Assembly: GCA_013177825.1 (NCBI GenBank)
Contig: JABLXX010000001.1
Coordinates: 124,001 to 188,000 of the forward strand
Source: Syntrophaceae bacterium
Lineage (GTDB): Bacteria > Desulfobacterota > Syntrophia > Syntrophales > PHBD01
Direction: 5' to 3'
Length of the DNA: 64,000 nt
Shown: positions 1-64,000 of the stretch, one piece after another
Position numbering within the stretch: position 1 is the stretch's first letter
How the letters are laid out: every line of letters starts with the position of its first letter
Program-made: the position numbers and the translations under genes
The notes under the pieces: model-generated
Told to the model about the DNA's origin: nothing
The model's input: only the letters and a program-made list of their open reading frames with translations
The model's database searches: none

Positions 1-625
1 TCTCCGGTTCAGCCCCTGCCTTCTTCAGGTGATAGTCCAGCAGGATGCGGGTGCCGGCACCAGGCTGGCGATTCACGATCCGCGCCCGCATCCGGATGAG
101 ATCGTCGAATCCGCGTATCTCGAGAGGGTTGCCTTTTGCCGTTATCAGGCCGATCTCCCGGTTGAAGAGGTGAACCACCACCCAGCCTGCTCCCTGCAGG
201 TATTGTGCAATAGCCGCAGGGGTGTTGTATTCGCCGCTTGCCGGGTCGATGATATGCGTCCAGGCGAGGTCGGTATAACCTTTTCCGAGGGCCTTCAAAC
301 CGTCGGCACTCCCGGTGCTGGCCGTGAAGATGTAGAATTCGGGATGAGACGCCTTGAGCGTCGCCAGAAGCATGTCGAGAACGGGATCGTTGCTTCCCGC
401 CGCAAGCAGGGCGCCCTCGATCCGGGTGCTCTTCCGGCGGGCCTCCTGGAGTCCATCGCCTGCCCGAGTCCGGATCCAGTCATCGACCAGCGCCTTCGGG
501 AAAAGCCATTTCCCCGTCACCCGGGTTGCCGGGATCCGGCGGGCCTTGATGAGGGCGTAAACTTGTTTTTCATGGATATCCAGGTAGTCGGCCACTTCCT
601 TCGTATTCATGAATTCGTTCGGCAT
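1..625 (-). CDS. HTH / substrate-binding-domain regulator (COG1910-like), partial
   Basis: The reading frame runs from an ATG at 625 off the left edge, giving about 208 residues without a stop. Residues 6-55 form an excisionase/MerR-type DNA-binding helix-turn-helix (NTKEVADYLDIHEKQVYALI, then a TGKWLFPK wing). The remainder resembles the periplasmic-binding-protein fold of molybdate/tungstate-type transporters, used here without a signal peptide, with a PGAGTR-like segment near the cut end. Proteins of this architecture are cytoplasmic one-component regulators, usually beside Mo/W or anion transporters. The ligand is an inference, and the neighbour that would confirm it lies outside the window. 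The start is the first of two nearby ATGs. Confidence 0.8.
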   Translation of the reverse strand, partial: MPNEFMNTKEVADYLDIHEKQVYALIKARRIPATRVTGKWLFPKALVDDWIRTRAGDGLQEARRKSTRIEGALLAAGSNDPVLDMLLATLKASHPEFYIFTASTGSADGLKALGKGYTDLAWTHIIDPASGEYNTPAAIAQYLQGAGWVVVHLFNREIGLITAKGNPLEIRGFDDLIRMRARIVNRQPGAGTRILLDYHLKKAGAEPE

Positions 626-693
626 GGCTGCGTATCCTCGAAGTTTCGTCCATAGCGGATTTGGGACAGGGAATCAAGACGAAGACGTACCAT

Positions 694-722
694 TTATTAC
701 TAAAAATCATAAATATTCACAA
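694..722 (-). promoter_or_regulatory. Possible promoter for the HTH/SBP regulator
   Basis: On the minus strand TTGTGA (722-717) is followed after 17 nt by TAATAA (699-694), inside an AT-rich pocket about 70 nt upstream of the ATG at 625. The -10 match is weak, so this is a candidate only. The rest of the 626-990 gap shows no convincing gene. Confidence 0.3.
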
Positions 723-906
723 ATAAGAACTCTGGAGGCTGTTCGAGTTTTGATTATTTTTGATGATTGGTGAAACAAGCAAATGGGAATGAAGGCATAT
801 TGGAGAGATAAAAGAGGAAGGGTGCTTAGTTGTCTGCCCGCAGCATCGAAATCGCCGCCGTTCCACGGGAAAGATGGACAGCCGGGGGCTAGACAGGCTA
901 AACTTC

Positions 907-935
907 TTGACATATTGGGCATTTTACCCGATAGT
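907..935 (+). promoter_or_regulatory. Candidate sigma70-type promoter for the dehydrogenase
   Basis: TTGACA at 907-912 and GATAGT at 930-935 are separated by exactly 17 nt and lie about 55 nt upstream of the GTG start at 991. The -35 is a perfect consensus and the -10 matches four of six. The spacing and position make it the likely promoter of the following gene. Confidence 0.5.
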
Positions 936-990
936 TCCAAGGTTCCCGTGCCGGTGGGGCCGTTCGAACCGGCATGTTCGGAGGATTCCC

Positions 991-1866
991 GTGGAAAAAA
1001 TAGGCTGGATCGGAACCGGCGTCATGGGCCGTTCCATGGCCATGCACGTCCTGAAAGGCGGCTATCCCGTTTCCGTCTTCAACCGAAGCCGGGAAAGGGC
1101 TGAAGATCTGTGCCGGGAAGGCGCGATATGGTGCGACAGTCCCGGGGAGGTCGCCGCCCGGAGCGATATCGTCTTCACCATGGTCGGCGAGCCGGCCGAC
1201 GTCGAACGGGTCATCCTGGGGGAAGATGGCGTGCTTGCCCGGATCCGGAAGGGATCCGTTATCGTCGACATGACCACGTCCGAGCCATCCCTGGCTGTTC
1301 GGATTTACAACGAGGCAAGGGCACGATCCGTTTCTTCCCTGGATGCACCGGTTTCCGGCGGAGACGTCGGGGCGAGGGAGGGAACGCTGGCGATCATGGC
1401 CGGTGGCGATGAAGAGGCCTTCCGGCGCGTCCTTCCGGTATTCGAGCGGATGGGCGGGAACATCGTCCTCATGGGCGGCCCCGGCATGGGCCAGCACACG
1501 AAGATGAGCAACCAGATCCTGGTTGCCTCGACGATGATCGGCGTCGTGGAGGCCCTGCTCTACGCCCGGCGTGCGGGTCTCGATCTGGAACAAACGATCG
1601 GCGTCGTGGGAAAGGGGGCCGCCGCGTCGTGGGCCTTCAACCAGCTGGGGCCGCGAATCGTGAAGGGAGACACGGCCCCGGGTTTTGCAATCCGCCATTT
1701 CGTGAAGGACATGGGAATCGCCCTGGCCGAGGCAAAGAAAATGAGACTGTCTCTCCCGGGGCTTGCCCTGGTGAACCAGTTCTATCTGGCCGCCGTGGCG
1801 GAGGGACTTGAAAATGAAGGAACCCACGCTCTCTTTCACGTTCTCGACAGGATGAACCGCCCCTGA
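991..1866 (+). CDS. 3-hydroxyisobutyrate dehydrogenase-like NAD(P)-dependent reductase
   Basis: This 291-residue protein has the beta-hydroxyacid dehydrogenase layout. An N-terminal Rossmann motif GWIGTGVMG (about residues 5-13) is followed by the substrate-site signature DAPVSGGDVGAREGTLAIMAGG around residue 120, GMGQHTKMSNQ carrying the catalytic Lys (about 170), and an all-helical C-terminal domain. Members oxidise or reduce short 3-hydroxy acids or semialdehydes (3-hydroxyisobutyrate, tartronate semialdehyde, glyoxylate); the substrate cannot be read here. GTG at 991 is chosen because GGAGG sits at 980-984 and translation from it begins right at the Rossmann strand. A longer frame from 874 would add a non-homologous leader. 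A TTGACA promoter lies upstream. Confidence 0.9.
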   Translation: MEKIGWIGTGVMGRSMAMHVLKGGYPVSVFNRSRERAEDLCREGAIWCDSPGEVAARSDIVFTMVGEPADVERVILGEDGVLARIRKGSVIVDMTTSEPSLAVRIYNEARARSVSSLDAPVSGGDVGAREGTLAIMAGGDEEAFRRVLPVFERMGGNIVLMGGPGMGQHTKMSNQILVASTMIGVVEALLYARRAGLDLEQTIGVVGKGAAASWAFNQLGPRIVKGDTAPGFAIRHFVKDMGIALAEAKKMRLSLPGLALVNQFYLAAVAEGLENEGTHALFHVLDRMNRP

Positions 1867-1892
1867 AGGCCGGGGAAAAGAGGGAGCGCAAC

Positions 1893-1911
1893 AAGCCGGG
1901 AACCCGGCTTT
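1893..1911 (+). terminator. Hairpin downstream of the dehydrogenase
   Basis: AAGCCGGG (1893-1900) pairs with CCCGGCTT (1903-1910) across a 2-nt loop. It is followed by only one or two T, so termination would be weak. A second small hairpin, CTTCGCT/AGCGAAG, follows at 1921-1937. Confidence 0.35.
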
Positions 1912-1974
1912 CGGCATAGGCTTCGCTCGCAGCGAAGATGGAAAGAAACAAACAAATCGAGGAGAGAAGAAAAC

Positions 1975-3576
1975 ATGCAGGAAGAAGGAAGAGAGAACGA
2001 TTCAACGGTCGGCGTTCCGGAGGTTCCGGGCGTGGAAGGCCGCGGAATAACTATGAATGAAGATGAACGGATTATCGAGCCGGCGGACTCCCTGCCGGAA
2101 GTGAAGCTGGAGGAACTCCCGGAGCAGCTGCAGACAGCCTGCACCCGGGCTGGATGGGCGCGACTCCTGCCGGTTCAGTCCCGGGCGATCCCGTATGTGC
2201 TGGCGAAGCGGAACCTGATGGTTCAGTCGCAGACCGGAAGCGGCAAGACCGCAGCTTTCGTCCTGCCGATCCTCGCGCGGATCGATCCCGGAAAGCGCGC
2301 CTGTCAGGCCCTGGTTCTGGTTCCCACCCGGGAACTGGCCGGCCAGGTATCCCGGGAAGCGGAAACGCTCGGGGCCGAGATGGCGATCCGCACCGCCGTC
2401 GTATACGGCGGAGTCTCCTACGGACCCCAGCTTGAGGCCTTCAAGGCGGGCGCCCAGTTTGTCATCGGTACGCCGGGCCGCATCCTGGATCACCTCATTC
2501 AGGGGACCCTTTCCCTCCGGGAGTTGCAGATCCTCGTATTCGACGAGGCCGACCGCATGCTCTCCATGGGCTTTTATCCGGACATGAAGCGGATCCAGCA
2601 GTTCATGCCCAAAAAGCCGATCAGCGGTTACATGTTTTCAGCCACCTTTTCCCCCGACGTGCTGCGCCTCGCCAGCCAGTTCCTCCAGGATCCGGAATTC
2701 CTGAGCCTCAGCCAGGACCGGGTCCATGTAACCGGGACGGACCACGTGTACTACCTTGTCCCGGGAATGCAGCGGGAGCGGTCCCTGGTCAGGATCATCG
2801 AAATGGAAAACCCCACCTCGGCAATCATTTTCTGCAACACCAAGGCAACGGTGCATTTCGTGACGATCGTCCTGCAGCGGTTCGGGTATGATGCCGACGA
2901 GCTCAGCTCCGACCTCTCCCAGGCCGCGCGGGAGAAGGTGATGAACCGGGTCAAGAAGAGGGTCCTCCGGTTTCTCGTGGCGACCGACGTCGCCGCCCGG
3001 GGAATCGACATCCAGGACCTCTCGCACGTGATCCAGTACGAGCCGCCGGAGGACACGGAGCTTTACATTCACCGCGCGGGACGAACGGGACGGGTCGGGG
3101 CGACCGGCACGGCCATCTCGATTGTCGCCGGCATGGAGCAGTTCAAGCTCAAATCCATCGCCAAGACATACCAGATCAACATGGAAGAGCGGGTACTGCC
3201 TTCGGAGGAAGACGTCGAGGCGGTCGTGTCGCAGCGGATCACCGCGGCGCTGGAAGCGGATCTCCGGGGGCGGGACCGGGTGCAGGTCGAGCGGATGCAG
3301 CGGTTTATTTCCCTGGGACGGAGCCTGGCGGAGGCGGAGGGGGAAATCCCCGTGATCGCCATGCTGCTGGACGATTATTACCAGCGGACACTGCAGGCGC
3401 CGATCCCGTCGCCTTCGGACGCAGAGCCCGTCGAGCAGGCTCCGGAGGTGAGAAGAGAAGCATCCCCGCGGCGGGACAGCGATCGCCCGAAGCGCCGGAG
3501 GCCGCCGAGAGAACGGGACAAGGATCGCTCGCGAAGACGCCGCTCCGGATCCGGGGGCGGAGGCGAATCGGCCTGA
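1975..3576 (+). CDS. DEAD-box ATP-dependent RNA helicase
   Basis: This is a 533-residue superfamily 2 RNA helicase. All core motifs are visible in order: a Q-motif region near 66, Walker A QTGSGKT (86-92), PTREL (117-121), TPGR (166-169), DEAD (190-193), SAT (222-224), then the second RecA domain with IIFCNTK, VATDVAARGID and HRAGRTGR. It unwinds structured RNA, typically in ribosome assembly, mRNA turnover or cold adaptation. The last ~50 residues are a highly basic Arg/Ser-rich tail, a common RNA-binding extension. ATG 1975 has GAGGAG at 1959-1964; a second in-frame Met at 2053 is possible. It appears to be a single-gene unit. Confidence 0.95.
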   Translation: MQEEGRENDSTVGVPEVPGVEGRGITMNEDERIIEPADSLPEVKLEELPEQLQTACTRAGWARLLPVQSRAIPYVLAKRNLMVQSQTGSGKTAAFVLPILARIDPGKRACQALVLVPTRELAGQVSREAETLGAEMAIRTAVVYGGVSYGPQLEAFKAGAQFVIGTPGRILDHLIQGTLSLRELQILVFDEADRMLSMGFYPDMKRIQQFMPKKPISGYMFSATFSPDVLRLASQFLQDPEFLSLSQDRVHVTGTDHVYYLVPGMQRERSLVRIIEMENPTSAIIFCNTKATVHFVTIVLQRFGYDADELSSDLSQAAREKVMNRVKKRVLRFLVATDVAARGIDIQDLSHVIQYEPPEDTELYIHRAGRTGRVGATGTAISIVAGMEQFKLKSIAKTYQINMEERVLPSEEDVEAVVSQRITAALEADLRGRDRVQVERMQRFISLGRSLAEAEGEIPVIAMLLDDYYQRTLQAPIPSPSDAEPVEQAPEVRREASPRRDSDRPKRRRPPRERDKDRSRRRRSGSGGGGESA

Positions 3577-3645
3577 TCCAGACTGGATGGTTTCCGGGGG
3601 TTCAAGAATGTGCTTCCCCAGATGGAAAAACCTGGTGAATCAGGC

Positions 3646-4302
3646 TCACTCGTCAGTGCAGCAGGAACAGGAGAGGCCTTTCGCTTCGGCAAAGGCCTCC
3701 CGTCCCTCCCGCCATGAAAACCAGGCGATTCCAAGGGCACCCAGGGCGTCCAGGCCGCCGATGCCCGTCAGTTCGTAGCCGGCGCTGGCCGCCAGGAGCA
3801 CCGCCGACAGGAACATGCAGGCCCGGGAGCATTCGGCATCCGCCAGGATGGCCGGCGAACCGAGCTCCCGCCCCACCCGTTTTTTCGCACGAATCAACCA
3901 CCACATGAACGACAGGGATACCAGGGAGATCACGACGCCCCAGAAGGTCGTTGCCGGACGGTGCAGTGTGTAGAGACTCCAGGCGGCCGTGACGGCCAGC
4001 CCCGCGGCGAGGATGTAGAATGCCGTGCCCGTCACCCGGAGGGCGGTTCGTTCGAAGCGATCCGGATCTTCGTCGGGCTCGACTTGCTGGCGGCGGACCA
4101 TGTGCCAGACGCCGATCCCGGAGATGACCTCCACGAAGGAATCGAGGCCGAATCCGAACAGCGAAAGGGTGCCATCCTCAAGTCCGAACCAAACCGATAC
4201 CACTCCCTCGGCAATGTTGTAGAGGACCGTGATCAGGGCGAGGTTGAGGGCGTGGCGGTAGAGGATATGATGATTTCCTCCGGAATACGGGTTCAAACTC
4301 AT
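3646..4302 (-). CDS. CDF-like cation transporter with Cys-substituted metal site
   Basis: This 218-residue integral membrane protein has about six predicted TM segments and the cation-diffusion-facilitator pattern. TM2 holds GLDSFVE, matching the D-x3-D/E metal motif. TM5 reads ADAECSRACMF where zinc CDFs carry A-D-A-x-H-x3-D, so His and Asp are both replaced by Cys. The C-terminus ends in CSCC. There is no cytoplasmic C-terminal CDF domain. The Cys site suggests a soft or thiophilic metal instead of Zn; that is inference. The start overlaps the stop of the flavin reductase gene upstream (ATGA), so the two are likely co-translated. Confidence 0.75.
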   Translation of the reverse strand: MSLNPYSGGNHHILYRHALNLALITVLYNIAEGVVSVWFGLEDGTLSLFGFGLDSFVEVISGIGVWHMVRRQQVEPDEDPDRFERTALRVTGTAFYILAAGLAVTAAWSLYTLHRPATTFWGVVISLVSLSFMWWLIRAKKRVGRELGSPAILADAECSRACMFLSAVLLAASAGYELTGIGGLDALGALGIAWFSWREGREAFAEAKGLSCSCCTDE

Positions 4303-4868
4303 CCGACGTTTCGACCCATCGAGAAGGCCCTGCCCAGTTTATCCCCCAGACCGAAATAATATCCGTCATCCGGAGCATAGAGAATGGGCCTGATTCTCTC
4401 AATGTCCAGGGAGCCGCCTTCGGAAAGAACGGATTCCTCCGCCTTGAGATCCAGGATCTCCCCGACGAACTGGGTGTGAAGGCCCAACTCCAGGACGTGG
4501 ACGAGCCGGCATTCCAGGACGAAGGGAAACTCCCGGATGAAAGGGGCGTCGACGACGGTGCTCTTCTCCGGGCTGAGGCCTGTGGCGGCGAACTTGTCAA
4601 CCTTCCTGCCGGATGCCATTCCGAAATAATCCACTTCCCGGACGTATTTTTCCGAGGGAACGTTCACCGTGAAGGCCCGCCGATCACTAATGCTTCCGTG
4701 GGTGTACGTCGCTTTTCGCAACGATACGGCGATGCAGGGCGGCGAGGAGCAACAGATGCCCGCCCAGGCGGCGGTCATCGCATTTGGTTTCCCGTTTTTG
4801 TCATACGTACAGATAACGAGCGCCGGAGTGGGGTAGATAATTGTTTTGGGACCCATAGATTTTTTCAT
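4299..4868 (-). CDS. Flavin reductase / flavoredoxin-family FMN-binding protein
   Basis: This 189-residue protein has the split-barrel flavin-reductase fold. It begins with the typical YPTPALVICT...KPNAMTAAWAGICCSSPP segment, followed by SLRKATYTHGSI and FTVNVPSE, then a DYFGMASGRKVDKF region. Family members bind FMN and transfer electrons from NAD(P)H or ferredoxin-type donors, and are common in anaerobes. It is 96% of the usual ~190 length and intact. The downstream CDF-like gene overlaps it by 4 nt. The physiological partner is unknown. Confidence 0.88.
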   Translation of the reverse strand: MKKSMGPKTIIYPTPALVICTYDKNGKPNAMTAAWAGICCSSPPCIAVSLRKATYTHGSISDRRAFTVNVPSEKYVREVDYFGMASGRKVDKFAATGLSPEKSTVVDAPFIREFPFVLECRLVHVLELGLHTQFVGEILDLKAEESVLSEGGSLDIERIRPILYAPDDGYYFGLGDKLGRAFSMGRNVG

Positions 4869-4973
4869 GGCGGATTTCCTCCCTTAGGATCGTTCATTCA
4901 ATTTCCTGGCCTGTATTTCTCTCCAGAAAGAGGCCGATCCGGGTTGAGAAAAGGAAAATCGACTCCTCCCCAT

Positions 4974-5555
4974 TCATATCTGCTCAAGCAGGATGACCCG
5001 GCCTTGGGCTTCAAAGCAGGCCATCAGTTTCTCCATCTGTTCCTTCTCCCTCTCCGTGAGGGAGCCGCCGCCGAGTCGCTCGCCCCGGTAGCCATTGGCG
5101 ATGACTGTCCCAAAGCCGTTCAGGAACGTGGTCAGGTCCTCCACGTTTCCCGCCTGCAGGTAGAGGCTGATGTCGTTGACAAAGAGAATGTCCCGCGAGG
5201 TCTTGGAAGCACGCGGGAAGAGTGCATCGATGGCCAGGCGGTTCCGACGGGCCTTTTCCAGGGCTTCCGCCTCCGTTCGCGAACTGAGACGGGGCGGTTC
5301 GGGAGATGCCTCGAAGACGAGGACATGCCGGCCCGGGGGAGGGGACAGCCTGCCGCCGGCGCCCCGCAGCCCCTTCTCCAGGGCGAGTTTCTCCGGGATC
5401 ACAGGCGCCAGGTCCAGGATGACGATGCGCGGACCGAGGCCCGAGAGGCATAAAGCGGATAGGATCTCCCCGCTCCGGTATGTCTTGCCGGTGTTGATGT
5501 CGCCGACGATCAGCGTCCTTCTGCCCAGGAAGTCTTGTACGTCGATGTCGCTCAT
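4974..5555 (-). CDS. P-loop NTP-binding protein of unknown function
   Basis: This 193-residue protein has a clear Walker A, GDINTGKT, at about residues 18-25, immediately after a hydrophobic strand (RRTLIV). A Walker-B-like strand RIVILDLAP and a second hydrophobic strand DILFVNDIS follow. I do not recognise a named family; the short single-domain form resembles orphan P-loop proteins of methanogens and syntrophs. It overlaps the MFS gene by ATGA (5552-5555) and is the last gene of the long minus-strand operon. No substrate can be assigned. Confidence 0.7.
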   Translation of the reverse strand: MSDIDVQDFLGRRTLIVGDINTGKTYRSGEILSALCLSGLGPRIVILDLAPVIPEKLALEKGLRGAGGRLSPPPGRHVLVFEASPEPPRLSSRTEAEALEKARRNRLAIDALFPRASKTSRDILFVNDISLYLQAGNVEDLTTFLNGFGTVIANGYRGERLGGGSLTEREKEQMEKLMACFEAQGRVILLEQI

Positions 5556-6751
5556 GTTTCATTCACTCCACCGGAGCGCAGCGTTTCGGGGAGAAACAGG
5601 AGCAGCGCCGCTCCGAGGATGTAAACGATGCAGGTGACCGCCAGGCCCGTCTGGAGCCCGTAATTCTTCCCGATGGCGCCGATGGTGAAGGGAGCCAGGA
5701 CGGCACCGATGCGCCCCATGTTCCAGCAGAAGCCGCCGGCATAGGCTCGGATTCTTTCGGGGAAAAGCTCCGCGAAGTATGCCCCCAGCACGCCTCCGAC
5801 CCCGCAGAGACCGAAGCCCACGACGATTCCCCACCAGAAGAGGAAAACGGGATTGCGGACCACGATGTAAAGGGCGACGGCAAAAGCGACTGTAAGGAAC
5901 GCGGCGATCATGGCCTTCCGCCGCCCGATCCGGTCGGACAGCGCCCCGAAAAACTGGAATCCGAGAAACATCCCCAGGTACATGACAAAGGAGAACCACG
6001 CCATGGTCGTAAGGCTGAGCCCCCGTTCCCTTGTCAGAAAGGTCGGGATCCAGTATGCCGCCCCCCAGTATCCGGCCAGGTTGACCACGCTGATCAGCGT
6101 CGCCAGGAAGGTGGTCCGGGCCATTCCATCCCGGAAGATGGCACCGACACCCACGCCGGGCTGACGCTCGCCATCCGGCGATGCCGGTTGAGCCGGATCG
6201 GGCGGCACAAGGCGGTAAACGAGGAGCGCAATGGGGATGGATACGGTACCCATGAGAAACAGGACATGCCAGTCCGTGTGCAGGACCATCCGCCCGACCA
6301 GGGAGGCCAGGACGGCACCGATGGCGAAGCTGCTGTAGACGAACGACGCGGCGCGGCCCCGGTATTCCGGCGACCAGTGCGCGGCGATGAGAGCGGCGCA
6401 GGGTCCCCAGATCCCGCCGATGGCGATCCCGGTGACGAGACGGAGGACCATCCACTGCTCCCAGGTGGAAACGACATAGACGGCCCCCATCCCAAGGCCC
6501 AGCCAGAGTAGGGCCAGGATCAGGGCGAAGCGCCGGCCGCGGTTCTCGGCGATCAGGCCGAAGAGGACGCCGCCGGCCATGGCGCCCAGCATGGTGGCCG
6601 AACCCAGGAGCCCGCCCTCGGGGAGCGACATGTCCAGGACCTTGAGCAGGACGGGCATGGCGATCGCCAGGACGATCAGGTCGTAGCTGTCCAGGAGATA
6701 AGTGATGAAGGCGGCCCACAGGACCCGCCAGCGATGGGGCGTGCCGCTCAT
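5552..6751 (-). CDS. Major facilitator superfamily transporter (AAHS/sugar-porter-like)
   Basis: This 399-residue protein is typical of 12-TM MFS carriers. It has SYDLIVLAIAMPVL in TM1, the loop 2-3 signature family motif (GLIAENRGRRFALI), and a repeat of that motif in the second half (GALSDRIGRRKAMI). Sequence flavour is nearest to the aromatic-acid/metabolite proton symporter group, but substrate cannot be read from sequence alone. It overlaps thiE upstream and the P-loop gene downstream by 4 nt each, so all three are probably translationally coupled. The placement after thiE raises the possibility of a thiamine-related substrate, which is weak inference. Confidence 0.88.
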   Translation of the reverse strand: MSGTPHRWRVLWAAFITYLLDSYDLIVLAIAMPVLLKVLDMSLPEGGLLGSATMLGAMAGGVLFGLIAENRGRRFALILALLWLGLGMGAVYVVSTWEQWMVLRLVTGIAIGGIWGPCAALIAAHWSPEYRGRAASFVYSSFAIGAVLASLVGRMVLHTDWHVLFLMGTVSIPIALLVYRLVPPDPAQPASPDGERQPGVGVGAIFRDGMARTTFLATLISVVNLAGYWGAAYWIPTFLTRERGLSLTTMAWFSFVMYLGMFLGFQFFGALSDRIGRRKAMIAAFLTVAFAVALYIVVRNPVFLFWWGIVVGFGLCGVGGVLGAYFAELFPERIRAYAGGFCWNMGRIGAVLAPFTIGAIGKNYGLQTGLAVTCIVYILGAALLLFLPETLRSGGVNET

Positions 6752-7374
6752 TTCCCGGCTCCTCGGACCGCGGCGGCCAGGCGGATCGCCGCCTCCCTGA
6801 TATCGGGCATGGCGAGGATCGAGGAGACGACGGCCACTCCGTCCACGCCGGTTCCCATGACCGCTCCCGCGTTTTCCGCCTTGATGCCTCCGATGGCGAC
6901 GACGGGAATGTTCACAGCCCGCTTGATGCTCCGGAGGTCGTCGAAGGTCACCGACTCGTTGCCCAGCTTCGTAGCCGTCTCGAACACGGCGCCAACCCCA
7001 AGGTAGTCGGCCCCTTCCTTCTCGAAACGCAGGGCCTCCTCGACGGTGGCCGCCGAGGCTCCGACGATTTTCCCCGGTCCCAGGATTTTCCGCACCGTCG
7101 GCACGGGAAGGTCGTCCAGACCGAGATGGACGCCGGCGGCGTCCACTGCCTGGGCGATGTCGAGACGGTCGTTGATCATCAGGGGAATTCCATAGCGGTC
7201 GGTGAGCGCCTTCATGCGCAAGGCAAGCTGAAAGAAGGAGCGGGAGTCCACGTCCTTCTCCCGCAGCTGAACGACCGTCACGCCTCCGAGGACGGCCTCT
7301 TCGACGCAGTCAACCAGGTCCCGGCGCGCCAGCCAGCGCCGGTCCGTTACCAGGTAAAGGCTGTAATCAATCAC
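6748..7374 (-). CDS. thiE: Thiamine-phosphate synthase
   Basis: This 208-residue TIM-barrel enzyme joins HMP-pyrophosphate and thiazole phosphate to give thiamine monophosphate. The family signatures are visible: LYLVTDR, VTVVQLREKD, LMINDRLDIA, AGVHLGLDDLP, IVGASAAT, GADYLGVGAVFETATK, VAIGGIKAEN, and GVAVVSSI at the phosphate-binding end. It is full length. No TPP riboswitch is visible upstream. The gene lies 16 nt after mnmA and overlaps the MFS gene. No other thiamine genes are in the window. Confidence 0.94.
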   Translation of the reverse strand: MIDYSLYLVTDRRWLARRDLVDCVEEAVLGGVTVVQLREKDVDSRSFFQLALRMKALTDRYGIPLMINDRLDIAQAVDAAGVHLGLDDLPVPTVRKILGPGKIVGASAATVEEALRFEKEGADYLGVGAVFETATKLGNESVTFDDLRSIKRAVNIPVVAIGGIKAENAGAVMGTGVDGVAVVSSILAMPDIREAAIRLAAAVRGAGK

Positions 7375-7390
7375 TTTCTGCTCCTTGATA

Positions 7391-8458
7391 TTACTGTAAT
7401 ACCTGATCGATCACCCCGCCTCCGAGGACTTCGTCGCCCCGGTAGATCACCACTGCCTGACCCGGCGTGATGGATTCCTGTGGCTCTTCGAACTCGATCC
7501 GTAGTCCTCCTCCCTCCGGAAAGATCCGGCAGGCCGAGGCCTTCTTGCGGTAGCGGATTTTCGCTTCCGCCGTTTCCGGCCAGGAATCGACCAGGAGATT
7601 GACATTCGACGCCCGGAGGCCCGGGGACAGCAGATCGCTCTTTCCCCCCACAACGACCCGGTTTGTATCCGGGTCCACGGAGACGACATAGAACGGTTCC
7701 GGGGCGCTGATGCCCAGGCCGCTCCTCTGGCCGATCGTGAAGGAGACGATGCCGTCGTGCCGGCCCCGTTCCCGGCCGTGCATGTCCACGATCAGGCCCG
7801 GTTGCTGGGTGCCTGCCAGGTCGCGGATAAACTGTCGATAGCCCTTCCGGGGCACGAAGCAGATGTCCTGACTCTCCGCTCTCTCCGCAACGGGAAGGCC
7901 TGCGTCCCTGGCCAGTGCCCGAACCTCTTCTTTCGTCCGGTCCGCGAGTGGAAACAGGATCGACGGCAGGTCCTCCCTCCGGATCGGATAGAGAAAGTAG
8001 GTCTGGTCTTTCGTCCGATCCTTCGGTCTCAGAAGACGATACCTGTCTCCTTCCTTCTCAATTTTCGCGTAGTGGCCCGTGGCCATGAATTCGAAGCCCG
8101 TCGACCGGGCCGTCTCGAACAGGCGGCCGAACTTGAGATGCCGGTTGCAGTCGATGCAGGGGTTGGGTGTCCGACCCCGACGATACTCCCGAACGAACCG
8201 GCCGATGACCTCCGCGTGCATCTCCCCGGCGAGATCGACAACCCGGTGGGGAATCCGCAGCCGGTCGCAGACCCGCCGTGCGTCGCGGACGGCGTCGCGG
8301 ATCCAGCAGCGGCCGTGCCCGTCATCGGACCGGATTCCCAGGTGCATGGTCACACCCGTGACACTGTAACCGGCCTCGCAAAGCAGCAGCGCTGCAACCG
8401 AGGAATCGACGCCGCCGCTCATGGCCGCCAGAACGGTTTTTTTCTTCATCATCACCAT
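7391..8458 (-). CDS. mnmA: tRNA-specific 2-thiouridylase MnmA
   Basis: This 355-residue enzyme thiolates U34 of tRNA-Lys, -Glu and -Gln in the cytoplasm. The PP-loop SGGVDSS (about 14-20) binds ATP. Catalytic cysteines are seen in NPCIDCN (about 102) and AESQDICFVP (about 200), and FTIGQRSGLG lies in the central domain. Three ATGs cluster at the start (8458, 8452, 8449) and no strong ribosome-binding site decides between them. It sits in the long minus-strand gene run, 34 nt after the Zn-ribbon gene. Confidence 0.96.
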   Translation of the reverse strand: MVMMKKKTVLAAMSGGVDSSVAALLLCEAGYSVTGVTMHLGIRSDDGHGRCWIRDAVRDARRVCDRLRIPHRVVDLAGEMHAEVIGRFVREYRRGRTPNPCIDCNRHLKFGRLFETARSTGFEFMATGHYAKIEKEGDRYRLLRPKDRTKDQTYFLYPIRREDLPSILFPLADRTKEEVRALARDAGLPVAERAESQDICFVPRKGYRQFIRDLAGTQQPGLIVDMHGRERGRHDGIVSFTIGQRSGLGISAPEPFYVVSVDPDTNRVVVGGKSDLLSPGLRASNVNLLVDSWPETAEAKIRYRKKASACRIFPEGGGLRIEFEEPQESITPGQAVVIYRGDEVLGGGVIDQVLQ

Positions 8459-8492
8459 GCGTTTTTTTAATTTGTTACGGGCCGGGAGTCAG

Positions 8493-8783
8493 CTATTTTT
8501 TAAAAAGGGATTCCAGCCGATCCCTGGAGGAGGATTTTCCCTTCGCCGGTGCCGCCGGCGACGATCCATCCCGGAAGGTAAAGAAATCGCAGAAGTTGCT
8601 GCGGTCCTTGTCCACGACCCGCTCGGCCTGCGGCTCACGGCAGTCGTTGTAGACCCCGGGAGCATAAAAGCGGCAGCAGATGCAGACGTGGAGGTCCCGG
8701 CTGCAACGTGGGCAGGTCTCCCGCCGGCCGATCCGGTCGCCCAATTCGATCCCTTTGCTGCAGAAGGGACAGGTCGCGTTCAT
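8493..8783 (-). CDS. Small zinc-ribbon protein
   Basis: This 96-residue protein begins MNATCPFCSKGIELGDRI and has several Cys pairs: CPFC (5-8), CPRC, CICC and two more Cys in CRFY/NDC contexts. It suggests one or two zinc-binding knuckles, followed by a Lys/Ser-rich tail. ATG 8783 is chosen because GGAGGT sits just upstream on the minus strand and homology-like sequence starts there; the open frame continues upstream to 8924 but is shadow. Start and the preceding stop overlap as ATGA. Function unknown; a metal-bound adaptor or nucleic-acid binder is plausible. Confidence 0.75.
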   Translation of the reverse strand: MNATCPFCSKGIELGDRIGRRETCPRCSRDLHVCICCRFYAPGVYNDCREPQAERVVDKDRSNFCDFFTFRDGSSPAAPAKGKSSSRDRLESLFKK

Positions 8784-10273
8784 TTTTGCACCTCCGGTGC
8801 CGGGGCCGGCGCGGACTGGTTTTTCCACTCCGATCCTGCATGAGCAGGGGAGGGCGGCGGCAGCGCAGCCGAAGCGCCCGGAGGGATCGACAGGATTTCC
8901 GTTTCCGGACGTCCGTCCCGCCAAAGGAGCCGGATCGGCTCGGGACGCCCGTTGTTCACCTCGAATTGCCCACCCCCGCTGACTGCGCGCAAGGTGACCC
9001 GGGGATCATGACCGAACGTAAAAGAACGACCCTCCCGTTCGGGAAATCGCCCGCGCCCCGTGACGGCACCGTCGATCATGAACAGGGCGGGACCCGCCGG
9101 CATCCGAACTGCCCAGGCCTGACGTTCCTCCGACTGCAGAACCGGTTCTCCCGCAAGGGATTCCATCCCGTAAAGAAACGATCCGTCACCCGTTTCCAGG
9201 ATCACGTTTCTCGTCACGGTTGTACCCGCGGGAACGTCGGTTTTCCCCAGGCTCCAGGGGCCGCAGGCTCCGGTGGCGCATGGAGTGCTTGCCTGGGCCG
9301 CAGGGGTGGGCGGAGATTCTTTTTCCGGGACCGGTTCGCCGGCTTTCTTTTCCGCCGCGCCCTTGCGTGCTTTTTTCCCTTTTTTCGGGGCAGGGAGGGC
9401 AGTCTTCTGTGATGAAGTCCCGGCATCCGCTGTAGCCGTTGCCGGGATGTTCGACGGTTCCGGAAACGCCAGCATGACCCGGACGTCTTTCCAATCCTGG
9501 CCGGATGCCTGTCTCAGCTCGGCGTCGAAAGACATCCGGATCTTGCCCTCACCGGGCCTCGCCTCGATTCGATAGGAAGGAGTCCAACCGCAGCCGCCCG
9601 TCCGATAACTGAAAGTCAGCGTCTGTTCCCGGGCTGCCGTCCCGGAGAGGGACGCCGTGACCTGCCACGTCGCTTTGCGGTGCTCCGGCAGGGCCGTCCG
9701 TTCTGCCTCGACGTCGCGGAGTCGCTGCTCCGCCCTGCGGAGGCTGTCTTCAAGGGCGCTTTTTTCCTGGCCGGCCTTGCGGATGTTTTGACCGATGGCG
9801 GCGGCCATGTTCCGGGCATCGGCGAGGGTCTTCGTCTTGGCCTTGGTCTGGAGTTGCCAGAACTGGATCTGGGCCTCCGTGGCGAGAATCGCAGCCCGTG
9901 TCCGGGCGGCCTCGTCTCTCACTTTTGCCGCTTTCTTTTCGAGTTCCACTTCCTTCGCGCCCAGCGGTGTCTCGATCCGCTTCACCTGATAGTCCTCGAC
10001 GCGGCAGGACCCCGCCGGCAGGCAGCCGATGGTCAGCGTGGCAGGGTCTGCCGATCCGGGAAGGGTAAAATTCGCCGACGCCAGGCTGCCGGCCGACGAT
10101 GGAAGTTTAACCCGGACCGTCTCGGTGATGCGTGCGGAATCCGGGTAGAGGGTCACTTCGATTGGGACTGCGAAGAGCGAGGACGGCCCGGCAAGAACAA
10201 GCAGACCCAGGAAAAAGGGCAATGCGAACCGGGCAGCCCGGAACAGCTTCGTTTCTCCATGTTTCCCGTTCAT
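8780..10273 (-). CDS. DUF4139 / mucoidy-inhibitor-like secreted protein
   Basis: This 497-residue protein starts with a signal peptide (ALPFFLGLLVLAGPSSLFA, cleavage near residue 36). An N-terminal domain beginning VEVTLYPDSARITETV-like follows (DUF4140 type), then a charged coiled coil (about 130-210), then the DUF4139 beta-rich domain with the hallmark SYRTGGCGWTPSYRIEA. A low-complexity Lys/Ala/Pro insert lies near residue 310. Family members are exported beta proteins of unknown function. The ATG at 10273 overlaps the preceding deaminase stop as ATGA. An upstream in-frame extension to 10441 is shadow of the deaminase gene. Confidence 0.85.
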   Translation of the reverse strand: MNGKHGETKLFRAARFALPFFLGLLVLAGPSSLFAVPIEVTLYPDSARITETVRVKLPSSAGSLASANFTLPGSADPATLTIGCLPAGSCRVEDYQVKRIETPLGAKEVELEKKAAKVRDEAARTRAAILATEAQIQFWQLQTKAKTKTLADARNMAAAIGQNIRKAGQEKSALEDSLRRAEQRLRDVEAERTALPEHRKATWQVTASLSGTAAREQTLTFSYRTGGCGWTPSYRIEARPGEGKIRMSFDAELRQASGQDWKDVRVMLAFPEPSNIPATATADAGTSSQKTALPAPKKGKKARKGAAEKKAGEPVPEKESPPTPAAQASTPCATGACGPWSLGKTDVPAGTTVTRNVILETGDGSFLYGMESLAGEPVLQSEERQAWAVRMPAGPALFMIDGAVTGRGRFPEREGRSFTFGHDPRVTLRAVSGGGQFEVNNGRPEPIRLLWRDGRPETEILSIPPGASAALPPPSPAHAGSEWKNQSAPAPAPEVQK

Positions 10274-11607
10274 GAGTTCCCCGTGCGGTCGGACTGGATC
10301 TTTTGTCCGATCCGCCTCACCTCTTCCATGGCGGCGCTCAGGTCGATCGTCAGGAGGCGCCGGTCCTTCATGACGACCTTCCCGGCGATCACGGAGGTTG
10401 TGACGTCGGAGCCCCGGGCGGCATAGACCAGATGGGAACACAGATTATACAGGGGCGTGAAATGGGGCTTGTCCAGGTCCAGGAGAATCAGGTCGGCCTG
10501 CTTTCCCGGTTCAACGGACCCGATCTCCTCTTCCAGCCCGAGGACCTTCGCTCCCTCGATCGTGGCCATGCGGAGAACGGTCGTGGCGTCCATGGCAGTC
10601 GGGTCCATTTCCATGAGCTTGTGGATTTTCGCCGCCGTCGCGATCTCCCCGAACAGGTCCAGGTCGTTGTTGCTGGCGCAGCCGTCGGTCCCCAGGCCGA
10701 CGGCGATTCCCCGGCGGAGCATCTTCGGGACAGGGGCCATCCCGGAGGCCAGCTTCAGGTTGCTTTCCGGGTTGTGGGAAACGTTTACGCCCCGGGCCGC
10801 CAACCGGTCCAGTTCGTCATCCTCTATCCAGTTGCAGTGGACGGCGATGGTTTTTTCGTCGAGGACGCCGATGGAATCCAGGTAGCCGACGGGTGATTTC
10901 CCGTAGCGTTTGCGGATGATGTCCACCTCTTCCCGGGTCTCCGACAGGTGCGTCTGGAAGGGCACGCCGATTCGCCGGGCTGTTTCCTTGATGGTCGTCA
11001 GTGTCCCGGTGGAGCACGTGTAGGGCGTGTGGCAGAAGAGGGAAGGGGTGACCAGGGGCGAGCGGTCCCGCCAGGTCCCGACGAACTTCTCGGCGATCTC
11101 GATCTGCCGGGAGGGATCCGGGCTGTCGGGGGTGGGAAAATCGATGAATCCCTGGGCGACGACGGCCCGCATGCCCGCATCCACGGCCGCCCGGGCGACG
11201 GAACTGCTGTAGAAGTAGCTGTCGCAGAAGGTCGTGGTGCCGGAGAGGAGCATCTCCGCGATGGCCAGCGTGGTCCCGGCATAGACCATCTCCCGATTCA
11301 CGTACTTCGCCTCGGCGGGCCAGATGTGCCGCTCCAGCCACTCCATCAGTGGGAGGTCGTCGGCGAGACCGCGGAAGCAGACCATGGCGGCGTGGGTGTG
11401 CGTGTTCACCAGGCCGGGGAGGACGGCACAGCCCGTGGCATCGAGCCGCTCCCGGGCCTCCGGAAGATCTTTCGTTCCCGGCCGGACGAAGGCGATCCGG
11501 TCCCCCCGGATCCCGATCGCCGGATCCTCCAGGACCTCCCTCTTTCCGTTCATCGTCAGGAGAGTCCCACCGGTGACAAGCAGATCCAAAGGGTCGCTGT
11601 CCATCAT
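10270..11607 (-). CDS. mtaD: SAH/MTA deaminase-like amidohydrolase (copy 2)
   Basis: This 445-residue amidohydrolase-superfamily enzyme hydrolytically deaminates adenine thio-nucleosides such as S-adenosylhomocysteine or 5'-methylthioadenosine. Metal and catalytic residues are visible: NTHTHAAM (HxH), a CHTPYTCS segment, THLSET (zinc His and Glu), HNPESNLKLASG, and GLGTDGCASNND with the catalytic Asp. The start ATG at 11607 overlaps the stop of copy 1 (ATGATGG). The two copies are clearly paralogous but well diverged. The choice among SAH, MTA and other substrates is inference from family membership. Confidence 0.88.
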   Translation of the reverse strand: MMDSDPLDLLVTGGTLLTMNGKREVLEDPAIGIRGDRIAFVRPGTKDLPEARERLDATGCAVLPGLVNTHTHAAMVCFRGLADDLPLMEWLERHIWPAEAKYVNREMVYAGTTLAIAEMLLSGTTTFCDSYFYSSSVARAAVDAGMRAVVAQGFIDFPTPDSPDPSRQIEIAEKFVGTWRDRSPLVTPSLFCHTPYTCSTGTLTTIKETARRIGVPFQTHLSETREEVDIIRKRYGKSPVGYLDSIGVLDEKTIAVHCNWIEDDELDRLAARGVNVSHNPESNLKLASGMAPVPKMLRRGIAVGLGTDGCASNNDLDLFGEIATAAKIHKLMEMDPTAMDATTVLRMATIEGAKVLGLEEEIGSVEPGKQADLILLDLDKPHFTPLYNLCSHLVYAARGSDVTTSVIAGKVVMKDRRLLTIDLSAAMEEVRRIGQKIQSDRTGNS

Positions 11608-12929
11608 TTTGCCATGCTCCGCTTGACCCGCTCGGCAATGCGCCGGACGCGCTCCATGGCTTCGTTCACGTCGATCGTGAGAAGCTTCCGGTCTTCCAAG
11701 ACCAACTTCCCGTTGATGAGGACCGTATCGACGTCGGAACCGCTCACGGCATAGACCAGGTGGGAATACTCGCTGTACATCGGCGTAAGATGCGGCCTGT
11801 TGAGGTTCACCAGGACAAGATCCGCCTTCATGCCGGGACGGATGGACCCTACCAGATGATCCAGGCCCAGGACCTTCGCCCCGTCGCAGGTGGCCATCCG
11901 GAGGACCGTCCGGGCCGACATGACCGTTGGGTCCAGTCGGACCGACTTCTCCAACTTGGCCGCTGTGTCCATCTCCTGAAACATGTCGAGGTTGTTGTTG
12001 CTGGCGCAGCCGTCGGTCCCCAGGCCGACGGTGATCCCCGCTTCGATCATCCGGGAGACGGGGGCCACGCCGGAGGCCAGTTTCATGTTGCTCTCCGGGT
12101 TGTGAACCACCTTGCAGCCGTGATCCGCGAAGATACGGATGTCCTCGTCGTCCATGTAAACGCCGTGGAAAACGAAGAAGCGATCGTCCAGATATCCGAT
12201 CTCCTTCAGGAATTCGGAGGCCCGCCGGCCCAGCTTCTCCCGGATGATGTCCGGCTCCGTCGTGTTCTCCAGGTAGTGGGTAGCCACCGGAACGCCGTAC
12301 GCGTCCGCCAGGGCCTTGGCGTCCTTCAGCAGGGTGGGGGAGCAGGTGTAGAGTGCATGCGGCTCCACGACAATGTTCACCAGGGGGTCGTCGGCCCATT
12401 TTTGAATGAGCATCTCCGTGTAGCGGAGGCCTTCGCTGGGCGTCTTGACGTTGGGAGAGGGAAAGTCGAAGAGGACCTCCCCCAGGAGGCACCGCATGCC
12501 TGCCTCATGGGCTGCCCGGGCCGTCTCGTCCTCGAAGATGTACATGTCGCAGAAGGTGGTGGTTCCCGACAGGATCATCTCCGCGCAGGCCAGGAGGCTT
12601 CCCCAGTAGGCCAGTTCGGGATCGACGTTGCGCGCCTCGGCGGGGAAGATGTAGTTGCTGAGCCAGTCCATCAGGTCCAGGTCATCGGCGATCCCCCGGA
12701 AACAGGTCATGGCCGCGTGGGTGTGGGCGTTTACGAGGCCCGGGAGGAGGAGGCAGTTGGTGGCGTTGATCTGCTTCCGTGCCGAGAACTCCCGGTCGAT
12801 CTGCTCGACGGTTCCCACGGCAGCGATGGAGTCGCCGACGACGGCGACGGCGCCCCGTTCGAGGATGGTGTCCTTCTCGTCCAGGAGCAGGACTCGCGCC
12901 CCCGAAAGGACGACGTCTGCTTTTTTCAT
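11604..12929 (-). CDS. mtaD: SAH/MTA deaminase-like amidohydrolase (copy 1)
   Basis: This 441-residue paralogue of the next gene has NAHTHAAM, VEPHALYTCSP, ATHYLENTTEP (where copy 2 has THLSETREE), HNPESNMKLASG and GLGTDGCASNNN. The change around the central His motif suggests a different substrate preference between the copies. ATG 12929 has GGAGG nine nt upstream; the frame extends to 12974 without a ribosome-binding site. It is the first gene of the long minus-strand run ending at 4974. In anaerobes such enzymes recycle S-adenosylhomocysteine. Confidence 0.87.
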   Translation of the reverse strand: MKKADVVLSGARVLLLDEKDTILERGAVAVVGDSIAAVGTVEQIDREFSARKQINATNCLLLPGLVNAHTHAAMTCFRGIADDLDLMDWLSNYIFPAEARNVDPELAYWGSLLACAEMILSGTTTFCDMYIFEDETARAAHEAGMRCLLGEVLFDFPSPNVKTPSEGLRYTEMLIQKWADDPLVNIVVEPHALYTCSPTLLKDAKALADAYGVPVATHYLENTTEPDIIREKLGRRASEFLKEIGYLDDRFFVFHGVYMDDEDIRIFADHGCKVVHNPESNMKLASGVAPVSRMIEAGITVGLGTDGCASNNNLDMFQEMDTAAKLEKSVRLDPTVMSARTVLRMATCDGAKVLGLDHLVGSIRPGMKADLVLVNLNRPHLTPMYSEYSHLVYAVSGSDVDTVLINGKLVLEDRKLLTIDVNEAMERVRRIAERVKRSMAK

Positions 12930-13151
12930 GAAGTTCCTCCGGAGATGGAATGTGAGGCGTCCTGCTTGTAGCACATCGGCCGGAGTCCCTTCAAGAATGA
13001 AAACACTGGAATTCCCTGTTTTTCCGGGGGTCCGGACAGGAACGACCGGGATCGGTTCGCGACGTGGAATCGGATCCCTGTTGACAGGTCACCGGCGATG
13101 ATCTACTTGCCAAAACATGCAAATCGACCAGCATATTACAGGTGAAGCTGC

Positions 13152-14108
13152 ATGAAGGCCCTTTTCTTCGACGGCGCCCTCCGTTTCCGGACGGACGCTC
13201 CCGAACCTCCGCGGGCAAAAGGATGGGCGCGGATCCGTGTTCACACGGCGGGCATCTGCGGAACGGATCTGCAGATCCTCGCTGGCTACCACGACTATCG
13301 GGGCATCCCAGGGCATGAATTCGTGGGCGTCGTCGAGGACGGGGACGATCCGTCCCTGATCGGTAGACGGGTCGTCGGGGAGATCAATATCGGCTGCGGC
13401 CGTTGCGCCTGCTGCAAGGCCGGAATGGAAAGACACTGCCTTGAGAGACGGGTTCTGGGCATCATCGGCCATCCCGGCTGCATGGCCGAATTCTGCAGCC
13501 TCCCTCTTGTCAATCTCCACCCCGTGCCAGAAGAAATCGGCGACGAGCGGGCCGTCTTCGTCGAACCGCTCTCTGCGGCCTGCGAAATCCTGGAGCAGGT
13601 TCCGCTCCGGAGGGACGAGCGGGCCGTCGTCCTGGGAAACGGGAGGATCGGTATCCTGTGCGCCTGGATCCTCTCTACGGTCCTGGAGGATGTGACCCTC
13701 GTGGGACATCATCCGGCCAAGCTGGAAGCCGCCCGCTGGCACCATTTGAAAACATGCGAAAAGGCGGGCGAGGCGGAGCGAAGCGCGGACCTGGTTGTCG
13801 AGGCCACCGGAAGCGCCCACGGCCTGGCGGAGGCGCTTGCTCTCTGCCGGCCCCGCGGAACCGTCGTCCTGAAAACCACTCTTGCCGCTTCCTTCCGCAT
13901 CGATCTTGCCCCCGTCGTCGTGAAGGAGATCTCCGTCGTCGGGTCCCGCTGCGGCCGCTTCGCCGACGGGCTGGAGATCCTCCGTGCACACCCGGACATG
14001 CCGCTGGAACGGCTGATCACCGGACGTTATCCGCTGGAGCGGGGAGTCGAAGCCTTCGAGCAGGCGAAACGGAAGGACAGCCTGAAAGTCCTCCTGGAAC
14101 TCCTTTAG
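13152..14108 (+). CDS. Zinc-dependent medium-chain dehydrogenase (threonine/sorbitol dehydrogenase-like)
   Basis: This 318-residue protein has the catalytic-zinc Cys in GICGTDLQ (about 37), GHEFVG at 56, and four structural-zinc Cys in CGRCACCKAGMERHC (about 83-97). A Rossmann motif GNGRIG lies near 165. It belongs to the threonine/alcohol dehydrogenase branch and is somewhat shorter than the usual ~340-350. The substrate is not determinable. AGGTGA precedes the ATG by a few bases. The gene sits alone, divergent from the deaminase operon and just upstream of tRNA-Leu. Confidence 0.88.
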   Translation: MKALFFDGALRFRTDAPEPPRAKGWARIRVHTAGICGTDLQILAGYHDYRGIPGHEFVGVVEDGDDPSLIGRRVVGEINIGCGRCACCKAGMERHCLERRVLGIIGHPGCMAEFCSLPLVNLHPVPEEIGDERAVFVEPLSAACEILEQVPLRRDERAVVLGNGRIGILCAWILSTVLEDVTLVGHHPAKLEAARWHHLKTCEKAGEAERSADLVVEATGSAHGLAEALALCRPRGTVVLKTTLAASFRIDLAPVVVKEISVVGSRCGRFADGLEILRAHPDMPLERLITGRYPLERGVEAFEQAKRKDSLKVLLELL

Positions 14109-14173
14109 AATCGGGCATTTTCGGGACAATCGCCTTGACACCCATCGGGAAAACCGTTAAGAATCCCCACCAT

Positions 14174-14261
14174 GCCCGGGTGGCGGAACTGGTAGACGCA
14201 AGGGACTTAAAATCCCTCGGTCCTCGCGGCTGTGCGGGTTCGATTCCCGCCCCGGGCACCA
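14174..14261 (+). tRNA. tRNA-Leu (UAA anticodon)
   Basis: This is an 88-nt class II tRNA with CCA encoded. The acceptor stem GCCCGGG/CCCGGGC, anticodon stem AGGGA/TCCCT with loop CTTAAAA (anticodon TAA), long variable arm and T-arm GCGGG-TTCGATT-CCCGC are all visible. It is intact and is the attachment target of the elements downstream. Confidence 0.96.
14206..14261 (+). repeat. attL of element 1 (tRNA 3' half, 56-bp direct repeat)
   Basis: From the anticodon loop to CCA this stretch is identical to 21017-21072. The two copies bracket the first integrated element. Outside the repeat the flanks differ (a GGGA versus GGG junction on the left, AT versus TC on the right). Confidence 0.93.
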
Positions 14262-14275
14262 ATAAAAACAAAGGG

Positions 14276-15370
14276 TTAAGCATTGACGGCTTGACCCTTT
14301 TTGTTTTCGATTTTGGTGACTGTGCCCGAAATTGTGCCCGTCTGTGCCTGAAGGTAGGTTTCCAGCTTGTGGGCCGCAAGCTGTAAGTCGGTATCCGAAA
14401 CCACGTTGTAACGCTCGAACACGCTCCGGGTCTTGTGCCCGGAAATCATCATGGCGACACGCTCCGGGATTCCACCCCGCACCATGTTGCGAACCGCCGT
14501 CCTTCTGAAGTCGTGAAATAGACGCTTGCCGATCTTCGCTTCATCGCAGGCTTTCGCCCAGGCTCCCCGGAAGTCCTTGACTCTGTCTGTTCCAGACTCA
14601 TTGGGGAACACACAAGGCAAAACCTTCTGTAAACCCTTTCGGGATTCCCACTGCTTCTGGAACACGGCTTTCAATTCATCGTCAAGGCATACCGTCCGCG
14701 CTTCGTCGTTTTTAGTTTCTCCCGTCTCAAGTCTCACGATCCCTTGTGCAAGGTCCACGTTTGACCATTGAAGGTTTTCAATCTCTGAAACCCTCCATCC
14801 TGTCTTGTACGCAAAGGTCACAAGCCCTTTCAGGTAATCCGGCAGGGCATCCCGCAAGGTCAGAAAGTCGCCATGCTCAAAGAATCCTTTGCGGACGTTG
14901 TTTTCCTTCAACATGGGAATGAAGGGGAGGCGGTCCACCTTGGGCGGGGTTTGTTTTGCCCCAAGGTTCAGAATCCGCTTCAAAGCTGCAAGCTCACGAT
15001 TCACGGTTGCGTTTTCCGCTCCCGCTTCAAGTCTCCCGTCAATGTATTTCCGTATGCGGGGTGTTGTGATTTCAGGAACTCGCATCCCTTCAAATGCAGT
15101 CTTTAGGTGCTTAACGCTACGTTCAGCACGGACTAAAGACTTCCTGCCGTTGATCTTGTAATCCGTTATGAAGTCCTCCGCCAATTCGTTAAAGCGGACC
15201 TTCTCAAAAACAATGCCGGGGAGCTTGCCGTCCACAATCTCTCCTTCACGCTTTCTTAACAACTTCTTTGCCTTTGTTTCGCTTACGGTCTTTGCGGACT
15301 CCCGATAGGGCTTCCCGTTCCGGTAATACTTGATCCACCAGACCTCGCCGCGCTTGTAAAGGCTTCCCAT
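14276..15370 (-). CDS. Tyrosine recombinase (phage-type integrase) of element 1
   Basis: This 364-residue integrase has an N-terminal arm-binding region (SLYKRGEVWWIKYYRNGK), a SAM-like core-binding domain (about 55-150), then a catalytic domain. The catalytic residues are Arg in KTGWRVSEI, the HDFRR box, GHKTR, and the nucleophilic Tyr in FERYN. It would catalyse recombination at the tRNA-Leu repeat. GGAGG lies ahead of ATG 15370. Its last codons lie 15 nt from the tRNA, and the TGTGCCCG repeats overlap its 3' end. The start region overlaps the Xre-type gene by 125 nt. Confidence 0.93.
   Translation of the reverse strand: MGSLYKRGEVWWIKYYRNGKPYRESAKTVSETKAKKLLRKREGEIVDGKLPGIVFEKVRFNELAEDFITDYKINGRKSLVRAERSVKHLKTAFEGMRVPEITTPRIRKYIDGRLEAGAENATVNRELAALKRILNLGAKQTPPKVDRLPFIPMLKENNVRKGFFEHGDFLTLRDALPDYLKGLVTFAYKTGWRVSEIENLQWSNVDLAQGIVRLETGETKNDEARTVCLDDELKAVFQKQWESRKGLQKVLPCVFPNESGTDRVKDFRGAWAKACDEAKIGKRLFHDFRRTAVRNMVRGGIPERVAMMISGHKTRSVFERYNVVSDTDLQLAAHKLETYLQAQTGTISGTVTKIENKKGQAVNA
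14321..14350 (+). repeat. Putative integrase arm-type sites, left cluster
   Basis: TGTGCCCG occurs at 14321-14328 and 14333-14340, and TGTGCCTG at 14343-14350. The first pair and its surroundings match the right cluster at 20865-20888 at 22 of 24 positions. These sit inside the integrase 3' end near attL. Confidence 0.6.
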
Positions 15371-15605
15371 TGCTCTTGACCTCCTTTCTCGTTTTCGTTT
15401 TCTTTTTCGTTCCCTCCTTGCCGGTTACGCCTTCACCTCCTTCCAATTCCAGACACCGAAGGGCAAGATGCAGGAACGGCGGAATCTCCCTGACTCCCCG
15501 CTCCCACTTGCTTATGGTCATGACATGGACTTCCAAAGCCGCTGCTAACCGTGCTTGGGCGTATCCATGAACCTCGCGCCATTTCTGCAATTGATCCGCT
15601 TTCAT
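15246..15605 (-). CDS. Xre-family helix-turn-helix regulator
   Basis: This 119-residue protein has an HTH at about residues 4-50: QLQKWREVHGYAQARLAAAL, then HVMTISKWERGVREIPPF, the classic Xre/Cro pattern. The C-terminal half is Lys/Arg-rich and is encoded in the stretch that overlaps the integrase start by 125 nt, so it may be dispensable. A palindrome sits in the promoter just upstream, which suggests autoregulation. It is likely the element's repressor or control protein for int and xis. Confidence 0.72.
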   Translation of the reverse strand: MKADQLQKWREVHGYAQARLAAALEVHVMTISKWERGVREIPPFLHLALRCLELEGGEGVTGKEGTKKKTKTRKEVKSNGKPLQARRGLVDQVLPEREALSGVRKDRKRNKGKEVVKKA

Positions 15606-15607
15606 GA

Positions 15608-15640
15608 TTCATCCATAAGCCATTGGCTTATATTTGTCAA
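15608..15640 (-). promoter_or_regulatory. Promoter with embedded palindromic operator for the Xre-type gene
   Basis: On the minus strand TTGACA (15640-15635) is followed after 17 nt by TATGGA. Within the spacer lies a perfect inverted repeat, ATAAGCC-3 nt-GGCTTAT (15615-15631). Transcription would begin at or near the ATG at 15605, which would make a nearly leaderless mRNA. Repressor binding to the palindrome is inference. Confidence 0.5.
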
Positions 15641-15649
15641 GGGAATTCT

Positions 15650-15826
15650 TCACGGGTAAGTGGTTTTCTGCATTTCAATCCATCGGTCCATATCGTGAAC
15701 GTCCAGTAGGATTCGCCTTCCATCGCGGACAACCGGCAACTTTCCCGCCCATACCATTTCCCGGACGGCCCATATGGAACGGCCCAAGTAAACAGCGGCT
15801 TCCGGCAGGGCGTAAAGCCGTTTCAA
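15650..15826 (-). CDS. AlpA/excisionase-like small DNA-binding protein
   Basis: This 58-residue reading frame gives KRLYALPEAAVYLGRSIWAV, then GKLPVVRDGRRILLDVHDMDRWIE. This is the helix-turn-helix plus wing pattern of AlpA/Xis-type proteins, which bend DNA for excision or activate integrase. No ATG is available; TTG at 15826 is the best start and its ribosome-binding site is weak, while an upstream ATT is also in frame. It lies between the Xre-type gene and a TGTGCCCG repeat cluster, which fits an excisionase. Confidence 0.7.
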   Translation of the reverse strand: MKRLYALPEAAVYLGRSIWAVREMVWAGKLPVVRDGRRILLDVHDMDRWIEMQKTTYP

Positions 15827-15829
15827 GAT

Positions 15830-15917
15830 TGTGCCCGTTGGATTCGTAATCCTTCGCGTCGTTGCAACCTCCCGAATCTACATGGTCAATTTTTCGACTG
15901 TGCCCGGATTGTGCCTA
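15830..15917 (+). repeat. Putative integrase/excisionase arm-type sites, xis cluster
   Basis: TGTGCCCG occurs at 15830-15837 and 15899-15906, and TGTGCCTA at 15910-15917, immediately upstream of the Xis-like start. The last pair is again preceded by GAC as in the left and right clusters. Confidence 0.5.
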
Positions 15918-16697
15918 CAAAAGCTCCCCTTGGATGATCGTCGGAACAGTCTTTCCCTTCATCAAGCAAACGGAGGATTCGAGGAAATTTTCCTGTTGGG
16001 ACGGACCTTCCTTCATCCCCGGAATGGACTGTTGATAATGGCCGTCCGATTCCTTGACTGTCCCCCCTCGTTTAAGCCGGATCGCTTCCATCTCTGCCGC
16101 GCTTCTTCCGGCCCTGATGAAATTCGGGTTTTTCCCCAAGCGGAAGGGGTAGAGACCGCAGGACGGCTTGATGCAATCCCGGACAAAATCCGCCCGTCCA
16201 CCTTGGCAGGAAAGGCAGAATTGACGGATCAATCGAACGGAAGGACGGCCCTTTCCAAACCTGTAGGGATTGAATTCACAGGACATGAATCCCTTTTCCC
16301 TTGCCGACTCTTCGCCGTCGCATCCGGCAACCGCTGAAGCCTGTCCTCCACAGCAATGAACACAGTAACGCCTGATTGCTTCTCCTGGGGTCAAATCATC
16401 CTCTCCTTTCTGTGCTGGTTTGTGTCCCGGCGGGGGTAATCCCTTCGCCTTCTTATGTCCCCCCTTATGTCCCCCCTTATGCCCCCCCTTTGCACCCCTT
16501 TTGCCCCCCTTGGGTCCCGTCGGGATGTTGTCTTGTTTCCCTTTGTCAAACTCCGACTCGATCAAAACATCAACCACCCCCGGTGGGGGGGACCGCCCCC
16601 TTATCGGTTCTTGATAATTTGCCCCTGTGTACCCGCCACGCAAAAAGGGGCATAAATTCACAAGTAATAAAGCGGACAGGCAGAACCAAAAAATCAC
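15915..16697 (-). CDS. Phage-type protein with duplicated Cys4 'LYPFRxGK' module
   Basis: The C-terminal two thirds carry two copies of a Cys module familiar from small phage/prophage proteins. The first is YCVHCCGGQASAVAGCDG with CEFNPYRFGKG; the second is FCLSCQGGRADFVRDC with CGLYPFRLGKNP. Each probably binds one zinc. Ahead of them is a basic stretch with GGHK repeated. ATG 16697 gives 260 residues with a hydrophobic, doubtful N-terminus; a GTG at 16577 starting VVDVLIESEFD is an equally good start. Function is unknown and the family is only recognised from its motif. Confidence 0.6.
   Translation of the reverse strand: MIFWFCLSALLLVNLCPFLRGGYTGANYQEPIRGRSPPPGVVDVLIESEFDKGKQDNIPTGPKGGKRGAKGGHKGGHKGGHKKAKGLPPPGHKPAQKGEDDLTPGEAIRRYCVHCCGGQASAVAGCDGEESAREKGFMSCEFNPYRFGKGRPSVRLIRQFCLSCQGGRADFVRDCIKPSCGLYPFRLGKNPNFIRAGRSAAEMEAIRLKRGGTVKESDGHYQQSIPGMKEGPSQQENFLESSVCLMKGKTVPTIIQGELL
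16453..16488. repeat. 12-bp tandem microrepeat (TTATGTCCCCCC)
   Basis: TTATG recurs at 16453, 16465 and 16477 with C-runs between, an exact 12-bp period that decays downstream. Read on the minus strand it encodes the GGHK repeat of the Cys-module protein. It is a likely slippage site. Confidence 0.7.
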
Positions 16698-16740
16698 ATC
16701 ATTTCGTCAATGACGCATTGACGGAACGGTCTTAATATCC

Positions 16741-17087
16741 TCAATGAAAACAAATTGATTCATCATCCGTATTTATTGGCATTTCGTAAAAAAAGTGGTG
16801 CCAATGTCACCAGTGAAAAGACAAAAAAGAGAAAGAACGCTTGACCAAGAAAGCATAAAAAAGGGTCTCATTAGATTTCCGTACCGCCTGGGCTTTGGAC
16901 TCAGGCTGTCTTTCCTGGATCATGCGCGCGTGCGCGCGTATCGGTGCATATAAATCGCGCGTGCATAGCTACCGCCAATCCTTTCAAATCCTGTATGTTT
17001 CAAACGGTTACTGAATGTTCTGGCTATTGCCATTGCTGCAATACACGCACGTACTGTTTGGGCGGATCATTAACAATCCTGTAATAA
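16741..17087. other. Gene-free stretch in element 1 with alternating purine-pyrimidine block
   Basis: I see no convincing reading frame here. The notable feature is 16921-16941, a 21-nt perfectly alternating purine/pyrimidine GC-rich tract, with a partial copy (CGCGCGTGCAT) about 20 nt further on. Confidence 0.5.
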
Positions 17088-17255
17088 TCAGCCTTCCCCA
17101 CGGTCCTTCCGTTTCAGGGTGACAGTCACAGGGATAGGTGCATCCTTCGGGATATAGATCATCCCGACGATCCCGCCTTCAGCTTCCATGGCATAGCGAT
17201 GGAACCGCTTGCTGTCATGCTCGTAACGAAATGTGCCCTTTGCTTCTGCCGTCAT
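17088..17255 (-). CDS. Small conserved phage-type protein (55 aa)
   Basis: The frame from ATG 17255 reads MTAEAKGTFRYEHDSKRFHR, then GGIVGMIYIPKDAPIPVTVTL and a Lys/Arg-rich end. Short proteins of this pattern recur in prophages and islands; no function is known to me. Its ATG overlaps the stop of the upstream gene (ATGA). Confidence 0.68.
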   Translation of the reverse strand: MTAEAKGTFRYEHDSKRFHRYAMEAEGGIVGMIYIPKDAPIPVTVTLKRKDRGEG

Positions 17256-17557
17256 GCTTTTCCTCCAATGGGTGTTGGTTTACTCGGTAAAGGTGCATCA
17301 CCTGAACATTGGGTTTCCTTCCAGTAGGAGCGGAGTTCATCCGGTGTGATGCAACAGGCGCAAATGCTGTCAAAACGAAACGGGTAAGCGGCTTCCAGTT
17401 CGGGCGGTCTCCTCCATCGCAGCATGATTCGTCCGCATCGCTTACAAGGTACACGCTCTGCATAACAAGCCTTCTTCAGGGAACCACCCCATGAAGGCAA
17501 GCCAACTTTTGTAACAGCCGTTCCCATTTGTTTCATTTCCCAGTCCATTTTGTGCAC
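17252..17557 (-). CDS. Small Cys-pair protein (possible zinc finger)
   Basis: This 101-residue frame contains CKRCG and, 30 residues later, CACC, spaced to form a zinc-binding knuckle, with otherwise unremarkable sequence. Several early Met codons leave the start uncertain (17557, 17545 or 17527). The ATGA overlap with the downstream 55-aa gene supports that it is translated. Function unknown. Confidence 0.5.
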   Translation of the reverse strand: MHKMDWEMKQMGTAVTKVGLPSWGGSLKKACYAERVPCKRCGRIMLRWRRPPELEAAYPFRFDSICACCITPDELRSYWKETQCSGDAPLPSKPTPIGGKA

Positions 17558-17671
17558 TCTTCACTCTTCATTTTGTGCACTGGTGGCATCATGCAATGGC
17601 ACCAACAGTTCAGATTTTGGACACTGAAAACCGGAATATTCCTTCCTACAGTGCACTTTCTGGACTCTTTA

Positions 17672-18160
17672 CTAATATTTACCATCCCTAGTCCCCCCTG
17701 AAACCTCTTTCTCCGTTAGTCTCTCCTTCGCTTTATTGATGAAAATCTCCGCATAATCGGGTTCGGCTCGCTCAATTACTCCTTTCCCAATCCCGCCCTC
17801 GTACCGTTCCCAATCTTTGGACAAGCGGAAGCGGTTGCTGACCTTGGCATTTCCTTCGCGTAGCCCCCCTTTCATGGTCCGCACAGCGAAGCCCTTTGCT
17901 TCAAGATCCACATAGGATTTGCGGAACGTTGACTTTGCAAATCCGCATTTTTCGGCCTCTTGAAAGGTGAAGGTAAACTGGGTTGCGTATAAGGCAGGGT
18001 CATCCAAGCGGCATTTCACCTTGCCCAGGAAGTAGGGGAGAAGTTTTGCCGCTGACGGGATCAACCGCTTGTAAGCAGATGAATTGAGAATATCCCATCG
18101 AAACGGGACATAGGGTGGAGGCTTGGGTTTGCTGTGACTCTTTTTAGAGGGTCTTCCCAT
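17672..18160 (-). CDS. Phage/satellite replication-type protein with winged-HTH-like region
   Basis: This 162-residue basic protein begins MGRPSKKSHSKPKPPPYVPF, then RWDILNSSAYKRLIPSAAKLLPYFLGK. It includes FTFQEAEKCGFAKSTFRKSY, which looks like a recognition-helix segment, and ends in charged helices. Similar proteins occur in phage and satellite replication modules, but the family name is uncertain. ATG 18160 is preferred over 18175 because GGGAG is at the right distance. It overlaps the upstream gene by 17 nt. Confidence 0.58.
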   Translation of the reverse strand: MGRPSKKSHSKPKPPPYVPFRWDILNSSAYKRLIPSAAKLLPYFLGKVKCRLDDPALYATQFTFTFQEAEKCGFAKSTFRKSYVDLEAKGFAVRTMKGGLREGNAKVSNRFRLSKDWERYEGGIGKGVIERAEPDYAEIFINKAKERLTEKEVSGGTRDGKY

Positions 18161-18410
18161 AGCCCGCTCCCGCACGCTTCAGCGTGAAGATCGTCCCTCT
18201 AACGGCTTTCAGTTCCCGTATGAAAGACCAGATTGGAACGGGAATATCCGTGTAGAGGGCAGCAATCGCCGGGGAGATGTCCCGTGAGAAACGCCAAGCT
18301 ATGCGGCCGTCCTCACTGCGGACAAAGGGCTGTGGTGGAATTTTCAGATGAAGAGATGCAAATGCGGCAATTTCGGACGAATCTGTAACGCGGATTTCTT
18401 CCTTCCTCAT
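18144..18410 (-). CDS. Small phage-type protein (possibly DUF5659-like)
   Basis: This 88-residue protein starts MRKEEIRVTDSSEIAAFASL and contains a segment GRIAWRFSRD. The pattern is reminiscent of small prophage proteins of the DUF5659 type; I am not certain. It is the first gene of the minus-strand run of element 1 and overlaps the replication-type gene. The leader upstream carries the structured inverted repeats described at 18445-18568. Confidence 0.5.
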   Translation of the reverse strand: MRKEEIRVTDSSEIAAFASLHLKIPPQPFVRSEDGRIAWRFSRDISPAIAALYTDIPVPIWSFIRELKAVRGTIFTLKRAGAGYGKTL

Positions 18411-18444
18411 GCAATCGTCTCCTTGTAATCGGGTTAGTCGTCAA

Positions 18445-18568
18445 ACACCGAAAAGAAAACTTGACGCCCGGCTCCGACTGGTGCATGAAGAAGTCGTGAC
18501 GCCGTTTCGGTGTCCATCGGGGCGATGAAAACCATGCTTGCCGGCCGGATTCATCGCCCCATTTTTTG
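18445..18568 (+). ncRNA. Candidate structured small RNA with intrinsic terminator
   Basis: ACACCGAAA (18445-18453) pairs with TTTCGGTGT (18505-18513), enclosing a smaller CGACT/AGTCG stem. A second hairpin, GGGGCGATGAA (18519-18529) with TTCATCGCCCC (18550-18560), is followed by ATTTTTTG. On the plus strand this has the shape of a short RNA ending in a Rho-independent terminator, transcribed opposite the first gene of the element's replication run. No promoter stands out, so this is a structural prediction. Confidence 0.4.
18519..18567 (+). terminator. Rho-independent terminator in element 1
   Basis: An 11-bp perfect stem (18519-18529 with 18550-18560) and a 20-nt loop are followed by a six-T run. 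The T-run is on the plus strand, while the surrounding genes are minus strand, so it must serve a plus-strand transcript. Confidence 0.6.
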
Positions 18569-18599
18569 TCATTGTACCTTAAAACATTCCTCCTCATGG

Positions 18600-19547
18600 T
18601 TCAAATCATCGACGCTATATCTTGTGGTGCGCGGGAACGGTACCACATAATAAGGTTTTTTCAAAAGAGTTTTTTTTATATAACTATCTGATTCATATGG
18701 ATAATTTATAGACAAAAATTTTTCGCCGGTCTCCCAAGAATGGAAGCGGTATGAATAACCTTTATTCCATTCCCCCCTGTAAAATTTATTGTAGCCGTGT
18801 GATCAGCCACAAACAACAGAATTATCAAGAAAAAACCCAACTCCCGTCCGAATGCTTTGAAACGCATCCTAAACGTGCAAACGCGTGAGTCCATGTTCCA
18901 TGAAGGAACACTACTCCACAATATCAATAACTGACGATTGGGTTTGTTAGGACGACTAACCAGCAGTCTTAGTAAGGGCGAGTGCCTGAATGAAAATGAC
19001 AAGATCACATACAATATTCGCTTGGAGAAGTCAAGCGAAATCTCGTTCCGTAAATGCGTGTGCGTTGCCACTATCCCCTTATTTTAATTTGATATACGGC
19101 CATAGACGTTGCGAAATGTTCACTTTTTTGAATCGGACTGTTCGCAACCGTCAGGATATATCCGAAAGGAGGCAGCCCTTTTCGCCGTCATATTGGGCTT
19201 TAGCGTTGTTTACATTCCCGTTCCGTGTGTTGAAACGCCGGAGTCCCATCGACGGCTATTACCTCCCCTCACTTCCGGTACCACCCCCACCCCGCCCCCT
19301 CAACCAATATTTTGGAAACGTAAGCGAAGCAAACAACCGATCTATTTCTGCCTTGACATTTCTGACAGCCTGTGAATATCAAAATTCACATTTCCTTGGT
19401 TATCAGATCCATTTCCAGAATCACCATAAATAAGTATCACTTGCGTAAAGGCTGCATCTTTGGGCTTACACTGCATGGTCTTGAATTAATGGGGGCTGTT
19501 ACCTTTGCCTGCTTAATATCGAACAACAGGGAAGGGAGGGGGTTAAA
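18600..19547. other. Gene-poor stretch between replication run and cargo
   Basis: Base composition drops from left to right. Open frames exist on both strands but none shows protein-like composition or a clear ribosome-binding site. The best is a plus-strand frame around 19109-19375 with a hydrophobic stretch followed by Pro-rich sequence and an AGGAGG upstream of an internal TTG. I would not call it. Confidence 0.4.
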
Positions 19548-20177
19548 ATGATTACAAAATTATTACAGGCTATGAGTATACCAATAATAATACTGAATAT
19601 GGTTGGGGGATTCATCGGTGGCATCTGGTTAGCCTTTTTAGGCGAATGGAAATTGATTGGAATTGGATTATTACTTCTCTTCACATCTCATTGGATAATT
19701 TCAATTTTATTGATGCCGACTATTCCAATTGGTTTATTATCATTTCACTTTTTAAAAAAGAAAAATATTTTAGGACATTTTTTTGGTTTCTTGTCAATCC
19801 TTTACACGAACTTCTTAATTATTGGTAGTTGTTATGTGGCTTTCCTTATATGCACAAGTTTTTATACAGAAGCAACCATAAATTACAAACTAATTCCTTA
19901 CATGTTGTGGTCTTGGGGAATGGCTCTCGGTCCCTGGCAGTACTTATCTTCAAAGGAAACACACAATGAAATTTCAACTATTACACTGTTTAGTGCGTCA
20001 GTCTTCTATTTCTTTATTCTTGTAACCATACTGATTATCCCGGCGATTGCTTTTATTCCTATTCTACTATTCTGTTTAATTCATTTCATAGTTATTCCGA
20101 TTGTTAGCTTATATATAGCACACAAGACTATGCCAGATTATGTAGATGAATTTTGTGAAACGACACAAAACACATAG
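19548..20177 (+). CDS. AT-rich cargo: multi-pass membrane protein of unknown function
   Basis: This 209-residue protein has about five or six strongly hydrophobic segments (around residues 10-30, 38-58, 78-104, 115-130, 143-170, 172-195) with short polar loops. It ends in an acidic tail (PDYVDEFCETTQNT). The DNA is markedly AT-rich compared with the rest of the element. GGGAGGGGG precedes ATG 19548. It is followed after 69 nt by a secreted-protein gene, probably in one transcript. I do not recognise the family. Its location in the cargo slot next to attR fits a conflict or superinfection function, which is inference. Confidence 0.72.
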   Translation: MITKLLQAMSIPIIILNMVGGFIGGIWLAFLGEWKLIGIGLLLLFTSHWIISILLMPTIPIGLLSFHFLKKKNILGHFFGFLSILYTNFLIIGSCYVAFLICTSFYTEATINYKLIPYMLWSWGMALGPWQYLSSKETHNEISTITLFSASVFYFFILVTILIIPAIAFIPILLFCLIHFIVIPIVSLYIAHKTMPDYVDEFCETTQNT

Positions 20178-20246
20178 CTATTTTTAAAATACTCTTTTAT
20201 AAATAAAGTTAGATTACACGTTTTCCCTTTCTTAAAGGAGAAGATT

Positions 20247-20708
20247 ATGACCACCAAATTAGTTACCATAATTTCTGTCTTTTTATTATTTCTTATGGGC
20301 TATTCTGCTCAAGCTTTTGAAGTTAAAGGAATTGCTGGAACGACAACTTTTTGTCAAAGGGGAAAATGTGTTACAACAATTGATAATAGTGAAGTGATAT
20401 ATGAAGTGAATCTCGACGTACAAAAGGTGACAAGGAAAGCAGTATTGAACAAAAGCATTCCAAACAACACTATAGGTGGATTACAAAGCGATAACACAGA
20501 ATATGCGGTATTTTATGATAATAAAGACTTGGAGACTCGTAAACTGTTTAATGAACAAAGAATTATTAAAGCCATTGGGAAAACAGCTCTACTGGATGGA
20601 TTTGAAACAATAGTTATTGGAGATGATTTTATACATACTTCTAGATCATCAAGCGATTATTTTGTTATATATTATTATAAAAGGGTAGGGACTATCCCTA
20701 TTCGCTGA
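20247..20708 (+). CDS. AT-rich cargo: exported protein of unknown function
   Basis: This 153-residue protein has a classical signal peptide (VTIISVFLLFLMGYSAQAF, cleavage near AQA-F), followed by a mature domain of about 130 residues. Two Cys (CQRGKC) lie near the mature N-terminus and could form a disulfide. The rest is beta-rich with no recognised motif. AAGGAG precedes the ATG. It pairs with the membrane protein upstream and transcription appears to end at the terminator at 20901. Function unknown. Confidence 0.72.
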   Translation: MTTKLVTIISVFLLFLMGYSAQAFEVKGIAGTTTFCQRGKCVTTIDNSEVIYEVNLDVQKVTRKAVLNKSIPNNTIGGLQSDNTEYAVFYDNKDLETRKLFNEQRIIKAIGKTALLDGFETIVIGDDFIHTSRSSSDYFVIYYYKRVGTIPIR

Positions 20709-20867
20709 CCACCCCCGTGGAATGCATTCACTTTGTTGCTTTAATCACTTAATTGCCTGTTTGATTTCTTAATTGTCATTGGTTGTGAATATGCCAACAC
20801 TCTATCGTGCATCAATATCAGGTCTCCGTGGAACGGGAAGGGGTGAGTACTTGTCCCCTCTCCCGAC

Positions 20868-20887
20868 TGTGCCCAAAAATGTGCCCG
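20868..20887 (+). repeat. Putative integrase arm-type sites, right cluster
   Basis: TGTGCCCA (20868-20875) and TGTGCCCG (20880-20887) repeat the left-end pair with the same 12-nt spacing and GAC prefix. They lie about 130 nt inside attR. Confidence 0.6.
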
Positions 20888-20900
20888 TGAAAAACAAAAA

Positions 20901-20950
20901 GGCTCCAACCGTGGCCAACTCCTGCCAACATGGTTGGAGCCTCTTTCTTT
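20901..20950 (+). terminator. Strong terminator after the cargo pair
   Basis: GGCTCCAACC (20901-20910) and GGTTGGAGCC (20932-20941) form a 10-bp perfect stem followed by TCTTTCTTTT. An A-run precedes the stem, so it may act in both directions. Confidence 0.8.
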
Positions 20951-21016
20951 TGTGATAACAGTTAATTACCCATAATTTCGGATGCCTGCAAAGTCACCAA
21001 TGGTGCATGGATTGGG

Positions 21017-21072
21017 CTTAAAATCCCTCGGTCCTCGCGGCTGTGCGGGTTCGATTCCCGCCCCGGGCACCA
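21017..21072 (+). repeat. attR of element 1 / attL of element 2 (tRNA-Leu 3' half copy)
   Basis: This 56-bp stretch is identical to tRNA positions 14206-14261, including the CCA. The 5' half of the tRNA is absent, so it is not a functional gene. It is shared by the two elements. Confidence 0.92.
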
Positions 21073-21174
21073 TCTGACAATCCAAGACAGTCCAATGCAG
21101 ACCAAAACCCGTTAGAAATAGCGGGATTTTCTTGATTTCCTGTCCGAACCTGTGCTATGTAATCTTATGCAATC

Positions 21175-21193
21175 GGGGGTACATGGGGGTATA
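21175..21193 (+). repeat. Putative arm-type sites of element 2, left end
   Basis: GGGGGTACAT followed by GGGGGTAT forms a direct repeat between the tRNA copy and the integrase gene. A near copy sits at 36246-36262. A rightward complement (ATACCCCC) occurs at about 21206. Confidence 0.45.
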
Positions 21194-21253
21194 TTTCGGC
21201 CATTTATACCCCCACGGAAAAACAGTTACCCCCAGAAACGGAGGAAATCCTTT

Positions 21254-22471
21254 ATGGCATTGAGTGACGTAAAGATCCGATCCTCTAAGCCGTCAATGAA
21301 ACAGAAGAAATTGTTTGATGGTGACGGTCTCTTCCTCCTGGTCACACCCCAAGGCGGAAAATACTGGCGATTCAAGTACCGGTTCGAAGGCAAGGAAAAG
21401 CTTCTCTCTCTCGGCACCTATCCTGAAATCAGCCTTGTTGATGCCCGGCAGAGGCGGGACGATGCCCGCCGACAGATAGCCCACGGCATTGATCCCGGGG
21501 CCGTCCGGAAGGCTCAAAAGAGGGCAGAGACGCAAGAGACGGAGACATTCGAGGTCATAGCCCTTGAATGGCACGGGAAGTTTTCTCCATCATGGCGACC
21601 GATACACGCCAATACCATCATGAGCCGCCTCAATCGCGACCTGTTCCCCTGGATCGGTAAACGCCCTATCAATGAAATCAAGGCACCGGAACTACTGGCG
21701 GTACTTCGCCGTGTCGAGGCAAGGGGGGCGCTTGATTCCGCCCACAAGTGCAGAATTATTGCCGGGCAGGTGTTCCGTTACGCTGTGGTTACTGGAAGGG
21801 CGGAACGCGACCCATCAGCCGATCTTAAAGGGGCATTAGCGCAGCGGGGGGATAAGCACCTTGCGGCTATCACCGACCCCAAGGAAGTAGCGCCCCTCAT
21901 GAGGACCATAGACGGCTATGAAGGGCATTACGTTGTCAGGGCCGCCCTTCGCCTTGCCCCGCTCTTCTTCGTCCGTCCTGGCGAATTGAGGCACGCTGAG
22001 TGGATAGAGATGGACCTTGAAGAAGCAACATGGAACATCCCGCCCGGGAAGATGAAGATGAAAAACGCGCACGTTGTTCCCTTGTGCCATCAGGCCGTGG
22101 AGATACTGACAGAGCTGAAAGAACTGACCGGGGCGAGCAAGTACGTGTTCCCCTCCGGGCGGTCTTTTGCCCGGCCCATGAGCAACAACGCCCTACTGGC
22201 AGCCCTGCGGCGCATGGGATACGACAAGGAAACCATGACACCTCATGGATTCCGGGCCATGGCGCGAACGATCCTTGACGAAGTGCTGCAGGTGAGGCCG
22301 GATTTCATCGAACACCAGCTAGGCCATGCCGTCAGAGACCCGAATGGGCGGGCCTACAACCGGACGGCGCACCTTGCCGAGCGCCGGAAGATGATGCAGC
22401 TATGGGCGGATTACCTGGACGGGCTAAGGTCCGGTGCCGTCGTCGTGCCGTTCCGGGTGACGGGCCGTTAA
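21254..22471 (+). CDS. P4-type tyrosine recombinase (integrase) of element 2
   Basis: This 405-residue integrase has the N-terminal DUF4102 arm-binding domain (KPSMKQKKLFDGDGLFLLVT, then YRFEGKEKLLSLGTYPEISL), a core-binding domain around 100-190, and a catalytic domain. Conserved residues are Arg in FFVRPGELR, a TPHGFRAMARTIL box (H-x2-R), QLGH and a final Tyr in GRAYNRT. GGAGG precedes ATG 21254; the upstream in-frame ATG at 21152 has no ribosome-binding site. The gene reads away from the tRNA copy, the standard P4-like arrangement. Confidence 0.94.
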   Translation: MALSDVKIRSSKPSMKQKKLFDGDGLFLLVTPQGGKYWRFKYRFEGKEKLLSLGTYPEISLVDARQRRDDARRQIAHGIDPGAVRKAQKRAETQETETFEVIALEWHGKFSPSWRPIHANTIMSRLNRDLFPWIGKRPINEIKAPELLAVLRRVEARGALDSAHKCRIIAGQVFRYAVVTGRAERDPSADLKGALAQRGDKHLAAITDPKEVAPLMRTIDGYEGHYVVRAALRLAPLFFVRPGELRHAEWIEMDLEEATWNIPPGKMKMKNAHVVPLCHQAVEILTELKELTGASKYVFPSGRSFARPMSNNALLAALRRMGYDKETMTPHGFRAMARTILDEVLQVRPDFIEHQLGHAVRDPNGRAYNRTAHLAERRKMMQLWADYLDGLRSGAVVVPFRVTGR

Positions 22472-22489
22472 AGCCGGGGGGAGGCGGGT

Positions 22490-23251
22490 ATGCCAAGGCG
22501 GGTTAAAACCAGGAAGACGGCGGGCGGTTTCAGCATCCCGGATTACAGAAACATTCCGACCGGTATTGCTGAGGGGCGCTATGGGACTTTGACCGAGGAT
22601 AATGTGAGAGATTTTCTGTTAAGCCTCAAGGGGGTCGCGGACGATGACGATATACTCCGCTTGGTGGCGGGGATCTCCTTCTACTTAGGCGAATACATCT
22701 CAATAGATGCCAGGACCCTCGCGACATGTAGAGCAACCAACCGGGAAGACTTGGCCGCGATGATTCGAGATAGCAAACAGCTCCTGGAGCGACTCAGAGA
22801 AATCGAGGACCGGCCTTTCTACGTCCCCGAGACACTCACGGGGGTCGTGTTCCTCAACGATGCGCCTGCGGATAGCGAAGACCACGAAACGGCATACCGC
22901 TTCAATCAGGCATTCGGAAGAAGGGCGGCCGACCTTGCCGGGCCGCTGGCGGCGTTCCTCAACGAGGCGGAGCTTCTCTCGGAGGCAATCACAGCGGGGA
23001 GGCGCGGCAGAAAAAGCGCCGATGCGGTTGGACTCATCAAGATCATCGCGATGTTCTACTCCCGCTACATCGGCAAGCCCATGAGCGAGCCTACAGGGGG
23101 ATTCCGCGTTGCCGTGAAGTGGACGCTTGAGCATTTGGGCCTGCCATGTGAAGATCCATCCCGGGGCATCCGTGAGGCCCTGAAAAACTTCAAGCCATCA
23201 CCCCTTGACAAGGGCTATACCGCCTCCTCTGACAAAAAGCCTTCAAATTAA
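22490..23251 (+). CDS. Integrase-adjacent hypothetical protein
   Basis: This 253-residue, mostly helical, charged protein begins MPRRVKTRKTAGGFSIPDYR. The C-terminal part (FYSRYIGKPMSEPTGGFRVA, then GLPCEDPSRGIREALK) resembles conserved proteins that sit beside integrases in proteobacterial islands; I know no function. GGGAGG is just upstream. It ends 74 nt before the AlpA gene. Confidence 0.65.
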   Translation: MPRRVKTRKTAGGFSIPDYRNIPTGIAEGRYGTLTEDNVRDFLLSLKGVADDDDILRLVAGISFYLGEYISIDARTLATCRATNREDLAAMIRDSKQLLERLREIEDRPFYVPETLTGVVFLNDAPADSEDHETAYRFNQAFGRRAADLAGPLAAFLNEAELLSEAITAGRRGRKSADAVGLIKIIAMFYSRYIGKPMSEPTGGFRVAVKWTLEHLGLPCEDPSRGIREALKNFKPSPLDKGYTASSDKKPSN

Positions 23252-23325
23252 TTTCTTTTCGTCTCTTTAAATCGCGTCCAATCCTGCCCTATCCTGCCCC
23301 CACAGAACAAATCGAGGGGGAAGAC

Positions 23326-23559
23326 ATGACTACGCACAAAACAACCCAAGGCAAGTCGAACGAATTTGCAACCCCAAAACTCCTGCGGCTCCGGCAGGTT
23401 TTACAGATTATCCCGGTGAGCCGGTCGACCTGGTGGTCGGGGGTCCGCGATGGTCGCTTTCCGAGGCCCATCAAGCTCTCTATCGGGTGCACGTGCTGGC
23501 GTGAATCGGACGTGCTCCGCCTCGTGGAGGGCGAGAACAGCACCAGGCAGACTGATTGA
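23326..23559 (+). CDS. AlpA-family transcriptional regulator
   Basis: This 77-residue protein has the AlpA HTH: LLRLRQVLQIIPVSRSTWWS, then GVRDGRFPRPIKLSIGCTCW, ending RESDVLRLVEGE. Such proteins activate integrase or excision in P4-like elements. It precedes the replication-type genes. Confidence 0.88.
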   Translation: MTTHKTTQGKSNEFATPKLLRLRQVLQIIPVSRSTWWSGVRDGRFPRPIKLSIGCTCWRESDVLRLVEGENSTRQTD

Positions 23560-23569
23560 GGGCCGGGCC

Positions 23570-23689
23570 ATGAACGGCTACCCGTCAATCACAGTCGTCT
23601 TCAACCCCCTATCCTGGCGGATTGTGAAAATCCTACCCAACGCCGACAACGACGTGGTGGCGGCCCGCCCCGGGAACAACCATGGATGA
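23570..23689 (+). CDS. Possible 39-aa small protein
   Basis: ATG 23570 opens MNGYPSITVVFNPLSWRIVK, then ILPNADNDVVAARPGNNHG. It fits tightly between two genes on the same strand and reads as a single beta-helix unit. Evidence beyond context is slight. Confidence 0.4.
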   Translation: MNGYPSITVVFNPLSWRIVKILPNADNDVVAARPGNNHG

Positions 23690-23707
23690 AATCAGGGGGG
23701 AAGGCTG

Positions 23708-24526
23708 ATGCCACGGATCCGGACCGTAAAACCAGGATTTTTCCGCCATGAGGGGCTCCAGGACCTGGAGGAGCAGCACCCGAAACAACGGCCCATGCTC
23801 GTCTTCGCCGGGCTCTGGACTCAGTGTGACAAGGAAGGGCGCTTCGAATGGCGGCCCCGGCAGTTGCATCTCGATATTCTCCCGTTCCTGACTTTCGACT
23901 TCGAAAAGACCCTCAACGTTCTGCAGGACGCCGGATTTATCCGCCGATATGAGGCCGGCGGGAAGGCTTACGGGGTGATTCCCGGCTTTTCAGAGCACCA
24001 GCGGATCAACGGGAAGGAAGCCCAGGCGGATCCGCTCTACCCGGTCCCTCCTAAATTTCATCAAGAAATCTCAACAGATGAAACCGAGAAACAACAGGGA
24101 AGTGCCGGAGAAGCACCCGGGAAGCACCCAGGATCCCAAGGAAGTGGAAGAGGAAATGGAAATGGAAATGGAACGGAAGAAATAAATTGCGGGGCGAAGG
24201 ATCGCCCGCCCTATGAAGAAATCACACATTTCCTGAATGAAAATTCCGGAAAGTCCTTCCGTTCAAGCAGCAAGACAACGCAGCGACTCATAAAAGCCCG
24301 CTGGGCGGAAGGCTTCAGGACAGACGATTTTCAAAAAGTTATCCGGAACAAGTGCTGCTCGTGGCGGGCGGATCCGAAGATGGTTGACTACCTGAGGCCG
24401 GAAACGCTTTTCGGGCAGAAGTTTGAAAGCTACCTGAATGAAATCAAACACCCGATGACCGGCCAGGCATCGGACCTGACGGTGAAGAACATGGCGGCCC
24501 TTGAAAATTGGAGCCCTCCGGAATGA
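23708..24526 (+). CDS. Phage replication-initiator-like protein with Phg_2220_C C-terminus
   Basis: In this 272-residue protein, residues 1-115 look like an N-terminal replication-organiser domain (MPRIRTVKPGFFRHEGLQDL, with FAGLWTQCDKEGRFEWRPRQ). A Gly/Asn repeat linker (GNGNGNG) follows. The C-terminal ~80 residues match the conserved phage C-terminal domain (PYEEITHFLNENSGKSFR, then YLRPETLFGQKFESYLNE). Such proteins act in phage DNA replication initiation. The next gene starts inside its stop (ATGA), suggesting a coupled pair like initiator and loader. Confidence 0.82.
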   Translation: MPRIRTVKPGFFRHEGLQDLEEQHPKQRPMLVFAGLWTQCDKEGRFEWRPRQLHLDILPFLTFDFEKTLNVLQDAGFIRRYEAGGKAYGVIPGFSEHQRINGKEAQADPLYPVPPKFHQEISTDETEKQQGSAGEAPGKHPGSQGSGRGNGNGNGTEEINCGAKDRPPYEEITHFLNENSGKSFRSSSKTTQRLIKARWAEGFRTDDFQKVIRNKCCSWRADPKMVDYLRPETLFGQKFESYLNEIKHPMTGQASDLTVKNMAALENWSPPE

Positions 24527-25071
24527 AGAACGACAGGCTTTTCAAATCCTACATGCTGGCCATGGGCGAGGTTTTCAACAAGCAACTGACGCCGCTCCTT
24601 CATTCCCTCTACTGGAAGGCCCTGGAGCCCTTCAGTGACGAGGACTGCGAGCGGGCCTTCAAGGATTTGATTTTCACATCGAAGTTTTTCCCGAAGCCCG
24701 TTGAATTTGTGGAGTTGCTGCAGGGTAAGAAGGAAGACCAGGCAACCCGGGCCTGGATTAAGGTTGTCGAGGCCGTCCGGAGGATCGGGAGCTATTCGTC
24801 CGTGAGGTTTGACGATCCGGTGATTCATTCCGTCTTCAAGTTTTGGGGCGGCTGGGGTGTCACGGCAACTTGGAAAGACGCGGACTTGAAGTGGAAGGGC
24901 CTGGAATTCGAAAAGCTGTACCGGGTCATGTCTGCCGGCGGGAATCATCCGGAGTACCTGCCCGGGAGCCATGAGATTGAGAACGGAGCCCGCGGGTATG
25001 ACGCAAAACTTGGAATTGTTGAGATTGGCGGTGGAGCAAGGCTCCTCATAGGAGCTTCAGAAGAGAAATAG
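24523..25071 (+). CDS. Phage DUF6475-like protein, possible helicase-loader role
   Basis: This 182-residue protein begins MKNDRLFKSYMLAMGEVFNK, a pattern shared with small phage proteins placed after replication initiators. It contains SDEDCERAFKDLIFTSKFFP and a Trp/Gly-rich FKFWGGWG segment. The ATG overlaps the previous stop. The loader role is inferred from position only. Confidence 0.65.
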   Translation: MKNDRLFKSYMLAMGEVFNKQLTPLLHSLYWKALEPFSDEDCERAFKDLIFTSKFFPKPVEFVELLQGKKEDQATRAWIKVVEAVRRIGSYSSVRFDDPVIHSVFKFWGGWGVTATWKDADLKWKGLEFEKLYRVMSAGGNHPEYLPGSHEIENGARGYDAKLGIVEIGGGARLLIGASEEK

Positions 25072-25171
25072 CGTTGTACTGTTTGTTGTCCTCCGCGAAG
25101 GGGGTTCCGGTGAAGCCTGCCGGACCCCCGACGGAGGACGGACAAAAACAAATCAGCGAACCGAAAGGAGC

Positions 25172-25963
25172 ATGATCATGCCGAAAATCAGCCAACTTCC
25201 GGCCGCGACTACAGCGGCGGATGCAGACATTACCCTCCTGGTGCAGGGCGGATCGACAAAGAAAGTCGCACTGTCCGTCCTGAAGGCCTATTTTAACGGC
25301 AGTAAGGAGTGGCCGATTCAGGTGGTGGAACAGGCGAGCGCATGCTCACAGTATGCCGCCGCGGATAATGGCTATATACCCGACAGCATGAACGGCATGA
25401 ACCTTGTGGGGGCAGTAGCCGGAGCAAGTGATCCCGGAATCGGCGGGACGATGGAAGTTGCCATTTATCGCAACCGGGAAACCCGCCTTGGCGACAGCAC
25501 AACCCAATTCGACATTACGAATCCGAGCGGCACCACGTTCCGCTACACCTATGATGGAACGGGCACAGACCCCGGCATTGCAGACAGCCTTGCCTCATTA
25601 CAGATCGGAGACCAGGTAATTCCGCAAGCCCAGAACTTTGCCGCCGGGAACAATGGAAAGTATGTGCTGACGGGAGTGGGTGCCAACTACTTTGAAATCG
25701 ATAACGCTGGGGGGGCCGTTGAATCCAACAAGACCCTCGGCACCGGCTATCTTGCCGTCAACCGCACGCGATCCATGCTGTCAACGAACCTAAACATTGA
25801 CAGTTACCATACTACATCGGTGACAGCAGCAGTCCCTGCTGCGGTCGACATGGACTTTGACGATATCCGGGCAGGAGATAGGATCGTGTCTGTAATCATG
25901 GCGATCCACAGCGGGACTCCGGCAACAGGGTTGGGTGTGACACCGACGTTCCGGCTACCGTAG
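25172..25963 (+). CDS. Phage tail-fibre/structural-type protein
   Basis: This 263-residue protein opens MPKISQLPAATTAADADITL, then VQGGSTKKVALSVLKAYF, the short N-terminal motif common to phage tail and appendage proteins. The remainder is Gly/Ser/Thr-rich and predicted beta. GGAG precedes the paired ATGs at 25172/25178. Standing between replication genes and a tape measure, it may be a receptor-binding or decoration protein. Confidence 0.6.
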   Translation: MIMPKISQLPAATTAADADITLLVQGGSTKKVALSVLKAYFNGSKEWPIQVVEQASACSQYAAADNGYIPDSMNGMNLVGAVAGASDPGIGGTMEVAIYRNRETRLGDSTTQFDITNPSGTTFRYTYDGTGTDPGIADSLASLQIGDQVIPQAQNFAAGNNGKYVLTGVGANYFEIDNAGGAVESNKTLGTGYLAVNRTRSMLSTNLNIDSYHTTSVTAAVPAAVDMDFDDIRAGDRIVSVIMAIHSGTPATGLGVTPTFRLP

Positions 25964-26018
25964 GATCATAGTATGACACCTTTTGTATAAGGGTAAAATA
26001 AAAGCGGAGGAAAGAAAG

Positions 26019-26525
26019 ATGCAAAAAATCATTTTTGGCATTGAAAACATCGAGAATTTCATGGGCGCGGGGTGGTCCGTGGAGTCGAAAAGCGCGGTCT
26101 CTGGTCTCCTGCGCGTCATGAAGCAAAGCTTCGGGTTCCCCATGAAGCCGCGGAGAAACTCACAGGGGACGAAGGTTCCATCTCTGGATCTGAAAGAGTT
26201 TCGGTCCTGGGCGAAGGAGAACGGCCTCAATCCAGGGGAGCCCGAGAAGATCACGCTTCAGGATCTGGAGCGGGCGCACCTCAGGCGGCACATCGGGGCC
26301 ATGCCGGATCGGGTCTTGCGGGGTTGGCGGGAGATATGCGCCTTCACCAGGTCGGACATCCCAAGTTTCTTGGAATGGCGAAATTTTGTGAGCTACCCCA
26401 TCAGCAAAACAAAGGGAGCCGGCGGCGAGGTTGAGGCGGATAGCAAGGACCTGCTCCGGTTCCTGCTTGAACGAGGCGCACCGCTGCCCATGGCGGAGAT
26501 TTTCAGGCGGAGGCCCGTTGCATGA
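26019..26525 (+). CDS. Hypothetical protein of element 2
   Basis: This 168-residue basic protein begins MQKIIFGIENIENFMGAGWS. I do not recognise it. ATG 26019 is chosen because GGAGG lies nine nt upstream; the frame is open from 25983. It overlaps the M41-like gene by ATGA, so the two are probably translated together. A DNA-binding or adaptor role would fit its charge, but nothing specific is visible. Confidence 0.6.
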   Translation: MQKIIFGIENIENFMGAGWSVESKSAVSGLLRVMKQSFGFPMKPRRNSQGTKVPSLDLKEFRSWAKENGLNPGEPEKITLQDLERAHLRRHIGAMPDRVLRGWREICAFTRSDIPSFLEWRNFVSYPISKTKGAGGEVEADSKDLLRFLLERGAPLPMAEIFRRRPVA

Positions 26526-27292
26526 AGGCGGATAGGGAATTACGGAAGACGGCAGACCATGAAGCCGCCCACGCCCTTGTCGGCTGGATCGCCGGGCAGC
26601 GGATCGAGAGCATCACCGTTGATCCCAGGCGTGCCGGGGATTCCCAAGGGGTCTGCTACCTGTCGGGCGGCCGGATAGGTGTTATCGGAGAACCGAAGAG
26701 CCTTACAGCGGACCAGGCGCACTTCCTCCTGGCTGGGAGGACCTCCGATGATCTTTTCCATCCCGGGGGGCGTCCCGGTCATGGGCAGGATTTCCGGAAC
26801 CTGGAGGACCTGCTGCCCTTGAATGACGAGACCCTCAAGATGCACGCCTTTCCCCACGGGGAAAAGTCTATCGAGGACTTCTACCAGATGTTCCGGGGGC
26901 CGGTCGTAAAGCTGTTGAGATCCCGCCGGGGACGACGTGCACACCGGGCGCTGTCGGCGGCCCTGATGGAGGACCAGACCTTATCCGGCCAACATGCGGC
27001 CGAGATCCTCCAGGGGGCCTGGGGCGATCCCCTGCCCCCCCGTGCCCTACCCAGGGAAGATCATTGCGGGATCATCGACAAGAGACCGGCGAACCACGGG
27101 GAACTGTTCCGGACCATTCGAGGCCTGGCCGGCCTGGCGCTGGCCGACTGTGAGGCGATGCAGGGGCGGGGCACGATGAAGGAGATCCAGCAGAGACAGC
27201 GGGCAGAGCATCTCCTCCACTTGCTGCTGGTCGTTGTCGGCAAAACCGGCGCGGCGCCCCAGGGGGACGGGCGGGTCCTCCCCAAAAGTTGA
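26522..27292 (+). CDS. Stand-alone FtsH-protease-like (M41) metallopeptidase domain protein
   Basis: In this 256-residue protein, residues 9-35 read RKTADHEAAHALVGWIAGQR, giving the zinc motif H13-E14-x2-H17, followed by the IESITVDPR strand seen in M41 peptidases. The third zinc ligand is matched by D90 in GHGQDFRNLEDLL, at the place of FtsH GAxNDLxxA. The ...GRTSDDLF segment equals FtsH GRAAEEL. No AAA+ ATPase or TM segment is present. It may be a soluble protease or a decoy that uses a host or phage partner; that is inference. Confidence 0.65.
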   Translation: MKADRELRKTADHEAAHALVGWIAGQRIESITVDPRRAGDSQGVCYLSGGRIGVIGEPKSLTADQAHFLLAGRTSDDLFHPGGRPGHGQDFRNLEDLLPLNDETLKMHAFPHGEKSIEDFYQMFRGPVVKLLRSRRGRRAHRALSAALMEDQTLSGQHAAEILQGAWGDPLPPRALPREDHCGIIDKRPANHGELFRTIRGLAGLALADCEAMQGRGTMKEIQQRQRAEHLLHLLLVVVGKTGAAPQGDGRVLPKS

Positions 27293-27389
27293 AGGCGGTA
27301 CGGTACGCAGAGGCTCGATATTCGTCTAGGTGAGGGTAATTTTTTGAAGGTTTACGGTAGCAGTCGGATTCCAGAAACGAGGGCATTTT

Positions 27390-27794
27390 ATGAAAATCAA
27401 GGGGAAATCGGCACTTGCCGAGCATTTCAAGGTTAGCAGGACGACCATTGATGCATGGCTCCGGCGCGGGTGCCCCTACGAAGGCGGCGACAGGGAACCA
27501 TATGTTTTCGAGACAAGCGACGTGGAGCGATGGCAGCGGGACCGGGACCGGGACCGGGGCGGTAAGAGCGTCAGGACAATCAGACAAATCGAACTTGCAG
27601 ACGGTTTTTTATCCAGTGAGGCCGACCACAGGACTCCCGGACAAGCCATTGCCGAAACCTTCGCAGGGGCGATCCTGTCTATTGCTCGGCAAAAAGGAAA
27701 GGGGTGGGACTTCCGAACCGACCCGGAGGTGCAGGAGCTGCTGCAGCAACTCGCCGATACCATTGACGGGGTGGATCATGAACGGTACAGATAA
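27390..27794 (+). CDS. HTH protein, Nu1/terminase-small-subunit-like
   Basis: This 134-residue protein has an N-terminal winged-HTH (SALAEHFKVSRTTIDAWLRR, then GCPYEGGDREPYVFETSDV) as in Nu1 and DUF1441-type packaging proteins, followed by an Arg/Asp-rich linker and a helical C-terminus. No large terminase follows, so the packaging role is uncertain. It could instead be a regulator. Confidence 0.55.
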   Translation: MKIKGKSALAEHFKVSRTTIDAWLRRGCPYEGGDREPYVFETSDVERWQRDRDRDRGGKSVRTIRQIELADGFLSSEADHRTPGQAIAETFAGAILSIARQKGKGWDFRTDPEVQELLQQLADTIDGVDHERYR

Positions 27795-27936
27795 AATGCA
27801 GGCCATTCCCGAGAAAAACGAAGAGTGTAAAGTGCAATGACGCGTCCATTAAGGGCCATATCGCACCCCAAGGGTAAAGAGTAGAGCCCGCCTGGGTTTT
27901 AACAGGTAAACAGTAAACAACCGAAAGGAGGACGGC

Positions 27937-28296
27937 GTGGATATTGAGAAGTTAAAGGAATTTTTGACGGAAAGAAGGGCCGAGATGTTGAAACAAGCCC
28001 GCAGCGCTCTGGAAGCAAACACGAACAGCCTTCAGTCCATTATGGACGGGGAGGTGTCAAGGCTGGTCGTAGAATTTGCAGACCTGTCGACACAAATGGC
28101 CGATATTTACGAGGAGGCACTGGCCAAGGTCGAGACTACGTTTTCAGAAAATGCAAGCGACAAAGAAAGAATGAACTACCTTGTTTTTGTTCAGGATATT
28201 AAGGCACGGGTGGAAGATATTCAAAATAGAATCATGGTTATTCGTGAAAAAATATTGCGGCATTCAATTCGCATAACCAAGACCGGAAATTGCTGA
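27937..28296 (+). CDS. Coiled-coil hypothetical protein
   Basis: This 119-residue, almost entirely helical protein (MDIEKLKEFLTERRAEMLKQ and onward) has heptad-like spacing. It uses a GTG start at 27937 behind AGGAGG. It lies immediately upstream of the tape-measure gene, the usual position for tail assembly chaperones, but no such motif is visible. Confidence 0.55.
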   Translation: MDIEKLKEFLTERRAEMLKQARSALEANTNSLQSIMDGEVSRLVVEFADLSTQMADIYEEALAKVETTFSENASDKERMNYLVFVQDIKARVEDIQNRIMVIREKILRHSIRITKTGNC

Positions 28297-28319
28297 ATAA
28301 ATTGAAGGAGGTAATAACC

Positions 28320-30986
28320 ATGGCGGACGTTCAAAAAACAATTGAGATCCTGTTCGGCGGAAAAGACAATGTGTCGCCAGTAGTAGCGGACATCGGGAAG
28401 TCTTTTTCCACCCTCGATGCCTCCGTCGGGAAGGTCACGGATCCCCTGGCCAAGGTCGCCGATTCGGTTTTGAAGATCGACGCCGCCTTGGTCGCTATGG
28501 CTGTCGGGGGAATGGCGCTCGCCATAAAGGAATCATCAACATTCAATAAGAGCTTCGCGCTGATCTCCACATCCATTACCGCAACGGGAGCAGACCTGGC
28601 GAAATACCGGGAAGACATTCTTACCTATTCGACAGGGTCCGTGAAGTCCCTGGAGGACATCAATTCCGCTCTCTACACGGCCGCCCAGGCTGGCGTGAAA
28701 TGGACGGACTCCCTGGAATTCATCGGGAAGGCCGAGCAGCTGGCCGTGGCGAACAACGCGAACCTGAACACCACGGTCGATCTGTTGACGTCGACCATGA
28801 ACGCCTATGGATTCACGCTGAAAGACGTGGGGCACCTGAACGACGTCTTTTTCCAGTCCACCCTGATCGGAAAGCAGACCATCGACAGCCTCGGGCAGAG
28901 CATGGGCCTGGTCGTGGCCATCGCCGCAAACTCGGGCGTCTCGTTCGAGCAACTTTCGGCGGCGATCGCCACCATGACCGCCAAAGGCATGGAGACCTCC
29001 GAAGCCATCACCGCCGTCAAGGGCGTCATCACCAGCATCATCAGTCCGTCGCAGGAAGTCGCTGAAAAAGCAAAGGCCCTGGGCCTGAATTTCTCCCTGA
29101 CAAGCCTTTCCGCCAAGGGCTTCAGCAACATGCTCCACGAGATCATGATGCGGACCGGGGGAAGCAAGGAGAAGATCGTCGGCCTGTTCGAAGAAGTCCG
29201 GGCCATGAACGGGGTGCTGCAGCTCACCGGCGACAGCATGAAGTTCTTTGACGATGCCCTCAAGCAGATAGAAGGATCGTCCGGGGCGGCGGAGAAGGCA
29301 TACCGGAAGATGGTCGAGACCTTCGAAAATCAAGCCCAGAAGGTAAAGAACACGCTCAAGGCGGTCTTGACCGTCATTGGGTCGCAACTGGAAGAGGATG
29401 CCGGAAAGATAGCCGGGGCCTTTGGAAACCTACTGAAGGGGATCAAAATCGGTGTCGAATCAGGCGCATTCGACCCGCTGTTCGAATATCTGGATGACGT
29501 CGCAGCCTCCATATCCACTTGGTTGAATGCCGTTGCGGCCGCCTTCCCCGACGCCCTGAAGAGGATCAACTACTCCGGCCTGATCGCAGCCCTGAAGGAT
29601 CTCGGCAAGGCCCTTGGCGGCATGTTCGGGGACCTGGACCTTACGAAGGCGAACGACCTGGCCGGCGCCCTTCAGGTGATTGTTGACATCATAATCGGCT
29701 TCATCAGGGTTACAACGGGCATGGTGGATGCATTCAAGCCCTTTGCCAGTCAGATCGCGGCATTCTTCAAGGAGATGGCATCCGGGGACGATGCGACCCA
29801 GAGGGCCGCTGGGAACATCCTCTTGTTCAGCAAGGCGATCAAGGAAGCCGGCCTTGGGGTCGTCGCGGCGATCCTGGCCATTGACGAATTGCGCGTGTCC
29901 ATGGCGGCGCTGTTCGATATCGTGGCCGGGTCCGTCCAACTGCTCTGGGGCACGTTCATGTCCCTCGTTACCGGAGTTGAATCGGCTGTCCTGGCCGCCA
30001 TGGCTTCCATCGCCACCATGTTTGATCGCCTGACGTTTGGGCTCATTCCGGGTCTCAAGTCAGGAATTGACGACATCAACCGCCGCCTCGAAGTGGTTCT
30101 GTCCGACTTCGCAAAGAATTCCGGAAACATGAGCGCCGGGGTGGCACGTCTTGCTTCCGGCATTGCAAAGCTGGGCGAAGAATCCTCCTCCACGTCCAGC
30201 AAAATCAAGGCCCTTGGTGCCGAACTCGGAAAGGTGCCCACAAGGGTGACGACGACCTATGAAATGCAGGTCGCCAAAAACAACGAAGACAAGATGAAGG
30301 AACTAAGGGCCATGATCGCGGCCCTCCCCACCGAAAAGCAGGTGACGATCAAAACGCTGGCCGACGGAGCAGCCATCGAAAAAGCCCACGGCATGCTGAT
30401 TGAGAAGTTCCCCGACGGAAGCGCCCGGATCGTCAACATCAAGACGGTTGCCGACCAGGACAGTCTCGACAAGGCGAAAAAGGCCATCGATGACGCGGCA
30501 AAAACCAAAGAGGTTGAACTCAAGGCAAAGCTGGACGAAGCGAAGCTCAAAGAACAGTCGGCGATCATCCAGAGTGCAATCGAGTGGAAGGCCAAGGTCG
30601 ATATTTCCCAGATCGAGGCGGCAACAACGACCATAAAGACTATGTTTGCCTCCATCGATAATACAATCACAAACTCGGGGACGCTTACCGGGACTATGAT
30701 CTCGGCCTATGCAAGCGCCAGCAGCGGATCATCCCTCATTTATGAGCAGATCCAGAAGGAGTCTCAACGAAGAGACGAAGCGCTGAAAACACAGAAAAGC
30801 CTGATCGATGCGCAGGTTGACTTGCTCAAGGAGCAGGCGCGGATGATGAAAAAGGGCGAGTATGTGCCGATCAAAATATCCGCCGATGGAGTGGAGCCGC
30901 ACATCACGGCATTCATGTTCGAGATCCTGAAGAAGATCCAGGTCCAGGCCAACATGGAGGGCCAGAAATTCTTGCTGGGGCTGTAA
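28320..30986 (+). CDS. Phage tail tape-measure protein (TP901 type)
   Basis: This 888-residue protein opens with MADVQKTIEILFGGKDNVSP. A TP901-type core follows (about 50-340: SFALISTSITATGADLAKYR, ALYTAAQAGVKWTDSLEFI, SAAIATMTAKGMETSEAITA), then hydrophobic helices (about 440-610) and a charged helical tail. It would set tail length and line the tail lumen. GGAGG lies ahead of ATG 28320. No tail tube, sheath, baseplate or capsid genes accompany it here, which is odd for a functional tape measure. Confidence 0.88.
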   Translation: MADVQKTIEILFGGKDNVSPVVADIGKSFSTLDASVGKVTDPLAKVADSVLKIDAALVAMAVGGMALAIKESSTFNKSFALISTSITATGADLAKYREDILTYSTGSVKSLEDINSALYTAAQAGVKWTDSLEFIGKAEQLAVANNANLNTTVDLLTSTMNAYGFTLKDVGHLNDVFFQSTLIGKQTIDSLGQSMGLVVAIAANSGVSFEQLSAAIATMTAKGMETSEAITAVKGVITSIISPSQEVAEKAKALGLNFSLTSLSAKGFSNMLHEIMMRTGGSKEKIVGLFEEVRAMNGVLQLTGDSMKFFDDALKQIEGSSGAAEKAYRKMVETFENQAQKVKNTLKAVLTVIGSQLEEDAGKIAGAFGNLLKGIKIGVESGAFDPLFEYLDDVAASISTWLNAVAAAFPDALKRINYSGLIAALKDLGKALGGMFGDLDLTKANDLAGALQVIVDIIIGFIRVTTGMVDAFKPFASQIAAFFKEMASGDDATQRAAGNILLFSKAIKEAGLGVVAAILAIDELRVSMAALFDIVAGSVQLLWGTFMSLVTGVESAVLAAMASIATMFDRLTFGLIPGLKSGIDDINRRLEVVLSDFAKNSGNMSAGVARLASGIAKLGEESSSTSSKIKALGAELGKVPTRVTTTYEMQVAKNNEDKMKELRAMIAALPTEKQVTIKTLADGAAIEKAHGMLIEKFPDGSARIVNIKTVADQDSLDKAKKAIDDAAKTKEVELKAKLDEAKLKEQSAIIQSAIEWKAKVDISQIEAATTTIKTMFASIDNTITNSGTLTGTMISAYASASSGSSLIYEQIQKESQRRDEALKTQKSLIDAQVDLLKEQARMMKKGEYVPIKISADGVEPHITAFMFEILKKIQVQANMEGQKFLLGL

Positions 30987-30987
30987 T

Positions 30988-31308
30988 ATGATCGGACCCA
31001 GCGCAGGGACCTTTGATAGAGATCACGCCATGTCTTTGGCTAGTGAGGGAGAAGACGATGGGCTCCGATGGGCCGGGACCGCCAGTGCTTCCGACCTGGA
31101 GGAGGTCCGGAGCGGCCATCAATTCTATAACCAATTCAGATACGGTATCCCGGATCTGCTCGGCAATTCCATTGTCGGCGCCTACTTCTCCGATATCATC
31201 AAGAAGAAGGAACACCTCCGGGACAATGATGCCTTCCTTGAATGGGTTGACGGTTGGCTTTCAGCCGTCGAGAAATTCATGGAGTCGATGGAAGAAGAGG
31301 GTGCGTAA
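30988..31308 (+). CDS. Small hypothetical protein after tape measure
   Basis: This 106-residue acidic protein has a central helix pair (IPDLLGNSIVGAYFSDIIKK, FLEWVDGWLSAVEKFMESME). The ATG lies 1 nt after the tape-measure stop; a later ATG at 31030 is possible. Overlap with the next gene suggests co-translation. Unknown function. Confidence 0.55.
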   Translation: MIGPSAGTFDRDHAMSLASEGEDDGLRWAGTASASDLEEVRSGHQFYNQFRYGIPDLLGNSIVGAYFSDIIKKKEHLRDNDAFLEWVDGWLSAVEKFMESMEEEGA

Positions 31309-31570
31309 GGATCCGGATTCAAACCTACTGCAAAATTTCCCCGGCCTTGAATCGGGCGAGCTCCGGTTATGGTTCCGTGTCTTCCTGGATGCCTTCGTTA
31401 CCGTCCGAGACTGCGGCGGCGGGCAGGACGTGGCCTGGGCGTGGCTGATGGATCCCGGAAATCAATTTCTCGAAAGCTTGGCGGAGCATTTCGACTACAC
31501 GCCGGAGGCCTTCAGGCAGAAGGTAAGACGAGCCCTTGAACGGACCTTCAGCGCCCGGGAGAAGGCCTAA
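31301..31570 (+). CDS. Small hypothetical protein (89 aa)
   Basis: GTG 31301 overlaps the previous stop and gives a protein with ESGELRLWFRVFLDAFVTVR and AWAWLMDPGNQFLESLAEHF, ending in basic helices. Tryptophan-rich and well-folded in appearance. Longer frames from 31013 are shadow. Unknown function, probably tail-module associated. Confidence 0.5.
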   Translation: MRKDPDSNLLQNFPGLESGELRLWFRVFLDAFVTVRDCGGGQDVAWAWLMDPGNQFLESLAEHFDYTPEAFRQKVRRALERTFSAREKA

Positions 31571-32477
31571 CAGGACCGCCTCCGGTCGGTAGTGGCGAGA
31601 TCGGGACGGGCGAATGCCCGTGAATGTCTCCCCGAGAAAGTCCCTCATCGGTAATCACCCCGCTCATTTGTACCCGATCCCTCCAGGTTTTCCTCCTCCG
31701 CTGCGCTGAAGCATAACAGAAAGACAACCGGCTGGACTGCCTAAGGTTTGCTCCGGGTTGCTGGGGCGAGCTCATGGAAAACCTATGCCCGGGCCGTGGA
31801 GAAGGCGGAATAGGCCCTGAAGGATACTACAGACAAGAAGGAAGGCCGTTTCGCAAACCTGAAACAGGCAATCCGGCCAATTTGTCAAACTGAACGAAAT
31901 GCCTGAGCGGACGGCTTCGGAGATCGAGGCGGAACTGCTCGAGCAGATCGAACGCCATGACCGGGAAGGCCGGCTTCTCGGTCATGAGTGACAGCACGAT
32001 CCTGGAAATCCTCCGGGCGACCGCCCATCAGAACATCACACAACCCATGTCATCGGGAGCCGGGCTCATAGGTGAGGTGGCACCGGAGGTCATACTTCCC
32101 CTGAAACGAATGCCAGTGCGCGGCCCGGATCCGTCACGTGGCCGGAACCCAATGGGGATCACGACGGTACCTGAATATGGATCTGCTTAGAGAACAGGAC
32201 CCGGATCAAGCCATTGACCTTGTGGAGGCAATCTAGAACCCGGAGGGCACTGCCACAATAAAAGCGAAAGATTCTTGACACTACCCTACGATCCCGAAAA
32301 GCAGCGTGTAGCATGGCAGACGGCTGTCGAGACCGCCCCCGAGGGCAAGATCACGGCAGCGCACAGGCCGCAATAACCAGCCCGAAGTCGGTTGTAATTC
32401 CCGGAAGAATACCTAATAAAATAAAGGGTTCGCACAAAGTGACGTAGGTTAAACCATGCCGGAAAAGGCGACTTTTC
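31571..32477 (+). pseudogene. Decayed phage tail DNA with tape-measure C-terminal remnant
   Basis: The stretch is scattered with fragments. A short frame at 31957-32190 contains SSGAGLIGEVAPEVILPLKR, matching the G-E-x-G/A-P-E-A-I/V-L-P-L-K signature near tape-measure C-termini. At 32284-32375 another frame reads LPYDPEKQRVAWQTAVETAP, then EGKITAAHRPQ before a stop. An older WKTYARAVEKAE-like piece lies near 31775. No intact gene is present. It implies a second tape-measure-like gene that has largely eroded. Confidence 0.6.
32314..32349 (+). repeat. WQxAxETxPEG remnant, copy A (others at 33279-33314 and 34956-34980)
   Basis: Three short, diverged coding remnants flank the cargo genes. Copy A encodes WQTAVETAPEGKI, copy B (33279-33314) WQKAIETTPEGNK, and copy C (34956-34980 and on) VETTPKETVAAALQ. 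They are all on the plus strand, as are the intact phage genes. They look like pieces of one ancestral repeat-bearing or duplicated gene. Confidence 0.55.
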
Positions 32478-33188
32478 TTACTGACAATATCCGCTTATCA
32501 AATTGAGTCGAAGACATATTTCTTTCAGGTAAGGACAGAAGGCCGTCAAGGTCAACATCAGAGCCCACAGGACCAGAAGGAAAAGAGCCATGTTTCTTTC
32601 GAAGGATTTCATCCCTCCGCCAACTTGCGCGAGTTGATGGTCGCGGTTCGCTTTCTTCCCTTCCATATCTTTGTCGGGGTATCTCTCGTTCGACCATGCG
32701 AAATGCGCAAAATCTCGGTTTCCATCCCTTCCGATTGCTATTCCAGCTAATATTGAACCCTCTTCTCGAAGTGGGCCAAAGACGTGTGCCTCAAGGGTAA
32801 AATATCTGAGCGGCACGCCCAATGTGGAGAGTTTGTGTTCCAGATTCCGTAATGTTCGCCGGCAGTACTCCAGGTAATGATTTTGTTTATCATGCAGGGT
32901 TATCCAGCCGGCCGAAGAGATCATGCCTAATCCCGCTATGCTTGTTAGTATAAGTACCTTATCAAAAGATTCCCCCTCCACATTAATGAAGACTTCCAGA
33001 GCGGCAGCAAACAACGCTGCTTGGATTGCCAGCATCAAGAGTTGAACCCGTTTGAAGTAGTTTTCGTTTTGCACCTTCCAAATATCGAGATGAACTCGAT
33101 ACACTTCAAGGATGTAGCTTCTCTCACGCTCCAAAGGAATTCTTGATCCATTGGAACCGCTTGTTTCTGGGGCTGTCATGCTGCTCAT
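32478..33188 (-). CDS. Membrane protein, possibly SLATT/RipA-like
   Basis: In this 236-residue protein, a charged N-terminal helix (ERERSYILEVYRVHLDIWKV, FKRVQLL) leads into two TM segments (about 52-72 and 82-100), then HDKQNHYLEYCRRTLRNLEH, and a third TM near the C-terminus (about 205-225). The helix-TM-TM-amphipathic arrangement recalls SLATT and RipA-type proteins, some of which are effector pores in conflict systems. This is resemblance, not a confirmed domain. It is a minus-strand cargo gene inside decayed phage DNA, with GC lower than its surroundings. Confidence 0.62.
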   Translation of the reverse strand: MSSMTAPETSGSNGSRIPLERERSYILEVYRVHLDIWKVQNENYFKRVQLLMLAIQAALFAAALEVFINVEGESFDKVLILTSIAGLGMISSAGWITLHDKQNHYLEYCRRTLRNLEHKLSTLGVPLRYFTLEAHVFGPLREEGSILAGIAIGRDGNRDFAHFAWSNERYPDKDMEGKKANRDHQLAQVGGGMKSFERNMALFLLVLWALMLTLTAFCPYLKEICLRLNLISGYCQ

Positions 33189-33324
33189 GCCTCTCGAATT
33201 AAAGTACTTTTATTTCGAACAATTACTAAGTACTTGAAGCCCATCTTGTCCATGCAGTGGCAGAATTTTCAAGAACCGTGGCAGAAGGCCATCGAGACCA
33301 CCCCGGAAGGCAATAAGATATCAT

Positions 33325-33735
33325 CTATCTTGCCTTGCAGGCATCCAGGGCTTTCATGGTGATGATGCGGCGGGGATTGTTTTCATCGAACATCGAATGG
33401 ACGCGGGCCTCGGCAATGGTCTTGCCGTTCTTCTCGCTGAATTCAATGATAAGCGACACGGGGCCGATGGTGCTCCCGCCTGTAACCTCTCCTGTCACAT
33501 GGACCTGATAGGAATAGACGAAGACGTGCCAGTAAAAACCAAGTTCATCGGCTTCCTTCTGCCAGTAGCGCCCGATGCATCGAGTGGCTTCTGTCACGTC
33601 CCCCTTCATGACAGCAGTTGCGAAAGGCTTCTCCTGGCTTACGGTTTTGACGGTGACGAGCCCAACGCTACAACCAGAGAGGATGAGGAGCACGGCGATG
33701 GTGAACACAAGATGTTTAATAGGCTTTGCGTTCAT
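33325..33735 (-). CDS. Small lipoprotein
   Basis: This 136-residue protein has an N-terminal signal HLVFTIAVLLILSGC and lipobox LSGC near residue 22. The mature part contains TEATRCIGRYWQKEADELGF and a beta segment ending FDENNPRRIITMKALDAC. I do not recognise the family; similar short lipoproteins occur in prophage cargo. It ends beside a WQKAIETTPEG remnant. Confidence 0.65.
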   Translation of the reverse strand: MNAKPIKHLVFTIAVLLILSGCSVGLVTVKTVSQEKPFATAVMKGDVTEATRCIGRYWQKEADELGFYWHVFVYSYQVHVTGEVTGGSTIGPVSLIIEFSEKNGKTIAEARVHSMFDENNPRRIITMKALDACKAR

Positions 33736-33797
33736 GACACCTTCTATTTTCTAGGACAGGTCATCGAACACATATATGAGATGAGCAGCACGTGCAC

Positions 33798-34112
33798 CTA
33801 AACGATGCGCGTGACGGGGATTTTTTCTATCCCCTCGAGTATCTCATATCGGTTTTCGTCGATTTTATTTACTCTGCTTCCCTGCGCTGTGATCAACTTA
33901 AGCATGCCTGGGATTTCTTGGGGTTCCGCCCCAAACTCTTCGGAGATATGAAAATCCTGCATAATAATAATGGAATAGACCTTTCCCGATGCGTCAACCG
34001 CCTTAAACCTTCCAACCTGACGTGTTACTTTCTTGTTCATTTTATCCCACTCCTTCAACAGCACGGTGATCTTCTGGCGGGCTGTCGCCTCTTGAATCGG
34101 CGCAATCACCAA
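33798..34112 (-). CDS. Hypothetical cargo protein
   Basis: The frame is open from 34112 (104 residues), but the ordered part probably begins at the Met near 34040 (MNKKVTRQVGRFKAVDASGK), giving about 80 residues of beta-strand-rich sequence (YSIIIMQDFHISE, RYEILEG). Unknown function. It lies 63 nt upstream of the lipoprotein gene on the same strand. Confidence 0.5.
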   Translation of the reverse strand: MVIAPIQEATARQKITVLLKEWDKMNKKVTRQVGRFKAVDASGKVYSIIIMQDFHISEEFGAEPQEIPGMLKLITAQGSRVNKIDENRYEILEGIEKIPVTRIV

Positions 34113-34366
34113 CAGGGCCGGATCCGGCGGTCCTGCTGGCTACGTAACCTGCGGCAACGGCCGGTACATATCCGAGGGAGCCCTGGCCGTACCCACTTCA
34201 TGGTGCCGTTACTGTCGTGATGGTGATTGAAAATGAAGCTGGACATGCCGCCGGATCCGCTCATAGTACCTTAATGCTGCTTCACAAGAGGGAATGCTTT
34301 CACATCGCAGGTCCGGGCTGCAGAAAGAATTTCTAAAGAAGACGCTACGCCGCTCTTTTTCCGCTG

Positions 34367-34735
34367 TCAAGAAGTGCTTTCCGCCTTGCCGGACGGTACA
34401 TCCGGAGTCATGTCCTGGTGGAATTCCACAGCGATTATCTTTCCTGTCTCATCCTGAATCAGTTTCGCCTGAATAGAAAGATCGGACTGAAACCCTACTG
34501 ATTTTAGATATTCGCGTTCAGCGAACCGATGAAGTTGTTGGACGGTTTTAGCCAAGACGACGATTTTCTTTGATCCATACTGATATTCAACTTTGACGAG
34601 ATCTCTTGTTTTGATGTCACGGATGGATTGGGCTCTGATTTCTGCACCCGAAGGAATGCCCTGCAGCTTTAGAAAATTCCGCTCAACGGCCCGATGAAGG
34701 TCCCGAAGCTTGCCGACCGAGAGAACGTGGTTCAT
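34367..34735 (-). CDS. Hypothetical protein with internal duplication
   Basis: This 122-residue protein is made of two related halves of about 50 residues. LHRAVERNFLKLQGIPSGAE...VKVEYQ (first) aligns with LHRFAEREYLKSVGFQSDLS...IAVEFH (second): one helix with a conserved LHR...E..(F/Y)LK core, then two strands. Function unknown. It is an orphan minus-strand cargo gene in the decayed part of element 2. Confidence 0.6.
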   Translation of the reverse strand: MNHVLSVGKLRDLHRAVERNFLKLQGIPSGAEIRAQSIRDIKTRDLVKVEYQYGSKKIVVLAKTVQQLHRFAEREYLKSVGFQSDLSIQAKLIQDETGKIIAVEFHQDMTPDVPSGKAESTS

Positions 34736-35280
34736 TTCGTCGCTCCGATGAATGGTTGTAATAATTACGGCAACAACGAATGATCATTAATTTATGACTG
34801 CGTATTATGTCATATGTGACATATCACGCAAAAGCCATCTTTGAACAGCGAAAAACTGATGGGAATGCGCGGTGGCTGAGTTCAAGAACAGGCAAGCTTC
34901 GCCCCCTTACTGCCTTAAAACAACCCCAAGAAACGGGGCTAAGCATGGAAACAATGCGTAGAGACCACCCCGAAAGAAACGGTAGCAGCTGCGCTACAGG
35001 GGTGCTGTGAGGAGATCAGGACCCCGGGCGAAGGTGTTGACCCGTCCGGGCGGGACAAAACGTCCTAGAGGCGAATTTCATCTTGACACAGGGGCCGGAT
35101 TCGGTAATCTGAAGGCGCTCACATCTTAACCGGGAGGCCTGCACCGTTATGCAGCCGTTTTTGTTTGTGGCAGAGACTACAATCTGGTCATTGGACTCGG
35201 GTAGCAGTAATGCCCCGGCCCCCGTTAAGAGGGTGAGCGGTCCAATGGCCTTTTTGCGTCTATGGAGGGAGGGGCGAACA

Positions 35281-35736
35281 GTGACCAGAGACGAAAAAAA
35301 GCTCAGGGGGGATCTCGAAAAGATCAATGGGGAAATCGAGGAAAAAGGGCTTTCCATAGATACCAGCCAGCGGCGGTTCAAGCTTAAAAGTAGGTTAGAA
35401 GCGGAAATTAATTATAAAAAGAACAAAGAAGAGCTTCGTTCGAAAATCGATGAAATGCTCGCTGAAACGGATCGAAGGATAAGCAGGGACTCAATTTATT
35501 TCATGTGCAGAATGCTCCAAGTTGGATATGGCTCATTCCTCGAAAAACGTGCAGAATACGCAAGGGCTCCAATCACCCACGTAGAAACAAATGAAACTCC
35601 CACAGAAAAAGGACTTATGACCATTCGTGGCGGAAAATATGTGCCAAAGCCCTCAAAGGCTAAAGTGGGGATCCTGTCAGACGAATTTCTCGCCTGGAAA
35701 AAGGAGCATGAGGAATCCCCCGCGCCAAACGATTGA
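35281..35736 (+). CDS. Charged helical hypothetical protein
   Basis: GTG 35281 follows GGAGGGAGG and gives 151 residues. An N-terminal coiled coil (RDEKKLRGDLEKINGEIEEK, SRLEAEINYKKNKEELRSK) leads to a C-terminal part with TNETPTEKGLMTIRGGKYVP. The frame extends upstream to 35149 without support. Unknown; it pairs with the next gene 36 nt downstream. Confidence 0.58.
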   Translation: MTRDEKKLRGDLEKINGEIEEKGLSIDTSQRRFKLKSRLEAEINYKKNKEELRSKIDEMLAETDRRISRDSIYFMCRMLQVGYGSFLEKRAEYARAPITHVETNETPTEKGLMTIRGGKYVPKPSKAKVGILSDEFLAWKKEHEESPAPND

Positions 35737-35771
35737 AAAAGCACAGGAATTTGCATCTATGGAGGTGAATC

Positions 35772-36134
35772 ATGTCGTTGTCATTTCTTTGCTCAAGGGA
35801 ACATCTAAAAAAGTTTCTTACGGGTTGCATCGACTGTGAGGAAAAAAGGATCAAGACTTATGAAGATTTCCTCAAAAGGCGGTGGCGTGGGGAGCCCAGC
35901 GCGGAAGCAGTAAAGATAGAGAAAGAATCGAAAGAAAGAACCAGGAACGCAATAAAATTTTCCAGGGAGCTTATCAAGAAATGGCGGAATGACTATCAGC
36001 AATGTTGTGGACATGAATACGGGAAAGAAAAGGTGAACAAGCAAACGGAGCGAAGGAAGTTTATAGTGATCCAGGGCGGCCTTCGGTCTTCGGAAGGGCA
36101 CGTTACATCCCCCGCGCCCAACGGGTCACAATGA
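35772..36134 (+). CDS. Charged hypothetical protein
   Basis: This 120-residue, Lys/Glu/Arg-rich protein has GGAGGTGA ahead of its ATG. It starts MSLSFLCSREHLKKFLTGCI and is largely helical. The last intact reading frame of element 2, it is followed 50 nt later by a strong terminator. Unknown function. Confidence 0.58.
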   Translation: MSLSFLCSREHLKKFLTGCIDCEEKRIKTYEDFLKRRWRGEPSAEAVKIEKESKERTRNAIKFSRELIKKWRNDYQQCCGHEYGKEKVNKQTERRKFIVIQGGLRSSEGHVTSPAPNGSQ

Positions 36135-36184
36135 ACTTGCACAATAGGGGGCCGTCCCGATCTTCGAAGGTGACCAAGGCGAGA

Positions 36185-36213
36185 GGCGGGAGCGATCCCG
36201 CCTTTTTCTTTTT
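36185..36213 (+). terminator. Rho-independent terminator at the right end of element 2
   Basis: GGCGGGA and TCCCGCC (36185-36191, 36196-36202) pair across a GCGA loop and are followed by TTTTTCTTTTT. It closes the plus-strand genes of the element. Confidence 0.85.
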
Positions 36214-36245
36214 GCCGGCTCATGGCAAAAATGGGGGGAGGGTAG

Positions 36246-36262
36246 GGCGATATGGGGTACAT
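36246..36262 (+). repeat. Putative arm-type sites of element 2, right end
   Basis: GGGGTACATT followed by GGGGGTAT repeats the pattern seen at 21175-21193 with two extra bases between halves. It supports placing the element boundary just downstream. Confidence 0.4.
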
Positions 36263-36533
36263 TTGGGGGTATCAGTGATTTCTGCCATTGTGATTAGATA
36301 ACGATACCGGATAGATACGGTCTAAATGCGATGGACGCCCCGGACAAAAGTTTTCATGTTCACGATGGGTCTCGCCGCTCATCATCTTCTCATGATCCGG
36401 TCGCCGGAAATGCTGGTTTTGAATGGACCCCGAAGCCGGTCGGACACGCTCGATCTGGACACCGTTTCTTGTACCAGATTAACGGGCTTTTCCCGGATCA
36501 TCCGATCGTAGAGAACAGGGGAATCAAATTTCC

Positions 36534-36893
36534 ATGACGGCATATGGGCTCATAGGACTCGGCATTGTTCTGTATATCGTCACAATCATCCTGCTGTTCA
36601 AGGATTCCCGTCGCGGTTACGGCACGACGATGGGAGGAGACATGCTTGCGGGCGGCCTGTGGGCGTTTGGTTCGATCTTTCTGGCTCCGGGAATCTGCCT
36701 CGCAGGCGGTCTGTCCCTGCCGTGGGTTTTGCCTCTTGCCGTAGTCCTGTACCTGGCGGGTCTGCCGTGCCGGGCGGCGGTTTCCAGGCTGGGAATGAAA
36801 TACGGGAAGCCGGCGCCCGGTCCGCAGCCTTCCGGCTTCGCGGAGTATGTCCGGCGGACCGAATCGATGCGGGATGGAGAACGGAAACAATAA
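36534..36893 (+). CDS. Small membrane protein
   Basis: This 119-residue protein has three likely TM segments (about 5-22, 38-60, 63-80) and a polar tail ending DGERKQ. It returns to host-like GC. The stop lies 39 nt before the amidohydrolase start, so they may share a transcript. No family recognised. Confidence 0.6.
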   Translation: MTAYGLIGLGIVLYIVTIILLFKDSRRGYGTTMGGDMLAGGLWAFGSIFLAPGICLAGGLSLPWVLPLAVVLYLAGLPCRAAVSRLGMKYGKPAPGPQPSGFAEYVRRTESMRDGERKQ

Positions 36894-36931
36894 GCATCCT
36901 GTCTGAAACGGGTATAATGAGGAGAGGGCTG

Positions 36932-38308
36932 ATGATGAAAAAACGGCTTTGCCTGCCGGTTCTATCCATTCTTCTCTGTTTGATGTTTCCATTTTCAGCC
37001 ATGGCGCAATCGGTGCCCGATCCCGATCTTGTGGCTGCCATCGCCGGAATCAAGGCGATCGACAATCACGCCCATCCGTTGCGGGTCTTGAAGGAAGGCG
37101 AACGGGACACTGAATGGGGCGAGTTGAGCTATCATACCCTGTCGGCGGCAACCTCCGATCCGAGTGAAGAAATTCCGCTGGTTCCTTTCCGGCTGCGGCC
37201 GGAAAGTCCGGAATACGTTGCCGTCTGGAAAGAGCTTTATGGAGTATCTCTCGGCAGGGTCCCGAAAGAATTCATTCGGGAGGTGATCCGGACCAAGAAA
37301 CGGATCATGCGGGAGCAGGGGGACAATTACCCTGCCTGGGTCCTTGATAAAATCGGCGTGGAAACCATGCTCGCCAACCGCACGGCCATGGACCGCAGCC
37401 TGCCTGCTACCCGTTTCCGCTGGGTCCCGTATGCCGACGCCTTGATGTTTCCACTCTCCAACCAGGAAGCCAAGGTGACGAGGCCGGATCTTGCCTCCTC
37501 TTATGAAGGTCTGGAGCGGCTGCGCGCGTCCTTTCTGAAGGACCTGGGAATCTCCCGGTTGCCCTCCAGCCTGAAGGACTACCTGTCCATGGTTGTCACC
37601 CCGTCACTGGAGCGCCAGAAGCAGGGAGGCGCCGTGGCTGTGAAATTCCTGACCGCCTACCTGCGCCCGCTGGAAGTATCGAATCCTTCGGCGGAGCAGG
37701 CTGGGCGTGTCTATGAGGGGTATGTTCGGGGGGGCAAACCGACGGGCAGGGAATACGGAACGCTGCAGGATTACCTGTTTCGCTACATCTGTCGGGAAGC
37801 CGGCAGGCTCGGCATGGCTGTCCATATCCACACGGGCTTCGGCATCGGCCAGTATTTCGACGTGGTCGGCTCCAACCCCCTTCTTCTGGAATCCGTCTTT
37901 AACGACCCGGACCTGCGAAAGACCCGGTTCGTCATTATCCATGGGGGATGGCCGTTTGCGAAGCAAACCGCCGCCATGCTGCTTAAGCCGAATGTATACG
38001 CCGATTTCTCCGCCATCGACTTTCTCCTTTATCCACGCGAGGTTGGCGACGTGCTCCGGAGCTGGCTGGAGATCGCGCCCGACAAGGTCCTGTTCGGGAC
38101 CGACGGCTTTGAACTCGATCCGAACATGCTCTTTGTGAACTGGGAGGAATTCTCGTGCCTGGGTACCAGGAGTGCGCGGCAGGCCCTGGCGCTCGCGCTC
38201 ACGGATATGAAGCAGGACGGCGAAATCACCCATGAGGAGGCCTTGGTGATTGCCCGGAAAGTACTTCGCGAAAATGCAATCCGGATTTATGGACTGGTGA
38301 GCCGATGA
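36932..38308 (+). CDS. Secreted amidohydrolase-family metal-dependent hydrolase
   Basis: This 458-residue protein has a signal peptide LCLPVLSILLCLMFPFSAMA (cleavage near residue 26) and the amidohydrolase_2 metal site DNHAHPL (HxH). HIHTGFG, IIHGGWP and FGTDGFE follow as the usual His, His and Asp positions. It probably hydrolyses or decarboxylates a small carboxylate in the periplasm; substrate unknown. The start is one of two adjacent ATGs (36932/36935) behind GGAGAGG. A TATAAT hexamer lies at 36912 but its -35 is unclear. Confidence 0.82.
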   Translation: MMKKRLCLPVLSILLCLMFPFSAMAQSVPDPDLVAAIAGIKAIDNHAHPLRVLKEGERDTEWGELSYHTLSAATSDPSEEIPLVPFRLRPESPEYVAVWKELYGVSLGRVPKEFIREVIRTKKRIMREQGDNYPAWVLDKIGVETMLANRTAMDRSLPATRFRWVPYADALMFPLSNQEAKVTRPDLASSYEGLERLRASFLKDLGISRLPSSLKDYLSMVVTPSLERQKQGGAVAVKFLTAYLRPLEVSNPSAEQAGRVYEGYVRGGKPTGREYGTLQDYLFRYICREAGRLGMAVHIHTGFGIGQYFDVVGSNPLLLESVFNDPDLRKTRFVIIHGGWPFAKQTAAMLLKPNVYADFSAIDFLLYPREVGDVLRSWLEIAPDKVLFGTDGFELDPNMLFVNWEEFSCLGTRSARQALALALTDMKQDGEITHEEALVIARKVLRENAIRIYGLVSR

Positions 38309-38393
38309 GTGTTTATGCCCGCTGACCTGCACCCGAAAAGCGGCAGCGAGGAGTGGAGTTTACCGGATATCGCTGGAGCGACGATGAGGGAAC

Positions 38394-38552
38394 ATGGAGA
38401 CGGCGACATTAATGATCAGCCTTCTTTTTGCGGTTCTTGCCATTGCCATTGTCGTGGCCATTTCAAGGTGGGTATTCAGGATCAACGATATCATCGACGG
38501 GATGGACAAAGTAATCGAACTGCTTGAAAGGCAGATCCGCCTACGGGAATAG
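38394..38552 (+). CDS. Small single-TM protein (52 aa)
   Basis: ATG 38394 follows GAGGG. The product has one TM segment (MISLLFAVLAIAIVVAI) and an amphipathic tail INDIIDGMDKVIELLERQIR. Size and form resemble small inner-membrane proteins. It reads in the direction of the amidohydrolase. Confidence 0.55.
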   Translation: METATLMISLLFAVLAIAIVVAISRWVFRINDIIDGMDKVIELLERQIRLRE

Positions 38553-38692
38553 GACATTGGGATGGAAATCGGGGCGTGATCTTTCCGACGGCCGGCTTTA
38601 CAGGTTTTCATTCAAGGACATGATATGATGGGAGGCATGTCCAGCTTACCTTTTTTACAGTCCGGACCACGGAGGTATTTGCTTACAAATCG

Positions 38693-39614
38693 GTATTAAT
38701 TTTAGGTAATTGATCCTGTGCTGGCACCTGTGATAAGGGTGCCTCATGGACTTAACTAGTTATCATAATGTAATATCCAGCGAGAGCAAAGCCAGAAAAT
38801 ATCTGCTGGGAAAAAGCTTCAAAAACCATCAACGGTTTTGCCCTCGCTGCCGGCAACGCAAGTTATACAAGTTAAGCGACGAAAGGTACCGATGCTCCCG
38901 TTGTGAATATACGTTCCATGACTTCTCTGGTCGCTGGATTAATCATGGTCGTCTAACCTGCGTGCAATGGTTGTCGATCCTCAAGCTCTTTGAACTGGAA
39001 GTATCTGTCCGGAAGATGTCCCAGCAGATGAAGATGTCCTACAAGGCTGTTTATGGAGCCGTGAGCACGATCCGGATGGCCATTTTGAATCATGCAGCCG
39101 ACGCCGATGTTCTCCTGGGCGGTGAGATCGAACTGGATGAGTCCTACTTCGGAGGCCGACGGAAAGGCAACCGGGGCCGTGGAGCCGCCGGGAAGGTTCC
39201 CGTGTTCGGCATCCTGGAGAGGAAAGGCGTCGTCCAGGTCAGTGTTGTCCCGAATGTCACGGCAGAGACCTTGCTGGGTCTCACCGTCAAGAAGGTTCGC
39301 AGGGGAAGCGTCGTTTATACTGACAAGTTCAGGAGTTACGACAGCCTGATGTTCTGCGGATACCGGCATCTGAAAGTGGACCATGGAAAGTACTTCTCTT
39401 CCGGTAAGGTCACCATCAACGGATTGGAGGGGTTCTGGAGTTGGGCCAAGGAGAGACTGATCAAGCATCATGGCGTCTCCAAGGAACAGTTCCCTCTTTA
39501 TTTGAAAGAACTGGAGTTTCGATATAATAATCGCAACTCTGATATTTTCGACCAAGTTGCTACTTTTCTCTGCGATCTTGTGCCAAAATGGGACTAATTA
39601 CCTAATTTTAATAC
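38693..39614 (+). mobile_element. IS1595-type insertion sequence (ISXO2-like transposase)
   Basis: The 922-bp element is bounded by imperfect inverted repeats of about 36 bp (38693-38728 and 39579-39614), sharing GTATTAA, TAGGTAATT and, further in, TGGCAC at the same offset. A single intact transposase gene fills the interior. I do not see a clear 8-bp target duplication, so the insertion is old or the flank has changed. Confidence 0.85.
38746..39597 (+). CDS. IS1595-family transposase
   Basis: In this 283-residue protein an N-terminal zinc ribbon (CPRCRQ and, 22 residues on, CSRCEYTF) precedes the ISXO2-like DDE domain. Its motifs are GGEIELDESYFGG, VYTDKFRSYDSL, and NGLEGFWSWAKERLIKHHGV with the final acidic residue, then ELEFRYNNR. 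The reading frame is intact, so the element may still be active. Confidence 0.93.
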   Translation: MDLTSYHNVISSESKARKYLLGKSFKNHQRFCPRCRQRKLYKLSDERYRCSRCEYTFHDFSGRWINHGRLTCVQWLSILKLFELEVSVRKMSQQMKMSYKAVYGAVSTIRMAILNHAADADVLLGGEIELDESYFGGRRKGNRGRGAAGKVPVFGILERKGVVQVSVVPNVTAETLLGLTVKKVRRGSVVYTDKFRSYDSLMFCGYRHLKVDHGKYFSSGKVTINGLEGFWSWAKERLIKHHGVSKEQFPLYLKELEFRYNNRNSDIFDQVATFLCDLVPKWD

Positions 39615-39973
39615 TTATATTCATTGATAAAACTTTTTGAAAATAACCATGTTTCAGTACGTGTGTATGTGGTCGATACGGTATCGTCTTCCGGATGGAA
39701 CATATTATACCGCTCACAAACCGACTGTTTCAGTGTGTCATTATCCAAATCACGATCTTGCCTGTTCTTGTCGAGATAATTATCAATTACTTTCTCTCTT
39801 ATTATTATCTGGATTTTCTTGGACCGTTTATCCGGTCGCATAGGATCGCTTTCAAGTTTCCAGTCGACTTGTATTACATAGTCATTATCTGCATAACGTG
39901 AAGCAATCCAAGCGTTTGTCGGAAATATCGGTGTTATGAGCTTGACCCATTGATCCAAAAGATCTTCAGCCAT
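39608..39973 (-). CDS. AT-rich orphan protein, 3' end clipped by the IS
   Basis: This 121-residue protein begins MAEDLLDQWVKLITPIFPTN, then WIASRYADNDYVIQVDWKLE, and ends SKSFINEYKY. Its stop codon lies inside the inverted repeat of the IS (39608-39614), so the native C-terminus has probably been lost. It overlaps the upstream gene by 8 nt and shares its AT-rich composition. No family recognised. Confidence 0.6.
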   Translation of the reverse strand: MAEDLLDQWVKLITPIFPTNAWIASRYADNDYVIQVDWKLESDPMRPDKRSKKIQIIIREKVIDNYLDKNRQDRDLDNDTLKQSVCERYNMFHPEDDTVSTTYTRTETWLFSKSFINEYKY

Positions 39974-40298
39974 TTTTTTCCCTTTTGGCTGATTGCTTCT
40001 CCCCGATTATCTTTATCTTCTTGTTCCATCCGGTCCTGTCCGTCCGCACATTTCTGCAGTTTTTTTTATACTGTAGTTTAAAGATAATTCGCCCCACGTA
40101 CTCTCCCTCTTCCTGAATCCTGTATCCTAATACCGTCCCTCCATAAAAAGAAGGTTCATCGCGCGTTTTATGAAAATAAATATCACCGCCAACAAGTTCC
40201 TTTGCATTATTTTCATCCAGATTCCACCAACCACTTTCCCATACATTTTCGTCGATTTTGACGAAATTATTCATTTGCTCAATAATGTGTATGTCCAT
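39966..40298 (-). CDS. AT-rich orphan protein
   Basis: This 110-residue protein starts MDIHIIEQMNNFVKIDENVW, with ESGWWNLDENNAKELVGGDI and GGTVLGYRIQEEGEYVGRII, ending in a very basic tail. GGAG precedes ATG 40298; the frame opens at 40352. The compact Trp-rich, acidic-to-basic layout is seen in immunity and antitoxin-like proteins, which is only an analogy. It forms a two-gene unit with the clipped gene downstream. Confidence 0.6.
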   Translation of the reverse strand: MDIHIIEQMNNFVKIDENVWESGWWNLDENNAKELVGGDIYFHKTRDEPSFYGGTVLGYRIQEEGEYVGRIIFKLQYKKNCRNVRTDRTGWNKKIKIIGEKQSAKREKNG

Positions 40299-41227
40299 TT
40301 TTTTGTCTCCTTCGTTGACAAATAGGATGTATATGTTCCATGCTGACAGCAATTACGATCATAAATCAAAACCCCACCTCAAAATAAGAGACGGGGTTTA
40401 AATAGGTTTTCCAACCCCCTATATAGGGCCGGAATTAGTGTTAATAAATGTCTTTTATTTCTTCGTATTCAGCATCTGCCCTATTGTTCCAAAAGTCAAG
40501 GTATTTCTTTTTCATATGTCTGTACTCTGATCTGCAGCATTTTTTTGATATTAAATCATTTCAGTGATGCGCAACTTTAATTCTCTTAATATTGCAATAT
40601 TGCATTTATTTATAGGAACCCTGCAATCGCCTCTCTTGTTTCCCAGACTATATCGGGGCAAAGGTCCTGTTCCGTTCTGTTCGGTTTTTCCCGGAGGTGG
40701 ATGACCGGCTCGACGATGTGCAGACTCTTTCAGGCCAAGACTCGATTACAAGTACTCCAATCTGAACGTGAACAATCCTGCTGCTTGCATGGAAACGACG
40801 GGCCTGCGGCCTGGAAACCGGTCCGGGCCGGATACAACCACGTCGTGCTCGGTCCCTCGTCATGGGCGAACTGCCAGCGCTATATGCGTTCCAAAAATCA
40901 GCCCGGCTGGTGATGCGGCCTTACACTTCTCGAAATCCGGGCGGGCTGCCTGACGGTATACGCCGCTGATCAGCAGTGAATTGGAAATCGAGCCGCAATC
41001 ATTACGGATTGTCCGGCCTTTTATCTTCCGACGAACAAGGAATCGGTCGGCGCGGACGATTGCCCATCTGGAAAGGGATTCGGGATGTCCGGCAAAGACT
41101 GAATAGCCATCCCCATCATGCATCGGACAGTCACCGATGCTTTCCGGATCATTTGCAGAATCATTTTTCAGCAGGAATCGTATGGCCATATTCCTTCCTT
41201 TCGGACATCCATGCTGTCAACGGACTG
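40299..41227. other. Gene-poor transition between AT-rich unit and molybdenum module
   Basis: I see no convincing gene. Features are a hairpin AAACCCC/GGGGTTT near 40366-40400 (T-run on the minus strand), a 12-bp palindrome CCCTATATAGGG at 40417-40428, and a minus-strand open frame at 40860-41189 (109 residues) with little support. Confidence 0.45.
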
Positions 41228-41250
41228 CGTTATATTAAACATAGATATTC
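41228..41250 (+). promoter_or_regulatory. ModE-box-like site ahead of the ModE-type gene
   Basis: CGTTATAT...TAGATAT at 41228-41250 resembles the known ModE operator (CGNTATATA-N6-TANATANCG) with one base less between halves. It lies 18 nt before the ATG, a place suited to autorepression. The match is imperfect. Confidence 0.4.
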
Positions 41251-41267
41251 TTGAAGGCAGGTTAATC

Positions 41268-41681
41268 ATGGAGATAAAATTCAAACTCTGGATTGAACAG
41301 AATGGAATAACCCTGTTCGGTCATGGACTGGAAGAACTCTTGAAAGGCATCGACGAATACCAAAGCCTCTTCGGCGCCGCCAGAAAACTGAAGATGTCCT
41401 ATCGGGCGGCCTGGGGCAAAATCAAAGACGCTGAAAAACGCACGGGGATACAACTTGTCGTCACCAACGGCCGCAAGGGTATGCTTCTCACGGAAAATGC
41501 GCGAAGAATCGTTATGGAATTCGAGAATATGGAAAATAACATTAATCAACTGCTTCATGATTGCAGCAATTCATTTCCGATACCGGATCTTGGGGGCATG
41601 CAGAACGAATCACACCCCCTCCCCACCTCCAAAATGCTTGAGCATTCCCGTCTCCATATGCCTCACCGGGCATATGCATAA
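41268..41681 (+). CDS. ModE N-terminal-type winged-HTH regulator
   Basis: This 137-residue protein matches the DNA-binding half of ModE (LysR-like wHTH): KLWIEQNGITLFGHGLEELL, LFGAARKLKMSYRAAWGKIK, and GIQLVVTNGRKGMLLTENA. The molybdate-binding MOP domains are absent, so sensing may need another protein or it may act as a stand-alone regulator. A ModE-box-like site lies just upstream and a molybdopterin oxidoreductase operon just downstream, which fits local control of that operon. The frame is open from 41118, but homology starts at 41268. Confidence 0.82.
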   Translation: MEIKFKLWIEQNGITLFGHGLEELLKGIDEYQSLFGAARKLKMSYRAAWGKIKDAEKRTGIQLVVTNGRKGMLLTENARRIVMEFENMENNINQLLHDCSNSFPIPDLGGMQNESHPLPTSKMLEHSRLHMPHRAYA

Positions 41682-41718
41682 AGTTGCATAACCAACTGTA
41701 ATTATTACAAATTATAGC

Positions 41719-41807
41719 TTGACAATTCCCCCGGGAAGGCATACGCCGTAGTCGTCCGGTTCACAGGAACTGAAACCGGATCTCAGGTGTCGCCCTCGCC
41801 GGGCGGC
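41719..41807 (+). promoter_or_regulatory. Promoter-like site and structured leader of the oxidoreductase operon
   Basis: TTGACA at 41719-41724 has TACGCC 17 nt downstream, a poor -10 that would suit activator control. The leader that follows contains two hairpins: TCCGGTT/AACCGGA (41755-41761 with 41774-41780) and GTCGCCC/GGGCGGC (41789-41795 with 41801-41807, one G-T pair). A riboswitch is possible but not recognisable by eye. Confidence 0.35.
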
Positions 41808-41901
41808 AGAAAGATTGGGCATCGACTTTATTGCGGAGCGTCCGGAGAGCACAGGATCCGTCCATATCTCCGGAACGCGAGATTGCAGAGGAGGTTACAG
41901 G

Positions 41902-44481
41902 ATGAAAAACAAGTTTGAGATGCCAAGACGAAGATTTTTACAGATGACCGGTGCAATCGGGATCGCCACCGCGATGACGGCTTTTCCCTTCCGAAACCTG
42001 CAATCGGCATGGGCGTTCGGAGATCATCCGCAGGAGCAGCTTCCCTACCGGATCACCAAGAAGGTCCCCCAGGTCTGTGCAAGGGCCTGCGAAGCGGACT
42101 GTGCCTATTATGTCGTCATGGGCGTGGACCCCGCCACGGGCCTGGAGAGGGCCATCACACTGGAAGGACGGCCGGAGGATCCTGTTTCGAACGGGAAATT
42201 CTGCATCAAGGGCATGGGGTTCGTCGATTCGCTGTACGATCCGGACCGCCTTATGGTTGCCCTGAAGCGGACCAATCCCGTCAAGGGAACGGACCAGGAT
42301 CCGGGTTGGGTAACCATGAAGACGGCCGACGCAGTAAATGAAGTCATTGCCGGCCTCAAGAAGCTGAAACCAGAAGAGATTCTCTTTGCATCCCCCGGTG
42401 ACCCCTACACGAACCGACTCTGCCAGTCCATCGGGGCCACCCGGAGCGACCAGCGGACGGAATGCTTCGGCACCCATTACTACATCAACTGCCTGACCCT
42501 GACCAACCCGCCCAACAAATTTTATTCCAGCTGCTATACGCCAAGCCACCATGTCTGCGGGTACGATTACGACAATGCCAAGTATCAGATCTGGTTCGGG
42601 TTCGACTCCTTCTCCAAGTGCGGCAAGGCGGGCATGCTCAACCACTGGGCCACGGGAAAGAAGAACGGTTGCAAGATTGTCATGTTCAATCCTGTCCGGA
42701 CGCCTATGGCGGACGGGTATGCCGGCGAGACCTATGGCATCAAGCCGGGAACCGACCTCGCCGTGGCGCTGGCCATGATCCGCACGATCCTTGCGAACAG
42801 GAAATACAACGCCTCATTCATTAAAAAGTACTCCGATGCAATCGCTTTGGTCGATGTGGATGGACGTGCCGCCCTGAAGGCGGAGGACGGCCAGTTCCTG
42901 GCCTGGTGCAGCAAGCACAGGAAAGCTGAACCAATCGACGATTGTGATGCACCAGCCCTCTCAGGCGGTCCGTTCAGGGTCTCTATCGGAGGCAAAACGA
43001 TCACCGCCAAGCCCGTCCTGCAGATTCTGACGGAATCGACCAAGACCTATACGCCCGAATGGGCCGCCAGGATCAGTGACGTTCCTGCCAAGGCGATCAG
43101 CAGGATCGCCCTCGAGTTTGCCGCGGCTGCACCTTATGCCATGATCCCGACGTACAAACGCGATGCGGCAGGCCCGAACTACGCCAACAGTTGGCGGCTC
43201 CGCCACGCGATCAACATTCTCAACACCCTGGCCGGTTCGATCGACCATGAAGGGGGCGTCCTGCTTCTCCACGGGATCAAGATCCCATGGATCGACGAAC
43301 TGGCCCCACCGGTCGTTCCCTTTCCGGAACAGCCGGCCGAACCGGTCGATTTTCGGAACGAATTTCCCGTCACGAACGACATCTACCGGAAGAAGGATTT
43401 CTCCGCACCGGGACACTATGGCATGGTCGGCTGGGGACTTTACAAAACCAACCGGGCCAAGGCGATTTTCTTCCGGAACCCGCACCGGGGGCTCTTCGCC
43501 ATGATCCAGTCGCAGATGCTGGAAAAGGCAACGGAAAAGATGCAGATGGTCGTGGACTGGAACCTCTACCTCGACGACCTCGGATATTTCTGCGACTACG
43601 TCATTCCGGCCCCCCACCAGTTCGAGGAGGGCAAGCTCGACCTGCGCCTCTACTACCCGAAGTATCCCTGCCTCGTCGGCGGCGTCCCGGTTCAGAAGAC
43701 ACCGGGCGACCAGATCGGCTGGGGCGGATTCGCCGCCAAGATCGGTCTGGCCATGGCCCCCAAGTACTGGACGACGGACGGGAGCGGCGATCCCAAGAAG
43801 ATCATCCCCACGAACATGGGCGATATCGCCGTCAAGAAGGCAGGTGCAGCGGAAAATGGGGCTGATTTCAACAAGAAGGGGGCGTTCTGGATCGATCGGA
43901 AACCCTACGAAAACTACAAACAGATCGAGGAGATCGGTTACGGACGTCCCAAGGGAAGGGTTCGGATGTACGTCGACGAATTCGCCCGGGTCGGGCATGA
44001 ACCGCTGCCGGTCTGGGCCACCCGATGGCATGATTCCAAAGGGGATTACAAGTTCTCTCTGCTGATCACCCGAGCCCCCTGGTACATGCATGCCGATCCG
44101 AACTTCATCAACAACGCCGTCCTGAAGGAAGTGACCGTACGAAACTTCATGGACTGTATTTGGATGAACCCCGAGGCGGGCAGGAAACTGGGCCTGAAGG
44201 AAGGGGACATGGTGATCCTGGAGAACGACCCCAATTACATGAAGGATCTCCCCAGACCGCAGAAGGCGAAACTGCACCTGACAAACCGCGTCGTTCGGCA
44301 GGATTGCATCCTGACCTTCCACGGAATCGGCCACCGGGCGAAAAACCTCCGACATGCCAAGGATTTTGGTTACAGGGATGGAGATCTGATTCCGCAGAAA
44401 GATCCCAACATCGTCAAGAAACACGATCCTACCGGGATGGGTTGGGTGGAAGACGTCTATGTCAGCGTCAGAAAAGCATAA
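41902..44481 (+). CDS. Tat-exported molybdopterin oxidoreductase, catalytic subunit (DMSO-reductase family)
   Basis: This 859-residue protein has a twin-arginine leader RRRFLQMTGAIGIATAM at residues 9-25. A [4Fe-4S] motif C59-x3-C63-x3-C67 with C101 (GKFCIKG) follows, then bis-MGD binding regions through the protein and the typical C-terminal molybdopterin-dinucleotide domain (MNPEAGRKLGLKEGDMVILE). SSC at 209-211 sits where Cys-ligated enzymes coordinate Mo, but this alignment is by eye. Substrate is unknown (sulfur, arsenic, N- or S-oxide or aromatic are all possible). ATG 41902 follows GAGGAGG. It is first in the operon with the ferredoxin and chaperone genes. Confidence 0.88.
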   Translation: MKNKFEMPRRRFLQMTGAIGIATAMTAFPFRNLQSAWAFGDHPQEQLPYRITKKVPQVCARACEADCAYYVVMGVDPATGLERAITLEGRPEDPVSNGKFCIKGMGFVDSLYDPDRLMVALKRTNPVKGTDQDPGWVTMKTADAVNEVIAGLKKLKPEEILFASPGDPYTNRLCQSIGATRSDQRTECFGTHYYINCLTLTNPPNKFYSSCYTPSHHVCGYDYDNAKYQIWFGFDSFSKCGKAGMLNHWATGKKNGCKIVMFNPVRTPMADGYAGETYGIKPGTDLAVALAMIRTILANRKYNASFIKKYSDAIALVDVDGRAALKAEDGQFLAWCSKHRKAEPIDDCDAPALSGGPFRVSIGGKTITAKPVLQILTESTKTYTPEWAARISDVPAKAISRIALEFAAAAPYAMIPTYKRDAAGPNYANSWRLRHAINILNTLAGSIDHEGGVLLLHGIKIPWIDELAPPVVPFPEQPAEPVDFRNEFPVTNDIYRKKDFSAPGHYGMVGWGLYKTNRAKAIFFRNPHRGLFAMIQSQMLEKATEKMQMVVDWNLYLDDLGYFCDYVIPAPHQFEEGKLDLRLYYPKYPCLVGGVPVQKTPGDQIGWGGFAAKIGLAMAPKYWTTDGSGDPKKIIPTNMGDIAVKKAGAAENGADFNKKGAFWIDRKPYENYKQIEEIGYGRPKGRVRMYVDEFARVGHEPLPVWATRWHDSKGDYKFSLLITRAPWYMHADPNFINNAVLKEVTVRNFMDCIWMNPEAGRKLGLKEGDMVILENDPNYMKDLPRPQKAKLHLTNRVVRQDCILTFHGIGHRAKNLRHAKDFGYRDGDLIPQKDPNIVKKHDPTGMGWVEDVYVSVRKA

Positions 44482-44496
44482 GCGAGGTGAATGACG

Positions 44497-45204
44497 ATGA
44501 AAGAATATGCGATCCTGCTCGACAATACGTTCTGCACCGGCTGCAACAGCTGTGCATACCGGTGTATCCAGGAGTTCCGATATCACGATCAGGCGTCAAA
44601 GGGCCTTTTCAGGACCTTCGTTTCGATCAACGACGGCGGTCTCTACCACAGGCGGTGCATGCACTGCCTCGACCCGCAGTGCGTCAGGAACTGCCCCGTC
44701 AAGGCCCTGACCAAGTCCGATTACGGACCGGTTCTGTACGATGCGAAAGTCTGCATCGGCTGCCAGACCTGCGTCCGGGTCTGCCCGTTTCATATCCCCC
44801 AGTTTGACGAGGCTTCGAAGAAGATCGTCAAGTGCAGCCTCTGCGCCCAGCGGCTGGGCGACGGGAAACAGCCGGCCTGCGTCGAGATCTGCCCCACCGG
44901 TGCGCTGCAGTTCGGCGAATACGGGGCGATGAAGACACTGGCCCTGAAACGGGCCAAGGAAAAGAAACTCAAACTGTACGGCTATGACGAGGGCGGCGGG
45001 ACCCATGTGTTTGTCCTGACCAAGGAAGATTCCGCAGCGGCCGGCTATCCGAATGTGCAGAAGAAGGCGTTGAAAAGCGGAAGGGCTTCCCTGGATGGGG
45101 GGCTCGGCGTACCGGCCATGGCGGTGCTGGCCGTGACAGGCATGAAAAAGTTCAGCGAGCGGCGCGCCCGCATCGAGGCGGAAACGAAAAACGAAAAACC
45201 CTGA
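44497..45204 (+). CDS. Four-[4Fe-4S] ferredoxin subunit (DmsB/PhsB-like)
   Basis: This 235-residue electron-transfer subunit has four Cys clusters: CTGCNSCAYRC, CMHCLDPQCVRNC, CIGCQTCVRVC and CSLCAQRL with a later CVEIC. No signal peptide is visible, so it would ride with the Tat-exported catalytic subunit. ATG 44497 has better spacing to GAGGTG than ATG 44491. No membrane anchor subunit follows, so the electron donor or quinone link is not encoded here. Confidence 0.93.
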   Translation: MKEYAILLDNTFCTGCNSCAYRCIQEFRYHDQASKGLFRTFVSINDGGLYHRRCMHCLDPQCVRNCPVKALTKSDYGPVLYDAKVCIGCQTCVRVCPFHIPQFDEASKKIVKCSLCAQRLGDGKQPACVEICPTGALQFGEYGAMKTLALKRAKEKKLKLYGYDEGGGTHVFVLTKEDSAAAGYPNVQKKALKSGRASLDGGLGVPAMAVLAVTGMKKFSERRARIEAETKNEKP

Positions 45205-45341
45205 TGATTGTCAGGAAGCGTTCCCTGGGCGGGGTCGAGAGGCCCTGCCCGGGGTGCCGGAATATTCCTCCGGGACAATGCATGGCCATCGGTCCCGGGG
45301 GCACGTTCTCACGAAGAACAATACGCAGAAAGGACACGGTC

Positions 45342-45998
45342 ATGACCGCAGACAATAAAAAAATCCTGGAGTTGGAAGCCAGGGCAACCGTTTTCTCCCT
45401 TCTCGCCCAGGCTTTCAACTATCCCGATCGCGAACTGGTCGCAAGCCTCCGCAAAGGGGAGTTTCCCGCCGCCCTATTTTCCGCCGTCGGCTGTCTTCCG
45501 GATGCCTCATCAATCTCGGAAGAGATTGCAGCCATCGGAAAGGAGTATGTTGATTCCGATCAGGGGGATGACGCTCTGCTTCTGGAGCTGGAAAAGGACT
45601 ACACTCAAATGTTCTTTTCCTCGAAGCCCCGGCTGGTCTATCTTTTTGAATCGGTCTACAACGAGGGCAAAATTCTCCAGGAATCAACCTTCCAGATCGC
45701 AAGGCTGTACTATGATGCCGGCTTGAGGCCCGCCGAACATTTCAAGCTGCCGCCGGACCACATCGCGGTGGAGTTCGAATTCATGTCCTATCTGTATTTC
45801 AACGAAATCAAGGCCATTCAGACGAACAATCCAAAGAATGCGGAATTCGCCCGTCAACTGCAGCATGACGTCATGATCAACCACCTGGGATCTTTCGGAG
45901 GAACGTTCGCGGAAAAAGTGGCGGCCCACGGAAGAACCTTATTCTACAAAAAGATGGGGATCATTGCGGCGTTTACTCTTGCCGGAGTCCGGTCTTAA
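45342..45998 (+). CDS. TorD/DmsD-family maturation chaperone
   Basis: This 218-residue helical protein starts TADNKKILELEARATVFSLL, then AQAFNYPDRELVASL. The motif YTQMFFSSKPRLVYLFESVY is close to the Y-x-x-L-F pattern of the family, and PPDHIAVEFEFMSYLYFNE is its second hallmark. It would protect the catalytic subunit until cofactor is loaded and gate Tat export. The frame is open from an ATG at 45204 overlapping the previous stop, but that leader lacks homology; 45342 is the likely start. Confidence 0.85.
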   Translation: MTADNKKILELEARATVFSLLAQAFNYPDRELVASLRKGEFPAALFSAVGCLPDASSISEEIAAIGKEYVDSDQGDDALLLELEKDYTQMFFSSKPRLVYLFESVYNEGKILQESTFQIARLYYDAGLRPAEHFKLPPDHIAVEFEFMSYLYFNEIKAIQTNNPKNAEFARQLQHDVMINHLGSFGGTFAEKVAAHGRTLFYKKMGIIAAFTLAGVRS

Positions 45999-46318
45999 GA
46001 ATACTGCTGGCAGGCCGCACTTCCCGGGATTCTTCCAGCCCTTTCTTCCACTGATTTCCCTTTGTGGAGGAAGATGGGCGTTCCTTGTCCGGCAATCATC
46101 GATAAGCATATCCTTCCGTACACATTATCAATTCAATTATCTTTTCATATTACACATTACCCAGCCGCATCTGAATAAAGCATTTGACGAAATGGGCCGT
46201 GTTCCGTCAATGTATCGACCAGACAGACCGCTTATCCGCAATCCATCGCCCTTTCGCAACTCATAACATGAGGCGATACAACGGCCGGGGTGACCTCTCG
46301 GTCATGGAGAGAGGGACC
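45999..46318. other. Intergenic stretch upstream of the HD-GYP genes
   Basis: No gene or clear promoter is visible. The sequence around 46100-46160 is AT-rich and may carry the promoter for the following signalling genes. Confidence 0.4.
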
Positions 46319-48544
46319 ATGGCGCGAATTCTGATTGTCGACGATACCCCGGAAAACCTTTATCTGCTGGAGATCATCCTGAGAGGGAACGACTTTGAAA
46401 CCGTGACCGCCACCAACGGAAAGGAGGCGCTGGCAGCGGCAAGAACCAAACCACCGGATCTCATCGTCTCGGACATCTTCATGCCCGTCATGGACGGGTT
46501 CACATTTTTGAGAGAATGCAAGCAGGATGCGAACCTCGAAGACATTCCATTCATTTTTTACACGGCGACCTACACCGACTCGAAAGACCAGAAATTCGCC
46601 CTGAGCCTGGGGGCGGACATGATCATTGTCAAACCGATCGATCCGCCCGATCTGGTGGGAAAGATCCGCAGTCTGCTCGAAAAGCGGGGAAGGGGATTCC
46701 TGCCGTCAGGGAAACTGGAACCGACGCCGGACGAAGAATTTCTGAAAGGATACAGTGAAACCGTTGTCCGGAAACTTGAGGAGAAAGTGCATGAACTGGA
46801 TGAGGTGAACCGGGCGCTTTCCATAAGCGAGCATAAATACCATCGCATTTTCGAAGACGCCGTCCTCGGTATTTTCCAGTCCACGCCGGAAGGGCAATAC
46901 ACGCTTGTGAACCCGGCCTTTGCGCGCATGTTCGGCTTCAATTCGCCGCAGGAGATGGTCGAGGCGGTCCGTGACATCGGTGAACAGCTCTATCTGAATT
47001 CCCATGATCGGAGTACTGTCCGCAGCATGTTATCGGAGGAGGGCGTAGTCCGGGGATTCATCGCCCCGTTCCGGCACCGCAGCGGCAAAACGATCTGGAT
47101 CTCCATCAACAGCCATGCCGTTCGGGGCGAGGATGGACGCATCGAATACTATGAGGGAACGGCGGAAGACATAACGGAAAAAATAGAATGGGAGCGGCTC
47201 TACCGGATTCTTACGGACCAGTCCTTCGTCGGGGTCTACCTGATCCAGAACCGCAAATTCCGGTTTCTCAACCAGAGCGCCGCCGCATTTGCCGGATATG
47301 CACCGGATGAACTCATGGGGAAGGATTCCCTGTTTATGATTCATCCCGACGACCGGAAAAAGGTCCGCACCGTGTCGCGCCGGATGCTCCTGGACGGCGT
47401 CACGACCCCCGAGGAAGTCCGAATCATTCGCAAGGACGGAACCGTCCGCTGGATCATGATGACCCTCAATCCAACGGATTACGAGGGCCGGCCGGCAATC
47501 CTGGGAAATTCGCTGGACATCACGGAACTGAAGGAGGCCCGGGAAAAGCTGGATCTCTCCAGGGACATGGAATCCTCCATTCTCGATTCCATCCCTCTGG
47601 CGGTCATCGGGCTGGAGAACCGGCGGATCACCTTCGCCAATTCCGACACAACCGCCGTCTTCGGCTGGCGCCCCGACGAGCTCATCGGCCAATCCACACG
47701 CATCCTGTACCGTAGCGATGAGGAGTTCCGTCAGATCGGCGAGCGGGTATACCGGGCCCTGGCCCAGGAAAGAACGTTCACGGACGAACTGGAGTATCCC
47801 TGCCGTCACCAGGACGGACGCGGCATCCTCTGCCGGGTGAAGGCCGCGAGAATCGGAGAAACCCTTCAGGATAACAGGGTCGTCGTCACATACGAAAACA
47901 TCACGGAGCTGATTCGGACGAAAGAGAAGCTGGGCCAGACCAACGAACAGCTGCAACGCACCCTCTCCAGCACCATCAAGACCATTTCCTCTCTCTTGGA
48001 GGCAAAGGATCCCTATACGGCGGGACATCAGGAAAGCGTCAGCCGGCTCGTGACGGCCATTGCGCTGGAGATGAATCTTCCCGAAGATCGAGTCCAGGCC
48101 GTCGGAACGGCGGCCCTGCTTCACGACCTGGGGAAGATCCACATCCCCTCGGACATCCTTTCCAAACCGGGAAAGCTGAGTGACGTCGAATACATGCTGA
48201 TCAAGATCCATCCCGAAGTCGGTCATGATATCATCCGGAACATAGAATTCGTTTTCCCGATCGCGGAGATGATCCTTCAGCATCACGAACGCCTCGACGG
48301 ATCGGGATATCCACAGGGGTTGTCCGGCGAGCAGATCCTCCTGGAAGCACGCATCATTGCCGTGGCCGATGTCGTGGAAGCCATGGCTTCGCATCGCCCC
48401 TACCGGCCGGCACTGGGCATCGATGCGGCCATGGAGGAAATCATGCGGTACCGGGGAACGCGCTATGACACCGGTGTCGTCGATGCATGCCGGCGGCTCT
48501 TTCTGGAAAGGAGCTTCCGGTTTGAAGAGCAGCATCAGCACTGA
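46319..48544 (+). CDS. REC-PAS-PAS-PAS-HD-GYP phosphodiesterase-type response regulator
   Basis: This 741-residue protein has a receiver domain (1-120, VDDTPENLYLLEIILRG, phospho-Asp in VSDIFMPVMDG, Lys in IVKPID), three PAS segments (about 170-290, 300-410, 425-540), then HD-GYP (about 545-735). HD-GYP motifs HDLGKIHIP, HPEVGHDII and HHERLDGSGYP are intact. It should hydrolyse cyclic di-GMP in response to a phosphorelay. ATG 46319 follows GGAGAGAGG. A paralogue follows 77 nt downstream. Confidence 0.9.
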   Translation: MARILIVDDTPENLYLLEIILRGNDFETVTATNGKEALAAARTKPPDLIVSDIFMPVMDGFTFLRECKQDANLEDIPFIFYTATYTDSKDQKFALSLGADMIIVKPIDPPDLVGKIRSLLEKRGRGFLPSGKLEPTPDEEFLKGYSETVVRKLEEKVHELDEVNRALSISEHKYHRIFEDAVLGIFQSTPEGQYTLVNPAFARMFGFNSPQEMVEAVRDIGEQLYLNSHDRSTVRSMLSEEGVVRGFIAPFRHRSGKTIWISINSHAVRGEDGRIEYYEGTAEDITEKIEWERLYRILTDQSFVGVYLIQNRKFRFLNQSAAAFAGYAPDELMGKDSLFMIHPDDRKKVRTVSRRMLLDGVTTPEEVRIIRKDGTVRWIMMTLNPTDYEGRPAILGNSLDITELKEAREKLDLSRDMESSILDSIPLAVIGLENRRITFANSDTTAVFGWRPDELIGQSTRILYRSDEEFRQIGERVYRALAQERTFTDELEYPCRHQDGRGILCRVKAARIGETLQDNRVVVTYENITELIRTKEKLGQTNEQLQRTLSSTIKTISSLLEAKDPYTAGHQESVSRLVTAIALEMNLPEDRVQAVGTAALLHDLGKIHIPSDILSKPGKLSDVEYMLIKIHPEVGHDIIRNIEFVFPIAEMILQHHERLDGSGYPQGLSGEQILLEARIIAVADVVEAMASHRPYRPALGIDAAMEEIMRYRGTRYDTGVVDACRRLFLERSFRFEEQHQH

Positions 48545-48621
48545 AAGCGAAACGGATTCCCTTCCACTGTCAAAAGGAATGCGGGCCTCCAGGCAGGACA
48601 CCCGGAGATGAGGAAAGCGCC

Positions 48622-50484
48622 ATGCATCGATGCCTGATAGCCGACGATCAGGAACAGAATCTCTATCTTCTGGAAGTTATCCTCAAGAGCAGCGGATACG
48701 AGGTGGAATGCGCCGCAAACGGGGCGGAGGCCCTCGAGAAGGCAAGGCGCCATCCGCCGGATATGGTCATTTCGGACATCCTGATGCCGGTTATGGACGG
48801 CTACACCTTGTGCCGGGAGTGGAAGTCGGACAATGTGCTGAAAAACGTCCCCTTCGTTTTTTACACGGCTACATACACAGAACCGAAAGACGAGGAATTT
48901 GCCTTGAGCCTCGGGGCGGACCGGTTCATCGTCAAGCCCCAGGAACCGGATGTATTGATCCGCCTGATCCGGGAAGTGCTGGATGAATCCTACTCGGCAA
49001 GGCAGGTGGAGGCCAGGCCCCTTGGCGAGGAGATGGAGATTTTCCGTCAGCACAACGAGATCCTGTTCCGGAAACTGGAAAAGAAGATGTCGGACCTGGA
49101 GGCGGCCAACCGTCAGCTGCGCATCCTGGAAGAGAAGTACCGCCTGAGCTTCGAGCATGCGACGGACGTAATCTACACAATCGACGCCGACCTGGTGGTT
49201 TCCAGCGTTTCTCCCTGCGTGGAGCGAGTCCTAGGTTACAAACCGGAAGAGTTTGTCGGTCGGCCGCTTTCCGACCTGAAGGCGATTCTGACGCCGGAAT
49301 CATTCGAGCGAGCCGCCTTCGACATAAGCATGATCCTGCGGGGCGACACCATCGAGGCGACGGTTTATCAGTTTATTGCCAAGGATGGCTGCATCAAGCA
49401 CGGCGAGGTCAGCAGATCTCCCATCCGGAGCGAAGGAAAAATCATCGGGATCGTTTCCATCGCCCGGGACATCACCGAGCGCAAACGGGCCGAAGAGGCC
49501 CTGCGGGAAAGCGAGACAAAATACCGCCACATCCTCGAAGACATGGACGATGCTTATTTCGAGCTGGACCTGAGAGGAGATCTCGTCTTCTTCAATGAAG
49601 CCCTGGTCAGGAGAACCGGGTATACTCGTGAAGAGCTCACGGGCATGAACTATCGGAAGTATGTAAGTCCCGAGACAAGCAAGCTGGTCTCGAAGGTATT
49701 TTTGGAAATCTACAAAACAGGCCAGGCGGTCCGTCTTTTCGACTATGAAGTGATCATGAAGGACGGGCAGATAAAAAATTATGAGTCCTGGGCCAATCTG
49801 CTGTCCGACGAACAGGGCCGACCTGCCGGTTTTCGCGGGATGGCCAGGGACATTACCAACCGCAAACAGGCGGAAATGCGTCTGCAGGAGTCCCTGGAGA
49901 ATCTCCGGAAGGCACTGGGTACGACCATTCAGGTTCTGGTTGCGACTGTGGAGACCAGGGATCCCTATACGGCGGGCCACCAGGTCCGGGTTGCCGATCT
50001 TGCCCGCAATATCGCCCTTGAGATGGGATTGCCTCCGGACCGGATCGAAGGAATCCGCCTGGCGGCCGTCATTCACGATATCGGAAAACTGTACGTGCCC
50101 ACCGAGATACTGACCAAACCGACCAGGCTGAGGGAAATCGAGTTTGCCCTGATCCGGGAACATGCCCAAAAAGGATATGAAATCCTGAAGGATGTCGAAT
50201 CTGCGTGGCCACTCGCCCAGATCGTCTACCAGCACCACGAGCGAATGGACGGATCGGGGTACCCGAGAAATTTGAAAGGGGACGAGATTATCCTGGAAGC
50301 CCGGATACTGGCCGTTTCCGATGTCGTGGAATCCATGGCCTCCCATCGCCCCTACCGGCCGACGCTGGGCATCGAGGCAGCCCTTGAGGAGATTGAGAGG
50401 TATCGGGGAACACATTACGATGAAGTTGTGGTCGACGCCTGCCTGAAGCTGTTCCGCGAAAAAGGGTATCGCGTGGTGCAGTGA
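48622..50484 (+). CDS. REC-PAS-PAS-HD-GYP phosphodiesterase-type response regulator (paralogue)
   Basis: This 620-residue protein has a receiver domain (Asp in ISDILMPVMDG, Lys in IVKPQEP), a short coiled coil, two PAS segments (about 165-290 and 295-415), and an intact HD-GYP domain (HDIGKLYVP, REHAQKGYEIL, HHERMDGSGYP). It shares the FYTATYT and SLGAD segments and SHRPYRPxLGI tail with the previous gene, so the two arose by duplication, with one PAS lost or gained. Probably co-transcribed. GAGGAAAG precedes ATG 48622. Confidence 0.9.
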   Translation: MHRCLIADDQEQNLYLLEVILKSSGYEVECAANGAEALEKARRHPPDMVISDILMPVMDGYTLCREWKSDNVLKNVPFVFYTATYTEPKDEEFALSLGADRFIVKPQEPDVLIRLIREVLDESYSARQVEARPLGEEMEIFRQHNEILFRKLEKKMSDLEAANRQLRILEEKYRLSFEHATDVIYTIDADLVVSSVSPCVERVLGYKPEEFVGRPLSDLKAILTPESFERAAFDISMILRGDTIEATVYQFIAKDGCIKHGEVSRSPIRSEGKIIGIVSIARDITERKRAEEALRESETKYRHILEDMDDAYFELDLRGDLVFFNEALVRRTGYTREELTGMNYRKYVSPETSKLVSKVFLEIYKTGQAVRLFDYEVIMKDGQIKNYESWANLLSDEQGRPAGFRGMARDITNRKQAEMRLQESLENLRKALGTTIQVLVATVETRDPYTAGHQVRVADLARNIALEMGLPPDRIEGIRLAAVIHDIGKLYVPTEILTKPTRLREIEFALIREHAQKGYEILKDVESAWPLAQIVYQHHERMDGSGYPRNLKGDEIILEARILAVSDVVESMASHRPYRPTLGIEAALEEIERYRGTHYDEVVVDACLKLFREKGYRVVQ

Positions 50485-50579
50485 TCCGGGGGATCGTTCG
50501 GGGCTTTGCAAGGCTCCGAATCCGTACCCGCCCTCAAGGTTCCCGAACTGTTCTCTGCCGCCATTGCTGCCCGATCTCG

Positions 50580-53500
50580 TCACCGGGCATCCCCGACCAG
50601 GACATAGGCCGCCCAGAAAAACGGATGCGCCGTCGATACGCTCAACGAAGGACTCATCGAGACGCTTCCGTCCGAGGCCACCATGTCGCGCTTGGCAAGG
50701 GCGAGGGCTTCCCCTTTCGGGGAATGACCTAGCCGGGAGAAGGTCTTCTGAACCAGCATCTTTGCCGATCGGCTTTCCACGCTCCATTGGGTGACCAGGA
50801 GTGACCGCGCGCCGGCATACATGAAACTGCGCGTGAGTCCTGCAAATCCCTCCCCCCGGTCCTCCCCGGCATTGCCGGCGGCGGTATTGCAGGCGGAAAG
50901 GACAACGAGGTCGGCATTCAGGTTCAACCCCAGGATCTCACCCATCTCCAACAGGCCGTCGTTCTCCGGGTCGCCGGCAAAACTCAGCGCCAGGGCGGGC
51001 TGCGTCCCGGGCCCGAAGTCGCCGGCCATGAGTCCGTGAGTGGCAAAGAGCATGTTCCGGTAACGGCTGAGCTCGAGGTGCTTGACGCTCCGTTCGCTCG
51101 CCCGTTCCCGGAGATACACGTCCCGGTCAGGGGAGGCCCCGAGCATGGCCGCCACCGACAGGGCTTCCTCTTTCGTTTCCGGAAGAGGCTGCAGGAGCCA
51201 CTGCGCCCCGGTTGGCCGGATCGAAACAGCCCTCAGCAGGGCCGAACGGGTCACGGCTTTCCGGGGAGTTTCCGTCTTCCCATGATCGTTTCCCCCTCTG
51301 GAAAAATCCGGATCGGCAAAAGCCACGAAGGGGTCCTGTCCCGCAACCGCTTCCTTCCGGAACATCCGCAAGCTGCGCAGGACGGACAGGGAGGGCAGGT
51401 ACACAATATCCCGGGATTGCAGCCAGAAGGGAGCGTCCTTGAGGGATGCTCCGATAACCGGGTCATTGCGTTTGTCCGGCTGGAACGGCCGGGTCAGGAG
51501 GGCCTCGAAAGGCAGCTTGTAAAGGAGGTCGTCCGGGGCAAGGTAAACCGTTTGAAAGGACCGGATGACGTCCTCGACCGGCGCGACAAGCGTTCCATAC
51601 AGATCGTGGGCTTCTCCAGCCGGGAAGGCAAAAACGGATTGCAGCGTCTTTGCTCCAGGCGGTTCCGGGCTTCCGATGGTTTCGAGAATCCTGGCGAATA
51701 TCTTTCGAAATGATTCGCTTTTCCGTATCAGCTCCGTTCTGGATATGGGAATCAGCATACAGACGGTGCGATCCCGGGTGACGGCCCAGAGGGCGGTCTG
51801 TGTCGGCGTCACGAAGTAACTCAGCGCGGCTTCATTCCTTCCGAGCTGTTTCTGGATGTCCTCGATTTGCAGGCGTCCCGGCGTTCTCAGATCGGCGTAG
51901 CGGGGATAACGAAGGGTGATCTGTTCCGCTACGGTCTTTCTTTCCCGACTCGCTTGATCAAGGCGGGTCAACATCTCCTGCCGCCCATCGGATTTTTTAC
52001 TCTGCCGGATCTGCCTTTCCAGTGCGGCGATTTCCAGGTTCGTCAGGCGCTCCTTATTCAGCAGGGCTGTAAATTCCGGATCCTGCGCCGTCGCGATCAG
52101 CGCCTGCTGGGCCCGCGACTCCGTCATCATCTCCGTGAACACCCTCGAGCGCGCCTGTTCGGCCGCCGAAAAGGCCTCTCGATGGTATTCCGGCTGTCCC
52201 GTATCCCGGTAGAGTTGCAGCAAGAGGTCCACGTATTCGCGGTAAAGCCTGGAAAATTGCTGCAGGAACGTGGACCGGCTCTCCCGTGAAATGCCGCCCA
52301 CGCCGGCGGCAACCGATTCCAGAACGGAAACGGCCCGCCGATAAGGGGGCAGGGCCTCTGTCGGCCGGTTTTCCGCCACAGCGGTGCGTCCCTGCAGGTG
52401 CAGGGCTTGAACCAGGCCCGCCTGGTCTCCGATCGCTTCCTTGATCGGCAGCGCTTCCTTCAAATACGTCCTGCATTCGGCATATTGACGACGGCGAAAC
52501 GCTGCATCGGCGAGGTTGAGGGCGATGTCCGACCAGAGCATCCTGTCATCCAGACGAAGGGCCAGTTGAATGGACTGCAGAAAGAAGGAGCGCGCGCGGG
52601 TATCGTCCTTTTCGAGTACGGCAATGACGCCAAGGTGGTTCAGGGACAGAGCCTGTCCGTGCCGGTCGTCGATGTGCTTCAGGATGAAATAGGCGCGTTC
52701 TTCCGTACGGGCGGCCTCTTTCCGATCCCCCGCGGCCAGATGGCACTGGCTGAGCTTGTGCAGAACGATGCTTGTCGTTCCCTGGTCCCCCTTCACGAGA
52801 TCCAGGGCTTTTTCATAGTAACGGATGGCGGCGGGATAATCGCCGAGACGGTAATACAGTTCCGCCAAGTCGATCTGGGCGCGGCCGATGCCTCTGTCCA
52901 CGGCCCAGTTCAGGTTGACAAATGCCTGGTCATAGTTTCCCGTCAGGAGCTGCACCCGTCCGGTGTACCATTTGATGTAGCGCAGCATCCCCTTGTTGTC
53001 TCGGTGTTGTGCCTCCAGTTTTTCATACAGCCTCATGGCCTCGGTGTACCGGGCGGCATCGAAGAGCCCCTCGGCCTGCTGCCAGACGTCCGCTTCATCG
53101 GGCGACGCCAGGACCTCGACGGCGACATCGTCAATCCATATCGTCCCGGTGCTCTGATAGACGATGCGGAAATCGACGAAATCGTTGTGCCCGATATTGA
53201 CCGTAACGGAAAATGGCCTCCAGTCGTATGTCCCCGGCGGGAGGGCAAAACGTTTCGCCCAGGCGGCGTCAACGGCCAGAAGCGCGGCGCCGGCGGGAAC
53301 GTCCCGGGCCTTCAGCCAGCAGGACAGTTTGTATACCGTATTCGGCTTCAGGCCGGCGATTCGCTGCGAGACCGTCGTGAACACATGGGGCTTTGAAGGA
53401 GAATAGCTGGTGATTCGCAGGGCTTTTCCCCCGGAATGACGCTCGGCCGTATCGATCTTCATGAAGGCATTGGCATTCATGCTGTTCCACCAGAGGCCGA

Positions 53501-53918
53501 ACTTGAACTTTCCGTCCGTCCGCTCGTAGTGGCCGGTTCCCCACGGGAACACGAGACCGTCCTCGAATCCGCCGTTTGTCAGAAGGTTTGACGCCCCGGA
53601 TCGGGTCATCGCGGGATGAGCCAGGTTCTGTTTCAATTCCCGGGCGCGGGCAAAGCTGCCTTGAAACGCACCCAGGTTTCGGTTTGCCATGTGAACTGCT
53701 GCGATGTTGTTGATGATTTCCGACAGGAGGGCAGGCTGTCCGGCGGCCTGTGCCGTCGCCTGGCCGTAGAATTGCAGAGCCCCGGAAAAGTCCTCCCGGT
53801 TGAAGGCCTGATCGCCCCGCCGGACAAGACGCTCCGCATCTCCTCCATAGGCCTCCGGGGCAAAGACCGCCAGCAGACAGAACAGGACCAGGCATAAAAG
53901 ACGGGAAACACCGGACAT
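50580..53918 (-). CDS. Secreted TPR-CHAT caspase-like protease with carbohydrate-binding-like domain
   Basis: This 1112-residue protein has a signal peptide LLCLVLFCLLAVFAPEAYG, then TPR-like helices. A beta-rich stretch at about 110-265 (NLLTNGGFEDGLVFPWGTGH, VYKLSCWLKA, IWIDDVAVE) resembles CBM4/9-type jelly rolls. Long TPR arrays (about 270-560) and a helical spacer follow, then a CHAT domain. The catalytic dyad is H961 in FATHGLM and C1010 in LSACNTAAG. CHAT proteases can act in defence or stress proteolysis, but the signal peptide points to the periplasm or surface. It follows the PHA-synthase-like gene by 34 nt. Confidence 0.85.
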   Translation of the reverse strand: MSGVSRLLCLVLFCLLAVFAPEAYGGDAERLVRRGDQAFNREDFSGALQFYGQATAQAAGQPALLSEIINNIAAVHMANRNLGAFQGSFARARELKQNLAHPAMTRSGASNLLTNGGFEDGLVFPWGTGHYERTDGKFKFGLWWNSMNANAFMKIDTAERHSGGKALRITSYSPSKPHVFTTVSQRIAGLKPNTVYKLSCWLKARDVPAGAALLAVDAAWAKRFALPPGTYDWRPFSVTVNIGHNDFVDFRIVYQSTGTIWIDDVAVEVLASPDEADVWQQAEGLFDAARYTEAMRLYEKLEAQHRDNKGMLRYIKWYTGRVQLLTGNYDQAFVNLNWAVDRGIGRAQIDLAELYYRLGDYPAAIRYYEKALDLVKGDQGTTSIVLHKLSQCHLAAGDRKEAARTEERAYFILKHIDDRHGQALSLNHLGVIAVLEKDDTRARSFFLQSIQLALRLDDRMLWSDIALNLADAAFRRRQYAECRTYLKEALPIKEAIGDQAGLVQALHLQGRTAVAENRPTEALPPYRRAVSVLESVAAGVGGISRESRSTFLQQFSRLYREYVDLLLQLYRDTGQPEYHREAFSAAEQARSRVFTEMMTESRAQQALIATAQDPEFTALLNKERLTNLEIAALERQIRQSKKSDGRQEMLTRLDQASRERKTVAEQITLRYPRYADLRTPGRLQIEDIQKQLGRNEAALSYFVTPTQTALWAVTRDRTVCMLIPISRTELIRKSESFRKIFARILETIGSPEPPGAKTLQSVFAFPAGEAHDLYGTLVAPVEDVIRSFQTVYLAPDDLLYKLPFEALLTRPFQPDKRNDPVIGASLKDAPFWLQSRDIVYLPSLSVLRSLRMFRKEAVAGQDPFVAFADPDFSRGGNDHGKTETPRKAVTRSALLRAVSIRPTGAQWLLQPLPETKEEALSVAAMLGASPDRDVYLRERASERSVKHLELSRYRNMLFATHGLMAGDFGPGTQPALALSFAGDPENDGLLEMGEILGLNLNADLVVLSACNTAAGNAGEDRGEGFAGLTRSFMYAGARSLLVTQWSVESRSAKMLVQKTFSRLGHSPKGEALALAKRDMVASDGSVSMSPSLSVSTAHPFFWAAYVLVGDAR

Positions 53919-53952
53919 GGATGCTCCATGTTTCGGGAAAACCGCACGCGGA

Positions 53953-55755
53953 CTAATCGATGCCCTCGCACGGTCCGTCGTTGAGAAAGTCGGAGACGGT
54001 CTTGAGGTACTCCCCGAGGAGCTGTTTGCTCACGACGAAGATGTGGCCGATGTTCTTTTCGAAGGTCCGGTTCAGTCCCCCGCGTGTCATCTGGATGTTC
54101 CCCTCGGCGCGCATCCCCCACAACTGGCTGGCCACGCAGGAGCCGGGAGGCGCGATGGGGTCCCTCGAACCCCGATAATCGAAGATCCGCACCTCGCCTC
54201 TGCGCAGGGCCTCCATATCGACGGGCCGTCCGTCGAGGTCCGGGTTCGTGGAAGGCATGCGATAGGTTCCCTTCACCAGCTCGTTGCCCATGAAAAACTG
54301 TTCAATCCACTGCCTGTGGGCCTTGGCGGGAAACTTTGTCCCGTGAGTGAGCCAGTAGAGGAAAGGCGCCGAATCTTCGATGGCGCGGGAATAGATGGCG
54401 CGGCCGTAGAAACCGGAGAGTACGGTGTAATGGACTCCCGGCTGAATCTCGTTCATTCCGAAATCGATGACCTGGGGCGGGATGTTCACGCTCCCGAACA
54501 GCTCGTTCATCAGGTTGGGGTCATAGTTCTGGCGGATAAAGGACCGCATCTTTTCATGCCCGCTGTCTTCGTCGTCGAACCGGACCGGCGACGCCATGAG
54601 GGCGATTTTGCAGATGTCCATCTTTTCGCCCCTCGCCATGCGCTCTTCTGCACGCCTGGCGAGATAGGGAAGCATCAGCGTCCCGCCCATACAGTATCCC
54701 ATCATGTCGATCCGGCACTTCGGGTGTCGCTTGCCGATGATCTCCAGGTACCGGTCATGGACGGTTTTGTTGAAAAAGGCCAGTTCAAGATGCGTGTCAT
54801 CGGGACCGCATTCCCCGTGATCGACCAGATAGACCGCATAGCCTTCCCGAAGCATGCCCTGGACGACCGACTTGCCGTCGGCCAGATCGAACAGCTCCGG
54901 CTTGTTGATCAGGGGAGTCGAGATGTAGAGCACCCTGCCGTTGGGCTTGATCCCTTTCGGCAGGAAATAGCGGCGGAGTCTAACGCTGTGAAGCCTGGAT
55001 CCCTTGACGATTTCATAGTCGGAGCAGCCGATCCGGCCCTGCGTGGCCCGCTCCGAGTATTCCTTCGGGTCGAAGGCGTTGGTCCCGTGCAGGCATTCCA
55101 GGCGAAACCGGTTTTCCGCCAGGTATTCCTCAAAGGTCATGCCGTCCGTGCCGTCCGGCTTCTTTCTCATGTAGGGAAGGGATTCACCGTCCAGCGGCAT
55201 CTCCGTGATAACGACCAGGAGGCACTTGAGCATTTCCTTCATGGCATGAAGCCGCGTCATGCCCAGAGAGTTGTAAGCGTTTTCCATCTGCCCGAATTCC
55301 TGGACATATTCCTTCAGCATGCGGTGACCTTCCGGGGTCGTGGCGACGGAGCGGGCCTTGGACCGGTCAAACTTTCCGTCCTTCATGAAATACCCGCAGA
55401 GGTCGTAGAGGGACCGGGCGTAGTTCTTGTAAATCCAGCCGTTCAGGTCCCGATAGATGTCCGGTTCCTTCCCGGAACGCGCGGTGATGCGGGCGTGGGT
55501 CTTGATCGGATCTGTGAAAAAGGGCTTGAATAGGGTGTTCTGAAAACTGGCGGCAATGGCAAGGGGACCGAACAACTGATAGTTTTGAGTGATCGTGTCG
55601 AGAAGCTGCTGGTACTGGAAAAGCATCCGGGTCTGCATTCCTCCTCCCATGCTCTTCCAGGGGATGGCCGTTTTCAGCCCCTCCCTGTTGTCCGCCGGCG
55701 TGATTCCCATCTGGATCAAGAGACTGGAGGGACTGATTCTGGTTGCGTCCTTCAT
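53953..55755 (-). CDS. PHA synthase-like alpha/beta hydrolase
   Basis: This 600-residue protein has a GYCMGG nucleophile box (C355), the Asp in SRDPIAPPGS (D532) and His in NIGH (H571), forming the Cys-Asp-His triad of polyhydroxyalkanoate synthases. An N-terminal region of about 250 residues precedes the catalytic core, as in class I/II enzymes, although identity looks low. It may polymerise 3-hydroxyacyl-CoA or act as a related acyltransferase. AGGAG precedes ATG 55755. It heads a two-gene unit with the CHAT protein. Confidence 0.8.
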   Translation of the reverse strand: MKDATRISPSSLLIQMGITPADNREGLKTAIPWKSMGGGMQTRMLFQYQQLLDTITQNYQLFGPLAIAASFQNTLFKPFFTDPIKTHARITARSGKEPDIYRDLNGWIYKNYARSLYDLCGYFMKDGKFDRSKARSVATTPEGHRMLKEYVQEFGQMENAYNSLGMTRLHAMKEMLKCLLVVITEMPLDGESLPYMRKKPDGTDGMTFEEYLAENRFRLECLHGTNAFDPKEYSERATQGRIGCSDYEIVKGSRLHSVRLRRYFLPKGIKPNGRVLYISTPLINKPELFDLADGKSVVQGMLREGYAVYLVDHGECGPDDTHLELAFFNKTVHDRYLEIIGKRHPKCRIDMMGYCMGGTLMLPYLARRAEERMARGEKMDICKIALMASPVRFDDEDSGHEKMRSFIRQNYDPNLMNELFGSVNIPPQVIDFGMNEIQPGVHYTVLSGFYGRAIYSRAIEDSAPFLYWLTHGTKFPAKAHRQWIEQFFMGNELVKGTYRMPSTNPDLDGRPVDMEALRRGEVRIFDYRGSRDPIAPPGSCVASQLWGMRAEGNIQMTRGGLNRTFEKNIGHIFVVSKQLLGEYLKTVSDFLNDGPCEGID

Positions 55756-55987
55756 GGTTGTCTTCTCCTTTTGGGATTATTCTGCGAGATGAACGTTGAT
55801 TGAATTTGTCAGATTGATCAACAGGATGCAAGAAGGGAAAAGCATATGCAAGCCATAAATCGCCTCTCCGTCAAAAGGGCAGAACTCTCGCTCCACATGT
55901 GATATGGTATTCCTGTGTTTGTTCGGGTCTCTCCGATCGTGATTCAATCCGTCGTATCCTTTAGGGCTTTGTCAGGTTGGAACGGCC

Positions 55988-57184
55988 ATGATTCAGATTT
56001 CAAGCTATCTTCATCGCGACATCCTCGACGGCGTCATCCGACGCTGGATGTATGGAGATATGCGCCAAAATGATCGAGAAACCGTCGCAAGGCTCGTTCA
56101 TTTCAACAATCTTTTTGTCTGCCGTTACCTCGGAATCCTTGCCGAGAGCCTTTTCGGAGGTGCCCATGACGGCAAAACGACATTCCGGCGAATCGCCCGC
56201 AAGGGGGAGTTGAAGGATCTGCTGATCGAACATCCGCCCTACCGGAACGAGCGGATCGACGATCTCATCCGTCGATACGGAAGCAATCCGGGCCATTACT
56301 ATCGGGAAACGCCCTTTCACGGGGTCCTGGTCTGCCGAACGGACGGGGAAGGGCGTCGTTATGCCGGATCCTACCGGATCAAGCGGGCCCGGCGCATTGC
56401 GGAAAAGGCGGCCCGTCGTGTCGTCGACCATGTATTTGCGGCCATCCGGAAAAGCGCCGATACACTGGCAGAAGGTCGTGCGAGGCGCATCGGCATTCCC
56501 CGGCACGAGCTGATCACGTCGCCGGAAGAGATGAGCCAAGAGTTTCAGTGCGCCGAAGAGGGTTTCCTTGAGGACCTGCGCCGGAAACGCCCGCTGGAAA
56601 TACAGCACGGGATCGCCATTAATGATATCGGAGGGATAAAGATCGTATGGGAAGATCCTTCCCTGGACCGCCTGTACGAGATCCTCCAGCATGCGGGATG
56701 CACCATCGTGGAACAGGAAGAGCATCGGGGAATTTACAATGCCGTGAATCTAACGGTTCGATATGGTCCGCCACGCGAGGCGATTCTTGCGTCCCCCGTA
56801 CGCGGTCACATACTGTCTTACTTTCAGGAAAGAGGGTGGGATGCCGAGTCGGTAAACCGGGAATTCGCCGAGTTCGTCGGGTCGGGAGAGGAAAACGTTC
56901 TGCTGGAGATTATCGTCTCGACGTTCCAGGAAATGCTGGAAAGCGAAATCGGCCGTTGCATGCATGAAGACCGGATCATGGAACAGCGGGCGGCCCGTCC
57001 CTACAGGGGCCATCTGGCCCGAAACATCGGCTATCTTCTGGAATACCTGTTTACGCTGCCGGAAGCGCCTCTGGCCGTCACGCAGTCATTGCCGATCCGC
57101 TTGTGGGACCGCTACCTTCCCGATACGTTTTTTGAGATCATGAAGGATCTTTTCCGGATACCAACGTCCGGTCCTCTTGAATAG
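55988..57184 (+). CDS. Unknown protein with possible RelA/SpoT-like core
   Basis: This 398-residue, mostly helical protein with many Arg/Glu residues has a segment at about 217-260 (INDIGGIKIVWEDPSLDRLY, EILQHAGCTIVEQEEHRGIY, then NAVNLTVRY). It has the DI.GIKI...Y.IL.....EEHRG.YNAVNL flow of RelA/SpoT-type synthetase folds (D-I-x-G-I-R-I ... Y-x-S-x-H), but several catalytic positions are not evident. No other domain is recognised. It stands alone between two promoters' worth of space, with a poor ribosome-binding site. Confidence 0.5.
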   Translation: MIQISSYLHRDILDGVIRRWMYGDMRQNDRETVARLVHFNNLFVCRYLGILAESLFGGAHDGKTTFRRIARKGELKDLLIEHPPYRNERIDDLIRRYGSNPGHYYRETPFHGVLVCRTDGEGRRYAGSYRIKRARRIAEKAARRVVDHVFAAIRKSADTLAEGRARRIGIPRHELITSPEEMSQEFQCAEEGFLEDLRRKRPLEIQHGIAINDIGGIKIVWEDPSLDRLYEILQHAGCTIVEQEEHRGIYNAVNLTVRYGPPREAILASPVRGHILSYFQERGWDAESVNREFAEFVGSGEENVLLEIIVSTFQEMLESEIGRCMHEDRIMEQRAARPYRGHLARNIGYLLEYLFTLPEAPLAVTQSLPIRLWDRYLPDTFFEIMKDLFRIPTSGPLE

Positions 57185-57238
57185 CAGGCAAAGATCCCTT
57201 CATGATCCGTTATATGATTCCAGAATCAGGAGGCATTC

Positions 57239-57667
57239 ATGTCGCAGGTCAAGAAGGGCAGTCGGGTTAAAATCTTCTACACGGGCAGGCTCAAGGACGG
57301 CGGGATTTTCGAGACCAACGTGGGCGGTCCGCCGCTGGAATTCTCCGTCGGAAAGGGGAAGGTCATCAGGGGGTTCGAAAACGGCGTCATCGGCATGAAG
57401 ACGGGTGAAACCAGGACCGTCACCATCAAGCCCGCCGACGGTTACGGTCCGAAGGATCCGTCCCTGGTCTGGACCTTGACGGCTGCGGAGCTTCCCGCCG
57501 GGACGGTCCCGGAGCCCGGGATGGAGGTTGCCTTCACGAGGACCGGCGGCGTCGAGGTGGACGGCCGCATCGTAAAAGTGGACGGCGATCAGGTGACCAT
57601 CGATGGAAACCACCCCCTCGCCGGCCGTAATCTCACCTTCGAGATCAAGGTCGTGGACGTCGGATAG
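57239..57667 (+). CDS. FKBP-type peptidyl-prolyl isomerase (SlyD-like)
   Basis: In this 142-residue protein, VKIFYTGRLKDGGIFETNVG, PPLEFSVGKGKVIRGFENG, IGMKTGETRTVTIKP and DGYGP give the FKBP fold, with an insert-in-flap domain (about 70-125). The His-rich SlyD metal tail is absent. It catalyses prolyl isomerisation and acts as a chaperone. AGGAGG lies just before ATG 57239. Confidence 0.93.
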   Translation: MSQVKKGSRVKIFYTGRLKDGGIFETNVGGPPLEFSVGKGKVIRGFENGVIGMKTGETRTVTIKPADGYGPKDPSLVWTLTAAELPAGTVPEPGMEVAFTRTGGVEVDGRIVKVDGDQVTIDGNHPLAGRNLTFEIKVVDVG

Positions 57668-57707
57668 GGGTTCCGGCAGGGAAGGGCGGAGAGATGGTCG
57701 CCGTCAT

Positions 57708-59531
57708 TCACGGCTCCCGCTCATCCGGTATTTCCTTCTCTCCCATCTTCCTGACGATCAGGTCCACGTATTGCCGCCATCCGCTGCTGAGGCTGATCAG
57801 GGGATCCGGCTTCCATCGGTTCCTCGGACGGGCGATGATGGAGGCGAGAAACGCGCATTCCTCATCCGTCAGTTCGGAAGGATGCTTCTGGAAATAATGC
57901 CTGGCCGCAGGACCCAGGCCGTAAATCCCGTCACCCCATTCGATGATGTTCAGGTAGATTTCCAGGATGCGCCGTTTGGCCAGCTCCTGTTCGAGGGCGA
58001 TCGTGATGAACAGTTCTTCGAACTTTCTGCTCAGCGTCCTCTCCTTGGGGAGATACAGATTCTTTGCCAGCTGCATGGTGATCGTACTGGCGCCTCGGAC
58101 GACCCGGCCGGCCCGGATGTTGTCCGCCGAGGCCTCCATGAACTGCTGGATGCTGAATCCCCTGTGACGGAAAAAACCGCCGTCTTCCGCCGTCATGACG
58201 GCTTTGATCATGGCTGGGGGGATCTGCCCGTACGGAACGAAATCGGGATTCTCCGCTCCCACCCATATGGCGACGGTTTCCCCCTGTTCCGTCCGGAAGC
58301 GGTGCAGGAATGGTCCTTTTACCGTGGAGATCCGAATCCCCGTTCCCAGCGCAAGCACCCGGAGCCGCTCCGATTTGCCCGTAAACCGGTAGGCCGTTCG
58401 GTATGGCGGGGCTGTGGCGATCGTGGCATTGAAACTTCCTTTCAGATATCCGGTTACCTTCAGGTCGGACAGATTCGGGCGAAACGATACAGGGACGGCG
58501 GCAACGGCCCGTTCGAATGAAAAATCGGGAAACGTCGCTTCCAACTGGATTGCCGGCCGCTTTCCTTTCACGGTAGCAACGGAAAAGTCCATGGTCTGTC
58601 CGTCCAGGGCCATCTTTCCCCGGGCCTCCTCCAGTCCGGCAGGGGTTCCGGATCCTTCCACATCCAGATGGACTTTCAGGCTTCCGTCCTGCCCCCTGCC
58701 GAATATGTGCCCTGCAGCGGCAAAGGAAAAACGTCCGGAAGAGACTTCCCGGATCGTGGCTTTCCCATCCAGGAAGAGACGGTCAAACGGCAGGACCGGG
58801 GATGTGAACAGCAGCAAGGGCTCCAGAGAAACGGAATCCGCTTCGACCTCCACCCGCCGCTCCGGTTCCCTGCGGAAGTCGATCTTCAGCTTTTCCTGAT
58901 CGCCCTGAAGACGGACGGAGGCGGTCCTGTTGATGGGATCAAAGCGGGCATCGAGTCGGTCGTACTGCCTCTCCATTGAGCCCCTGGGGGTCGAGAGGTC
59001 GACGCCGAGTTTTCTGACGCTGCAAAGAACGGGGGAGGGTGGAGAGGAGGATTTCCCCCCGGCCGATTCGTCATTCCGTGAAGAGAAGGGCGGCAGGGGA
59101 ACGAGCCATTCGCCCGTAATGGAACGCTCCAGACGGACGTTCAATCCTGCGGCGTCGATGGACTTCAGGATCCGGACACTCACGGATCGGTTCCACAGAA
59201 GATCCATCAGCCTTATGCGAAAAGTCGCCTCTTCCGCGTCCAGAAGTGATTTCTCCAGAGTGGCGATCCTGAGTCGCGTTGCCCGGACGCCGTCGGGAAA
59301 GGCATAATCGAGATTGTCCATCTCAACCTGGAGTCCGTAGTGGAGGCTAGCGTATTCCGAGATACGCGGTTTCCAGAGCTTGATCTGACGCTGGGCTATC
59401 CCGAACGCCGAAACAAGGGCAAGCAGAATAAGAAAGAGGCCAAGGGCGAAGATGATCCGGCTTCGTGTCGATGTCATGATCATGATTCCGTGTTTGCTTA
59501 CGTTAAAACCAATGCCCGAAAAGGCATTCAC
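57708..59531 (-). CDS. AsmA-like / GT51 peptidoglycan glycosyltransferase fusion
   Basis: In this 607-residue protein one N-terminal TM (about 25-46) leads to a 350-residue beta-rich periplasmic region of AsmA-like character. It is followed by a GT51 domain: AEDGGFFRHRGF (catalytic Glu), GASTITMQLAKNLYL, KFEELFITIALEQEL, and EIYLNIIEWGDGIYG. There is no transpeptidase domain. It would polymerise lipid II glycan strands. The AsmA-like insert is unusual for a monofunctional enzyme. Start is uncertain between 59531 and the ATGs at 59483/59477. Confidence 0.82.
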   Translation of the reverse strand: MNAFSGIGFNVSKHGIMIMTSTRSRIIFALGLFLILLALVSAFGIAQRQIKLWKPRISEYASLHYGLQVEMDNLDYAFPDGVRATRLRIATLEKSLLDAEEATFRIRLMDLLWNRSVSVRILKSIDAAGLNVRLERSITGEWLVPLPPFSSRNDESAGGKSSSPPSPVLCSVRKLGVDLSTPRGSMERQYDRLDARFDPINRTASVRLQGDQEKLKIDFRREPERRVEVEADSVSLEPLLLFTSPVLPFDRLFLDGKATIREVSSGRFSFAAAGHIFGRGQDGSLKVHLDVEGSGTPAGLEEARGKMALDGQTMDFSVATVKGKRPAIQLEATFPDFSFERAVAAVPVSFRPNLSDLKVTGYLKGSFNATIATAPPYRTAYRFTGKSERLRVLALGTGIRISTVKGPFLHRFRTEQGETVAIWVGAENPDFVPYGQIPPAMIKAVMTAEDGGFFRHRGFSIQQFMEASADNIRAGRVVRGASTITMQLAKNLYLPKERTLSRKFEELFITIALEQELAKRRILEIYLNIIEWGDGIYGLGPAARHYFQKHPSELTDEECAFLASIIARPRNRWKPDPLISLSSGWRQYVDLIVRKMGEKEIPDEREP

Positions 59532-59740
59532 CTATGACACAAGTTCGCATCGATTTCCATCAGGGTCTGCGAAGCGGTGGACGATAGCAGACAGACTTCT
59601 GTCAAAGAAGGACAACAAAAAACGTCCGACGGAACAGCAGAATGATTTCCATGTTTTGTTTTACAACGGTTTCGGCTATATAATCGCGCATTCGATTTGC
59701 CAACCGGGGAATCTCACCGCTCGGAAAAAGGAGGAAACCA

Positions 59741-60118
59741 ATGTTTCAGATCGCCACATACGAGAACTATCCGGATGGAACCGTGATATTCACCGAGGGA
59801 TCCCATGGGGACTGGATCTATGTCGTCGATGAAGGCAGCGTCGAAATCTTCAGGACTGTGAACGGCAAGGAAATTGTTGTCGCCCTGATGAAGGAAGGTG
59901 AGATCTTCGGTGAAGTGGCCTATATAACAAAAGGAGAGCGGACCGCGTCCGCGAGGACGGTCGGAGACACCGTCGTGGGGATTATCGACCGTAATTTTTT
60001 TGACCAGGAATACAACCAGTTGTCCGATAACTTCCGGATGGTTCTCAAGACCATGGCAAGCCGTCTCCGGGCTGCCACCGACAGCCTCGTGAAATATCAG
60101 GCCGGAGGCGATTCATAG
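59741..60118 (+). CDS. Cyclic-nucleotide-binding-domain protein
   Basis: In this 125-residue stand-alone CNB domain, FTEGSHGDWIYVVDEGSVEI, KEGEIFGEVAYIT and RTASARTVGDTVVGII match the phosphate-binding cassette and strands. No HTH or kinase domain is attached. It may be a cytoplasmic sensor that partners with another protein. AGGAGG precedes the ATG. It is convergent with the hybrid kinase gene, 10 nt apart. Confidence 0.88.
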   Translation: MFQIATYENYPDGTVIFTEGSHGDWIYVVDEGSVEIFRTVNGKEIVVALMKEGEIFGEVAYITKGERTASARTVGDTVVGIIDRNFFDQEYNQLSDNFRMVLKTMASRLRAATDSLVKYQAGGDS

Positions 60119-60128
60119 CCGGGGAACG

Positions 60129-63100
60129 TCAGGGAGACTCCCGGACGTCGGAGCGGATCACGTCGGCGATGGTCCTTGACAGTTCATTCATGTTGTAGGG
60201 TTTCTGGATGAACGCCCTGCAGCCGCGATCCATGATCTCCCCAGCCAGTCCGTTCAGGCTATAGCCGCTGGCCAGAACGATCCGGACCGAAGGGTCGATT
60301 GCCACGAGGGCATCGATGGCTTCGCTTCCGCTGATTCCGGGCATGATCATGTCCATCAGGATCAAATCGATTGTCTGACCCTTCCGGCGGTATGCGTCAA
60401 TCGCCTCCTGTCCGTTTTGAGCGGTTATGACGGTATATCCCAGAAATTCGAGCATTTCACACGTTGTTTCCAAAACCTGTTCTTCGTCCTCGACAAGAAG
60501 GACCACTCCCGAGCCTTTGACCATATCCGTCCTCTCCGTTTCCCGTTCCGCAGTGTTTCCAGCATCCGCTGTGGGGAGGTAAATATTGAATTTGGTTCCA
60601 TGCCCCGGTTCGCTGTAGACGGTGATATATCCCTTGTGACCTTTGACAATGCCATAAACCGTCGCCAGCCCGAGGCCCGTTCCCCGTCCCATCTGCTTCG
60701 TCGTAAAAAAAGGTTCGAAGATCCGTTGCCGCGTTCTTTCGTCCATTCCCGTCCCCGTATCCTGAACTGTGATTCTTGCATAAGGCCCCGGGGCCACTTC
60801 GTATGGTGCTATTTCTGAGGTATTCAGATAAATCCTCTTTGTTTCAAGGTAGATATTGCCTCCGGCCGGCATTGCCTGCCATGCGTTCACAAGCAGGTTC
60901 ATCAGCATCTGCTCCATCTGGCTCCGGTCGGCCCGGACGATCATCGGGTCTTTCCCCAGGTCGAGATCGATCGTGATTTCCCTCTTCGTCTTGGCAAACA
61001 TTTCCGCCGTCCGTGCAAGCACGACATTGATGTTCAGGGGCTTCACCTCATATTTGCCGCCCCGGGCAAAGCCCAGAAGCTGCTTTGTCAGGTCGGCCCC
61101 GCTCAGGATCTGTTCCTCGATGCTTTTCAAGCGTTCGTAATGAGGATGTCCGGCGGTCATCTTCATCAGCATCATCGAGACGTGCCCCTGGATTCCCATG
61201 AGAATGTTGTTGAAATTATGTGCCATTCCTCCAGCCAGGGTCCCGACCGCCTCCAGTTTCTGGGCCTGGGTGAGCTGGGACTCCAGGCGCTTGCGCTCCG
61301 TCAGGTCGATGACGATCCCTCGCAGGCCGATGGTCTTTCCATCTCTCTGGACGGGAGTTGAATAGATGACAACGGGAAATTCTTCCCCGTCTTTGCGGAT
61401 TGCCAGGTACTCCCTCCCCGATTCCATCTCCTGGCCCATCACCCTGACCATGTTCAGGGTCGCCTTTTCCCTGTCACGGGGGGCAACGGTGTCGGCAGCA
61501 TTGATGCCCTGCTGGAATTCCTCCCGGGTATAGCCGTAGAGTTCGAGAGCAAAACGGTTTACGTAGGTGAAACGACCCTGGACATCCGTTTCAAAGACAG
61601 CCTGGGGAAGCAGTTCCGCCAGGTCCCGGAAGCGCTTTTCGCTGATGCGGACTGCCTCCTCTGCCTTTTTCCGGTCCGTGATGTCGCGGGTCACACTCAG
61701 GATGTGGGCGACGCCATCGATGTCGATGATGGATGCGGACATTAGCCCGATATCGATGGAACCGTTTTTCTTCCGGAAAGGGGCCTCCAGGTTTTGCACC
61801 TCGCTGTGTTCGATCATGGTCTTGACCAGCCGATCCCGGTCTTCCAGATTGACCCAGAGATCGATTTCCGACGAGGTCTTGCCGATCACGTCTTCCTCCG
61901 TGTATCCGGTTGCCTTCGTGAATCCATCATTGATCGACACGAACATGCCGTCGGACAGGCGGTTGATGTTGACTGCATCGGGACTTGTGTGAAATGCCTT
62001 CCGGAACGTTTCTTCGCTTTTTCTCAGGGCCGCTTCGGCTTTTTTCAATTCGGTGACGTCCCGGATGATGCCCTCCGTTCCAAGCGTATTTCCCTTGTCG
62101 TCCCGGTAAAAATGGACGCTCAGGGATGCCATGAACACACGGCCGTCCCTTCTTTTCATGGCACCGACATAATCCTTCACACTTCCGTGCTTTACAACCT
62201 CCGCAAGGAGCCTGGGTCGTTCCCCGGGGTCCTCCCAGAGGCTCTGCACATCCGTGCCGAGAATGTCTTCCACCCGCTCGTATCCGAACATCGCCGCTCC
62301 GGAAGGACTCGTTAAAACCAGCAGGCCTTCCCGATTGGTCCTGTAGTAAACTTCCTGGATATTCTCGATCACGCTGCGATACATCGCCTCGCTCTTCCGG
62401 AGGGCATCTTCGGCCGTTTTCCTCTCCGTGATGTCAAGGCCATAACTGCAAACATATTCATCCTCTCCAACCTGCAGGTAAGAGGATTTGAACTCTTTTA
62501 TCGTCGTGTGGCCGTCCCGGGCGACATGAACCGTCTCAAATGGCGGGAGGTCTGCCGTTTTCAGGTCTTCGAAGCGGCTGAGAAATTCCGAACCGTACAA
62601 AGGATCGAAATCCCGGATGTTCAGTGAGGCCAATTCATCAACCGAATAGCCCAGGTTGGCCGCAGCGGACCGATTCGCATAAGCAAGGCTGCCGTCACGG
62701 CGAACCAGATAAATTTCGTTTCCGGCATGCTCCACCATGAACCGATACCGGCTGATCGTTTCGTCCGCCGTCTTTCGAGCAGTGATGTCCTGAACATGGC
62801 CTTCAAATTGTTCAATCCGCCCGTCGTCGTTGCGCACGGTTCTGGCATTCACGGAAACCCAGATCTCGGATCCGTCCTTTCGACGGGCCTTGTATTCGTA
62901 ATCACGAACATATTCGTGTTCGTTCATGATCTCCAGGTAACGCTTCCGGTCTTCCGGTTTGACATAGTACTGGGAGGACAGGTCGTCTATGGACGACAGG
63001 AGCTCCTCGGGGCTGGAATATCCGAGCATCCTGGCGAATGCCGGGTTGACACGCAGAAATCTACCTTCGGGAATGCTCTGGAAGAAGCCTTCCACGGAAT

Positions 63101-63254
63101 GATCGAAGAATGCCCGGTAGGGTTGTTCAAGATGGTGCGGGTCGAATGGAGCGTTTGTTCCTTCGGAAAGGGAGGCCTCAAGTCGATCTGCTTTTTTCTT
63201 CCATTCTTCCAGTTCCTGAATGAGCTGCCGCTTGGTTTTTCTCATGTCGTTCAT
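60129..63254 (-). CDS. Five-PAS hybrid sensor histidine kinase with C-terminal receiver
   Basis: This 1041-residue protein has five PAS modules in series (first near 45-165; each repeats a FxxVNxxF/AxxLGY-type pattern). A HisKA follows with phospho-His in [14 protein letters not shown], then HATPase ([37 protein letters not shown]), then a receiver ([17 protein letters not shown], Asp in [12 protein letters not shown]). No TM segment is visible, so it senses cytoplasmic signals. ATG 63254 has AGGAG upstream. The output regulator is not encoded next to it. Confidence 0.93.
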
Positions 63255-63500
63255 CCGACTCCTCCGGAATCTTTCATGCTTTCCGATTCCTTATTTAACG
63301 GCGGGTGAACATGACCATACTTCTTCATCGAAACGCAGCATGACGGATCTGAAAAAAAACGAGCAATGTCGGAAGATCTTTTCACAACCTCTCACATAAA
63401 ATCCAGAGATTATGTTCGGAAAACGGCTAATTCGCGGAGGCTGAACGATGCGGCGGGAGATTCCGCTGGCACAAGATATACGAACATCCCAATTCCGGCG

Positions 63501-64000
63501 TTATTCAGACTGGCTGCTTCCAGCGATGAACGGGTCCACGGATGCCATGACGATCAATTCGTCCGCGGCCGGATATGTCTCCGTGAATGATTCCCCGGAT
63601 CCTGTCGATTCAACTTCAGATTCTCCATTTTCAGCGGTTCCGGACGCGGCCTGCAAGTCATCCGTAGACGCATCCGTTGAGGCGATTGAATCGACAGGAC
63701 TCTCTTCTGTTCCGGACGACGAAGAGGGCACGGTGTAACCTCGACGCTCCAGATTTGCCAGAATGTGTTCAGCCGCATTCCGCAAGCCCCTGACATCCGG
63801 CCTCTGATCACTGCGTGCGGCAAGTTTTTCCAGGACGGCATAGAGTCCCGCTTCCCTGCTTTTTTCGCTGACGGCCGAACGATCGGTATCCGAGGTATTC
63901 GATGCGGGCTTCGCTTCCTCACTTGTTGAAACGGTATCCCCGACCGACACGATGCAGGCAAAATCTTCCGCCTCTCTGGACCAGGATGCCGTTTCTCCCT
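63501..64000 (-). CDS. Ser/Thr/Glu-rich protein, partial
   Basis: The reading frame enters from the right edge without a stop (16 residues before an internal GTG at 63950 are in frame: ETASWSREAEDFACIVSVGD-like), so the start lies outside. It ends at 63501. The visible 165 residues hold an ordered helix pair (REAGLYAVLEKLAARSDQRP, GLRNAAEHILANLERRGYTV), then a low-complexity Ser/Glu/Thr stretch, ending ADELIVMASVDPFIAGSSQS. I do not recognise it. Confidence 0.55.
   Translation of the reverse strand, partial: GETASWSREAEDFACIVSVGDTVSTSEEAKPASNTSDTDRSAVSEKSREAGLYAVLEKLAARSDQRPDVRGLRNAAEHILANLERRGYTVPSSSSGTEESPVDSIASTDASTDDLQAASGTAENGESEVESTGSGESFTETYPAADELIVMASVDPFIAGSSQSE

Follow-up and report, generated by a model that had tools for sequence, protein, structure and literature searches.

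The locus studied here raises the question of what two AT-rich genes are doing at the far end of a small integrated element in a Syntrophaceae bacterium, and whether they work as a pair. An earlier note on the same 64,000-nucleotide stretch of DNA (the window) had read them as foreign cargo in the far-end slot of a tRNA-integrated satellite, and had proposed an anti-phage or superinfection-exclusion role, perhaps exerted by both proteins together in the cell envelope. The features below, given in window coordinates, outline an integrated element of 6.87 kb that is bounded by a tRNA-Leu gene and an exact 56-bp copy of its 3' end, with the cargo pair placed between the element's regulatory part and attR.

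14174..14261, plus strand: tRNA-Leu (TAA), the integration site, with the attL core at 14206-14261 (ARAGORN, Rfam, 56-bp exact repeat).
14276..15370, minus strand: tyrosine integrase, 364 aa (Phage_integrase, E 1.3e-22); its relatives occupy numerous tRNA genes across the class.
15246..15605, minus strand: helix-turn-helix (HTH) regulator, 119 aa (HTH_3, E 1.8e-6); related elements have one too.
15650..15826, minus strand: AlpA/excisionase-like HTH_17 protein, 58 aa (HTH_17, E 1.8e-8; PHROG 66 excisionase, E 1.4e-6), present in most related elements.
15915..16697, minus strand: 260-aa cysteine-containing protein of unassigned function, with no family match, common to the L050 element (50% over 119 aa).
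17672..18175, minus strand: 167-aa protein, possibly replication-initiator-like on a very weak match (PHROG 391 O-like, E 0.41).
18144..18410, minus strand: 88-aa backbone protein at the edge of the cargo slot; L052 has a related ORF in the corresponding place (E 1e-5).
19548..20177, plus strand: cargo gene 1 (P0001), a 209-aa polytopic membrane protein with relatives at L004/L010, L005/L011 and L015.
20247..20708, plus strand: cargo gene 2 (P0002), a 153-aa exported protein with a signal peptide and cysteines C36 and C41, with a relative in L002.
20891..20951, plus strand: strong terminator hairpin, possibly bidirectional, an inverted repeat with 23-nt arms (-29 kcal/mol, z -5.9).
21017..21072, plus strand: attR, the duplicated tRNA-Leu 3' end (56/56 bases identical to 14206-14261).

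Integrases related to that of the element (46-75% identity) adjoin many tRNA genes across the class, and att repeats are clear in two of the related elements (L052 and L060). The L052 element, inserted at the same tRNA-Leu, carries an ORF that resembles the 88-aa protein, followed by a 512-aa ORF (L052:8888-10426) and then attR. The L060 element, from a congeneric species and located at tRNA-Thr, has a 1673-aa NACHT-like protein (L060:2023-7044) as its only large gene besides the integrase; the NACHT match of this protein lies below Pfam's curated score, and a sequence search of solved structures gave no relative for it. Because related elements carry other genes there, the far-end slot is a variable cargo slot, and the att repeats together with the swapped cargo of L052 and L060 bear out the earlier placing of foreign genes in such a slot. 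The cargo genes are absent from the one other genome of the genus, and neither the window nor the 40 kb beyond it contains another exact att copy.

The type of element is harder to name. It is small, with an integrase and an AlpA-type regulator, as in PICMI (PMC10803314), and its integrase, small regulators and variable cargo slot, which recalls their antiviral hotspots, are features of P4-like satellites (PMC9122126). It differs from the latter in that the search found in it no gene for a primase, for capsid size or for exploiting a helper, and in that the slot seen here adjoins attR rather than a demonstrated cos site (PMC9122126). In PICMI a primase is mandatory; among the element's principal genes (the integrase, the 260-aa and 167-aa proteins, P0001 and P0002) none matched a primase, so the element falls outside the PICMI definition, and it also differs in integration site and phylum (PMC10803314). 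The label 'satellite' is therefore backed by the integrase and the AlpA-like regulator but, with no primase or capsid gene found, it is unproven.

Both cargo genes are real. Each is preceded by a Shine-Dalgarno stretch (AGGGAGGGGG ahead of P0001, AAAGGAG ahead of P0002), and of 1000 dinucleotide shuffles of positions 19431-21016, only four had a longest ORF of 153 aa or more and one a longest ORF of 209 aa or more; since, in addition, the changes between the two genes and their relatives lie mainly in third codon positions, we regard them as genuine coding sequences. Their GC content is 0.32, compared with 0.51 for the part of the element from the integrase to the rep-like gene and 0.56 for the window. 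They lie on a common strand with a 69-base gap between them and share one terminator, the hairpin about 180 bases 3' of P0002 and near attR. The earlier description of two plus-strand genes with good ribosome-binding sites, a deviating composition and a strong terminator was thus accurate on each count. Promoter-like sites around the cargo genes were no more frequent than in shuffled sequence. A match to the Rfam family ctRNA_p42d that is below threshold (28 bits, gathering 50) coincides with the terminator hairpin (window 20896-20953) and is probably a chance similarity.

Neither protein could be placed in a family or fold by the remote-homology check (profiles and structure prediction) that the earlier note, which recognised neither, had called for. 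Searches of P0001 and P0002 against Pfam, PHROGs and NCBIfam gave no useful match, the PADLOC 2.0.0 defence profiles gave no family up to E 1 for either protein, and sequence searches of solved structures with the cargo proteins returned nothing. P0001 is predicted to have five to seven membrane helices, of which the structural model (pLDDT 77) shows seven, and hydropathy agrees with a polytopic protein. The earlier view of a polytopic protein with five or six transmembrane segments and an acidic tail consequently survives as to topology, but the model has seven helices and the tail is private to this copy. Against PDB and BFVD the P0001 model gave no convincing fold match, its best Z of 6.2 being a middling value to unrelated membrane proteins. 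For P0002 the model was unusable (pLDDT 38). The signal peptide and the CxxxxC pair, both already seen in the earlier note, were confirmed: C36 and C41 are the protein's sole cysteines, and its single relative has conserved the two of them.

Among 395 genomes drawn from the phylum, P0001 had two convincing relatives besides its own copy, and the searches of viral contigs added one, of P0001 only; the family is recognisable by the motifs GGIWLAxLGEW and PYxLWSWGMALGPWQ. The closest relative (L010, also L004; 54% identity) occupies a cassette by itself and comes second after an integron-type integrase (L010 5928-7211) that contains two Phage_int_SAM_4 stretches. An attC-like hairpin (z -4.0) lies ahead of this relative, and the contig ends within the stretch that follows the gene; closeness to an integron integrase, together with an attC site separating the cassettes, identifies this relative, from sequence, as an integron cassette. 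The second relative (L011, also L005; 49% identity; genome G045) is flanked by a duplicated guaA 3' end on one side and holB on the other; a frameshift at the 5' end puts its first codons in a different frame from the remaining ones, and the guaA-holB site of the sister species G140 and G258 is without a P0001 relative. This interval (L011:7269-9000) varies among the three related species, in which the guaA 3'-end duplicate, a methyltransferase gene and the P0001-related membrane gene come and go.

The third relative, a distant one (L015; 29% identity), is on a 54.7-kb viral contig with terminase genes, where it lies 15 bases behind a PAS-like gene that is itself 2 bases behind a probable repressor; the repressor call comes from a weak PHROG match (E 0.012) and from position, at this one phage locus. 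Plasmid and phage collections searched by tblastn held no match to P0001 or P0002. Several further P0001 matches were set aside: L006, L008 and L009 matched weakly over part of the query only and look like unrelated transport permeases, L007 was a weak, frame-broken match at a contig end, and L014 was short and doubtful. Taken together, P0001 is best described as a protein, probably of the inner membrane, that belongs to a rare and undescribed family.

The sole relative of P0002 (about 57-58% identity) is a lone cassette on a Desulfobacteraceae contig (L002), and an order-level search led to the same locus again. L002:1-10061 is an integron-type cassette array, with two attC sites found by scan, and its neighbouring genes include FRG (PDC-S15), PDC-S11 and T5orf172; FRG and PDC-S11 are PADLOC candidate defence families.

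Relatives of each gene thus turn up singly in integron-type arrays, those of P0001 also in a phage. In the window itself, an attC scan of positions 14000-21200 found no R''/R' pair with complementary L boxes, folding of the cargo flanks gave no attC-like hairpin, and the bacterium's own assembly contained no match to an integron integrase above the TIGR02249 cut-off. With no attC site in the window, the two copies are not integron cassettes now. As a control, the same scan found the two sites in L002 and missed the L010 site, which was found by folding, so a degenerate site in the window is not fully excluded.

We tentatively favour, at a strength that falls a little short of probable, the explanation that P0001 and P0002 arrived separately as mobile cargo in the variable slot at the far end, P0001 being a stand-alone exclusion protein like SieA of phage P22 and P0002 being independent of it. 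Members of the P0001 family are also carried in an integron cassette, at the insertion site beside guaA and in a phage, close to a probable repressor. P0002 would be a periplasmic or secreted protein acquired in the same slot, possibly sharing the promoter of P0001. SieA is an inner-membrane protein of 162-164 aa with three predicted transmembrane helices that blocks DNA injection (PMC10883804). The two resemble each other as polytopic membrane proteins of similar size, on hydropathy and the helical model in the case of P0001, which presumably also sits in the inner membrane. SieA is prophage-borne, and the L015 relative likewise lies near a probable repressor (PMC10883804), this being the single phage relative and the repressor call a weak one. 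In contrast, SieA has three predicted helices and no detected sequence relation to the P0001 family, for which an exclusion role is inferred. By analogy, P0001 might sit in the inner membrane and interfere with the entry of phage DNA as SieA does, DNA entry being the presumed step of exclusion.

For the cargo as a whole, we judge an anti-phage function to be nearly as likely as its absence. It is made likelier by the phage relative, whose operon probably encodes a repressor, and by the defence-like cargo of related elements. On the other side are the absence of any PADLOC family match, the empty fold searches and, for the phage relative, a single locus at 29% identity. The claim of anti-phage or exclusion cargo therefore gains from the L015 relative behind its probable repressor and from the L002 relative beside candidate defence genes, but the link of P0001 and P0002 to phage conflict, drawn from sequence context, is indirect. 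The nearest experimental comparison is with Vibrio integrons: of the 179 cassettes of V. cholerae, 88 were expressed and assayed and at least 16 conferred resistance to phages, and in V. parahaemolyticus 9 of the 57 assayed did so, most of the cassettes tested having no anti-phage effect (PMC12409362). Those cassettes too are small, single-gene and of an unfamiliar sequence class, and both window genes have relatives in integron-type arrays; the window copies differ in lacking an attC site, in lying within a tRNA-integrated element and in being known from sequence (PMC12409362). Such base rates make an anti-phage role possible, and not likely on that ground alone.

The chief rival is that the cargo is mobile and adaptive with a function unrelated to phages, P0001 being a transporter, channel or stress protein and P0002 an envelope or surface factor, both kept for a benefit in the habitat. 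We consider this quite possible, at perhaps one chance among a few. The same Vibrio data, with most tested cassettes inactive against phages (PMC12409362), speak for it, as do the location of the relatives mainly outside phages and the lack of a defence family match, whilst the relative in the probable repressor operon of a phage and the NACHT-like gene in the slot of a related element of the same genus speak against it.

That P0001 and P0002 form a two-component envelope system jointly blocking DNA entry, as the earlier note had suggested, is improbable. The shared strand, the 69-base gap, the common terminator and the compatible compartments of the two proteins would suit it, and on the phage contig the P0001 relative also precedes a short protein with a signal peptide that has no sequence relation to P0002. 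The two genes are, however, together at none of the four loci with relatives: the P0001 relative is alone in its cassette in L010, as is the P0002 relative in L002, no P0002 relative was found in G371, a genome with a P0001 relative, and no P0001 relative in the L002 genome. With four loci only, the co-occurrence check lowers the likelihood of the two-component idea and leaves it unsupported. The small protein directly behind the P0001 relative on the phage contig (L015:8628-8897) is cysteine-rich.

Membrane effectors are common in abortive infection, and a polytopic membrane protein as cargo of an element could suggest a toxin with its antidote or an element maintenance module, in which P0001 would be an effector that forms pores or arrests growth and the gene next to it would control it; we think this very unlikely, as the two genes do not co-occur and the exported P0002 is in another compartment than a cytoplasmic antidote. 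Least likely of all, the genes would be decaying passengers without current function, as their absence from the other genome of the genus and the frameshifted G045 relative might suggest, but the two genes of the window are unbroken, have their ribosome-binding sites and have changed mainly at third codon positions.

To return to the favoured explanation, of P0001 as a stand-alone exclusion protein, it is quite possible, with more reservation than for an anti-phage function as such, that P0001 founds a new single-gene superinfection-exclusion family moving between integron cassettes, phage immunity operons and tRNA-integrated elements. Should P0001 prove to block phages, three different carriers of defence genes, namely integrons, prophages and small tRNA-integrated elements, would have a gene family in common, which would show how a gene passes from one to another. 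The related elements with swapped cargo, found class-wide, form a ready list for finding further defence genes in the phylum.

A second integrated element (window 21152-36000) begins 80 bases past attR, with a P4-type integrase (21152-22471) and a tape measure protein (28290-30986), two genes that point to a prophage or its remnant in tandem with the first element.
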